Below are positions 1 through 41,848 of a stretch of 41,848 nucleotides of DNA, piece by piece. The DNA is from Candidatus Kuenenia stuttgartensis (GTDB taxonomy: Bacteria > Planctomycetota > Planctomycetia > Planctomycetales > Planctomycetaceae). The DNA lies in assembly GCA_945861865.1 (NCBI GenBank), contig CAMAWN010000029.1, positions 1-41,848 on the forward strand, in the 5' to 3' direction. The notes under the pieces are model-generated. The model was given only the letters and a program-made list of their open reading frames with translations, made no database searches and was not told the DNA's origin. The stretch's first letter is position 1. Every line of letters starts with the position of its first letter. The position numbers were made by a program, and so were the translations under genes.

Positions 1-462
1 TTGGAAGTCGCGATCGACGGGACCGAGTGGACGCTCGGTGTGCTCGACGGCGAACCGTTGCCGCTGATCCAAATCGAAACCGGCCGAGGCTTCTTCGACT
101 ACACGGCCAAGTACGAGGACGATGGCACGCAGTACCTGTTCGACTTCGCATTCCCGACGAGCGTCATCAAGTCCATCGAGAACGCCGGCCGCCGCGCGTA
201 CGAAGCGCTCGGTTGTCGCGGGCTGGCTCGCGTCGATCTGCGAGTCGATCGTTTCCACGAACCGTGGGTGCTGGAGGTCAACACGATCCCCGGCATGACC
301 AGCCACAGCTTGGTCCCCAAGGCGGCGGCGCGGATTGGACTCAGCTTGGGAGCGATCTGCGAACGATCCATTCACAACTGCTTGAATCGCGAACCGGTTT
401 CGCCCATCAAACACAGCTTGCCGCCGGCCACGTCGCCGAATCAGATCCACACACATGCCTGA
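1..462 (+). CDS. ddl: D-alanine--D-alanine ligase, C-terminal part (truncated by window edge)
   Basis: This is the C-terminal ATP-grasp portion of D-Ala-D-Ala ligase, the cytoplasmic enzyme that makes the dipeptide for peptidoglycan precursors. The motif EVNTIPGMTSHSLVPKAA (about residues 93-110), with its metal-binding Glu and Asn, is a hallmark of Ddl. The upstream LARVDLRVD strand and the GRGFFDYTAKYEDD segment fit the same fold. About 150 residues are visible against a usual 300-370, so the gene begins before base 1 and the TTG at base 1 is not a real start. The last 8 bases overlap the start of the next gene (ATG at 455, stop at 460-462), indicating co-transcription with the FtsQ-like gene as in dcw clusters. 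Confidence 0.93.
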   Translation: MEVAIDGTEWTLGVLDGEPLPLIQIETGRGFFDYTAKYEDDGTQYLFDFAFPTSVIKSIENAGRRAYEALGCRGLARVDLRVDRFHEPWVLEVNTIPGMTSHSLVPKAAARIGLSLGAICERSIHNCLNREPVSPIKHSLPPATSPNQIHTHA

Positions 463-1387
463 TGACTTCGACTCATCGCCGAAGCGACCCACGACTGTGG
501 TGGTGCAACTGCTGGATTGGCTGTTGCAGCCGATGGTCTTGCTGTTGCTGTCATGCTCAGTCGCAGCTTGGGTGTTCGTACCGAAGTTGGGAGTGCGGCT
601 GCCAGATCTGCGGAACGATCGGCAATACCGGTTGGCGACTTCGCAGATCGAAATCACTCCTCCACCGCATTGGGTGCCACACGACTTGGCTGCGCAAGTG
701 GCGCGACGAGCCGGCTTGCCTGACGAAATTTCGTTGCTCGACAAAGACATCACGCGTCGCGTTGCAGCGGCATTCGAACGGCATCCGTGGGTGAAAGGAA
801 CCGTTCGAGTCAGTACCTCTGTGCCGGCGCGAATGCGTGTGGACCTCGAGTACCGTGAACCGGTTGCGATGGTCCGCGTCACTCAAGCAGGAAAGATCGG
901 ACTGTTCCCGATTGACGCGGACGGGACGCTGCTACCGTCATCGGATTTTGCTCCGACGGAAATCGCCAAGTATCCGGTGATCGAAAATGTTTCAGTGCCG
1001 CCGAACAGCGCAGCAGGGACCGTTTGGAAGGACGTTGGCGTGCTCGGTGCGGCGCGGCTGGCCGTGGAGCTCAAGCCGTTTTGGGAGCAATTCGGATTTC
1101 AGTCGATTCTCGTGCCGGCGAACTCGGATCGGAAACTGGCGTGGGACGATCTCAACTTGCAGCTCAGCACTCGCGGCGGTTCGCGCGTGATCTGGGGCAG
1201 ACCTCCGGGAGCCAAGCATCCCGGCGAATTGCCGGCCGACAAAAAGATCGAGCGGATCAAGTTCTACCTCCGCCATCACGGCCCGTTCGATTCATCGACG
1301 CATGGTCCGTTTGAATACGACATCACGCGCTGGACCGATATTTCGCGCAAACCCATCGCCGATCGCGGGAGTTCGCAACGGCGCTAG
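455..1387 (+). CDS. FtsQ-like POTRA-domain membrane protein
   Basis: A bitopic inner-membrane protein of 310 residues with a short cytoplasmic N-terminus, one transmembrane helix at about residues 22-42, and a POTRA-like region at about 60-135. That region contains the FERHPWVKGTVRVS segment typical of FtsQ/DivIB ('hPWV..a.V'), followed by a beta domain. FtsQ links early and late divisome proteins at the septum. The position directly after ddl, with an 8-base overlap, is the classical ddl-ftsQ order and strengthens the call. No ftsA or ftsZ follows; the next gene on this strand is a small unknown. Overall similarity to proteobacterial FtsQ is low, so the role is inferred from topology and synteny. 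The 3' end lies 16 bases from the break in a metallophosphoesterase remnant on the other strand. Confidence 0.8.
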   Translation: MPDDFDSSPKRPTTVVVQLLDWLLQPMVLLLLSCSVAAWVFVPKLGVRLPDLRNDRQYRLATSQIEITPPPHWVPHDLAAQVARRAGLPDEISLLDKDITRRVAAAFERHPWVKGTVRVSTSVPARMRVDLEYREPVAMVRVTQAGKIGLFPIDADGTLLPSSDFAPTEIAKYPVIENVSVPPNSAAGTVWKDVGVLGAARLAVELKPFWEQFGFQSILVPANSDRKLAWDDLNLQLSTRGGSRVIWGRPPGAKHPGELPADKKIERIKFYLRHHGPFDSSTHGPFEYDITRWTDISRKPIADRGSSQRR

Positions 1388-1571
1388 CCGGCGACTCGTC
1401 ACCGCCTCGCACCGAAACGGCCGCATGTTTTCTGATCCAATTGATGCAGGGAACCGGATCGGTTCCGTAATCCACAAGGTCGCCAACGAACAAACACGCA
1501 TCGAATGGCTCTTGCACCGCAGCGAGTGCCGGCCAATTCGAGTGGATGTCCGCCAGAACCAAAATACGCAT
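1323..1571 (-). pseudogene. Metallophosphoesterase N-terminal remnant
   Basis: From the ATG at 1571 the minus strand encodes MRILVLADIHSNWPALAAV, followed by a GDLVDYG block. These are the first two metal-binding motifs (Asp8, His10, Asp31) of a calcineurin-like phosphoesterase of the small 'DIHSN' type. The fold should continue with GNHD right after 'VSVRG', but from residue 57 (about base 1403) the reading becomes unrelated sequence and stops at 1323. Only about 56 of an expected 230-250 residues remain. The reading overlaps the 3' end of the FtsQ-like gene, so a deletion or recombination probably joined the two. An expressed 82-residue peptide would lack the catalytic site. Confidence 0.75.
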
Positions 1572-1686
1572 CGACGTGACTTCCGAAGGAGAAGGTGGCC
1601 TCTCAACTCGATCAAATTGGTCCGACCGATGGTCTGCACCACTTTGCGGCATTTCCACTAAATTGTCAGCGATCCTGACTGACACC

Positions 1687-1716
1687 TTGACCGTTCGCAT
1701 TCTAACTGGCTCTAAT
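1687..1716 (+). promoter_or_regulatory. Candidate sigma-70 type promoter upstream of the 98-aa gene
   Basis: TTGACC at 1687-1692 and TCTAAT at 1711-1716 are separated by 18 bases, matching -35 and -10 consensus at 5 of 6 positions each. The start codon at 1761 lies about 40 bases downstream. Seen by eye only; there is no experimental support. Confidence 0.35.
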
Positions 1717-1760
1717 TTTGTGGCCTACGGATCGAGTCCCTCGAATCCAGGAGTGAAACG

Positions 1761-2057
1761 GTGGCGGAGCGACCGGTTTCCCAACAAACACTACGTGAAC
1801 AATTCACGAACGCCGAACAGCTCACCAAAGAGCTGGTCGATCATCTCGAACATCATTTGTTGCCGAAAATCCACGACCTCAAAAAACTCGTCCAGATGGA
1901 ACTGAAGGGCGAGACGGTCGTCGAAGACATCACGATGCGAAATCACGCCTCACATGTCCTCGAAAGCGCTCGCTTTGCGGGCGACGTCAGCGACAAAATG
2001 ACGACCTACTTCACCTCAATCAATCAGGCCGTCGCTCAGATTATCAGTCCGCAGTAG
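1761..2057 (+). CDS. Small conserved-looking helical protein, function unknown
   Basis: I do not recognise this family. The 98-residue product is hydrophilic and predicted largely alpha-helical, with heptad-like stretches (LTKELVDHLEHHLLPKIHDL, then LKKLVQMELKG). It has no signal peptide, membrane segment or Cys residue, so it is probably a cytosolic helical-bundle protein. The GTG start at 1761 is chosen because AGGAG at 1749-1753 sits 7 bases upstream. A candidate promoter lies just before it and the next gene starts 151 bases downstream, so it may be monocistronic. The region 2058-2208 between it and the kinase gene shows no clear terminator or motif. Confidence 0.7.
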   Translation: MAERPVSQQTLREQFTNAEQLTKELVDHLEHHLLPKIHDLKKLVQMELKGETVVEDITMRNHASHVLESARFAGDVSDKMTTYFTSINQAVAQIISPQ

Positions 2058-2208
2058 TTCCCGGCCGTTCGGCCATACGCGGTTATCCGCTCTTCGTTAC
2101 ATCGAATCGAACAGCATTAGTCGTCAAGAGTTTTCGATCTTGCGGAGCGATTAGTGTCGGACTTCCGTCACGACACCCCTATCTGACAGCGGTATCCCAC
2201 GAGAAATC

Positions 2209-4995
2209 ATGGACCAAGCACGTTCCGACTCCGCGATCGCGTCGCAGCCGCCCACCACGGCTTATCGCCCCGCGCGCGTCGGGCACGGAACAGAGACCGT
2301 GATTAATCCTGAGCGTCGTGGAGCTTCATTGCCGTTACCCGAAGGGCCAGGTTTACCCAACTCGTCGGTGTGGGTGCGATTGTTTCCGTCGGAGGTTGGT
2401 TATCAAGACCCGGCGCTGATCCCCGCACCAGCCGGATTGCAGTTGGGGCACTTTCAGATCGAAGCTCGCATCGGTGCGGGAGGCATGGGGGCTGTGTTCC
2501 ATGCGATGGACACGCGATTGCAGCGAGGCGTTGCGCTGAAGATTCTCTCGCCCAGCCTGTCGCGTGACGAAACGGCGGTGCAGCGATTTCAGAATGAAGC
2601 TCGCGCGGCGGCGCGGCTCGATCACGAGAACATCGCTCGAGTGTATTTCATCGGCGAAGAGCAAGGTCTGCATTTCATCGCCTTCGAGTTCATCACCGGC
2701 ACCAATCTTCGCGAATTGATTCGCGAACGAGTCCGTATCGCCCCCAACGAAGCGGTCAACTTCGTGCTGCAAATTGCGGCGGCGTTGCGGCACACATCGG
2801 CGAATGGCGTCGTGCATCGCGACATCAAGCCGTCGAACATCATCATCACGCCTTCTGGCCGAGCGAAGTTGGTCGATCTGGGATTGGCTCGCAAAGAGAG
2901 CACTGAATCCGCGCCGGACCTGACGATGGCCGGCACGACGCTCGGCACGTTCGATTACATCTCTCCTGAACAAGCGAAAGACCCGCGTAACGTCGATGTC
3001 CGCAGCGATATCTATTCCCTGGGTTGCACGCTGTATCACATGCTCACCGGCGAACCGCCGTATCCCGACGGGACCGTACTCAAAAAGTTGCTCGACCATC
3101 AAAGTGGTGAGCCGCCTGATCCGGCGAAAAAGAATCGCCGGGTCTCGGACGACTTGTCTCTGGTCTGTCGCAAGATGATGGCCAGCGACCCCAAGCGGCG
3201 CTATCAAACGCCCGACCAATTGATTCACGATTTGATGCTGATCGCCGGCTCGCTGGGCCTGCGCGGCATCAGCCAGGAAGGCTTGATCTGGCTGAAATCG
3301 ACTCGCTCCATGTCCGACTTCTGGCGGCAAAACGTCGGCGTCATTGCGATGGTCGCGTTGCTGATCGTGATCGTGGTTGGTGTCGAACGATTTCCTTATC
3401 TCCGTGGCGACTGGAGCAACGGCACTCAAGCCGCGTCGCCATCTGGGGCGGTCGCGTCCAACTCAAATGCCGTGGATCGTCAAGCTGTGGGGACAGGCCG
3501 GAGAGATTCATTCCCGCAGACAGAACTTTCGACGAATGATCTTCAACCCGGTTCGGCGAAATCGAGCAGGCGTTTGAGCGATGATGATTCCGTGTTGGTC
3601 TCGAAAGACTCAACGGAGTCGGTGACAGCGATTGGTGAACCGTCTCGCTTCCCAATGCCTTTGTTGCCGGACTTTGAGAATCCGTTGGAGAGTTCCCCAT
3701 TTCCGCCGCCGACCTCGGTCGTTCGTCCATCGGATTCGGTGTTGTTCGGACCCAACAACAAAGCAGCTCCCGCTGTCAGTTCGAACGAAAAGCCGACGGG
3801 ACGTGAACCATCAGCGGTTGCTCGTGCGACCAACGGTAGATCCGACACCGAGGGATCGCGCATCAGCGATGCAACCACGGACAAACCCGCGGCGGCGGAG
3901 GAAACGAATGGCGTCTTCACCCTGGCTTCGGACGGATCGTCCGCAAAACGATTCCCGACACTGGAAGCGGCTTGTGCGGCGGTGAGCGACGGCAGTGTCA
4001 TCGAACTGCGGTACAACGGTCGCCGTTCCGAGAAGCCGCTGCGGATCAGCAAAAAGAACATCACGATTCGAGCCGCACGCGGCTTTCGTCCGACGGTCGA
4101 GTTCGCTCTCGGCAGCGTCGCTGCGGATGCGCACTTGCGGTTGATCGGCGTCAGCAGCGGTCCTGTCCAGATCAACAACGTGGCCTTTGAGATTTTCGTT
4201 CCGTCGTTTTTCGCAGCGGATCGAATCAGTCTGTTCGCGATTGATCGTGCGGAGAAGCTGCGGCTGCAAGATGTCGCCATCACATTGAGCAACCCCGGAC
4301 AACGACCGACCGCGTTGTTCGATATCTCGACAGAAGCGGGGCAGATGCTGGCCGACATGAAGATGAGCACGACCGGCGTGGCTCGCGATCCGTTGGAGAT
4401 TGAATTGACCGAGTGCTTCGTGCGCGGGCACTGTGATTTGATTCGTGTCCGCAATGCCAAACCTGGCCATCTGACGCTGCGAGATACGGCAATCGCTGTG
4501 GACGGCTCGCTGCTCCGAGTGGAAGGGCATTCCGAAAAGCCTGCCGAGCAAACCCGATTGGATCTGCGGCTCGAACATGTGACCGCCATTGTCGGTCAAA
4601 GCCTCATCCGCCTCGAAAGCGGCGACCTGCCACGCGAGTTGCCTCCCGTCGCGGTTGAAGCCCGCAACAACATTTTGATGACGACCAACAGCGGTCCGCT
4701 GGTGGCAATGAGCGGCAATACCAGCGAGGCTGACTTCCGTAAGATTTTCGTCTGGTCGGGTGGAAAGAATTTCTACGACGGCTTCGACGATTGGAAGACG
4801 GTTGGCGATGTCGGAGCGTCCAATGACAAACTCTTCTGGCTCGCGGATCGCGGCGACGTGGCCACGATGTCGCTCGACGCGCTGACGCTCGATCGCAAAT
4901 CCCCGTCCCCCAATCCGGGCATTAACGCCGCGACCGACGGCAACAACGCCGGTGCTGACATTTCCAAACTGCCGCAACCGGCGGATGAGGAATAG
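2209..4995 (+). CDS. Membrane-anchored Ser/Thr protein kinase with beta-helix-like extracytoplasmic region
   Basis: A 928-residue PknB/Stk-type kinase. The catalytic domain spans about residues 81-350: glycine loop IGAGGMGAVFHA (88-99), ATP lysine Lys111, HRDIKPSN (catalytic Asp205), DLG in place of DFG (Asp223), ISPEQ, and the DVRSDIYSLG helix F motif. A single transmembrane helix (about 376-392) separates it from a long exterior part. Residues 400-575 are Ser/Pro/Thr-rich linker. Residues about 576-900 (ending near base 4900) look like right-handed parallel beta-helix repeats of the pectate-lyase-like type, with a start resembling 'tleaAcaavsdGsvIel'. No PASTA or WD repeats are seen. The substrate and ligand are unknown. 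The gene stands alone on this strand; the following gene is convergent and the gap holds paired hairpin elements. All catalytic residues are present, so it should be active. Confidence 0.93.
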   Translation: MDQARSDSAIASQPPTTAYRPARVGHGTETVINPERRGASLPLPEGPGLPNSSVWVRLFPSEVGYQDPALIPAPAGLQLGHFQIEARIGAGGMGAVFHAMDTRLQRGVALKILSPSLSRDETAVQRFQNEARAAARLDHENIARVYFIGEEQGLHFIAFEFITGTNLRELIRERVRIAPNEAVNFVLQIAAALRHTSANGVVHRDIKPSNIIITPSGRAKLVDLGLARKESTESAPDLTMAGTTLGTFDYISPEQAKDPRNVDVRSDIYSLGCTLYHMLTGEPPYPDGTVLKKLLDHQSGEPPDPAKKNRRVSDDLSLVCRKMMASDPKRRYQTPDQLIHDLMLIAGSLGLRGISQEGLIWLKSTRSMSDFWRQNVGVIAMVALLIVIVVGVERFPYLRGDWSNGTQAASPSGAVASNSNAVDRQAVGTGRRDSFPQTELSTNDLQPGSAKSSRRLSDDDSVLVSKDSTESVTAIGEPSRFPMPLLPDFENPLESSPFPPPTSVVRPSDSVLFGPNNKAAPAVSSNEKPTGREPSAVARATNGRSDTEGSRISDATTDKPAAAEETNGVFTLASDGSSAKRFPTLEAACAAVSDGSVIELRYNGRRSEKPLRISKKNITIRAARGFRPTVEFALGSVAADAHLRLIGVSSGPVQINNVAFEIFVPSFFAADRISLFAIDRAEKLRLQDVAITLSNPGQRPTALFDISTEAGQMLADMKMSTTGVARDPLEIELTECFVRGHCDLIRVRNAKPGHLTLRDTAIAVDGSLLRVEGHSEKPAEQTRLDLRLEHVTAIVGQSLIRLESGDLPRELPPVAVEARNNILMTTNSGPLVAMSGNTSEADFRKIFVWSGGKNFYDGFDDWKTVGDVGASNDKLFWLADRGDVATMSLDALTLDRKSPSPNPGINAATDGNNAGADISKLPQPADEE

Positions 4996-5123
4996 GTCGG
5001 CGAGTTGGTCGTTCACTCCGGGTGCGGGTGCATGACACCATTGCCCGAAAACTGTAGCCCGGGCCCTCGTGGCCTGGTCGATTCAAACCAATTACGAAAT
5101 CATCCGACCCACAAGGGGTCGGG
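4996..5123. other. Convergent intergenic gap with an inverted pair of GTAG-footed hairpins
   Basis: The gap between kinase 1 and the convergent PSCyt gene holds no gene. Its second half is almost entirely occupied by two head-to-head hairpin elements (5054-5077 and 5104-5127, listed separately), the second overlapping the stop codon of the PSCyt gene. They may double as a bidirectional transcription end, but there is no U-tract. Confidence 0.6.
5054..5077 (+). repeat. REP-like hairpin, GTAG family A, copy 1
   Basis: GTAG foot at 5054-5057, then stem CCGGGCC/GGCCTGG with loop CTCGT. Six Watson-Crick pairs and one G-T wobble. It forms an inverted pair with copy 2. Confidence 0.7.
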
Positions 5124-5127
5124 CTAC
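5104..5127 (-). repeat. REP-like hairpin, GTAG family A, copy 2
   Basis: Read on the minus strand: GTAG at 5127-5124, stem CCGACCC/GGGTCGG (7 perfect pairs), loop CTTGT, followed by ATGATTT as in copy 3. The TAG of the foot is the stop codon of the PSCyt gene (5126-5124). Confidence 0.75.
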
Positions 5128-8100
5128 GTCTTGGAGATCGCCTCATCCAAGTTGAGCAGCAAGCTCATGACGGTCGTCCACGCAGCGAGTTCTTCCGGCG
5201 CGATCTGCATCCCTGATGTCGCACGGCCGACACTCAACAACTTCTCAGCGGCGGCGCGATCCGTCCGAAATCGGTCGCTCGCCGCGTGCAGCGTTTCCGA
5301 GAGAATGCGACGTTCCTCGGCGGTTGGCAGGCGGCTCAGAGCCAACTGAACCGCGAGGGCGATCCGTTCGTCGTCTGTCTTCGCCTCGGTCAGCACTCGC
5401 TCAGCCAAGTTCCGAGCGGCTTCGACAAACGTCGGATCATTGAGCAACACCAGCGCTTGCAGCGGTGTGTTGGTGCGTGCTCGGCGAATGAGACAGAACT
5501 CACGGTCGGGAGCGTCGAAGGTCATCATGCCAGGAGGCGGGCAGGTCCGTTTCCAAAACGTGTACATGCCACGGCGATACACGCCGTCGCCGGCATCGGC
5601 GACGTATTTGTCGCGGCGCTCGACCGACACGTCTTCCCACAGCCCGTCCGGCTGGTACGGCTTGACGCTCGGCCCGCCGAGCCGTTCGCGCAACAGGCCG
5701 CTGACGGCCAACGCATTGTCGCGGACAGTCTCCGCCGGCAAACGATACCGCGGCCCGCGAGCGAGCAGCCGATTGCGAGGATCACGCTGCAGCAGTTCGG
5801 GAGTGATGCGAGACGACTGCCGATATGCCGCGCTCGTGACGATCAATTTCAGAATCGCACGCTGGTCCCAGCCGGTGCGAATCAGTTCCGTTGCGAGCCA
5901 ATCGAGCAATTCGGGATGACTCGGCAGCGTGCCTTGCACGCCGAAGTCTTCGGCGGTCTCAACCAAGCCGGTGCCAAAGAGCATCTCCCACCAACGGTTC
6001 ACGGCCACGCGAGCCGTCAGCGGATGCGATGGACTGGTCAACCAACGAGCCAGGCTCACCCGATCGGGAGGAGCCTCTTGCGGCAAACTCGAAAACACAG
6101 ACGGCACACCCGCCGTGACTTCGTCGCCGCGCTGGTCGTACTGGCCACGACGCAGCAGGAACATCGAGCGGCGCGGCGTTTGTTCCTGCATGACCATCGT
6201 GACCGGGATGGCCTTGTCGAGTTCCGCAAGTTGACGCGGCAAGTCGGCAATCTGAGCTCGCATGTTCCGCGACTCGATGTCGATGCGGTCGAGATAGAAC
6301 TGCCGCAGTAGCACCGTTTGCGATTCGGTGCGATCTTTGGAAGTGATTGCGAGGATGTCCTTCAGTCGGCCGAGCGATTGACCGGCAGCTAGCGCCGCGG
6401 CTTCGTCGGCGGTCAGGGGCACGGAGTAGAGCTGTACGTCGTCGATGCGGCCTTGAAACGGAGCAGTCGCATTCCGCTGGCCGATGTGAAACGGCTTGTC
6501 CGTTTTCAGCGTTCCATCGAGGCTGTTGTTGGTCGTCGCGTCGAACTCACGCGGCTTGCCGTCGACGAAAATCTTCACGCCTGTCGCCCGGCGCGATCCG
6601 TCGTAGGTCACGGCCACATGATGCCATTCGTTGAGCGGCAGCGGTTCCTTCGTGACGACTTTGAAGGCCTTGTCCGGCCAGTGATGCACGAAGTGGCTGG
6701 ACACTTTGGCCCCTTCCAGAATGACATCGTAGCCGCGAAAGGCGTTGGCCTCGTCGATCTTTGACAGCACTGTTGTCGGTGAAGCCGAAGTCGGCCAGAC
6801 CCAGGCGGTCAGCGAGAATTTCTCGTCGCTGTCGAACGCTCCGACTTCGCCGCCGAGCACAAATGTCTTGCCATCGAACTCCAGCGCGCCCCCGAATTTT
6901 CCGGGGACGCGAGAAACTTTGCCGCGAATTGTTCCGCGCCGATCCGCGTTGACGAGGTTGCTCACTTGGTCGCCGTCGGCCTCATCGAGCGGGAAGTGAG
7001 CGACCAGTCCCGCCGGTCCCGCTTTGGCGATTTCGTCGGGAGTGAGCGACTTCTCCCAACGTGCGATCTCTGGGGCGATGTTGGCTTCTCGCTGTTTGAG
7101 CAACGCTTCGATTTCCGCCTTGCGGCGCTGCAAGCGATCCAACTCCGCCTGCTGTTGTCGCGACGGGACTTTGAGCAGCGGTTCGGCCATGCGGCCTTGG
7201 TTGTAGCCGACGATGCGATCCGGCACGTTGTTGAAGAACGCGGCGAACTGGTAGTACTCGCGCTGTGTCAGCGGATCGAACTTGTGGTCGTGGCACCGAG
7301 CACATTGGAACGACAGGCCCATGACAACCGTCGCTGTCGTGTGGACGCGGTCAGCGACGTACTCGACGTGATATTCCTCTTCGATGATGCCGCCCTCGGT
7401 CGTCAGCACATGGTTGCGATTGAACCCAGTGGCGACTCGTTGAGCCAGCGTCGCGTTTGGCAGCAAGTCGCCCGCGAGTTGTTCGCTGAGGAATTGGTCA
7501 TACGGCATCCCGCTCGCGAACGCTTCGATGACCCAATCGCGCCACGGCCACATCGACCGAGTTTCATCGTTGTTGTACCCGTTCGTGTCGGCATATCGAG
7601 CCGCATCCAGCCAGTGCATCGCCATCCGCTCGGCATGACGCGGCGAGACGAGCAAGCGGTCGACGACTTTCTCAAACGCATCGGGCGAGTCATCCGCCAA
7701 GAACACTCGCAAGTCGGTCAGCGATGGCGGCAAGCCCGTCAGATCCAACGTGATTCTGCGGAGCAGCGTTTCTTTCGGAGCCTCCAGCGACGGCGCGAGT
7801 CCTTCGGCTTCCAGTCGTGCATGCACGAAGACATCAATTGGAGTTCTGATTTGAAATTTGCGATTTGAAATTTGAGATTTCGTTCTCGGCACCGCTGGCC
7901 GTTGCGGCGGTACGAACGCCCAATGCTGCGAGAACTCGGCCCCCTGTTCGATCCAACGGCGCAGCGTCTCCTTTTGAGCGGGTGTCAGCGGTTTTTTGGC
8001 ATCCGGCGGCGGCATCAGTTGATCGTCGTCGCGAGCGTTGATCCGCGAGAGGAGTTCGCTGGTGTTCGGATTTCCGGGCGTCACGGCAATCTTGCCGGAT

Positions 8101-8330
8101 TCCGTTTTCGCGATCGCGGAGTCTCGTCGATCGAGCCGCAGCTTCGCCTGCCGAGTCGCCTCGTCCGGTCCGTGACAACTCCAGCAGTGATTCGACAGGA
8201 TCGGCCGCACGTCGCGAGCGAAGTCGATGCGTGTGTTCGCGGCCGGAGTCTCCGCTCGTGCAGCGGGAGCGATCAACGACACAATGCTGGTGCAGACAGC
8301 GAGGACGCAACGCGAAAATGACGTCGGCAT
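5124..8330 (-). CDS. Secreted PSCyt1-DUF1549-LamG-DUF1553 planctomycete cytochrome-type protein
   Basis: A 1068-residue exported protein with the domain order typical of Planctomycetes. A signal peptide covers about 1-26. A PSCyt1 heme c motif CWSCH lies at 49-53. A DUF1549 (PSCyt2) region runs about 160-370 and contains a second CxxCH (CARCH, 343-347). A LamG/concanavalin-like domain lies at about 460-650 and a DUF1553 (PSD1) region at about 745-1000 with the characteristic RTNTPLQALVLLNDPTF. The reaction is not known; extracellular redox or carbohydrate-linked roles have been suggested for such proteins. It starts 9 bases after the stop of the upstream gene, as the last member of a sigma/anti-sigma operon. 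A 14-bp simple repeat (7848-7880) has been accommodated in frame as residues 152-162 (SQISNRKFQIR) in the loop between PSCyt1 and DUF1549. Confidence 0.92.
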   Translation of the reverse strand: MPTSFSRCVLAVCTSIVSLIAPAARAETPAANTRIDFARDVRPILSNHCWSCHGPDEATRQAKLRLDRRDSAIAKTESGKIAVTPGNPNTSELLSRINARDDDQLMPPPDAKKPLTPAQKETLRRWIEQGAEFSQHWAFVPPQRPAVPRTKSQISNRKFQIRTPIDVFVHARLEAEGLAPSLEAPKETLLRRITLDLTGLPPSLTDLRVFLADDSPDAFEKVVDRLLVSPRHAERMAMHWLDAARYADTNGYNNDETRSMWPWRDWVIEAFASGMPYDQFLSEQLAGDLLPNATLAQRVATGFNRNHVLTTEGGIIEEEYHVEYVADRVHTTATVVMGLSFQCARCHDHKFDPLTQREYYQFAAFFNNVPDRIVGYNQGRMAEPLLKVPSRQQQAELDRLQRRKAEIEALLKQREANIAPEIARWEKSLTPDEIAKAGPAGLVAHFPLDEADGDQVSNLVNADRRGTIRGKVSRVPGKFGGALEFDGKTFVLGGEVGAFDSDEKFSLTAWVWPTSASPTTVLSKIDEANAFRGYDVILEGAKVSSHFVHHWPDKAFKVVTKEPLPLNEWHHVAVTYDGSRRATGVKIFVDGKPREFDATTNNSLDGTLKTDKPFHIGQRNATAPFQGRIDDVQLYSVPLTADEAAALAAGQSLGRLKDILAITSKDRTESQTVLLRQFYLDRIDIESRNMRAQIADLPRQLAELDKAIPVTMVMQEQTPRRSMFLLRRGQYDQRGDEVTAGVPSVFSSLPQEAPPDRVSLARWLTSPSHPLTARVAVNRWWEMLFGTGLVETAEDFGVQGTLPSHPELLDWLATELIRTGWDQRAILKLIVTSAAYRQSSRITPELLQRDPRNRLLARGPRYRLPAETVRDNALAVSGLLRERLGGPSVKPYQPDGLWEDVSVERRDKYVADAGDGVYRRGMYTFWKRTCPPPGMMTFDAPDREFCLIRRARTNTPLQALVLLNDPTFVEAARNLAERVLTEAKTDDERIALAVQLALSRLPTAEERRILSETLHAASDRFRTDRAAAEKLLSVGRATSGMQIAPEELAAWTTVMSLLLNLDEAISKT
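7848..7880. repeat. In-gene GATTTGAAATTTG tandem repeat
   Basis: Two copies of GATTTGAAATTTG (7848-7860 and 7862-7874) plus a partial third (7875-7880), 14-bp period, AT-rich inside a GC-rich gene. A related sequence stands upstream of the Gfo/Idh gene at 28181-28217. Confidence 0.8.
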
Positions 8331-8339
8331 GGTGGTCGA

Positions 8340-9575
8340 TCAATCTTTGGGATTGGGGCGATTCGGTGGCAGAAACTCTGGCTCACGCGGTCGGCGCGAG
8401 CCATCCAGTGGTGGGAAACGGCCCTTCTTGTCGCGACGATCATCGACGTCGGGCGGTCCCTGGCCGGGTCGCGGACCATTGTTCAATTGCTTCACGAAAC
8501 GCTCCATCTCTGGAGTGCCTAGAATTTGCTGCAACTCGGCAATGCCCGGAACCTGTTCTTTGACGTAAAGCTGCAAGAGTTCGAGTTGACGATCTTCGCG
8601 ATTCAAGTTGTCGAGCCGAGTGCGTTCGGTCTCATCGAGCTTTTTCTGGAAGGCGATGAGGACATCGGGGCGGGGACGGTGGTCTTCGAGCGCCCGCTGC
8701 GTCTCCGTCATTAAGCCACGCATCAAGACCATGATCAGCAGCGTGCTGCGAGCGTCGAATTGATTCGGATTGGGATTCCGATTCACCGGCACCTGCTTGA
8801 GCGGTCCATCCGGTAGCGCGGCGAACACCTTGTCGATGGTGCTGCTGCCCGATCCAAAAATGCGAACGCTCGGCGGACCGAGCGGATGTTGCTCAAGGGT
8901 CAATCGCAGGACACGAACCTTATGGGAATACTCATCGAGCTTGTTGAGTTCAGCGTGCGTCTCGGACGGCAACTCGTGCTCCAGAACGCGGATGATCGTT
9001 TCCATCTCCGGCACGCATGATCCGAAGCGGTCTCCGAACGGCAGCGACATGCCTCCGAACAGTTTCTCGATCATTCGCAGGCGACCGCTGTTGTTCTGGC
9101 CAAACGGCGGCCCGTTGGGCGGCCGATCCGAGGGGAGGAATGGTTCGGGCATGTCACGAGGCGGCGGCCGGCGATGGAGTTTCTCGATCAACCGCCTTCG
9201 CGCTTCGGGATCGCGAGTCTGTCGCAGTTCGTGTCGGTCCACTGGAGACAGCGAATTCGCCCAAGACCGGTAGTCGTCGAACGCGGCCTTGAGTTCCGGG
9301 TCGTTCTCGATGACTTGATGCAGTTCACGCAGGCGGTCCCGCTCGGCGGCAGGCATCTCGCGGTACAGCCGAACGTTTTCATCGAGCCGCCGGCGTTCCG
9401 TCTCGGTCATCTCGTTGATTCGCTTTTGATTCGCCTCACGCTGCTCCGACGGACGGCCATCGGCGGCCAGAAACCACGGCAGCAGCGACAGACTCAGCGT
9501 GACCGCCACGACAGCCACACGCGATCCCACGCCAGCCAAGGCTGGATTATCGCGGTTCTGGAGGACGACGTTCAT
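8340..9575 (-). CDS. Exported Arg/Glu-rich helical protein of a sigma/anti-sigma operon, function unknown
   Basis: Of 411 residues, the first about 38 contain a hydrophobic segment (VAVVAVTLSLSLLPWFLAA) that looks like a signal peptide or N-terminal anchor. The rest is highly charged and helical, with repeated 'R..L.....R..L..l' spacing (about 45-130) resembling DUF3106-like or Spy/CnrX-like periplasmic helical proteins. A Pro-rich tail lies at about 365-411. I chose ATG 9575 because AGGAG lies 6 bases upstream; an upstream start at 9650 would lack this. The gene overlaps the end of the anti-sigma gene by 29 bases, implying translational coupling, and is followed after 9 bases by the PSCyt gene. 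A role as periplasmic sensor or modulator of the sigma system is only an inference from context. Confidence 0.8.
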   Translation of the reverse strand: MNVVLQNRDNPALAGVGSRVAVVAVTLSLSLLPWFLAADGRPSEQREANQKRINEMTETERRRLDENVRLYREMPAAERDRLRELHQVIENDPELKAAFDDYRSWANSLSPVDRHELRQTRDPEARRRLIEKLHRRPPPRDMPEPFLPSDRPPNGPPFGQNNSGRLRMIEKLFGGMSLPFGDRFGSCVPEMETIIRVLEHELPSETHAELNKLDEYSHKVRVLRLTLEQHPLGPPSVRIFGSGSSTIDKVFAALPDGPLKQVPVNRNPNPNQFDARSTLLIMVLMRGLMTETQRALEDHRPRPDVLIAFQKKLDETERTRLDNLNREDRQLELLQLYVKEQVPGIAELQQILGTPEMERFVKQLNNGPRPGQGPPDVDDRRDKKGRFPPLDGSRRPREPEFLPPNRPNPKD

Positions 9576-10083
9576 CGAGCACTCCTCGCTGCTTGAGGCC
9601 ACGCAGAAATTCCGCATCGCCGATCTCATGATAAACGTCGATGTGCTCAATCAAAGTCAGGTCGTCCAGCCACACGTCACTGTTGGGCCGAGCGGTCATG
9701 CGGCCGACGGCGAACCCCAACGCGCTGACCAAAACCAGTCCCGCCGACCAAGCCACCAACGGTGGAACAGGGAATCGACGCCGAGATGAGGTTTCAAAAG
9801 CGACAGTCGCCGCCGTCTCCGGCTCCGCCGCTAACTCCGTGGTGCCGTCGACGACCTGCAAAGTTGCGAGCGTCCGGCTGCTGAATTCTCCGGAAGCATT
9901 TGGACGCGGCAGCAGGTCGAGCAACTCCCAGGCGCGATTGAGCTGTTCGACTTCGGCCCGCATCGCCGAATCACTCGACAACGCTTGTTCGACTTCGCGC
10001 GCGTCTCCCTCCGGTAGCTCGCCGTCGAGGTACGCGACCAGCTTCTCGGTGAAAGTCGGTGATTGAGAATTTTCGTCGGACAT
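9547..10083 (-). CDS. Membrane anti-sigma factor, zinc-motif-less
   Basis: A 178-residue single-pass protein. The N-terminal cytoplasmic part (about 10-60) has the 'EKLVAYLDGELPEGDAREVE' pattern common to anti-sigma domains, but without the HxxxCxxC zinc motif of ZAS proteins. One transmembrane helix lies at about 108-128, and a short exterior tail of about 50 residues follows. It presumably binds and holds the sigma factor encoded 12 bases upstream until a signal arrives. The small exterior part suggests that sensing may rely on a partner, for which the next gene (overlapping by 29 bases) is the obvious candidate. The call rests on the N-terminal pattern, topology and position after a sigma gene. 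Confidence 0.85.
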   Translation of the reverse strand: MSDENSQSPTFTEKLVAYLDGELPEGDAREVEQALSSDSAMRAEVEQLNRAWELLDLLPRPNASGEFSSRTLATLQVVDGTTELAAEPETAATVAFETSSRRRFPVPPLVAWSAGLVLVSALGFAVGRMTARPNSDVWLDDLTLIEHIDVYHEIGDAEFLRGLKQRGVLDERRPPEPR

Positions 10084-10095
10084 GATTCCGTCGGC

Positions 10096-10740
10096 TTAAA
10101 AAAATGGCTCCAGATAGGCCCGTAGGTTCTCTCTCGCGCGCGACAGCAGCGATTTGACTGCTTGCGGTGTCAGGTCCATCGTGGCCGCGATGTCGATGTA
10201 GCTCATCTGCTCAAACTTGTGCAGCAACACCGCCATCTTCTGCCGGTCATTGAGCGATTCGAGCGCGGCTCGCACCAGCATTTGCGATTCGTTGCGGTCC
10301 AACACGCGAGCCGGCATCAATGCCGACTTCTCCGCCAACAATTGCTCCTGCGGCCGAGCACCCAGCAGCCCGGAATCGCTGCCGGCCAGCGGCGCTTCGC
10401 GACGCCGAGCACCGTCACGCCGCCAATTGCTTGCCAAGTTGTTGGCGATGTGAAACATCCACGTCGAAAACTTCGCCTTGGCCTCGTACTTCGTACGGTT
10501 GCGATAAATCCGCAGGAAGACTTCCTGGCCCAAGTCCTCCGCCGCGTCTTGATTGCCCAGCAAGTGGTACAGCACGGCCACCAGCCGATCCTGATAATTC
10601 TCGACCAACTGCGAAAACGCCGCGTCGTCCCCCCGTTTCGCGCGCAGCATCAGTTGCACGTCTGGGTCGTGCAGAAACTGCGAAAGTACGGGATCGGAGG
10701 TCACCACGTCCGGACTTTCCGTTGGAGTCACGTCGAACAT
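10096..10740 (-). CDS. ECF-type RNA polymerase sigma factor
   Basis: A 214-residue sigma-70 family factor with only regions 2 and 4. Region 2 (about 40-113) includes QDAAEDLGQEVFLRIYRN and the FSTWMFHIANNLASNWRR promoter-melting/-10 recognition helix. Region 4 (about 158-207) contains the helix-turn-helix YIDIAATMDLTPQAVKSLLSRAR. There is a 20-30 residue N-terminal extension. It heads a minus-strand operon: sigma, anti-sigma, exported helical protein, PSCyt protein. Such factors usually activate their own operon, so the target promoter should lie upstream of 10740, in the 209-base divergent gap shared with mqnD. I cannot identify its -35/-10 by eye. Confidence 0.95.
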   Translation of the reverse strand: MFDVTPTESPDVVTSDPVLSQFLHDPDVQLMLRAKRGDDAAFSQLVENYQDRLVAVLYHLLGNQDAAEDLGQEVFLRIYRNRTKYEAKAKFSTWMFHIANNLASNWRRDGARRREAPLAGSDSGLLGARPQEQLLAEKSALMPARVLDRNESQMLVRAALESLNDRQKMAVLLHKFEQMSYIDIAATMDLTPQAVKSLLSRARENLRAYLEPFF

Positions 10741-10949
10741 TCAACCCATGCGGGGCTCAGAAGTTTCTCACTCGGCTCAACAGCGGGCGGAGTATAACCG
10801 TCGCTGGAAACGACCGTCAGCCGACCGGCTTTCGTCCACCGCGACACCGCTGCCAGTTAACTCCGAGTGGTTGCGACCGGTTTCCTTGGGGCCTATTCTC
10901 CGATTCGTACTGCCTCAAACCATCAACCACTCACCATCGACTCCAACCC

Positions 10950-11786
<837 letters not shown>

Positions 11787-11837
11787 GCTGGTTTGCGCTG
11801 ACGGCTGATGACGGTTTTTGATCTGGAGAAATGAGTC

Positions 11838-12626
11838 ATGTCATCCTCAAACTATTTGCAGTCCCTGTTCGGCCTCGATGGATTGACCGCCGTCGTCATC
11901 GGCGGCACTGGCACACTCGGTGGAGCGTTTTGCGATGCACTCGCCGGGGCGGGATCGCATGTGCTGGTTGTCGGCCGCGATGAAGTCGATGGCAATGCTC
12001 GTGTCGCCAGCATTCAGAAAGCCGGCGGCAGTGCCGAGTTCTTTCGGGCGGACTCGACCAAGCGAGAAGACCTGGAGGCGATCGTCTCGCATCTCGACAA
12101 GCATGGCCGGAACTGCGACGTGCTGATCAACGGCGCGGGGACAAACTCGCCGACGCCATTCCTGGAAATCACCGACGAAGAATGGGACCGCATCTTCAAC
12201 ATCAATGTGCGGGCGCTGCGGCTGGCGTGCCAGGTCTTCGGCAAGTTTCTGCTCGACAAAGGACGCGGCGGTTCGATCATCAACATCGCGTCGCTCAGTT
12301 CGGTGATTCCGCTGTCGCGAGTCTTCACCTACTCGGCGACGAAGGCGGCGGTGCTCAATCTGACGCTCAATCTGGCTCGCGAGTGGGCCACGAAGGGCAT
12401 CCGCGTCAACGCTCTCTCGCCCGGTTTCTTCCCCGCCGAGCAGAACCGCAAAGTGCTCACGCCCGACCGCGTCGAGAACATCATGCGGCACACGCCGATG
12501 AATCGCTTCGGCAACCCTGAAGAATTGGCCGGAGCGATCCTACTGATGGCCTCGCCGAAAGCCGGCAGCTTTCTAACCGGCGAAAACATCGTCGTCGATG
12601 GCGGCTTTTTGGCGATGACGATCTGA
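11838..12626 (+). CDS. SDR-family NAD(P)-dependent oxidoreductase
   Basis: A 262-residue classical short-chain dehydrogenase. The Rossmann cofactor loop is GGTGTLGG (22-29). The NGAG motif lies at 98-101 in place of the usual NNAG. Catalytic residues are Ser152, Tyr165 and Lys169 (YSATK). The substrate cannot be read from the sequence. The type resembles sugar-acid dehydrogenases (gluconate, fructuronate/mannonate), which is only a suggestion. The ATG at 11838 is supported by TGGAG at 11824-11828. It follows mqnD by 51 bases and converges with the DUF817 gene with a 7-base gap, too short for independent terminators. Confidence 0.9.
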   Translation: MSSSNYLQSLFGLDGLTAVVIGGTGTLGGAFCDALAGAGSHVLVVGRDEVDGNARVASIQKAGGSAEFFRADSTKREDLEAIVSHLDKHGRNCDVLINGAGTNSPTPFLEITDEEWDRIFNINVRALRLACQVFGKFLLDKGRGGSIINIASLSSVIPLSRVFTYSATKAAVLNLTLNLAREWATKGIRVNALSPGFFPAEQNRKVLTPDRVENIMRHTPMNRFGNPEELAGAILLMASPKAGSFLTGENIVVDGGFLAMTI

Positions 12627-12633
12627 GATCGGT

Positions 12634-13440
12634 TCATTCGGTCGTTGGAACGTGACCCGCAGTCAGTGCCACACGGCGTTCGCGCCAGTGCTTCAGATCG
12701 GCGACAATCACGAAGCTGATGATGACCAGCAGGAACCACGAACTCATCTTCTGCACGGAGACTGCAGTCCATCGAGTGGTTTGCTCCGGATAAACCCACG
12801 CTCCGAAGAACGTGGCGATGTTCTCGGCCACCCAGATGAAGAAGCCGATCAGGAAGAACGACAACACCAGCGGCATCCGGCGGCGGGCTTTCCAAACGGT
12901 GAAATCGACCCGCGTCCGCCAGAAGAACACGAAGACCAGCGGGATCAACACGAGCCGTACGTCGCGCACGAAGGCGTTCGTGAAGAAGTTCACGTAGATC
13001 GCCACGCACAGCGGGACGCTCGCGCGGTACGACGGATAGTGTTTCAGCTCCAGATCCAAGATACGCCACGCCTGGCACATGTAGCTGGCCACCGCCGCGT
13101 ACATGAACCCGCTGTAAAGTGGTACGGTGCTCAGCTTCGTGTAACCGAATTCCGGATAGCTCCACGAGTGGATGGCCGGATGCGTCTTGAACAACTCCAG
13201 CATCAAGCCGATGAAGTGGAACAGCCCCAGCACGACCGCTTCCGACAGGGATTCGACGCGACTCGCCAGCAGCGCGGCTTGCAGCACGAGCGCCGCGAGC
13301 AGAATGAAGTCGTACCTCGGCAGCGAACCGAGCGGCAGCGTCTTCGAGAGAATCAGCACGCCGAAAAAACTGCCGGCAAAGATGCAGGCCCGCGCCTGCT
13401 TCAGTCCGAACAGCAGAAACTCATACGCCGCGTTCCGCAT
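12634..13440 (-). CDS. DUF817 family integral membrane protein
   Basis: A 268-residue polytopic protein with about seven or eight hydrophobic helices. The family-typical blocks are YDFILLAALVLQAALL, VPLYSGFMYAAVASYMCQAW, YVNFFTNAF, RMPLVLSFFLIGFFIWVAEN and SSWFLLVIISFVIVADLKHW. DUF817 proteins occur in many bacteria and their function is unknown. I placed the start at ATG 13440 because similarity begins with MRNAAYEFLLFGLKQA and the length matches the family; the frame is open well upstream into the next gene without similarity. No clear ribosome binding site is visible. The gene is divergent from the SDR at 13609, with a hairpin pair between them. Confidence 0.9.
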   Translation of the reverse strand: MRNAAYEFLLFGLKQARACIFAGSFFGVLILSKTLPLGSLPRYDFILLAALVLQAALLASRVESLSEAVVLGLFHFIGLMLELFKTHPAIHSWSYPEFGYTKLSTVPLYSGFMYAAVASYMCQAWRILDLELKHYPSYRASVPLCVAIYVNFFTNAFVRDVRLVLIPLVFVFFWRTRVDFTVWKARRRMPLVLSFFLIGFFIWVAENIATFFGAWVYPEQTTRWTAVSVQKMSSWFLLVIISFVIVADLKHWRERRVALTAGHVPTTE

Positions 13441-13461
13441 GGCGGCGAAGTGTAATCGGAG

Positions 13462-13530
13462 GATGGGCACTCCTGCCCGTCTTCTTTTTCTTTCCCTTGG
13501 CACCGAGACGGGCAAGAGTGCCCGTCCTAC
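13462..13530. repeat. Inverted pair of REP-like hairpins (family D)
   Basis: Minus-strand copy 13530-13507: GTAG foot, stem GACGGGC/GCCCGTC, loop ACTCTT. Plus-strand copy 13462-13481: stem GATGGGC/GCCCGTC, loop ACTCCT, foot degenerate. The two arms pair over about 21 bases with two mismatches. The pair lies between two divergent genes, so it is unlikely to be a simple terminator. Confidence 0.75.
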
Positions 13531-13608
13531 AAAAACAATCACGTCGTTCCTAGCATGTCGCCCGCTACTGGCTGCGAACGTTCCACTGACTCCATTGAGG
13601 ACACATTC

Positions 13609-14382
13609 ATGCTTCCTGGCATCAAGCAGTTTGATTTGACGGGCAAGACCGCGATCGTCACTGGCGGCTCCAAAGGATTGGGGCAGGCGATGGCCGAAGG
13701 GTTGGCCTCCGCCGGCGCGAACTTGCTGCTCACCAGCCGCAACATCGACGAGGCTCAGGCCGTCGCCGATCAGCTTCGGCGTGAGTACGGCTGCAAGACG
13801 GTCGCAATCGCGGCGGATGCCTCGTCCGAGGAATCCGCGAAAGCGATGGTCGATCGGGCGCTTGCCGAGTTCGGGCAGATCGACATCCTCGTCAACAACG
13901 CAGGCATCAACATTCGCGGGCCGATCGAAGAGTTGACGCTCGAGCAATTCAAAAAGGTCAACAGCATCAACACCGACGGCGTGTGGCTCTGCACGCGAGC
14001 GGTTGTGCCGCACATGAAGTCGCGGAAGTACGGCAAGATCGTGAACATCGCCAGCACGATTGGACTGGTCGGTTTGGCGCTGCGTTCGCCCTACGCCGCC
14101 AGCAAAGGGGCCGTCGTGCAGATGACGAAGACGCTCGGCTTGGAGCTTGCCGCATGGAACATCACGGTCAACGCAATCTGCCCAGGCCCGTTCCTGACAC
14201 CGATGAATGTCCCGATCGCCGAGACCGAAGACGCGAAGAAAAACGTCGTTGGTGCTGTCGCCTTCAACCGCTGGGGCCGCATGGAAGAAATCCAAGGTGC
14301 CGCGATCTTCCTGGCCAGCGACGCCTCCAGCTACATGACCGGCAGCTTGGTCACCGTCGATGGCGGTTGGACAGCGCGGTAA
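13609..14382 (+). CDS. SDR-family oxidoreductase, gluconate 5-dehydrogenase-like
   Basis: A 257-residue short-chain dehydrogenase, a better match to the textbook pattern than the one at 11838: cofactor motif TGGSKGLG (18-25), NNAG (96-99), catalytic Ser149, Tyr162 and Lys166 (YAASK), and the C-terminal GSLVTVDGGW. The PG-P-F-T-P stretch after the active site (CPGPFLTPMN) is typical of this superfamily. The subgroup looks like gluconate 5-dehydrogenase or KduD-type sugar-acid enzymes, but the substrate is not determinable here. ATG 13609 is preferred over the ATG at 13555 because GAGG at 13597-13600 lies 8 bases upstream and family similarity starts at residue 1. One GTAG hairpin lies between it and the next gene. 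Confidence 0.92.
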   Translation: MLPGIKQFDLTGKTAIVTGGSKGLGQAMAEGLASAGANLLLTSRNIDEAQAVADQLRREYGCKTVAIAADASSEESAKAMVDRALAEFGQIDILVNNAGINIRGPIEELTLEQFKKVNSINTDGVWLCTRAVVPHMKSRKYGKIVNIASTIGLVGLALRSPYAASKGAVVQMTKTLGLELAAWNITVNAICPGPFLTPMNVPIAETEDAKKNVVGAVAFNRWGRMEEIQGAAIFLASDASSYMTGSLVTVDGGWTAR

Positions 14383-14386
14383 CGCG

Positions 14387-14410
14387 GTAGCCCAGGCCCT
14401 TGTGGCCTGG
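14387..14410 (+). repeat. REP-like hairpin, GTAG family A, copy 3
   Basis: GTAG foot at 14387-14390, stem CCAGGCC/GGCCTGG (7 perfect pairs), loop CTTGT, followed by ATGATTT. Compared with copy 2 at 5104-5127, three base pairs differ and all three are compensated. It is a singleton, 4 bases after the SDR stop codon. Confidence 0.75.
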
Positions 14411-14456
14411 ATGATTTACTGACGCCTGGAAAATCGACCGACGGCAGGGACACTTG

Positions 14457-15332
14457 ATGGCAGCACGTCTCACGATCTTGGCCAGTGGCAGCGCTGGGAA
14501 TTCGGCGCTGGTCGAGTGCGACGGAGAACGCTGGCTGATCGACCTCGGATTGGAGCCGAAGGAACTCGATGCGCGGCTGGCGAAGGTCGATGCCGATTGG
14601 TCGCAGATTCGTGGCGTGCTGGTGACGCATCGGCACAGCGACCATTGGACTCCGAAGTCGCTGAGCCGCTGTTGGACATCGCGTGTGCCGGTGTTCTGTC
14701 ATCGCGATCACGCGGCGGCGTTCCGCATCGGTTGCCCGGACTTCGCTGACCTCGAACGGGGCCGATTGTTCCGGCCGTTCGTCGGTGAGCGGTCGATCAC
14801 GATCTCGGCGAACTGGCAGTGCCGTCCGTTTCGAGTCCGCCACGACGGCGGCGCGACGTTTGGATTTCGCTTCGAGTCGCCTCAATCGGCATTCGCCTAC
14901 GCCGCCGACTTGGGCTGCTGGGATCGTGGCCTCTTGGAGCGATTGATCGACGTTGAACTGCTGGCGCTGGAGTTCAATCACGACCCCGACTCGCTGAGAC
15001 AAAGCCGTCGGCCACCGTGGCTCGTCAACCGCATTCTCGGTGATGAAGGACATCTCTCGAACGCGCAAGCCTGCGAGTTGGTTGGCGAAGTGCTCAAGCA
15101 ATCGAGCGTGGATCGGCTGCGGCAACTCGTCCTGCTGCACATCAGTCGCGAGTGCAACTCGGCAGACCTCGCAGCAGCGACTGCTCGCACCGCCCTGGCT
15201 CAGTTCGGTTCGGAGGCGAACGTCTTTGCCGCCGAGCAGCAAGAGCCGAGTCCGTGGTTCGTCATCGGTGAATCATTTGCGGTTGATCGCGTGATTCAGC
15301 CGGTGTCGTTAGTTCAAGCGACATTATTCTGA
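14457..15332 (+). CDS. MBL-fold metallo-hydrolase, WalJ/YycJ-like
   Basis: A 291-residue metallo-beta-lactamase-fold protein. It starts LTILASGSAGNSALVE, the usual beginning of the WalJ/YycJ group, and has the zinc motif HRHSDH (His58, His60, Asp62, His63). A later Asp in YAADLG and His in EFNHDPD could complete the dinuclear metal site. WalJ-type proteins have been linked to cell-wall and DNA-repair coordination in Firmicutes; nuclease or phosphodiesterase activity is likely for the fold. The start is ATG 14457 (a TTG codon immediately precedes it); CAGGGA at about 14445 may act as ribosome binding site. The C-terminal about 90 residues are longer than the core fold needs and unassigned. Confidence 0.85.
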   Translation: MAARLTILASGSAGNSALVECDGERWLIDLGLEPKELDARLAKVDADWSQIRGVLVTHRHSDHWTPKSLSRCWTSRVPVFCHRDHAAAFRIGCPDFADLERGRLFRPFVGERSITISANWQCRPFRVRHDGGATFGFRFESPQSAFAYAADLGCWDRGLLERLIDVELLALEFNHDPDSLRQSRRPPWLVNRILGDEGHLSNAQACELVGEVLKQSSVDRLRQLVLLHISRECNSADLAAATARTALAQFGSEANVFAAEQQEPSPWFVIGESFAVDRVIQPVSLVQATLF

Positions 15333-15410
15333 ACGTCTGGCCGGCCGCCGAAAGCCGACAACTCTCGGCCGGACATTGAAACGCCGCGTGAAATTCGACA
15401 GCCTCCCGTC

Positions 15411-16799
15411 ATGACACGTCCGCTCGTCATTATCAATGTGGTTGGTCTCACGCACGAAATGCTCGGCCCGAACACACCGAACATCTCGCGAGTCGCGGCG
15501 GACGGGTTTTCTCGGCCGATGGGGACGATCCTGCCGGCCGTGACTTGTTCGGCGCAAGCGACGTTGCTGACTGGAATGCTACCGCGCGAGCATGGCATCG
15601 TCGCGAACGGCTGGTACTGGCGAGACCTCGCCGAAGTTCTGTTCTGGCGGCAGTCGAATCAACTCGTGCGCGGTGAGCGGTTGTACGACGCGGCGCGGAA
15701 GCGAGGTCCGAGCTACTCGGTCGCGAAGCTGTTTTGGTGGTTCAACATGTACGCCGACGTGAACTGGTCGGTGACTCCTCGGCCGAGCTATCCCGCCGAT
15801 GGCCGCAAGGTCATGGACTCCTACAGCCAACCGGCCGACCTGAAGGACCGGCTGCAAGAACGGCTGGGAGTGTTTCCGCTGTTCAAGTTTTGGGGACCGG
15901 CGGCGGACATCACGAGTACTCGCTGGATCGCCGACGCGACGGTCGCCGTCATGCAGGACCACAATCCGTCGCTGACTTTCGCCTACCTGCCGCACTTGGA
16001 CTACAACCTGCAACGGATCGGCCCGAACGATCCGAGCATCGCCGAAGACGTTCGCGCGGTCGATGCCGAAGCTGGAAAAGTCATCAACGCAGCGCGCGCA
16101 CGCGGGGCCGACGTCGTCGTCTTGTCCGAGTACGCGATCACATCGGTCAGCCGGCCGGTTCACATCAATCGCGTGTTGCGAGAACATGGCTACCTCGTCG
16201 CGCGACGCGAGAAGCTTGGTTGGGAAACTCTCGATGCCGGCGCGTCGCGAGCCTTCGCGGTCGCCGATCATCAGGTCGCTCACATCTACGTCCGTCGCCC
16301 TGAAGACCTCGCTCCGGTCGCCGAGTTGTTGCGAAAGATGCCGGGGATCGAACGTGTCCTCGATCGTGCCGCTCAAGCCGAGTTCGGTATCGACCACGAA
16401 CGCTCCGGTGAACTGGTCGTCATCGCCGCGCCGGAGTCGTGGTTTACCTATTACTTCTGGCTCGATGACGCACTGGCTCCCGATTACGCGCGGACAGTCG
16501 ATATTCATCGCAAGCCCGGTTACGACCCGGTCGAATTGTTTCTCGATCCGGACTTGAAGTGGCCGAAGCTGCGAATTGCCACACGGCTGACGCAGAAACT
16601 GCTCGGCTTTCGGTACTACATGGACGTCATCGGCCTCGACGCCGCGATCGTTCGCGGCAGTCACGGCCGGCTGCCGACACTGGGATTCGAATCGCGAGAG
16701 GCTCCCGTTTTCATCTGCTCGTCGAAGCTGATCGAGTCAGATCGGTTGGCGATGGAGGACGTGAAAGCGGCGCTGTTGAAGTTGCAGTTCGGCGAGTGA
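15411..16799 (+). CDS. Alkaline-phosphatase-superfamily protein, EboF-like type I phosphodiesterase
   Basis: A 462-residue protein of the nucleotide pyrophosphatase/phosphodiesterase fold. PAVTCSAQATLLTG (42-55) aligns with the nucleophile block, Thr45 being the nucleophile position, and HGIVANGWY follows as in NPPs. Other expected metal ligands look altered: the Asp of 'DG' in the first strand is Val11, and the SDHG-type block reads SEYAI. PHLDYNLQRIGPND and a late GSHG are present. From memory, the same substitutions occur in proteins encoded in ebo clusters of cyanobacteria and other bacteria, so this is probably an EboF-like subfamily rather than a decayed gene. No other ebo gene is nearby. 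No signal peptide is seen, so it is probably cytoplasmic. Substrate unknown. Confidence 0.85.
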   Translation: MTRPLVIINVVGLTHEMLGPNTPNISRVAADGFSRPMGTILPAVTCSAQATLLTGMLPREHGIVANGWYWRDLAEVLFWRQSNQLVRGERLYDAARKRGPSYSVAKLFWWFNMYADVNWSVTPRPSYPADGRKVMDSYSQPADLKDRLQERLGVFPLFKFWGPAADITSTRWIADATVAVMQDHNPSLTFAYLPHLDYNLQRIGPNDPSIAEDVRAVDAEAGKVINAARARGADVVVLSEYAITSVSRPVHINRVLREHGYLVARREKLGWETLDAGASRAFAVADHQVAHIYVRRPEDLAPVAELLRKMPGIERVLDRAAQAEFGIDHERSGELVVIAAPESWFTYYFWLDDALAPDYARTVDIHRKPGYDPVELFLDPDLKWPKLRIATRLTQKLLGFRYYMDVIGLDAAIVRGSHGRLPTLGFESREAPVFICSSKLIESDRLAMEDVKAALLKLQFGE

Positions 16800-16856
16800 G
16801 TGGGGCAGGTTTTCAACCGGCCCGGCCAGGACAGGCAGGTTGAAAACCTGCCCCAC
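16800..16856. repeat. Inverted pair of GTGG-footed hairpins (family B), possible terminator
   Basis: GTGGGGCAGGTTTTCAACC at 16800-16818 and its exact reverse complement at 16838-16856 form a perfect 19-bp stem with a 19-base loop. Each arm also folds alone (GGCAGGTT/AACCTGCC in the second). It begins at the base after the stop codon of the phosphodiesterase gene, so it may end that transcript. A diverged pair lies at 17811-17902. Confidence 0.85.
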
Positions 16857-16936
16857 GCGAGACGCCTTCGCTGAGTCCTGAGAGCTGGCTACACTGGCCA
16901 CAATCGTGGCTGAAGGTCGTTGGAACGGAGTCATTC

Positions 16937-17806
16937 ATGTCGTGGCGGCGAATCGGAATTGTGATGGCTTTCGCACTGCTGCTCGCCGGCGAATCGCTGC
17001 TGGCGGCTGATCCCGCGCCGGAGGCTTCGTCTGGGCCGAAGATGATGAGCCTTGGTCAACTTTTCGAGGCCGGTGGTACGATTGGCTACATCATCACGGG
17101 GCTGAGCTTTCTGATGGTCGCGTTGATCGTCGAGCATCTCATCAGTCTGCGTCAGAACGCACTGACCCCGCCGGGGCTGGCCGATTCGATTCATCATCAT
17201 CTGGCGTTGCGGCATTTCGAGGAGGCTCGGCAACAGTGCCAGTTTCATCCCAGCTTCCTGGCCTACGTGCTGGCGGCGGGACTGCGTGAAACGGACCTCG
17301 GCTATCAATCCGTTGAGAAGTCACTCGAAGACGCGGCGGTCGAACAATCAGCGCGGCTGTATCGCAAGATCGAGTACCTGTCGGTCATCGGCACAATCGC
17401 GCCGATGCTCGGACTGTTGGGGACCGTCTGGGGCATGATCCTCGCGTTTATGGAGTTCGAGCAGAAGGCGAACCCGCAGGTGTCCGAACTCGCTCCTGGC
17501 ATTTACAAGGCCCTGGTCACGACGCTGCAAGGTCTCTGCGTGGCAATCCCCGCGCTGGCGGCGTTCGCCCACTTTCGCAACCGCATCGATCAGTTGGTTG
17601 CGGACGGCTCGCTGACGGCTGAGGCGGTCTTCGCGGACTACAAACGCTCCGCTGTCGCAGAGCCACGTACCGAACGAGTCAAAGCCGCCACTAGCCTGCG
17701 TGGCAAGCCGGCGACCGAGATGCAGCTTGAGAATCCCGGCACAGCGGCCGCCGCGTCTCAAGCAAAGTTGGTCGCGAAGAGTGAACGAAAGCCGGACTCG
17801 GCGTGA
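16937..17806 (+). CDS. MotA/TolQ/ExbB proton channel family protein
   Basis: A 289-residue inner-membrane protein. An N-terminal hydrophobic segment (about 5-24) ending LLAADP looks like a signal peptide. Three further transmembrane helices lie at about 53-73, 148-170 and 188-214. The last two carry the family pattern GTIAPMLGLLGTVWGMI and LVTTLQGLCVAIPALAAF. With ExbD/TolR partners it would form a proton-driven motor that energises outer-membrane transport or envelope work. Two ExbD-like genes follow on the same strand. A CGGAG sequence about 8-12 bases before ATG 16937 can serve as ribosome binding site. The C-terminal about 50 residues are hydrophilic and poorly conserved. Confidence 0.93.
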   Translation: MSWRRIGIVMAFALLLAGESLLAADPAPEASSGPKMMSLGQLFEAGGTIGYIITGLSFLMVALIVEHLISLRQNALTPPGLADSIHHHLALRHFEEARQQCQFHPSFLAYVLAAGLRETDLGYQSVEKSLEDAAVEQSARLYRKIEYLSVIGTIAPMLGLLGTVWGMILAFMEFEQKANPQVSELAPGIYKALVTTLQGLCVAIPALAAFAHFRNRIDQLVADGSLTAEAVFADYKRSAVAEPRTERVKAATSLRGKPATEMQLENPGTAAAASQAKLVAKSERKPDSA

Positions 17807-17810
17807 TCTC

Positions 17811-17902
17811 GTGGGGCAGTTTTCAACCTGCCCGTGAAGTGACAACAATCACTTGAATCACGCGGTAACACTGAAGGATGCGCAGGTTGAAACCTGCCTC
17901 AC
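17811..17902. repeat. Diverged inverted pair of GTGG-type hairpins (family B)
   Basis: The plus arm 17811-17833 starts GTGGGGCAG and ends CAACCTGCCC. The minus arm 17902-17882 starts GTGAGGCAGG and ends CAACCTGC. Same family as 16800-16856 with a 2-base deletion and substitutions. The second arm touches the ribosome binding site of the following exbD gene. Confidence 0.7.
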
Positions 17903-17912
17903 GAGGTTCGTC

Positions 17913-18335
17913 ATGAGAATTCCGACTCGCCAACGAAAACTTGGATTGAGCTTCGACATCACGCCGCTGATCGACATCGTGTTTCAGCTCGTCATCTTTT
18001 TTTTGGCGGCGACGTACATCGTTCGCAGCGACGCAAACGAGAAGATCACGTTGCCGAAAGCCACGATGGCCCGAGATCAGCCGCCCACATCGCCGCGACG
18101 CTTCGTCATCACGATCACCGCCGAGCGAGTCTGGCTGCTCGGCAACCAGCGCACCGAGCGAGCGGCCATCGAACAACAATTCCTCGCAGCGGCTCGCACA
18201 TCGGAGCAAGCGGCGGAAATTGAGATCCGTTTGCGAGCCGACGCCCGCGTGCCGTACAGCGAGATCGAGCCGTTGATGCTGACCTGCGCGAAACTCGGCA
18301 TCCGCAAGCTCGGCTTCGCCGTCATCCACGAATGA
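17913..18335 (+). CDS. ExbD/TolR-type biopolymer transport protein (first copy)
   Basis: A 140-residue bitopic protein with a short cytoplasmic N-terminus, one transmembrane helix (about 17-38) carrying the conserved Asp21 in ITPLIDIVFQLVIFF, and a periplasmic domain with the ExbD-like 'lrAD..vpyseie.lm..c' element. Asp21 corresponds to the proton-carrying Asp of ExbD/TolR. ATG 17913 is chosen over the upstream ATG at 17853 because the MRIP start matches the paralogue next door, ACGAGG at 17901-17906 gives a binding site, and the upstream 60 bases are repeat element. The next gene begins 7 bases after its stop. Confidence 0.92.
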   Translation: MRIPTRQRKLGLSFDITPLIDIVFQLVIFFLAATYIVRSDANEKITLPKATMARDQPPTSPRRFVITITAERVWLLGNQRTERAAIEQQFLAAARTSEQAAEIEIRLRADARVPYSEIEPLMLTCAKLGIRKLGFAVIHE

Positions 18336-18342
18336 GCGACAC

Positions 18343-18792
18343 ATGCGAATCCCCACTCACCGCCACGAAGTTGAAAACACGTCGATGACACCGATGATCG
18401 ACGTCATCTTCCAGTTGTTGATTTTCTTCGTGTGCGCGTCAGCCGGCCAGATCGTGGAGTCTCATTTGCCGACCGAGTTGGCAGCCGGAACGGTTGAATC
18501 AGCGACTTCGGTCATCGTCGAACGGCCGTTCGGTGAAGTTTGGTTGCGACTGCATCGTCGAGTGGCCGAAGGCGTAGACGAAGTGACGGTCGTCGAACTC
18601 AACGATCGCGAGTATTCCGACGAACCTTCGTTGCGACAGACGCTGCTGACTCTCGCGGAAACCACACCCGAGATTCCCGTGATCCTCGACATCGAAGGCG
18701 CGGTCCCGCTGGGCGATGTCGTCCGCGTGTACGACGCGTGCCAATCGGCACAGTTTCGGCAAGTCTCGTTCGCAACGAAGCGGGCCAAGTAG
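18343..18792 (+). CDS. ExbD/TolR-type biopolymer transport protein (second copy)
   Basis: A 149-residue paralogue of the preceding protein, again beginning MRIPT and with the transmembrane Asp20 in MTPMIDVIFQLLIFF. Its periplasmic domain differs strongly from the first copy, so the two probably form a heteromeric ExbD pair around the ExbB-like channel encoded upstream. The gap of 7 bases implies one transcript. The stop codon TAG (18790-18792) is part of the GTAG foot of a long inverted repeat that likely ends transcription. Tandem unequal exbD genes after exbB are common in Planctomycetes and some other phyla; the cargo or energised receptor is not in this window. Confidence 0.92.
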   Translation: MRIPTHRHEVENTSMTPMIDVIFQLLIFFVCASAGQIVESHLPTELAAGTVESATSVIVERPFGEVWLRLHRRVAEGVDEVTVVELNDREYSDEPSLRQTLLTLAETTPEIPVILDIEGAVPLGDVVRVYDACQSAQFRQVSFATKRAK

Positions 18793-18844
18793 GTTGGGAC
18801 TCCGTCCCGACCAAGAGCAGGGTCGGGACGGAGTCCCAACCTAC
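18789..18844. terminator. Perfect inverted repeat between convergent genes, GTAG hairpin pair (family C)
   Basis: The arms 18789-18812 and 18821-18844 are exact reverse complements of 24 bases with the 8-base loop AAGAGCAG. Each arm begins GTAG on its own strand and can also fold singly (GGTTGGGA/TCCCGACC, loop CTCCG). It lies between exbD and the convergent glnE, overlaps the exbD stop, and could end transcription in both directions, though no T-tract is present. Confidence 0.75.
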
Positions 18845-18851
18845 AAATCAG

Positions 18852-21800
18852 CTACGCCGGTGAGATCGGCCAGCCGAGGGACCAACCCCAGGCACGGACA
18901 TCAGCGGCGTGTTGCTCGGTGAACTGGATCAGGTCGATCGACGAAATGTTGAGCCGGCGCGCGAGGCCGGCGAGTTCATCGGATTCGGAGGGGGGCAACG
19001 TCAGGTCGTCGGCGGTTCCGCGAGCCATGCGCAGGGCATCGATCAAGCGACGGAAAAAGAGGTAGGCCGCGCGGAGCGATTCGGCCGCAGTGCCCGGAAT
19101 CAAGTTTTTGCGAGCCAGTTCATCCAGTGCGTCGAGCGTGCCGGAGAGACGCAGCGAGGGGTGTCGCTCTCCGTGCGTCAGTTGCAACAGTTGCACGAGG
19201 TATTCGACATCGACCAGCGCACCGGGGCTGAGCTTCGCGTGGAACGTACCGGCTTGGACATGCTGCCGCGTTTGTCGTTCGCGCATGGCGAGCACGGGAG
19301 CCACATCCCAACGAACGGGGCCGAACAACAATTCATCGCGGCGGCGCAGCACGGCTTCGCCGAAGTTCGCGTCTCCCGCAATCGGTCGTAGTTTGATGAG
19401 CGACTGCCGCTCGAACGGCCAGGCCAGGCCGTCAGCTGCGAAGTACCGCGTGAACTCATCGAGCGACACGGCCAAGTTACCCGCTCGGCCGTGAGGTCGC
19501 AGACGCAGATCGATTTGAAAGATGCCGGCGCGTTTGGCTTGGATCGTTTGCTGAAATAGCTCGACGAGCCGTTCGCAGAATTCCGACGGAGCGGGGCCGT
19601 CGAAGACAAACACCAATTCGATGTCCGACGCGAAGCCGAGTTCGCGACCGCCGAGCTTGCCGAGCGCGGCCACGCAGTAGACCGGAACGTCTCGAACTTT
19701 CTGTCGCTCGACAACCTCCCGTCCGGTCATTTCACACGTGGCGATGATGACCACTTCGGCAAGCTCGGTGAGTTCGCTCGCGAACTCGGCGAACTCTGGC
19801 ACAACGCCGGTGACATGCCGCATGTCGATGCGGAACATCTCGCGATCTTTGAAGGCGTTCAACCGGTCGCGGCGTTCGGCGAACGTGCGGCCAGAGGACA
19901 ACTCAGTCGCGAGTTCCGCAGTCAGCAACTCACGCGGTTTGCGCAGACGCAGGCCGACGATGTCGGTCACGACCGGAAACAGATTCGCGTGCTGCAACCG
20001 CAGAAAATCTTCCCACAGCAAATCGCTCACGCCCAGCAACTTCGCCAGAGCGGTCAACACCTCCGGGCGTTGCAGTGAATCGAGCCGTTGCAGCCAGTCC
20101 GGCTCGCCCAGTTCGCGTTCGAGCAATTCCTGGAAGTGCAGCATCGCGGCTTCCGGGTTCGGTGACTGCGGCAGCAAATCGGTGAAGTGCTGAATCAGCA
20201 CGACCGCCGCGCGGAGCACTTGCTGACGCTGCGGATCGAGCAGCTTGCGGCCGGAGTCGTCGGTGACCAGCAGCGTGTCCCGGACGCGCGAGCCATCCGT
20301 GCGAATCTCCATCCGCCGGATGTCGATGCCCAACAGCGCCAGCGAGTTCGTCAACTCGTACAAGAATCCGCTCGTGTCGTCCGAAGCGATGCGGATGAGC
20401 GTCATTTCCGGATGCGAGTCGTTGTCAAAGTCGATCTCGACGGGCGACTGCACGGGGCCGCTAGGCCGAGCGGTCGGCAGCGCCTCGGAGACACGTTTCG
20501 CGAGTTTCGCCTGCGCCTCGCGTCGGCTTCCAGTGCGAGCTTGTTTGAGCAGGTCGAACAGTTCGCGATGCAGACACCCTCCGCTTGCCTGCGGAAGAAC
20601 CACGCGCTGCCGAATGACAAACGAATTCACGAACCGCAGCGGGGAACTCAAAACAGCGGCTCGCTCTTCCGTGAAAACATCTCCCTCGATGATGTCGAAA
20701 CCATGCACGAACAGCAGTCCGCACATCATCGACAGGTCGCCCAATTGGTCGAAGCCAGCGATGGAGACTTCGCTGACGTCCGCGTCACGCGGCCGCCAAT
20801 CCACGATCAACGGGTTCTCGCCGGACAGCCGCCCCCAACTCTGCAAACGCCTCCGCTCATCCGCGGCGGGACGCGACGAGGTGGGCACCGTGCCGTGATC
20901 GTGACTCGCAACCGGCTCTGTCGTCCGCGAATCGCTCGCGCCTCCGACATACTTCTCGAAGATGCGTCGCACGGCCGAACGGTGTTGTTGAAAGTGCTTC
21001 GCCAGTTGTTCGGCATCCGGAAAGTCCAGCCGCCGCGCGAGCAATTCCAACTCAACCGGTTCCGTCGGCAGCGAGTGCGTTTGGCGGCTGTGTTTCAGTT
21101 GCAAGCCGTGCTCAATGACGCGGAACAAGACGTAGGCCGAGGTCAATTCGCGGTACTCGTCCGCGAACACGAAGCCGAACTCCGCCAGTCGCACGAGTCC
21201 GTCGAGCGTGTTGATGCTGCGGACCTCCGGCACTTCGCGGCCGTGTTGCAGTTGCAAGCATTGCACGACGAACTCGATGTCGCGAATCGTGCCGGCCCCG
21301 AGCTTCACCTCGCCAGCACCTTTGCCTTTGCGTTGCAGGTCATGCTCGATCCGTTGCTTCGCGAGCAACACGCTGCGCCGCACGTCCTCCGCCGCCGAAT
21401 TGAAGATCAACGGCCTCGATTGTTCCAAGAATCGCTGTCCGACCGCGAAGTCTCCCGCGATCACGCGAGCTTTCAACAACGCCTGCCGCTCCCACAACTG
21501 AGCCTGTGACCGGAAGTAGTCGAGATACGTTTCGACCGTCACAACCAGCGGGCCAGCGTTCCCCCACGGACGCAGCCGCAAATCGACTCGATACAAGATG
21601 CTGTGCGAAGTCACGTCCGAAAGCACCTTAGTCAGTCGCTGAGCCAACTCCTGAAACCGCGCCGGATCGCCATCGCAAACGAAGACGAGGTCGATGTCTG
21701 AACTGTAATTCAACTCCTCGCCGCCCAGCTTGCCGAGCGCGAGCACCGCGAAGCCGAGGGGCACGGGATCGCCGATCATCCGCAATGCCACTTGCACGAC

Positions 21801-22310
21801 CGCGTCGGCCAGCAACGACAACTGGTTCGTCACCGACCGCAGATCGAGCAGACCCAAAAAGTCGCACACGCCGATCCGCAGCAACTCACCATGCTGAAAC
21901 TCACGCAGTGCGTTCGCTTGCTCATCGAACGTTGTCGCCGTCTCCGTCCGCGCGAGTGCAGACTCGAAGAATTCCGGTCGGCTGCGCAAGTCGGCAAGCA
22001 ACCGCGGTTGTGTCAACTGTCCGAGCAACGCCGGCTCTCGCAGCAGGATCTCCGTCAAGTACGGACTGGCCGCGAAGACTTTCAGCAGCACTTCGATCGC
22101 TCGCGGTGATTCCAGCAATTGCCGAAACAACTCGCGCCGATCGGGGACTGCTTGCAGCAAGCGTTCCAACCCGACCAGCGACGCCTCCGCCGCGTGCGAC
22201 TCCGCCAACAGAGCCGATACCCACGACAGGCACCGCTCCGAGTCGGCATCCTCCGCCTCATCAAATAACTGCCGCAAGCGGTCGTCGAAAGTGGGTTCGG
22301 CATTGGTCAT
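18852..22310 (-). CDS. glnE: Bifunctional glutamine synthetase adenylyltransferase/deadenylylase with inserted ACT-like modules
   Basis: A GlnE homologue of 1152 residues, about 200 longer than usual. The N-terminal nucleotidyltransferase domain has ALGKLGGEELNYSSDIDL (191-208; Asp205, Asp207) and its helical domain runs to about 455. The C-terminal transferase has ALGKLGGRELGFASDIEL (882-899), where the second Asp of DxD is Glu898. GlnE adds AMP to or removes it from glutamine synthetase under PII control. Between the two halves, about 500-580 and 630-690 look like two ACT domains of the GlnD kind (GDLSMMCGLLFVHGFDIIEG; SGFLYELTNSLALLGIDIRR, then DTLLVTD). An in-frame TGA at 22316-22314 and the lack of other ATGs fix the start at 22310, inside a 7-bp repeat. 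No glnA or glnB is nearby. Confidence 0.93.
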   Translation of the reverse strand: MTNAEPTFDDRLRQLFDEAEDADSERCLSWVSALLAESHAAEASLVGLERLLQAVPDRRELFRQLLESPRAIEVLLKVFAASPYLTEILLREPALLGQLTQPRLLADLRSRPEFFESALARTETATTFDEQANALREFQHGELLRIGVCDFLGLLDLRSVTNQLSLLADAVVQVALRMIGDPVPLGFAVLALGKLGGEELNYSSDIDLVFVCDGDPARFQELAQRLTKVLSDVTSHSILYRVDLRLRPWGNAGPLVVTVETYLDYFRSQAQLWERQALLKARVIAGDFAVGQRFLEQSRPLIFNSAAEDVRRSVLLAKQRIEHDLQRKGKGAGEVKLGAGTIRDIEFVVQCLQLQHGREVPEVRSINTLDGLVRLAEFGFVFADEYRELTSAYVLFRVIEHGLQLKHSRQTHSLPTEPVELELLARRLDFPDAEQLAKHFQQHRSAVRRIFEKYVGGASDSRTTEPVASHDHGTVPTSSRPAADERRRLQSWGRLSGENPLIVDWRPRDADVSEVSIAGFDQLGDLSMMCGLLFVHGFDIIEGDVFTEERAAVLSSPLRFVNSFVIRQRVVLPQASGGCLHRELFDLLKQARTGSRREAQAKLAKRVSEALPTARPSGPVQSPVEIDFDNDSHPEMTLIRIASDDTSGFLYELTNSLALLGIDIRRMEIRTDGSRVRDTLLVTDDSGRKLLDPQRQQVLRAAVVLIQHFTDLLPQSPNPEAAMLHFQELLERELGEPDWLQRLDSLQRPEVLTALAKLLGVSDLLWEDFLRLQHANLFPVVTDIVGLRLRKPRELLTAELATELSSGRTFAERRDRLNAFKDREMFRIDMRHVTGVVPEFAEFASELTELAEVVIIATCEMTGREVVERQKVRDVPVYCVAALGKLGGRELGFASDIELVFVFDGPAPSEFCERLVELFQQTIQAKRAGIFQIDLRLRPHGRAGNLAVSLDEFTRYFAADGLAWPFERQSLIKLRPIAGDANFGEAVLRRRDELLFGPVRWDVAPVLAMRERQTRQHVQAGTFHAKLSPGALVDVEYLVQLLQLTHGERHPSLRLSGTLDALDELARKNLIPGTAAESLRAAYLFFRRLIDALRMARGTADDLTLPPSESDELAGLARRLNISSIDLIQFTEQHAADVRAWGWSLGWPISPA

Positions 22311-22364
22311 TGGTCATTGGTCATCCGACAGGTCCGGCCAATGATCAATGACCAATGACCAACG
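22301..22364. repeat. 7-bp tandem repeat and inverted copy spanning the glnE start
   Basis: CATTGGT is repeated three times with a final CAT (22301-22324). An imperfect inverted copy lies at 22341-22364, separated by CCGACAGGTCCGGCCA. The glnE ATG (22310-22308) is one of four ATGs spaced 7 bases apart on the minus strand. The stem could mask the start region in mRNA. Confidence 0.8.
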
Positions 22365-22384
22365 ATCAATTGCGTCCATCCAAA

Positions 22385-22402
22385 GCGGGGCTGACACCCC
22401 GC
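22385..22402 (-). terminator. Hairpin between heme-domain gene and glnE
   Basis: GCGGGG/CCCCGC stem with a 6-base loop (CTGACA on the plus strand, TGTCAG on the minus strand), 18 bases before the end of the upstream gene on the plus map. No clear T-run follows, so it may be a terminator, a processing site, or another single repeat hairpin. Confidence 0.45.
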
Positions 22403-22419
22403 ACTCCCAAAATCCAAAG

Positions 22420-25400
22420 TTACTTCAAGCTCGTCGCCGGGACTTTGCCGTCGAGATACCGCCAGTTCTTCAGCCAGAAGACCAAGTCGGCCATCGCTTG
22501 CTGGTCCACATTTTTCTCCACGCCGACGGGCATCAGTGACAGGCCGGTGTTGCGGAGTTCGTCGATATCCGTCCGCAGCAACGTCAAAACTTTGCCTTCG
22601 GGTTGCTTGAGCGAGATTGAAGTTGCGGTCTCGGAGGTGATGACTCCGGATTGAACGGTGCCGTCTTTGAGTGCCACGGCATACGCGAAGTAGTTGGCGT
22701 CGATGGCTTTGTTGGGGTCGAGGATGTCCAGCAAAAGTTGTTCGGGTTTCTTGGTGCGTGTGTCGGAGATGTCCGGGGCGACGTTGACTCCGACGTTGTC
22801 GACGCGGTGGCAGGTCGAGCAATTCTTGACGAACACCTCGCGTCCGCGCTTGGGGTCGGCGGTGAGAGCCAGCGCGGGGCGGTAGGCATCGAGCACCTCG
22901 TGCCGGCTGGCGGGAGCCGCGGCGGCCAGCACGGTCTTGGCTCGCTCGCGCAGGGTCTCGTCCTTGGCCTGCGTCATTTGATTGACTTGCACCGGCCCCA
23001 ACTCGGTGGCGGCGATCTGCCCTTGCTCGATGGTCTCCAGCAACCGCAGTTGCCGCTCCTTCGACGCGAACAACGCCGCCAAGATCGCCCGACGAATCGC
23101 GGGGGTTTCAGAGCGATAGCGTTCGACGAGCCACGCATCGACTTCGGGTGTTTGGAATGAGGCAAACGATTCAACTGCTGCCAATCGCAGCGATTGATTA
23201 GTGCTCATCTCGGCAGCATTCTTCAGCGCCTTCCCAACTTGTCGAAGATTTCCGAGACGGAGAAGTCGAGTAGCTAACAGCGCTGACTCCACGTTGTGGT
23301 CTAAGTCGGCTCGGTATCGGACGACGTCGGCAGCGTCCTTCAAGAAGAGGTCGATGAGTTCATGAACTCGATGTGGAAAACTCGGATGAGTCGCCGAAAG
23401 TGTCTTTCCTTTCCGCAGAAGTCCCTTCTCAAGGGCCAGCAGCACAGTGGCCGGCACGACAAGACTTGGATCTTGAACCGGAGCCAAGTTCTTTTGACGA
23501 TTGCTGAATTCCGCAAGTCGAGAAATCGTCTCGGCCACTAGGGAATTCAATTGGGCATCGTTGTTGGCAAGAGTTGGGATTTGCTCACAAATACTTCCAA
23601 CGAGAATGACTCGCCCCAACTGTGTTCTTTCGTCGGACTGATCGGAGTAATCCATCCAGACAAGGATGCCATCAAGCACCGCAACGGCGTTTTTTTGCAA
23701 TGTGCCGAGAATCGTAAGACGCATCCAAGGATCACCGGCATCGGCGATTGCTCTACGGACCAGCTTCTTGACAAGTGTGGCGTCCTGAATTTCATCGAAT
23801 GCCAACCCTTGAGCGGCTCTCCAGCGAACTCGCGAATCGTTGTCACCGAAGAGAGATAGCAGTAATCCCAGCTTTGTCGCATCATCAATGTCGGCATCTT
23901 CAGTCGTCGCAAGTAACCTCGTAGCCTCTTCTCGCACTCGCGCATTCGTTGGCGAGAGCCACAGGAGGACGTCGCGACCGGCCACAATCTGGCGATCTCG
24001 AAGAAGTCGAGCCTGAAGTGTCAGGCAACGTGACTCGGCCAATAATGGTCGGACCAATGTCGCCGATTCGGATTTTGCATAACCCTGATGGATGACTCGC
24101 GAAGTCGTTACGCGATGCCAGCCGTTGGTCGAGTTGAAGCTCGCATCTAGGTTGGTGACGGAGACACTTGACTCACGCTTCGGCCGTTCACCCTTCGGTC
24201 TGATGCGATAGATGCGTCCCTTGTCGTTTCCGAGCCAGGTGTCGGGGCGTTGTTTGAGTTCGTCGGGAACCCATTCGGGGTGCTCGATCACGGCGCGGTA
24301 CATGTCCACGACGTACAATGCTCCGTCCGGGCCGTTTTGCAGATCGACCGGCCGGAACCAGTCGTCGCGCGAGGCGAGGAAGTCGCGTTGCGCTTCGGTG
24401 TAAGGATTTCGCGACTTGAACGTCACGCCGTCGGGTTCCAGGACCGCTCGCTGTACGAGGTTGCCGGTGGGCTCGCAGACGAAGACGTTGCCGCGAAATT
24501 CTTCCGGCAGCCAGTCGCCGGTGTAGACGCACACGCCACACGCGGCCGTGAACGTCCCGGCGTGCAGGTTGCTCGTCGTCCAGGCGGAGGTCAGCGGGAA
24601 GACTTGGTTCTTGTCGTCCGGCAGAATCACGTCGTGGACCACCGCTGGAAACGCGACGTGCGGACAACGCTTGATGAAATCCTCTTCGAAGATCACCTGC
24701 CGGCACGGATGCCGATTGTCGCACACGAACCGATTCCCCCACGCATCAAACGTCAGCCCGAATTGTCCGTTGCCCGAGATCGCCTCGTAACGCCCGGTGA
24801 GCGGATCGAACTTGAAGTCGCGGCCGGTGAGGCTGACGGGCTGCGGAGGGGGAGGGGTAGACGATTGCAATTTGTCTTTCTCCCCCTCTCCCCGTCTCCC
24901 CGTCTCCCCTTCGATCTTCACCGGCCAGTCCTTCTTCACCGCGATCACGTTCCCACCGCGGAGTCCGTTGGCGACGTAGATCCAGCCGTCGGGGCCGAAC
25001 GTCGGGTGATTGGCTCGCAGTTGCGGGTTGGCTTGAGCGAAGCCGGTGAACCACGTCTCGCGGACGTCCGCTTTGTGATCGCCGTCGGTGTCTTTGAAGT
25101 ACGCGACCTCGCCAGCCAGCGTCACGATGACTCCGCCGTCCCACGGCTGCACGCCGGTCGCGAACAGCAACTTGTCGGCGAAGATGTGAGCGGTCTCGTA
25201 GCGGCCGTCGCCATTTTTGTCTTCGAGCAGTTTGATCCGCGACAATGGCGGCTTGCCCGGTTCGGGACCGTTGGGATAGTCGCTCAGTTCAACGACCCAC
25301 AGCCGACCGTACTCGTCGAATTGAATCGCGACGGGATCGATGACCTCTGGCTCGGCGGCAACGATCTCGATTTGCAGATTCTTGTCGGCAAGGACGAAGT

Positions 25401-25500
25401 GCTTGAGCGACTCTTCGGGCGAGAGCGGACTTTTCGCAGCATCCGCCGCCTCGGCAGCAACGGCGATCAACAGCAGGACACAAATCACAAATGCTCGCAT
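22420..25500 (-). CDS. Secreted PVC-type membrane-bound dehydrogenase with HEAT repeats and C-terminal heme domain
   Basis: A 1026-residue exported protein. A signal peptide covers 1-20 (ending AVAAEA). The N-terminal beta-propeller (about 40-440) is of the planctomycete/verrucomicrobial 'membrane-bound dehydrogenase' type, with blades marked by FDEYGRLWVVE, FGPDGWIYVANGL and NGPDGALYVVDMYR. A HEAT-like helical section (about 470-850) follows. A C-terminal heme-binding domain has CSTCH at 894-898 and the continuation APDISD, DILDPNKAI. Sugar or alcohol oxidation with electron transfer to heme is assumed for the family, not shown. ATG 25500 is supported by AGGAG 7 bases upstream. Two oddities: a purine-rich simple repeat encodes about residues 197-220, and bases about 23150-24190 are visibly less GC-rich than the rest. 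Confidence 0.9.
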   Translation of the reverse strand: MRAFVICVLLLIAVAAEAADAAKSPLSPEESLKHFVLADKNLQIEIVAAEPEVIDPVAIQFDEYGRLWVVELSDYPNGPEPGKPPLSRIKLLEDKNGDGRYETAHIFADKLLFATGVQPWDGGVIVTLAGEVAYFKDTDGDHKADVRETWFTGFAQANPQLRANHPTFGPDGWIYVANGLRGGNVIAVKKDWPVKIEGETGRRGEGEKDKLQSSTPPPPQPVSLTGRDFKFDPLTGRYEAISGNGQFGLTFDAWGNRFVCDNRHPCRQVIFEEDFIKRCPHVAFPAVVHDVILPDDKNQVFPLTSAWTTSNLHAGTFTAACGVCVYTGDWLPEEFRGNVFVCEPTGNLVQRAVLEPDGVTFKSRNPYTEAQRDFLASRDDWFRPVDLQNGPDGALYVVDMYRAVIEHPEWVPDELKQRPDTWLGNDKGRIYRIRPKGERPKRESSVSVTNLDASFNSTNGWHRVTTSRVIHQGYAKSESATLVRPLLAESRCLTLQARLLRDRQIVAGRDVLLWLSPTNARVREEATRLLATTEDADIDDATKLGLLLSLFGDNDSRVRWRAAQGLAFDEIQDATLVKKLVRRAIADAGDPWMRLTILGTLQKNAVAVLDGILVWMDYSDQSDERTQLGRVILVGSICEQIPTLANNDAQLNSLVAETISRLAEFSNRQKNLAPVQDPSLVVPATVLLALEKGLLRKGKTLSATHPSFPHRVHELIDLFLKDAADVVRYRADLDHNVESALLATRLLRLGNLRQVGKALKNAAEMSTNQSLRLAAVESFASFQTPEVDAWLVERYRSETPAIRRAILAALFASKERQLRLLETIEQGQIAATELGPVQVNQMTQAKDETLRERAKTVLAAAAPASRHEVLDAYRPALALTADPKRGREVFVKNCSTCHRVDNVGVNVAPDISDTRTKKPEQLLLDILDPNKAIDANYFAYAVALKDGTVQSGVITSETATSISLKQPEGKVLTLLRTDIDELRNTGLSLMPVGVEKNVDQQAMADLVFWLKNWRYLDGKVPATSLK
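24879..24909. repeat. In-gene purine-rich tandem repeat
   Basis: On the minus strand this is a run of GGGGAGAC-like units encoding GETGRRGEGEKDK inside the propeller of the heme-domain protein. An AT-richer spacer and a second G/C-only stretch (24844-24857) follow, so the whole insertion is about 70 bases, in frame. Confidence 0.75.
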
Positions 25501-25549
25501 GCGAGAACTCCTGTCAGACGGCGATGCCAATCAGCGACGGCGGCGAATG

Positions 25550-26683
25550 CTACCACGGCGAGCGAATGAAGAAACCACCCGGTTGGCGGCGGATGAGGCG
25601 TTTCATTTCGAGGACCGTCAGGGTCGAGAGGACTCGCGGCAGTTCCATTTGGCTGCGGGCGATGATTTCGTCTTGCAGCGTCGGATCGGCTCCGATCAGG
25701 TTGAGGATGTGCCGTTCGATTTCGTTGAGCGAAAGTTCGCGCAGGCTGTGAACCGTCTCGCCACTGTCGGATGCGACCGAGATCGGCTTCGTGAGCGGGC
25801 CGATCGCGGCCAGGATGTCATCGACGTGGCGAATCAGCGTGACTCCGTCGCGAATCAAATCGTGGCAGCCTTCGCTGGCAAGGCTGTCAATGCGGCCGGG
25901 AACGGCGAGCACCTCGCGACCTTGTTCCATCGCATGCCGAGCGGTGTGCAACGCGCCGCTGCTGCGGCCGGCTTCGATGACCACGACGGCGACCGACAGG
26001 CCGCTGATGATGCGGTTCCGCTGCGGAAAGTGTCCCGCGTGCGGCGTTTGATGCAGCTTGAACTCGGTCAGCAAGGCTCCATGCGCGGCAACCTGATCAG
26101 CAAGTTCGCGATGCTCTGGCGGATAAACTTCCGCGAGGCCGGTGCCCATCACGGCAATGGTTCGCCCGCCACCGCTGAGTGCTCCTTGGTGCGCCGCTGC
26201 ATCGATCCCGCGAGCCAATCCGCTGATGATTGTGACGCCCGCACGAGCTAGTGAATTTGCGAATTTCTCCGCCTGCTGCCGGCCGTACACGGTGCAGCGT
26301 CGCGAGCCGACAATCGCGACAGCGAGTTCGTCCTGTGGCTGAATGTCGCCACGGCAGTACAGCAACAGCGGCGGATCGCAGATGCGTTCGATCGCTTTCG
26401 GGTACTCGGCCGAACCGCGTCGCAGCAGTTTGACGCCGCGCTTGCGGGCCTCTTCGAGTTCCTGTTCCGCATCGCGGCCGAGTTTCGAGGCGGCGATCGA
26501 CATCGCGATCTTCGGTCCGATGCCTGCGACTTCTTCCAGTTGAGCAAGGCTCGCGGTGAGCACACCGGCCGCCGAGCCGAAGTGGTCGAGCAGAAGTTGC
26601 GAGTGTCTCGGCCCGATGCCATTGACCAAGTGCAGACGCAGTTGGCTGAGCAGTTCGTCGTCAGTGGCATTGGGGGCGGACAT
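25550..26683 (-). CDS. dprA: DNA-processing protein A
   Basis: A 377-residue DprA/Smf. It loads RecA on incoming single-stranded DNA during natural transformation. An N-terminal helix-hairpin-helix pair (about 18-65, with NGIGPRHS and AGIGPKIA) is followed by the Rossmann-like core with GSRR (126-129), SGLARGID (154-161), the GGG-RTIAVMGTG strand, HFPQRNRIISGLS (218-230) and EAGRSSGALHTAR. A C-terminal winged-helix (about 310-365) has the DprA 'LDEII..S......vl..L..LE..g.I....G..y' pattern. The start is taken at ATG 26683; an alternative ATG at 26713 adds 10 residues and neither has a Shine-Dalgarno match. No competence genes are adjacent. Confidence 0.95.
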   Translation of the reverse strand: MSAPNATDDELLSQLRLHLVNGIGPRHSQLLLDHFGSAAGVLTASLAQLEEVAGIGPKIAMSIAASKLGRDAEQELEEARKRGVKLLRRGSAEYPKAIERICDPPLLLYCRGDIQPQDELAVAIVGSRRCTVYGRQQAEKFANSLARAGVTIISGLARGIDAAAHQGALSGGGRTIAVMGTGLAEVYPPEHRELADQVAAHGALLTEFKLHQTPHAGHFPQRNRIISGLSVAVVVIEAGRSSGALHTARHAMEQGREVLAVPGRIDSLASEGCHDLIRDGVTLIRHVDDILAAIGPLTKPISVASDSGETVHSLRELSLNEIERHILNLIGADPTLQDEIIARSQMELPRVLSTLTVLEMKRLIRRQPGGFFIRSPW

Positions 26684-26770
26684 GCGGTTGTCACAGTTCA
26701 AAAACGGCATCACGGCTGTCGGTCAACGGCTGTCAGCCGAAAGGGATTGTCGAGAGGCAATATCTCAACT

Positions 26771-27012
26771 CTATGGCAGTTGCAACTGAGCGAGGGCCGC
26801 TTCGAGGGTTTGTCGCAGAACGGCGTCTTGCGGATCGAGCGTGCCGGGTGACTGTTTCACGAGTTCGTCGAGCACAGGCTGAGCAGAAATTGGTCGTCGA
26901 GGTCGCGCGGGGTCTCGGCGAGCAGTTCTTCGAGGCGTTTGATGGCTTCATCGACGTCCTCTCGCAATGCGACTTCGTCGCTACGGTCGATGGCGGGGTT
27001 CTTGCGAGTCAT
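26771..27012 (-). pseudogene. Small helical protein gene with apparent frameshift
   Basis: From ATG 27012 the minus strand reads 51 residues (MTRKNPAIDRSDEVALREDV, then DEAIKRLEELLAETPRDLDD) and stops at 26857. The -1 frame from about base 26885 continues as QPVLDELVKQSPGTLDPQDA and ends ALAQLQLP at 26771, with the same amphipathic character and codon style. Joined, they would give one protein of about 80-88 residues. Either the gene has a one-base lesion near 26880-26890, or the sequence has an error, or two tiny overlapping genes exist. I do not recognise the family. It sits between Gfo/Idh and dprA on the same strand. Both pieces are below common ORF length limits. Confidence 0.5.
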
Positions 27013-27073
27013 TTCCGTTGTTTCCACGTCGACATCGCGGCCTGCGAAAAAATGTTGGCTGCGCTGAGCGACG

Positions 27074-28177
27074 TCATAACTTCGCGTCGATGTTGACCCA
27101 GGTTTTTTTCTCGAACGATTCGAGGGTCGCGTCGGCGACCGCTTGGGCGAGCGCTCCGTGGTCGAAGCCGGGGACGCAGTCGCGGCCTTCGGTGATCGCG
27201 CTGACGAATTCCCAGACGAGGTCGTAGCGAAAGACCGTGCTGGGAACGCCGTCGTGCGGGTTGCGCGGGCTGCCGGGGATCACCAAAAACTCGCGCGGGA
27301 CCGCTTGCTTCTGCATCGTGCCACCGTGCTTGCCGAGGACGATGTTGTTCGGATCGGTGAGCTGATACGCGGCCGAGCCTTCGCTGCCGTTCACCTCCGC
27401 CCATTCGTAGCCGAAGCCGTTGTTGTGATGCCCTTTCATCAACGTGCTCCCTTCCCAGACTCCGGTCGCTCCGTTGGCGAACAGGCCGATCAACGAGGAC
27501 CAGTCATCGACCTCTGACGGAGCACATACCTGGCCGTCGTTCGTTTTCTCTCGTTTGGCGAACTGAGCGACCGCACCGCAGATCGTCTTGATCGGCCCCA
27601 TCAGGTCCATTGAGAAGTCGATGCGGTGAATCGTCATGTCGAACAGATCGCCGGCCCCGGCGAGTTTCTTGTACTGCCGCCAGCCCCAACTGGTCTCCGG
27701 CCAGTCGAGAAACCGCTGACTGCGAAAATGCCGCGGCTGACCGAGCGCACCGCTCTTCACGAGATGCCGGACGTAACGCATCGACGGAGCGAACCGATAC
27801 GTGAACGCCGTCATGTGCCGCAGGTTTTTGTCGCGAGCCGCTCGGAACATTTCGGCGGACTCAGAGAAGTTCAGCCCCAGCGGCTTCTCGCACATGACGT
27901 GCTTGCCGCCGGCGATGCAGGCCAGTGCGATCGGTTTGTGCGTGAAATTTGGTGTGGCAATGATGACCGCGTCGATGTCCGGATCGGCGGCAATCTCCTC
28001 GAACTGCGTCGTCTTTTTCGTCGGTCCCCAATCCTTCTGCCGCTGATTGAGCAGTTGCTCATTCGGATCACAGACGGCGACCAGCTCACAGCGCTGGTCG
28101 ATCCGAATTCCGGGGACGTGGTGATAATCGGAAACCGCGCCGGCTCCGATGATGGCGATGCGAACTTTGTCGAGCAT
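27074..28177 (-). CDS. Gfo/Idh/MocA-family oxidoreductase
   Basis: A 367-residue NAD(P)-dependent oxidoreductase. The N-terminal Rossmann domain carries GAGAVS (11-16), preceded by IAII, and ATPNFTHKPIAL (about 74-85). The family's EKP catalytic motif is at 97-99 (HVMCEKPLGLN). The C-terminal alpha/beta domain contains the DLFDMTIHRIDF segment with the conserved His. Substrates in this family are sugars, inositols or their derivatives; the exact one is not readable. There is no signal peptide, unlike many planctomycete members that carry a Tat leader, so it should be cytoplasmic. ATG 28177 begins the similarity. Upstream lies a 333-base divergent gap with repeats. Confidence 0.92.
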   Translation of the reverse strand: MLDKVRIAIIGAGAVSDYHHVPGIRIDQRCELVAVCDPNEQLLNQRQKDWGPTKKTTQFEEIAADPDIDAVIIATPNFTHKPIALACIAGGKHVMCEKPLGLNFSESAEMFRAARDKNLRHMTAFTYRFAPSMRYVRHLVKSGALGQPRHFRSQRFLDWPETSWGWRQYKKLAGAGDLFDMTIHRIDFSMDLMGPIKTICGAVAQFAKREKTNDGQVCAPSEVDDWSSLIGLFANGATGVWEGSTLMKGHHNNGFGYEWAEVNGSEGSAAYQLTDPNNIVLGKHGGTMQKQAVPREFLVIPGSPRNPHDGVPSTVFRYDLVWEFVSAITEGRDCVPGFDHGALAQAVADATLESFEKKTWVNIDAKL

Positions 28178-28180
28178 GGT

Positions 28181-28217
28181 GATTTGAGATTCGAGATTTC
28201 AAATTTGAAGTTGAAAC
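28181..28217. repeat. AT-rich GATTTGA/AAATTTGA repeat upstream of Gfo/Idh gene
   Basis: GATTTGAGATTCGAGATTTC followed by AAATTTGAAG. Related in unit and composition to the in-gene repeat at 7848-7880. It occupies the position of the ribosome binding site and leader of the minus-strand gene. Confidence 0.65.
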
Positions 28218-28308
28218 GGCCAGTGAAACGAGGCGGAAGAATGAGGAAAAGCTTGTGCGATGGGAAGAGCTAACCCGCCCACTAAGTCCGCCAGAAGTGG
28301 TACTGATC

Positions 28309-28379
28309 GGCGAGTGGGGGATGTGAATCCCCCGAGTCAGCCTCGCAAATTCTCGGAGGACTGACGTCCCACGCTCGCC
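28309..28379. repeat. Branched inverted-repeat element with two GTGG-footed hairpins (family E)
   Basis: The outer arms GGCGAGTGGG (28309-28318) and CCCACGCTCGCC (28368-28379) pair with a 2-base bulge. Inside, the hairpin GGGGGAT/ATCCCCC (28316-28333, loop GTGA) and a second imperfect hairpin GTCAGCCTC/GAGGACTGAC (28336-28365) can form. Read from each end, a GTGG precedes a short hairpin (28314-28333 plus; 28372-28358 minus, loop GTCA). Confidence 0.7.
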
Positions 28380-28510
28380 AATCTGCACCACGACCAGTCC
28401 ATCACGTTTCCAAGTCACGCCACCGATCAATAAAGTGGCCGTCCATCGGGAGCCTCGCTCTTCCGACTCGCCTGCGATTTCGCCCGCCTCGTTCCGCTCA
28501 GGAGTCTGTG

Positions 28511-31500
28511 ATGTTGCGATCCGTTGGGTTTTTGATCGTTGTCGGTTGTGTCTTGGGAATTGCCGTCCGAGCAGCGGATCCGACGCCGACGGCCGCCGAG
28601 TACAAGACGGCGTGGCACAAGCTGACCGTGCCGGGGACGTGGGACGATCAATCGAACGGCGTGCTCGCCAAGTTCGACGGCATCGCGTGGTATCGAGCCG
28701 AGGCCAAGATCCCGGCCGAGTGGCAAGCCACACAGGTCACACTCGCGACCGAGCAGATCGACAACGCTCACGAGGCGTACTTCAACGGCGTGAAGCTCGG
28801 CGGCGCGGGAGCGTTTCCGCCGAAGTACGAAAGCGGTTTGAAGGAGCTGAAGAAATACGTCGTCCCCTCGGAACACATCCGGTACGGCGAGGCGAACGTC
28901 GTGGCAATCCGCATCTACGACCACGACGGCAAGGGAGGCTTCAAAGGAGCGGCTCCCAGCCTCAGTGCCGGCGGGCAAACGATCCGCATGGAGGGCAAAT
29001 GGGATTTTCGACTCGGCGACGACGCGGTCTTCGCGGCTCGCGTCGACGACAATAACACTGCGAAGTTGCCGACGGCTCCAGCGTCGTTCAGCAAGATCCT
29101 GGTGTCACCTTCCAGTGCTCCGGTGGGAAAGGCTCCGGCCGATTACTCGCCGATCGTGCCGCCGACTGAAGCGATCAAGACGTTCACGGTGCCGGACGAT
29201 CTTAAACTGGAACTGGTGCTCGCCGAGCCGCACGTCAAGCAACCGCTGCACATGACCTGGGACGAACGCGGCCGGCTGTGGGTCGTGCAATATTTGCAGT
29301 ATCCGTATCCGGCCGGGTTGAAGATGGTCAGCAAGGACGTCTTCTGGAGAGCGGTCTACGACAAGGTTCCGCCGCCGCCGCCGCAGGGTGAGCCGGGGCT
29401 CGACAAGATCACGATCCACGAAGACACCGACGGCGACGGAGTGCTCGACAAGCACAAGACGTTTCTCGACGGACTGAACATCGCCACGAGTTGTGCCCTC
29501 GATCGCGACGGCGTGTGGGTGATGAACCCGCCGTACTTGCTCTTTTATCCCGACAAGAATCACGACGACGTGCCGGATGGCGACCCGGTCGTGCATCTGC
29601 AAGGCTTCGGCCTGGAGGACACGCACTCGGTCGCGAACTCGCTGCGGTGGGGACCGGACGGTTGGCTCTACGGCTGCCAAGGGAGCACGACGAGCAGCGT
29701 GGTCATGCGGCCGGGGCTCGACAAGCAGCCGGTGCATTCGATGGGGCAGCTCATCTGGCGATATCATCCGGCGACGCGCCGCTTTGAAATCTACTCCGAG
29801 GGTGGCGGCAACAGCTTCGGCTGCGAGATCGACGCCGAAGGCCGAGTCTTCTCCGGCCACAACGGCGGCGACACGCGCGGCTTTCACTACACGCAGGGCG
29901 GCTACTACCAGAAGGGCTTCAACAAGCACGGGCCGCTGTCGAACCCGTATGCCAACGGCTACTTCGCTGCGATGGGACACGCGAACGTGCCGCGGTTCAC
30001 GCACAATTTCGTCATCGATGCCGGAGCCGCGCTGCCCAACGCGCATCGAGGTCACCTGTTCGGCGTCGAGCCACTGCAAGGCCGAGTCGTCGAGGCGGAC
30101 ATTTCAAACGACCGCTCGTCGTTCAAGACGAAGGATCTCGGCTACGCGATCACTTCGACCGATCCGCGCTTTCGTCCGGTCGAGATCAAAGCCGGCCCCG
30201 ATGGAGCGATCTACGTCGCCGACATGTACGAACCGCAGATCGCGCACCGGCAACACTTCCAAGGTTTGATCGACAAGGACAATGGCCGCATCTACCGGCT
30301 GTCGGCAAAGAATTCATCGCCAACGAAGTCAGCGGACCTCGGCAAAAAGACGACGCCCGAACTGGTCGAGCATCTTCAGCAGTCAAATAAGTGGCAGCGT
30401 CAAACCGCGCTGCGGCTGATCGGACAGCGTCGCGATCGCACGGTTCTGCCGTTGCTGAAAAAGAACATCGAATCGAGCACCGGTCCGTTCGCGCTCGAAT
30501 GCCTGTGGGCGGCTTATCAGCTCGGCGGACTCGACGACGCGTTCGCGCAGATGTGCCTCGCTCACAAAGAGCCGCTCGTCCGCGAATGGACGGTACGGCT
30601 GAGCGGTGACATGCCGCTCGACCTGGCCGCCGCTGCGAACGCCACCGGCCGCGCCGTGCCCGGACCGCGACAGGTGCAGGACGCACATCTGATGGGGCAT
30701 CGATTTGGTGAAACACGCACATCAATTCCGCTGGCTCGCAAGCTGGTCGATGTTGCGAAATCCGAAACTTACGTTCGAGTCCGCAGCCAACTCGCCTCGA
30801 CCGCCAAACGCCTGCCGGCCGATCAAGCGTTGCCGCTGATCGACGCCTTGTCGCTGCACAACGAGGACGCCGACGACATTCACATCCCGCTGTTGTTGTG
30901 GTGGGCGCTGGAATCGAAAGCGACCAAGAACTCGGCTTTGATCGTCAACCTGTTCAAGAACCCGGAGGTCTGGAAACGGCCGCTCGTCGAGAAACATCTG
31001 GTTTCGCGCACAATGCAACGCTTCGCTCAGGCCAGCACACGCAACGATCTGCTTGTCGCCGCCGAACTGCTGGCGAAGGCTCCGACTGCCGAGCACAGAC
31101 AAGAACTCTTGAAGGGCTTCGAGGCCGCATTCAAGGGCCGGCCGCTCAGCGGACTGCCGGACGAACTCGTCAAGGAAATCACCGAGGCTGGTGGCGGATC
31201 GCTCGCGCTGCGCGTCCGTCAGAAGGACGCAGCTGCCATCGACGAGGCTCTCAAGCTCGTCGTCGTCGAACCGGCGGCTCCGCCCGATCCAAAACAAAAA
31301 GCCGCTGCCGAAGAGGCGAAGACGCGACGCATCGAACTCGTGCAAACGCTCGGCGACATTCAGCCGAGCGGTTCGGTCAATGTGCTGATCTCGATGGCGA
31401 AGACGGCGGCGGACAATGACGTCCGATCGGCCGTGCTGACCGCATTGCTCGGCTACAAAGACAAAGCGATCGGCTCGGAAGTGTTGACCGTCTTCACCAG

Positions 31501-32182
31501 CCTGCACGACGACGTGCAATCGGTCGCGCTGACGTTGCTCACCAGCCGTCCGGTTTGGGCACGGCAACTCGTGGAAGCGATCGACGGCGGCAAGCTCAAG
31601 CCCGACGTGCTGCCGATGGACGTCGTTCGCAAGCTGACGTTTCTCAAAGACGACAAGCTGGCCGCACTGGTCAAGAAGCACTGGCCGAAGCTCGAAGGAG
31701 CCAGCACGACCGAGATGCAGGAATTGATCGCTCGATTCGCGTCGGTCGCCAAATCCGAAGGGGGCGAGCCGTTCGAGGGCAAGAAGATTTTCATGCAGTC
31801 GTGCGGCAAGTGTCACCTGCTGTTCGGCGAGGGTGGCCGTATCGGCCCCGATCTGACGACGTTCAAACGAGACGACGTGCAGCACATCCTCACGAACGTC
31901 ATCAACCCCAGCGCCGAAATCCGCGAGGGCTTTGAAGCGATCGTCGTCGTCACCAATGACGGCCGCACGATCACCGGTTTCCGCGCCGACCAAGACGCTC
32001 GCGTCTTGGTCGTGCGAGGCATCGATGGCCAGAATATCTCGATCAACCGCGACAACATCGAAGAAACTGTCCCGCAGAAGAAATCGCTGATGCCGGAGGG
32101 GTTGCTCAACAATCTCACCGAAGAACAGGTCCGCAACCTCTTCACTTATTTGCGAGTCGGACAGCCACTGAACTCGCAGTAG
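28511..32182 (+). CDS. Secreted PVC-type dehydrogenase with N-terminal beta-sandwich, HEAT repeats and heme domain
   Basis: A 1223-residue exported protein. A signal peptide covers about 1-20 (VGCVLGIAVRAAD). An N-terminal jelly-roll or galactose-binding-like domain (about 28-165; WHKLTVPGTWDD, YFNGVKLGG) is absent from its relative at 22420-25500. Next come a propeller of the membrane-bound dehydrogenase type (about 200-600; WDERGRLWVVQYLQYPYPAG, RWGPDGWLYGCQGS), HEAT-like repeats (about 610-1080), and a heme domain with CGKCH at 1098-1102 followed by GGRIGPDL. ATG 28511 is preferred over GTG 28508 because AGGAG (28500-28504) is then 6 bases away. It is the first gene of a probable operon with a two-TM protein and a TPR kinase. 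Reaction unknown; polysaccharide-derived substrates are a guess from the sandwich domain. Confidence 0.9.
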   Translation: MLRSVGFLIVVGCVLGIAVRAADPTPTAAEYKTAWHKLTVPGTWDDQSNGVLAKFDGIAWYRAEAKIPAEWQATQVTLATEQIDNAHEAYFNGVKLGGAGAFPPKYESGLKELKKYVVPSEHIRYGEANVVAIRIYDHDGKGGFKGAAPSLSAGGQTIRMEGKWDFRLGDDAVFAARVDDNNTAKLPTAPASFSKILVSPSSAPVGKAPADYSPIVPPTEAIKTFTVPDDLKLELVLAEPHVKQPLHMTWDERGRLWVVQYLQYPYPAGLKMVSKDVFWRAVYDKVPPPPPQGEPGLDKITIHEDTDGDGVLDKHKTFLDGLNIATSCALDRDGVWVMNPPYLLFYPDKNHDDVPDGDPVVHLQGFGLEDTHSVANSLRWGPDGWLYGCQGSTTSSVVMRPGLDKQPVHSMGQLIWRYHPATRRFEIYSEGGGNSFGCEIDAEGRVFSGHNGGDTRGFHYTQGGYYQKGFNKHGPLSNPYANGYFAAMGHANVPRFTHNFVIDAGAALPNAHRGHLFGVEPLQGRVVEADISNDRSSFKTKDLGYAITSTDPRFRPVEIKAGPDGAIYVADMYEPQIAHRQHFQGLIDKDNGRIYRLSAKNSSPTKSADLGKKTTPELVEHLQQSNKWQRQTALRLIGQRRDRTVLPLLKKNIESSTGPFALECLWAAYQLGGLDDAFAQMCLAHKEPLVREWTVRLSGDMPLDLAAAANATGRAVPGPRQVQDAHLMGHRFGETRTSIPLARKLVDVAKSETYVRVRSQLASTAKRLPADQALPLIDALSLHNEDADDIHIPLLLWWALESKATKNSALIVNLFKNPEVWKRPLVEKHLVSRTMQRFAQASTRNDLLVAAELLAKAPTAEHRQELLKGFEAAFKGRPLSGLPDELVKEITEAGGGSLALRVRQKDAAAIDEALKLVVVEPAAPPDPKQKAAAEEAKTRRIELVQTLGDIQPSGSVNVLISMAKTAADNDVRSAVLTALLGYKDKAIGSEVLTVFTSLHDDVQSVALTLLTSRPVWARQLVEAIDGGKLKPDVLPMDVVRKLTFLKDDKLAALVKKHWPKLEGASTTEMQELIARFASVAKSEGGEPFEGKKIFMQSCGKCHLLFGEGGRIGPDLTTFKRDDVQHILTNVINPSAEIREGFEAIVVVTNDGRTITGFRADQDARVLVVRGIDGQNISINRDNIEETVPQKKSLMPEGLLNNLTEEQVRNLFTYLRVGQPLNSQ

Positions 32183-32216
32183 CGCCAACCAAAAATCCCC
32201 AATCGAAAATCCCATC

Positions 32217-32813
32217 ATGTGGTTCACGGAAACACCTTGGCCGCCGATCATCGGATTGTGTGTCGTCGGCGTGTTGCTGTTTCTGGGCGGGTTGTCGCAG
32301 CGGAAGGCAGTGTTCTTGGCGGGAGTCGCCTTGTGCCTCGCGTTGTGCGGGGTCGTGTTTGTCGTCGAGCAGCAGATCGTCACCGAGCGTGAGCGAGTCG
32401 AGCAGCGTCTGCTGGATTTCGCGGCGGCGTTTCAACAGGACTCGATGCGGCAAGGCTTGGTGAATTTGGTGGTCCCCGGGCCGGAACCGGCTTCGCTGAG
32501 TCACATCTCGGCATCGGCGGATGGCACGAGACGAATGGCTGAAGCCGCGCTGAAGCTCGTCGATCTCCCCGAAGCGGTGCGAATCTCGGACGTGCGGACG
32601 ACGATGAGCAACAACGACTCGCGAGCGGTCACGCAGTTTCGAGCCTCCGCCACTGTCCGAGCGGGAAGCTCTGCCGATGTCGGCGTCCACCAGCCAACTC
32701 GCTGGGAACTGACGTGGCAACGGGAAAAGGGAGACTGGAAGATTCTCCGCGCCACGCGATTGCACTTCATGTCCGGCGAGGCGTTGCAGAATCCGTTCAC
32801 AAACCGCGAGTAG
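32217..32813 (+). CDS. Two-TM membrane protein with NTF2-like C-terminal domain
   Basis: I do not recognise a named family. The 198-residue protein has two transmembrane helices near the N-terminus (about 9-26 and 31-50), then a soluble part of about 145 residues. Its end, RWELTWQREKGDWKILRATR, and the 'e..rv...l..fa.af...d...l..lv' pattern at about 55-90 resemble SnoaL/NTF2-like folds. With both helices at the start the soluble domain would be on the cytoplasmic side if the N-terminus is inside. The gene is 34 bases after the heme-domain gene and 22 bases before the TPR kinase, so the three are probably co-transcribed. Function unknown. Confidence 0.75.
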   Translation: MWFTETPWPPIIGLCVVGVLLFLGGLSQRKAVFLAGVALCLALCGVVFVVEQQIVTERERVEQRLLDFAAAFQQDSMRQGLVNLVVPGPEPASLSHISASADGTRRMAEAALKLVDLPEAVRISDVRTTMSNNDSRAVTQFRASATVRAGSSADVGVHQPTRWELTWQREKGDWKILRATRLHFMSGEALQNPFTNRE

Positions 32814-32835
32814 ACTCGGCAAGAAGGAGACAGCC

Positions 32836-35800
32836 ATGTCAGTGCCTCACCCCTCTGGTGCCGGCGACGTGGCCGACGCGTCTCGCGTCGGTCGGATGCG
32901 AGACGCATCCGCCACGGAATCCCGCGACGATGTGACGCGGGTCGAAGTCACTCAAGCGGCAAGCTCTGGAACGCTTCCCGATCACACGCTGGTCGAGCCG
33001 AACGAATCGGACGAAGCGACAATCGTTGATTCGCCACCACTAGCCGCGGAAGCCACGCTCGTCCTTCGGAATGAGATCGTCGAACATGATGCGACAATTG
33101 CGGACTCTTCGCCGGGCCTGAACACGCCCAGGCTCAACCATTCGGAAGCGGACGTCCACACCATCGTCGAACCTTCCGTTCCCGGCGCAGATGCGACGTC
33201 TCCGGGAATCCAGGCGACTGCGGGATCCAGTCCCATGGCGCGAGGCTGGGCTGCGACCAAGGGAGCGACCGGTGCCGCTTGGCCACAGCCGTTGCCGAAT
33301 GCGGCGAAGAAACCGCTGACGCCTCAGCGACCGCTCAGCGCGCCGCGAGCGGAAGATCGATATCGGCTGCTCGACAACTTCGCGCGTGGCGGCTTGGGTA
33401 ACATCTGGCGAGCCAAAGACTCCATCATCCACCGCGAGATCGCGTTCAAAGAACTGCTGCCGAAGGCGCTCAAGAACCCTCGGATCGTCGAGCGTTTTCT
33501 CGAAGAGGCGCAGATCACCGGTCAACTCGAACATCCTGGAATCGTGCCGATTTACGACGTCGGCTATCAGGAAAACGGGACTCCGTTCTACGCCATGAAA
33601 CTGCTGAAGGGCGGCAACATGGAAGAGGCGATCGAAGCGATGCACCTCCTGCCGCGCGGCAGTACCGAGCGGCAGTTGGCGTTCACTCGGTTGCTGCGAC
33701 AGTTCATCGCGATCTGTCAAGCGGTCGGTTTTGCTCACGACAAGGGAGTGCTGCACCGCGACCTCAAGCCGCTCAACGTGATGATCGGCCAATTCGGTGA
33801 GACGCTGGTGCTCGACTGGGGTTTGGCCAAGGTGATCGATGTGCTGGGCGAACAAGAAATCGTGACCGACTCCGGCGGGCAACTCGACAACGCCAACCCC
33901 TCGGCCGATGACCACACGCTTGCGGAATCCCCCACCTCCGAGACAAACGTCGCCGCCACGAAAGACGGGGCCACAGGAGCCGCTGTTTCAAACATCGGCG
34001 CGACGCGTGCCTCGGCGACGTCGGTCGGTGGCACGCAGACTGGTCGAACCGAATCGGGAACTTTCTCTCGCCGCCAAGTCATCACAACGGACGCTCGCAC
34101 CGCCGGCAGCCAAACCATGATGGGACAGATCATGGGGACGCCGGCGTACATGCCTCCCGAACAGGCGCGCGGATTGATCAACGAACTCGACGCGCGAACC
34201 GACATCTATTCGCTGGGAGGCATCCTCTACAAACTCCTGACCAACCAACCACCGGTTCCGAGGGGCAAAGCTCAAGACGTGCTCGTCAAAGTCGTCAGCG
34301 GGCAGATCACGCGGCCACGAGAAATCGACCCAACGATCCCGCCGCCACTCGAAGCGATCTGCCGCAAGGCGATGGCGCTACTTCAGGCCGACCGCTACGC
34401 TAAGTCTCTCGATCTCGCCGCCGATGTCGAAGCCTGGCTGGCCGACGAGCCGGTGTCCGTCTTTCCTGACCGCTGGCAGACAAAACTGCGACGCTGGCAC
34501 AAGCGGCATCGCACACTGGTCCACAGTGCGGGAGTGGCGGTTGTTGTGTTCCTCGCCGTGGGAGGGGCGTGGACTGGGATCGAGTACTACCGCATCGAAG
34601 GACTACGGCTCGCCGCGCATTCCAAAGTGCGCGGTGCTCAAATTTCGACCGAACAAGCAGACTTCGTCAAAGCGAACTCGCTACTGACCGAGGCTCTCGG
34701 ACAAGTTCAAGCCGAAACGAAACTGACCCAACTTCGCGACTACATCCAGAACGACCTCGACAACGTCGCCCGCCTGCAAGCTGCCGCCGAACGAGAGCGG
34801 ATCGCCGAGCTGCGTGTGAAAGCCGCTCGACTACTTGATGACGCGCTGGAGGCGACTGACACGGCGAAGGATTTCGCTCAAGCCCGCACGCTGCTGACCG
34901 AGGTGGTCACGCTGTTGGCGAAGGAGCCCTCGCTCGCGGACCTGTATCGACAGGCACAATCGCAGTTGGCCGAGGTCAATCAATCGCTCGCCGAGCAATC
35001 CGAAGTCGATGCCGCGAAGGCTCAGCTTGCCAAGTTCACGGCGACGGTCGAGCAAGTTCGCGTGCATGGCAGCAATCTCTCAGGCCAGGATTCAATGGAT
35101 GACCTCATCGAGGCTTACAAATTGGGACTCGCTGGATTGGAGTTGTTCGCCATCGACTTCGAGCAGCCGGAGACGCTCGACCCACGTCTGACGCTGCTCA
35201 GCCCCGACGCCATCGAGACGTGGCGCGGCGGCGCGTTCGAGTTGCTGTTCACGGTCGCGCAGGCTGAGATCAATCTCGCGATCAAGGACCAGCCGGCGGA
35301 AGTTCGGACTGCGGCTCAACGTGGTCTGGACCGCTTGCGTGATGCAGATCGTCTGGGACGCACTTCTCCGGCGGTCGCCGCGCTGAAGGCGGAATTGCTG
35401 GATCATCTCGGCAAGACCGAAGAGGCTCAGGCCGTGCTGAAGGAGATGGCGACGATTCCCGCTCGTACTCGTTTCGATCACTACTATCTCGGCGAGTTAG
35501 CCCGCTTGCGTCACGACTACAAGTCCGCGCTGACACACTATCGAGATGCTCTTCAAGTCGATCCCGACGACTACTGGTCGTTGAACATGATCGGCTATTG
35601 CCACCTGTATTCGGCGGACGCGGCAGCGGCGACGGCGGCCTATACCGCCTGTATCGCTCGCCGTCCGGACGTGTTCTGGCCATACGTCGTACGTGGTTAC
35701 GCCTTCTCCGAACTGAAGCAGTACGAACAAGCGCAACGCGATTTCGACAAGGCCCTGGAACTCGACCCACAGTCGTATCACGTCTTCTTGAATCGCGGCG

Positions 35801-36939
35801 TGGTCTTCCTGAAGCAAAGAAACTACGCCGCCGCACGAGCCGACTTTGTCAAGGCCGCCGAGCTGCGACCTGACCTGGCCGGCCCACACGAAGACTTGGC
35901 GGACCTGAGCCGCATCCTCGGTCGTGAGCTGGCAACCTCCGAGACACCCGACGGAGTGATCCGCGCGAAGGCCGAGTTCCAAACGTCTCTCGTGGAGTTG
36001 ACCACAGCGATCCCGCTGTCCCCTCAACAGGCGTCGCTCTACCACGCTCGCGGCATGATCCGTGTCGCCTTGAGCGATCCTGCGGCGGCAATCGACGATT
36101 TTCAACGGGCGATCCGGCTATCTCCCAATCCCCTTCTCCGCGCTGCCAGCCTGCGCGAAATTGGATTGATTCATCAACGAGCGAAACGCTTCCCCGAAGC
36201 ACTCGCAGCTTTCGAGCAGTCGTTGGCCCAGAATCCGCGTGACACCAATGTCATTCGCCAACGTGCCGAGGTGCTCCTGTCGCTCAACCGATTCGCTGAG
36301 GCGATCGCGGGGTTCACCGAGTTCCTCGAAAAGGAAGGCCCCGTCGGCGACGTGTACCGTGCTCGTGGTCTCGCATTCGCCAAGCTCGGAAGGTACCGCG
36401 AGGCGATCAACGACTACACGATGTCGCTGCAATACGAGCCTTCGCCGAATATGCTGAAACAACGCGGCAAAGCGTACTTGTTGCAAGCGACGCAACTCGC
36501 GAAAGAAGACTTCGAGGAATCGCTGCGGCTTAATCCGATGGATCCTGACAGCCGATGGGGCTTGGCTCACGCGATGGTGTTGCTGGGCGATTATGCCGGA
36601 GCCGTCCTCGAAGTTGAGAAAACCGGAATCGCCGCCAAAGGTGCTGTCGGCCATTTCGAACCGCGAGAATGGCCGCTGCTCTTCAACCCTGCGACGACTT
36701 ACGCGCAAGCGTTTGCCAAAGCCTTGGTCGATCCAAGACTCTCCGCCGAACGCCGCGAGGAACTCGCAAAGCAGTACGTCGCTAGCGCGGTCGAACTACT
36801 GAACCTCGCTCGTCGCACCGCTGGCGAACAGTTCGGTCCAATGTTCAAAAACCAACTCCGCAGCGACACGGACCTCAACCCGATCCGACAACGCACGGAA
36901 TTCCTCGACGCCCTGAAAACGCTCGACTCAAAACCGTAA
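32836..36939 (+). CDS. Ser/Thr protein kinase with large activation-segment insertion, TM helix and TPR array
   Basis: A 1367-residue kinase. Residues 1-170 are disordered and contain repeated Thr-hydrophobic motifs (DHTLVE, EATIVD, EATLVL, DATIAD, VHTIVE). The kinase domain (about 176-540) has FARGGLGNIW, Lys205, HRDLKPLN (Asp309), DWG (Asp327), GTPAYMPPEQ (434-443) and DARTDIYSLGG. Between DWG and GTPAYMPPEQ lie about 105 residues, of which about 334-430 are Ala/Thr/Gly/Ser-rich low complexity, far longer than a usual activation segment. A transmembrane helix lies at about 562-580. The C-terminal about 780 residues include a coiled-coil-like stretch and many TPR motifs (from about 880 on). 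AAGGAGA at 32825-32830 gives a strong start. It follows the NTF2-like gene by 22 bases. TPRs should bind partner proteins outside the kinase domain. Confidence 0.93.
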   Translation: MSVPHPSGAGDVADASRVGRMRDASATESRDDVTRVEVTQAASSGTLPDHTLVEPNESDEATIVDSPPLAAEATLVLRNEIVEHDATIADSSPGLNTPRLNHSEADVHTIVEPSVPGADATSPGIQATAGSSPMARGWAATKGATGAAWPQPLPNAAKKPLTPQRPLSAPRAEDRYRLLDNFARGGLGNIWRAKDSIIHREIAFKELLPKALKNPRIVERFLEEAQITGQLEHPGIVPIYDVGYQENGTPFYAMKLLKGGNMEEAIEAMHLLPRGSTERQLAFTRLLRQFIAICQAVGFAHDKGVLHRDLKPLNVMIGQFGETLVLDWGLAKVIDVLGEQEIVTDSGGQLDNANPSADDHTLAESPTSETNVAATKDGATGAAVSNIGATRASATSVGGTQTGRTESGTFSRRQVITTDARTAGSQTMMGQIMGTPAYMPPEQARGLINELDARTDIYSLGGILYKLLTNQPPVPRGKAQDVLVKVVSGQITRPREIDPTIPPPLEAICRKAMALLQADRYAKSLDLAADVEAWLADEPVSVFPDRWQTKLRRWHKRHRTLVHSAGVAVVVFLAVGGAWTGIEYYRIEGLRLAAHSKVRGAQISTEQADFVKANSLLTEALGQVQAETKLTQLRDYIQNDLDNVARLQAAAERERIAELRVKAARLLDDALEATDTAKDFAQARTLLTEVVTLLAKEPSLADLYRQAQSQLAEVNQSLAEQSEVDAAKAQLAKFTATVEQVRVHGSNLSGQDSMDDLIEAYKLGLAGLELFAIDFEQPETLDPRLTLLSPDAIETWRGGAFELLFTVAQAEINLAIKDQPAEVRTAAQRGLDRLRDADRLGRTSPAVAALKAELLDHLGKTEEAQAVLKEMATIPARTRFDHYYLGELARLRHDYKSALTHYRDALQVDPDDYWSLNMIGYCHLYSADAAAATAAYTACIARRPDVFWPYVVRGYAFSELKQYEQAQRDFDKALELDPQSYHVFLNRGVVFLKQRNYAAARADFVKAAELRPDLAGPHEDLADLSRILGRELATSETPDGVIRAKAEFQTSLVELTTAIPLSPQQASLYHARGMIRVALSDPAAAIDDFQRAIRLSPNPLLRAASLREIGLIHQRAKRFPEALAAFEQSLAQNPRDTNVIRQRAEVLLSLNRFAEAIAGFTEFLEKEGPVGDVYRARGLAFAKLGRYREAINDYTMSLQYEPSPNMLKQRGKAYLLQATQLAKEDFEESLRLNPMDPDSRWGLAHAMVLLGDYAGAVLEVEKTGIAAKGAVGHFEPREWPLLFNPATTYAQAFAKALVDPRLSAERREELAKQYVASAVELLNLARRTAGEQFGPMFKNQLRSDTDLNPIRQRTEFLDALKTLDSKP

Positions 36940-37002
36940 TCGATCGCCCTGTCCATTGAGGCCGAGACGATCGACCAATCACTCCGGCCACAACCGACGG
37001 AG

Positions 37003-37854
37003 CTACATTGGCTCATCGGGTTTCTTGAAGAACTGCGTCAGATCGAGCCCGCCTTTCAGTTCTGCTTGGACCAACTTCATCGTTTGCTCGATGCGTTGCA
37101 GGCGTTGCTCCAGCACGGGATGAATCACCGTCTGATCGGACTTCGATTTCAGTCGCGGCACGGCGGGATAGCCAAGTTGCCGCTGCAGCGCGGCGAACAT
37201 GTAGAGCGGGTCTTTCTTACGATGAGCCTTCGCGATGCGGCCTTCACGCAGGCCGAAGAGTGTCGGGTACGGCGCGTTGAATCCGGGATCGTTGTTCGCA
37301 CGGCGACGGTCGGCGACGAATTGTTCGGAGCGGAAATACAGCAAATCGGCGAACTCGGAGGTGCCGAGCTCGCGACGCAAGACTCCGAACCACTCGCGCC
37401 AGCCATCGTCGTACAACGGATCGCCGCCGAGCGCGATCAGGCCGTCGGTGTAGCCCAAACGGTTTCGCGACAGGCACTCGAACTGGTAAATGAACAGACC
37501 TTGCGGCGTCGGATTGTTCGCCCGGTACTCGGCTTCACGTGTCAGAATTTCGAGCGCCATGAACTGATCGAATCGCGACTTCGTTTCCTCTTCCGCCTGC
37601 CGCATGATGAAGGCTTGAAACGGCGCGAAGTAATGCTCCAACCGAGCCATCGCATCGCTGATCCGACCTTGCAACAGGATCTCGCTCCGCAAGAAATCAA
37701 TCGCCATCGGCAGCTTGGTCGTGCTGAGAATTTCCTCTTGAATCGTCGTGAGGATCTCTTGCGACGGAATATTCTCGCGCAGCCGTTCCGCGAAGACGCG
37801 GAAGAAGTGCGTCTGCTCGATGTATTCCTCACGGTCCAGAAGCGGAGTCGGCAT
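37003..37854 (-). CDS. Conserved planctomycete protein of unknown function
   Basis: A 283-residue protein, soluble and mostly helical, without signal peptide or membrane segment. Recognisable features are the start MPTPLLDREEYIEQTHFFRV, the segment FAPFQAFIMRQAEEE, NPTPQGLFIYQFECLSRNRLG, and a C-terminal coiled-coil-like helix (VLEQRLQRIEQTMKLVQAEL). I recall similar proteins in other planctomycetes, also unannotated. No catalytic motif is evident. It converges with the TPR kinase gene (63-base gap, no strong terminator) and is downstream of the DivIC-like gene on the same strand with an 81-base gap, so co-transcription with the latter is possible. Confidence 0.8.
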   Translation of the reverse strand: MPTPLLDREEYIEQTHFFRVFAERLRENIPSQEILTTIQEEILSTTKLPMAIDFLRSEILLQGRISDAMARLEHYFAPFQAFIMRQAEEETKSRFDQFMALEILTREAEYRANNPTPQGLFIYQFECLSRNRLGYTDGLIALGGDPLYDDGWREWFGVLRRELGTSEFADLLYFRSEQFVADRRRANNDPGFNAPYPTLFGLREGRIAKAHRKKDPLYMFAALQRQLGYPAVPRLKSKSDQTVIHPVLEQRLQRIEQTMKLVQAELKGGLDLTQFFKKPDEPM

Positions 37855-37935
37855 GGCAGTCTCGAAAGTGCGCGGACGGCGGTCCCACAGTTCGGCACTC
37901 TACGTCAGCGCCGCCATCCCGCAAAGCGGTGACGA

Positions 37936-38508
37936 TCACGTGGAACGGCGATACCGAGACAAGAGTCCGCCAGGAACGTCCATCGCCGAGCCATGTTCCT
38001 TCGCCATCGAGACCACTGCGGTCGGCTGCAGAAACATGAACGCGAGAACCAACGTCAGAGCCGACGCCAGCATCATCATCCCCCGCACACGAATGTTCAC
38101 GGCAAACAGCGAGACCGCCGAACCGTACCAGGGCAATGACTCGGCGGGCATCTCGAACACCGGGTCGTTGTCGCGAGTCGAAAGTTGCAAGTGCTCGTCA
38201 AGCGGGATGCGTTCCTCGCCAACACGGCGGGCTCCGAAGTCGACGCTGGCTAACTTGCGCACGAAATCCGCGTCGCTTGCCAGCGATTCGACCACCCGAT
38301 GCAGATCGTCGACTTCATGCTCCAGGCTGACCAGTTGCATCTGCGTCGCGTTGTAGGTGTGTTGCAGTTGGATGCAACTCAGCAGCTTCGGTGACAACGC
38401 CACCAACGAATACACGCCGATCGCCGCCAACAAGGCCAGCCAGAACGCCAACGAAGTGGTCCAAGGGGCGTGAACATGAGCGTCGGATTGTTCAGTCGTG
38501 TCGGACAT
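37936..38508 (-). CDS. DivIC/FtsB-like septum-formation-initiator protein with extra C-terminal TM helix
   Basis: A 190-residue protein. TM helix 1 lies at about 18-38, followed by a coiled coil (about 45-80; LQHTYNATQMQLVSLEHEVD) and the segment DADFVRKLASVDFGARRVGE (79-98). That segment matches the 'd.dyie.iAre.lG...pGE' end of FtsB/DivIC. Unlike those about 100-residue proteins it continues for 90 residues with a second TM helix (about 142-161) and a basic tail. FtsB/DivIC bridges FtsQ and FtsL in the divisome. Neighbourhood supports the call: it directly follows enolase, as divIC follows eno in many bacteria, although a hairpin terminator separates them here. ATG 38508 is used because the upstream ATG at 38556 adds unrelated residues. 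Confidence 0.65.
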   Translation of the reverse strand: MSDTTEQSDAHVHAPWTTSLAFWLALLAAIGVYSLVALSPKLLSCIQLQHTYNATQMQLVSLEHEVDDLHRVVESLASDADFVRKLASVDFGARRVGEERIPLDEHLQLSTRDNDPVFEMPAESLPWYGSAVSLFAVNIRVRGMMMLASALTLVLAFMFLQPTAVVSMAKEHGSAMDVPGGLLSRYRRST

Positions 38509-38532
38509 GTGGTCTATGAACTCGTGAAGTGC

Positions 38533-38552
38533 GGTGCTGAGACGCCACGCTC
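38533..38552 (-). repeat. Possible degenerate GTGG-footed hairpin
   Basis: On the minus strand GAGCGTGG precedes a weak hairpin with loop CTCA. The GAGCGTGG flank is shared with the minus arm of the element at 28309-28379. It lies in the leader of the DivIC-like gene. Weak evidence. Confidence 0.35.
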
Positions 38553-38564
38553 CCAAGTATGCCC

Positions 38565-38605
38565 GATGAAATGAAACAGGCCGGAGCTTTTTACAACTCC
38601 GGCCT
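38565..38605 (-). terminator. Rho-independent-like terminator of eno
   Basis: On the minus strand, 34 bases after the eno stop, AGGCCGGAG and CTCCGGCCT (38605-38597 and 38586-38578) form a perfect 9-bp stem with a 10-base loop, followed by TGTTTCATTT. This is the clearest terminator in the window. Confidence 0.8.
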
Positions 38606-38638
38606 GAGTTCGCTGAGATTCACAACCAAGTTTCGCGA

Positions 38639-39940
<1,302 letters not shown>

Positions 39941-40119
39941 CTACAACGCGGCGAAATCGGCGGGAGTTTGTCGAACTCCGCGCACATTCGCCACCATGAG
40001 CCGCCGGAGAATTTGTCGGATCGGCACGGTCGGCTTAAACCAACGGCGGTTCAGAAGAGCCTGATCCCGCGAGAAGAACTGCGTCGCGAGCCGTCGGAGG
40101 CACAACTACAATCCGCCAC

Positions 40120-41139
40120 ATGACTGCACCTTCCGAACAATCACCTCGCCTGCATCCCGCCGAGCCGCTTCTGCTGGAACCGATGGACCCGCAACTGAAA
40201 TGGATTCAGCCGGGCGGCGGAGTCATTTGCCATTTCGAACTGGCGTGGGGACACGTTCGCCGTTGGTGGTTGAAGACGTTTCGTCGCGACTACGTGCGGC
40301 GGATGGCGGAGCTTCGCAAAGGGGACTTCAACGGCTGCCCACATGAAGTGCTCGACTCGCGCGATGTGAAGTTCTTTCGCAATCAAGGCGGTTACCACTG
40401 GGAGCCGGCCGACGATCCGTTCCGCTGGCGCGACAAGATTCCGTTCGCTCGCGCCGGCCTGTGCGAGCTGTTTGTGTTCTCGCTGATGACGTTTGGTCCG
40501 GCGATGGCGTTGATCTGTTGGTTGACATGTCCGTGCTCAGCAAAGCTGCCGCCGCCAGCGCGAATCATCGCCTGGCTGGGTGCCACGACACTGACGATCA
40601 TCGGTCTGTTGATCGTGTGGTTCTTTCGGAATCCGCCGCGAGCGATCCCGGTCGCTCCAGGACAGATCGTTTCTCCGGCCGATGGAAAGATCGTGGCGAT
40701 TGACGAGATCGAGCACGACGAATTCTTCGGCGGGCCAGCCGTCCAGATCGGCATTTTCCTGTCGATCTTCAACGTCCACATCAACCGTGCTCCGGTGGCT
40801 GGCCGAGTGATCGGATTGCGGTATCGGCCGGGGAAGTATTTGAATGCGCTGCGGCCGGAGTCGGCTCGTGAGAACGAACAACTCGCCGTGCGGATGCAGG
40901 AAACGGAGTTCCCGTTTCGGCGGTACATCGTGCGGCAAATTACGGGGGCAATTGCTCGGCGAATCGTCTGCTGGCTGAAGCCGGGAGACGTGCTGGCTCG
41001 TGGCGAGCAGTTCGGGATGATCAAATTGGGTTCACGAACCGAACTGGTCCTGCCGCGTGAGACGGCATTGAAACTGCGAGTTCAAATCGGCGACAAAGTG
41101 AAAGCCGGCACTTCGATTCTGGCGGAGTTTGAAACATGA
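40120..41139 (+). CDS. psd: Phosphatidylserine decarboxylase with N-terminal extension
   Basis: A 339-residue proenzyme that makes phosphatidylethanolamine from phosphatidylserine. The core (about 165-339) is the short Psd type, with SPADG (185-189), FNVHINR (His220) and the self-cleavage site LGS at 303-305, where Ser305 would become the pyruvoyl group. Two membrane helices lie at about 113-135 and 148-168. The first about 110 residues are an unusual hydrophilic extension rich in Trp, Arg and Asp (FELAWGHVRRWWLKTFRRDY), not needed for the known reaction. I have the impression that other planctomycete Psd proteins carry it. The stop codon overlaps the start of pssA as ATGA (41136-41139). The 215-base gap upstream, shared with eno, shows no clear promoter to me. 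Confidence 0.93.
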   Translation: MTAPSEQSPRLHPAEPLLLEPMDPQLKWIQPGGGVICHFELAWGHVRRWWLKTFRRDYVRRMAELRKGDFNGCPHEVLDSRDVKFFRNQGGYHWEPADDPFRWRDKIPFARAGLCELFVFSLMTFGPAMALICWLTCPCSAKLPPPARIIAWLGATTLTIIGLLIVWFFRNPPRAIPVAPGQIVSPADGKIVAIDEIEHDEFFGGPAVQIGIFLSIFNVHINRAPVAGRVIGLRYRPGKYLNALRPESARENEQLAVRMQETEFPFRRYIVRQITGAIARRIVCWLKPGDVLARGEQFGMIKLGSRTELVLPRETALKLRVQIGDKVKAGTSILAEFET

Positions 41140-41848
41140 GCCGTCGCGAAAAAGTCTTCGCCGTGTTGCCGACAATGCTGACGCTCGGCAACGCGGTGTG
41201 TGGATTCGGAGCGATCACGTTCGCGGCCAAGTGGTCCGGCGGCGATCCCACGGTGTCGTTGTTTATCGCATCGTGCCTGATTTTTTTGGCGATGGTCTTC
41301 GATGCCCTCGACGGCAGTGCGGCGAGGCTGACGAAGCAGACCAGCGAGTTCGGGGCGCAGCTCGATTCGCTGTGCGATGCGATCAGCTTCGGAGCGGCTC
41401 CGGCATTCTTGATGTTGCAGTTCTCTCAGTCGCGAGACTTGCTGCACCTCCGTTTCGTCTGGTTGATCGCGGCATTGTATGTCGTCTGCGCGGTGCTGCG
41501 ATTGGCTCGGTTCAATGTCGAGACCGATGAGGACGACGCTCACGATTCCTTCAGCGGTCTGCCGTCACCTGCGGCGGCGGGAACGGTGGCAAGTTTTCCG
41601 ATCATGGCCTTTGGATTCCGTCATTTGGAAGACGCGGCTAATGACAAGCTTTGGGAACGATTCGCGACGTGGCTCGACACATGGACTACCAACGTCTTGC
41701 CGTTCATCACGTTGGCGGTCGCGTGCTTGATGGTCTCGCGAATTCGTTACACGCATCTCTTCAATCGACTGATTCGTGGCCGGCGTCCTCGGCAGCATTT
41801 GATCCAGATCGTCTTCGCGCTGGCCGTGATGTTTGTGATGCCGCAGGT
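41136..41848 (+). CDS. pssA: CDP-diacylglycerol--serine O-phosphatidyltransferase (3' end cut by window)
   Basis: An open frame from ATG 41136 to the window end, 237 codons without a stop, so the end is outside. The product is a polytopic membrane enzyme of the CDP-alcohol phosphatidyltransferase family: Asp56, then Asp59-Gly60-x2-Ala63-Arg64-x8-Gly73-x3-Asp77-x3-Asp81, the complete catalytic signature. The start LPTMLTLGNAVCGFGAI is characteristic of PssA rather than PgsA. It makes phosphatidylserine, the substrate of the Psd encoded just upstream, and the ATGA overlap indicates translational coupling. Further hydrophobic helices follow at about 105-125, 155-170 and 185-205. Confidence 0.95.
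   Translation, partial: MSRREKVFAVLPTMLTLGNAVCGFGAITFAAKWSGGDPTVSLFIASCLIFLAMVFDALDGSAARLTKQTSEFGAQLDSLCDAISFGAAPAFLMLQFSQSRDLLHLRFVWLIAALYVVCAVLRLARFNVETDEDDAHDSFSGLPSPAAAGTVASFPIMAFGFRHLEDAANDKLWERFATWLDTWTTNVLPFITLAVACLMVSRIRYTHLFNRLIRGRRPRQHLIQIVFALAVMFVMPQ

What the first reader, a model, noticed from the sequence alone, without database searches (positions are those of the whole stretch)
5054..14410. Covarying GTAG hairpin family: stem changes compensated, loop and flanks fixed
Three 24-base elements (5054-5077 plus, 5127-5104 minus, 14387-14410 plus) share GTAG, a 7-bp stem and a 5-nt loop (CTCGT/CTTGT/CTTGT). Stems are CCGGGCC/GGCCTGG, CCGACCC/GGGTCGG and CCAGGCC/GGCCTGG. Between the second and third, three base pairs differ and all three are compensated, while the loop and the trailing ATGATTT are identical. 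This shows selection on (or copying of) a folded form. A GTAG foot next to a short hairpin is what RAYT (TnpA-REP) transposases recognise in enterobacterial REPs. That these are planctomycete REPs is inference.
Basis: partly seen in the sequence, partly recalled or inferred. Interest (0 to 1): 0.75.

Follow-up and report, generated by a model that had tools for sequence, protein, structure and literature searches.

The report
Genus-specific GTAG hairpin repeats (REPINs)
These short hairpins are copies of a small mobile DNA repeat of a well-known kind (REP/REPIN), found so far only in one bacterial genus, and the transposase gene that probably moves them was found, in a broken state, in a sister species.

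Summary
The three hairpins are at the stated coordinates, and copies two and three differ by three fully compensated base pairs; the first stem has one G-T wobble. Two of the three are one element: 5054-5127 is a 74-bp inverted doublet with GTAG at both outer ends (a REPIN); 14387-14410 is the surviving half of an older doublet. The genome holds about 40 copies. Ten of 12 genus genomes carry the family; 0 of 47 genomes outside the genus gave a model match. A strict pattern has 319 matches in the genus, its reversed control 0. In one sister species a Y1 (RAYT/TnpA-REP) gene, interrupted by a stop, lies among five copies of this hairpin and keeps the HuH, tyrosine and GTAG-contact motifs. The 5054 doublet is absent from the same site in close relatives. 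Orthologous copies decay without compensation, so the covariation reflects copying of two stem subtypes, not selection on each copy. It is a new family of a known kind, GTAG REPs mobilised by RAYTs, already reported from planctomycetes. Noteworthy: the cognate transposase was not found in 9 of 10 carriers, and one gene junction holds different GTAG palindromes in different species.

The parts
5054..5127 (.). REPIN: 74-bp head-to-head doublet, GTAG at both outer ends
   Evidence: 73-75 bp is the length of 19 of 25 A-B doublets in the loci. Absent from the orthologous site in G003, G005, G006, G009 and no model match in the more distant orthologs.
5054..5077 (+). REP, subtype A: GTAGC CCGGGCC CTCGT GGCCTGG, one G-T wobble; CT stands directly 5' of GTAG
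5078..5103 (.). 26-bp spacer of the doublet (TCGATT...AAATCAT)
5104..5127 (-). REP, subtype B: GTAGC CCGACCC CTTGT GGGTCGG, fully paired
5124..5126 (-). Stop codon TAG of the PSD1/PSCyt2-domain gene (5124-8330, -), supplied by the GTAG foot; nine of nine relatives compared have TGA at the same codon
14387..14410 (+). REP, subtype A: GTAGC CCAGGCC CTTGT GGCCTGG, 4 nt after the stop codon of an SDR gene (13555-14382, +)
14411..14442 (.). Remnant of the spacer and first 5 nt (CCGAC) of the lost right-hand subtype B REP; both halves are still seen in G003, G005, G006, G007, G011

Best explanation
The hairpins are the ends of REPINs: small non-autonomous mobile elements of the GTAG-REP kind, copied by a single-strand-specific HuH/Y1 transposase (RAYT, TnpA-REP). 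Most likely working: when the strand is single-stranded, each end folds into a 7-bp hairpin with a free GTAG foot; the RAYT binds foot and hairpin, cuts at a CT dinucleotide beside GTAG, and the doublet is copied to a new place, often just behind a gene, where the TAG of GTAG can serve as the stop codon. Afterwards copies drift, lose one half or are overwritten. Shown here: family, doublet anatomy, covariation, CT enrichment 5' of GTAG, a RAYT gene among the same hairpins in a sister species, its catalytic and GTAG-contact motifs, presence and absence at orthologous sites, decay of old copies. Inferred from the known systems: binding, cleavage, copying.
For: 38 model matches at E<=0.1 in the own genome; 10 of 12 genus genomes carry the family, 0 of 47 others (at most 119 candidates scored per genome). 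319 exact pattern matches against 0 reversed. 54 of 69 clusters in 65 loci are head-to-head pairs and 15 single. G010: Y1 gene with three copies upstream and two downstream; its stop codon is the TAG of the next GTAG. HuH PDHLHL, YIVLNPV and WQPRSYDHVLR; the last two align with E. coli TnpA-REP 4er8 (WQPRFWEHAIR), E=1.3e-4. Pfam Y1_Tnp 23.6 bits, cut-off 23; NCBIfam REP_Tyr_transpos 1.2e-19, 70.7 bits, below its cut-off of 80, for the 111-aa piece. One match of this gene in G010 at E<=1e-10, so not a multicopy insertion sequence. RAYT relatives flanked by their own GTRG hairpins: G033 and a Gemmataceae, Saprospiraceae, Chloroflexi and Anaerolineae MAG. CT directly 5' of GTAG in 13 of 37 own and 21 of 45 relatives' distinct copies from loci picked without regard to the flank; CT is the cleavage dinucleotide reported for E. 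coli and Stenotrophomonas TnpA-REP (PMC8266576, passages). Site 5054 empty in four close relatives.
Against: The only RAYT found with this hairpin is interrupted by an in-frame stop; no other Y1 place in the 12 genus genomes is flanked by it (1 of 112), the window's genome included. These are drafts rated 87-99% complete and some flanks are cut by contig ends, so absence is weak evidence. The event at 5054 is not a clean insertion: 120 nt stand in place of 19-26 nt, with about 48 nt of unrelated DNA left of the doublet and no target duplication seen. Ten of the 17 RAYT loci in named genomes showed no flanking GTRG hairpin in my scan. The intact G033 protein matches 4er8 only weakly, E=0.028. 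No movement was observed.
Confidence: 0.94

Rival explanations
1. Host-selected RNA elements: transcription terminators or 3'-end mRNA stabilisers kept at gene ends, with no role for a transposase.
For: In 13 of 69 clusters the TAG of GTAG closes an ORF, 3 of them on both sides of a convergent junction (simple ORF picking). The 14387 doublet is kept, whole or in part, in six genus genomes counting the window's, and a doublet at another site in five.
Against: None of the three hairpins is among the 23 terminator-like sites found in 4800-19500; no Rfam match in the window. Orthologous copies lose feet, pairs or halves and gain no compensated pair. It does not explain hairpins around a RAYT gene.
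Confidence: 0.04
2. Ends of a classical IS200/IS605 insertion sequence or MITEs derived from one, rather than REPs of a domesticated RAYT.
For: RAYT and IS200 transposases are related; the piece also hits the IS200-like transposase 2f4f, E=0.0036.
Against: The gene has one match in G010, where the strict pattern finds 109 hairpins; its GTAG-contact motif and best PDB match are TnpA-REP; the RAYT NCBIfam model scores 70.7 bits, the IS200 one 14.1.
Confidence: 0.02

Closest known systems
GTAG-tagged REPs with HH dimers (Di Nocera et al. 2013, PMC3733652; abstract, part 1 of section 4, sections 14, 15, 16 and passages read; Figure 1 not held)
   Same: GTAG foot, short stem, inverted dimers with GTAG outside, heterodimers of stem subtypes, GTAG often supplying the TAG stop codon, singletons as remnants of dimers, several REP families in R. 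baltica. All are reported there.
   Different: Sequence family: GTAGC + CCAGGCC or CCGACCC stem + 5-nt CTTGT loop. Whether it is one of the R. baltica families could not be checked because Figure 1 is not held; of 392 genomes of the phylum, 10 besides the own gave a strict-pattern hit, one each.
REPINs and RAYTs of Pseudomonas (Bertels and Rainey 2011, PMC3116915; passages read)
   Same: Inverted doublet as the unit, singletons as decayed remnants.
   Different: Two length classes here, mostly 73-75 bp for A-B and 91 bp for B-B doublets; cognate RAYT not found in 9 of 10 carriers.
E. coli TnpA-REP, PDB 4er8, and its REP/BIME system (PMC6006769, PMC8266576; passages read)
   Same: Y1 nuclease with the WQ....[ED]H..R GTAG-contact motif; CT as cleavage dinucleotide; different REP subtypes in one doublet.
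   Different: Perfect 7-bp stem without the bulge that the E. coli enzyme needs; one unpaired C between GTAG and stem.

Membership tests
GTAG REP / REPIN | GTAG (GTRG) foot within 0-2 nt of a short GC-rich hairpin | tested here: met
   Foot GTAG, one unpaired C, 7-bp stem; GTAG in 107 of 113 relatives' rows, some copies held twice
GTAG REP / REPIN | Many dispersed copies | tested here: met
   38 in own genome at E<=0.1; up to 109 exact pattern matches per genome
GTAG REP / REPIN | Inverted doublets, GTAG outside | tested here: met
   54 of 69 clusters, 15 single; the G010 REPtron, not in that count, has + - + before and + - behind the gene
GTAG REP / REPIN | Cognate RAYT gene flanked by the same hairpin | tested here: met
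   One place in G010, interrupted by a stop; 1 of 112 Y1 places in 12 genomes. Not met in the window's own genome
GTAG REP / REPIN | Presence/absence differences between relatives at the same site | tested here: met
GTAG REP / REPIN | Binding, cutting and copying by the RAYT | not testable with these tools
   Only indirect: CT enrichment 5' of GTAG
RAYT / TnpA-REP (the G010 gene) | HuH motif, catalytic Tyr with NPV, GTAG-contact residues | tested here: met
   PDHLHL, YIVLNPV, WQPRSYDHVLR; residue roles from passages of PMC6006769
RAYT / TnpA-REP (the G010 gene) | NCBIfam NF047646 curated cut-off (80 bits) | tested here: inconclusive
   70.7 bits for the 111-aa piece behind the stop; the whole protein was not scored
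Intrinsic terminator | T run directly after the stem | tested here: not met
   None of the three hairpins is listed
IS200/IS605 insertion sequence | Transposase gene in several mobile copies with its ends | tested here: not met
   One match in G010

The most novel reading that the evidence does not exclude
A REPIN population persists across a genus after most species have lost its transposase, kept either by a host benefit of hairpins at gene ends or by mobilisation through another family's RAYT; and one gene junction (the SDR gene end at 14387) is a recurrent landing pad taken by at least four different GTAG palindrome families in different species.
Probability: 0.15. Interest if true: 0.5.

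Novelty: new member of a known kind. Interest (0 to 1): 0.3.

Why it matters
It gives one genus with a defined REP family, a candidate cognate RAYT, related genomes at about 70-94% identity around the sites compared, empty and filled sites, and several coexisting GTRG families. That is a usable natural data set for how REPINs are gained, decay and lose their transposase outside Proteobacteria. The kind of element and most of its traits are already published.

Tried and rejected
Loose patterns with 2-3 mismatches were useless: the reversed control gave more hits than the pattern; only the strict pattern and the model separate signal from chance. The three own Y1 genes (one below the Pfam cut-off) looked like candidates but carry other flanking repeats: L038 a 23-nt AAGAGCTGCGTCCCC-type inverted repeat, L039 GGGTGGCACGCCC, L040 CTCGTTTAACCCGGAGCC. 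The ORF-overlap column (38 of 69) was dropped: simple ORF picking in GC-rich DNA takes long spurious antisense frames, as at 14387. Two of the 15 single copies there (L012:142, L218:152) may be chance matches. In one search the HuH+Y filter recognised only 12 of 111 loci, so its count (4 of 4 with the W motif have two or more GTRG hairpins near; 1 of 8 without) is illustrative only. CT on one or both doublet ends is about what independence gives. The 53 of 109 count is partly biased, as part of the loci were picked by a model that sees the flank; I use. Own-genome Y1 genes were listed to E<=0.001 only; in the other 11 genomes to E<=0.1. A PADLOC scan of the RAYT piece and the G033 protein gave nothing of note.

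Literature: searches are all the searches made; their listings showed no paper on this sequence family, but Figure 1 of PMC3733652 is not held and could list it.

Full report
CHECK OF THE OBSERVATION. Each is GTAGC, a 7-nt arm, a 5-nt loop and the second arm; folded as single-stranded DNA each gives exactly that hairpin (-6.1, -8.0 and -8.1 kcal/mol). Copies two and three differ by three pairs, all compensated. The first copy has one G-T wobble and a different loop and trailer. The first two are the ends of one 74-bp unit, 5054-5127, with GTAG outermost on both strands.

THE FAMILY. The window is contig C29 of a 6.24-Mb draft (351 contigs, rated 90% complete). A covariance model from 25 own copies finds 45 matches at E<=10 in this genome (150 of 2749 first-look candidates scored), 38 of them at E<=0.1. 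The same model finds the family in 10 of 12 genus genomes, the own one included, and in 0 of 47 genomes outside the genus (stricter filters, at most 119 candidates scored per genome). The strict pattern counts are G000 24, G010 109, G005 100, G007 22, G006 20, G002 13, G009 12, G004 11, G003 7, G011 1, G001 0, G008 0: 319 in all, with 0 for the reversed pattern. In 392 genomes of the phylum, 10 besides the own have one hit each; the reversed control also gives scattered hits, of one or two, in such genomes. G005 and G007 have hits at identical coordinates, so these bins may be partly mixed and the G005 count partly G007's. That the organism is a planctomycete rests on the label of sister genome G010 and on PSD1/PSCyt domains in the window.

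ANATOMY. Among 69 clusters in 65 loci held, 54 are head-to-head pairs and 15 single; no tail-to-tail or tandem pair was seen there. In the loci picked by pattern alone, 25 of 35 doublets join subtype A (CCAGGCC) with subtype B (CCGACCC), and 19 of these 25 are 73-75 bp long; the three B-B doublets are 91 bp. Pairing: 96.3% of stem cells in 85 distinct relatives' rows, four of seven pairs with changes on both sides. The fully paired stems are few: CCGACCC and CCAGGCC dominate; CCGTGCC and CCAGACC/GGTCTGG are rare. So much of the covariation is the difference between two subtypes that are copied as such.

THE TRANSPOSASE. Three Y1-domain matches are in the own genome, each beside other repeats. 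In the 11 other genus genomes PF01797 gives 109 places at E<=0.1. I fetched the surroundings of all of them, as far as the contigs reach, and searched them with the model (112 sources, which include the three own loci and G033). One place, G010:C11 (locus L128), has the hairpin: copies at 1836+, 1889-, 1943+ before the gene and 2513+, 2565- behind it. The gene runs from about 1999 to 2520, with one in-frame stop after 61 codons. Its own stop codon is the TAG of the next GTAG. The piece behind the stop has PDHLHL (HuH), YIVLNPV and WQPRSYDHVLR. E. coli TnpA-REP (PDB 4er8) has WQPRFWEHAIR in the aligned place (E=1.3e-4). That W94, Q95, E100 (D in some subclasses), H101 and R104 make up the GTAG-contact region is from PMC6006769 (passages). 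G010 corresponds to contig CAMDEA010000011.1, a MAG labelled Planctomyces sp. SH-PL62 isolate MaH-09apr19-81. In 150 family genomes the piece has one other match at E<=1e-10, 39% identical, in G033; that intact gene sits between inverted GTAGGGGCCGGACTCCGTGCCGGCCC hairpins, and matches 4er8 only weakly (E=0.028). Of 17 loci in named genomes, one is G010 and one G033 (L266, whose hairpins the stricter scan missed); a Gemmataceae, a Saprospiraceae, a Chloroflexi and an Anaerolineae locus have their own GTRG hairpins around the gene; L274 has one hairpin; the other 10 (L270, L271, L273, L275-L281) showed none or, in L281, only distant ones.

CLEAVAGE MARK. CT stands directly 5' of GTAG in 13 of 37 own and 21 of 45 relatives' distinct copies taken from loci chosen without regard to the flank, against a naive 1 in 16. 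CT is the dinucleotide reported as cut by the E. coli and Stenotrophomonas enzymes (PMC8266576, passages). At 5054 the left flank is AAAACT|GTAG.

GAIN AND DECAY AT ORTHOLOGOUS SITES. Around 5054-5127 the flanking DNA aligns at 83-94% with G003, G005, G006 and G009, but the 120 nt from 5006 to 5125 are replaced by 19-26 nt. No model match lies in any of the 15 loci fetched for that site (some overlap; G011, G010, G004, G002 and G007, more distant, are among them), nor in 7 further loci of the 14387 site. The simplest reading is gain in the window's lineage. The neighbouring gene ends in the same residues in all nine relatives compared, with stop codon TGA in each; in the window the stop at that same codon is TAG, from the GTAG foot. 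At 14387 five relatives (G003, G005, G006, G007, G011) keep both halves of a doublet, degenerate in G003 and G011, and the window keeps only the left half. G010 and G002 have different GTAG palindromes there, G004 a third (GTAGGTTGGGATTCCATCCCGACC) followed by a long insertion, and G009 and G001 none; G008 was not resolved. A third site (G000:C58) has the doublet in own, G003, G005, G006 and G009; in G006 another palindrome sits inside it. Over the 14387 and C58 sites, compared stem by stem (19 stems), the stems differ only by single-arm changes or indels; I saw no compensated double change. That is what decay after copying predicts.

COMPARISON WITH WHAT IS KNOWN. GTAG REPs, their HH dimers, heterodimers, singletons as remnants, GTAG as stop codon, GTAG REPs in planctomycetes, and several families in R. 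baltica (a planctomycete; that expansion of the name is recalled) are described in PMC3733652 (abstract, section 4 part 1, sections 14-16). REPINs as the mobile unit are in PMC3116915 (passages); fewer REPINs in E. coli genomes without the RAYT in PMC8049555 (passages); one specific REP family per TnpA-REP in PMC6006769 (passages). The present case fits these in nearly every feature I could test; the exceptions are the missing RAYT in the own genome and the piece falling short of one curated cut-off. What is added is a sequence family for which I found no report, its census in 12 genomes, its probable RAYT, and filled, empty and swapped sites.

VERDICT. A real, well-supported REPIN family; new member of a known kind. 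The open points are why the cognate RAYT was not found in 9 of 10 carriers, G003 with 99% completeness among them, and why the 14387 junction has received several different palindromes.

Noticed in passing
window 18789-18844: A second GTAG palindrome, GTAGGTTGGGACTCCGTCCCGACC in perfect 24-bp inverted arms 8 nt apart: probably another REPIN family. G004 carries a close form at the ortholog of 14387, and the G033 RAYT is flanked by a hairpin with the same GGACTCCGT core.
   Followed up: partly
window 16800-16856: GTGG-footed palindrome GTGGGGCAGGTTTTCAACC... (z-score -7.1 as DNA), likely a third GTRG family.
   Followed up: no
window 22295-22370: Overlapping inverted runs of GGTCATT/CCAATGA (I6, I9, I10), nature unknown.
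   Followed up: no
L038, L039, L040 (own genome): Three Y1/RAYT-like genes, each flanked by its own repeat without a GTAG foot that I could see.
   Followed up: partly
L142, L144, L170, L172: Further RAYT genes in the genus among their own GTRG hairpins; in L170 and L172 the gene's stop codon is again the TAG of GTAG.
   Followed up: partly
L025, L026, L036 (own genome): Hairpins cut short after the loop and fused to CGAATGGCAC- or GGAATGGTAC-like sequence, as if a recurrent junction.
   Followed up: no
L285 (G006:C177): A doublet of this family interrupted in its spacer by another palindromic element of about 100 nt.
   Followed up: no
G005:C341 and G007:C112: Hits at identical coordinates and identity in two assemblies: probably cross-binned contigs.
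   Followed up: no
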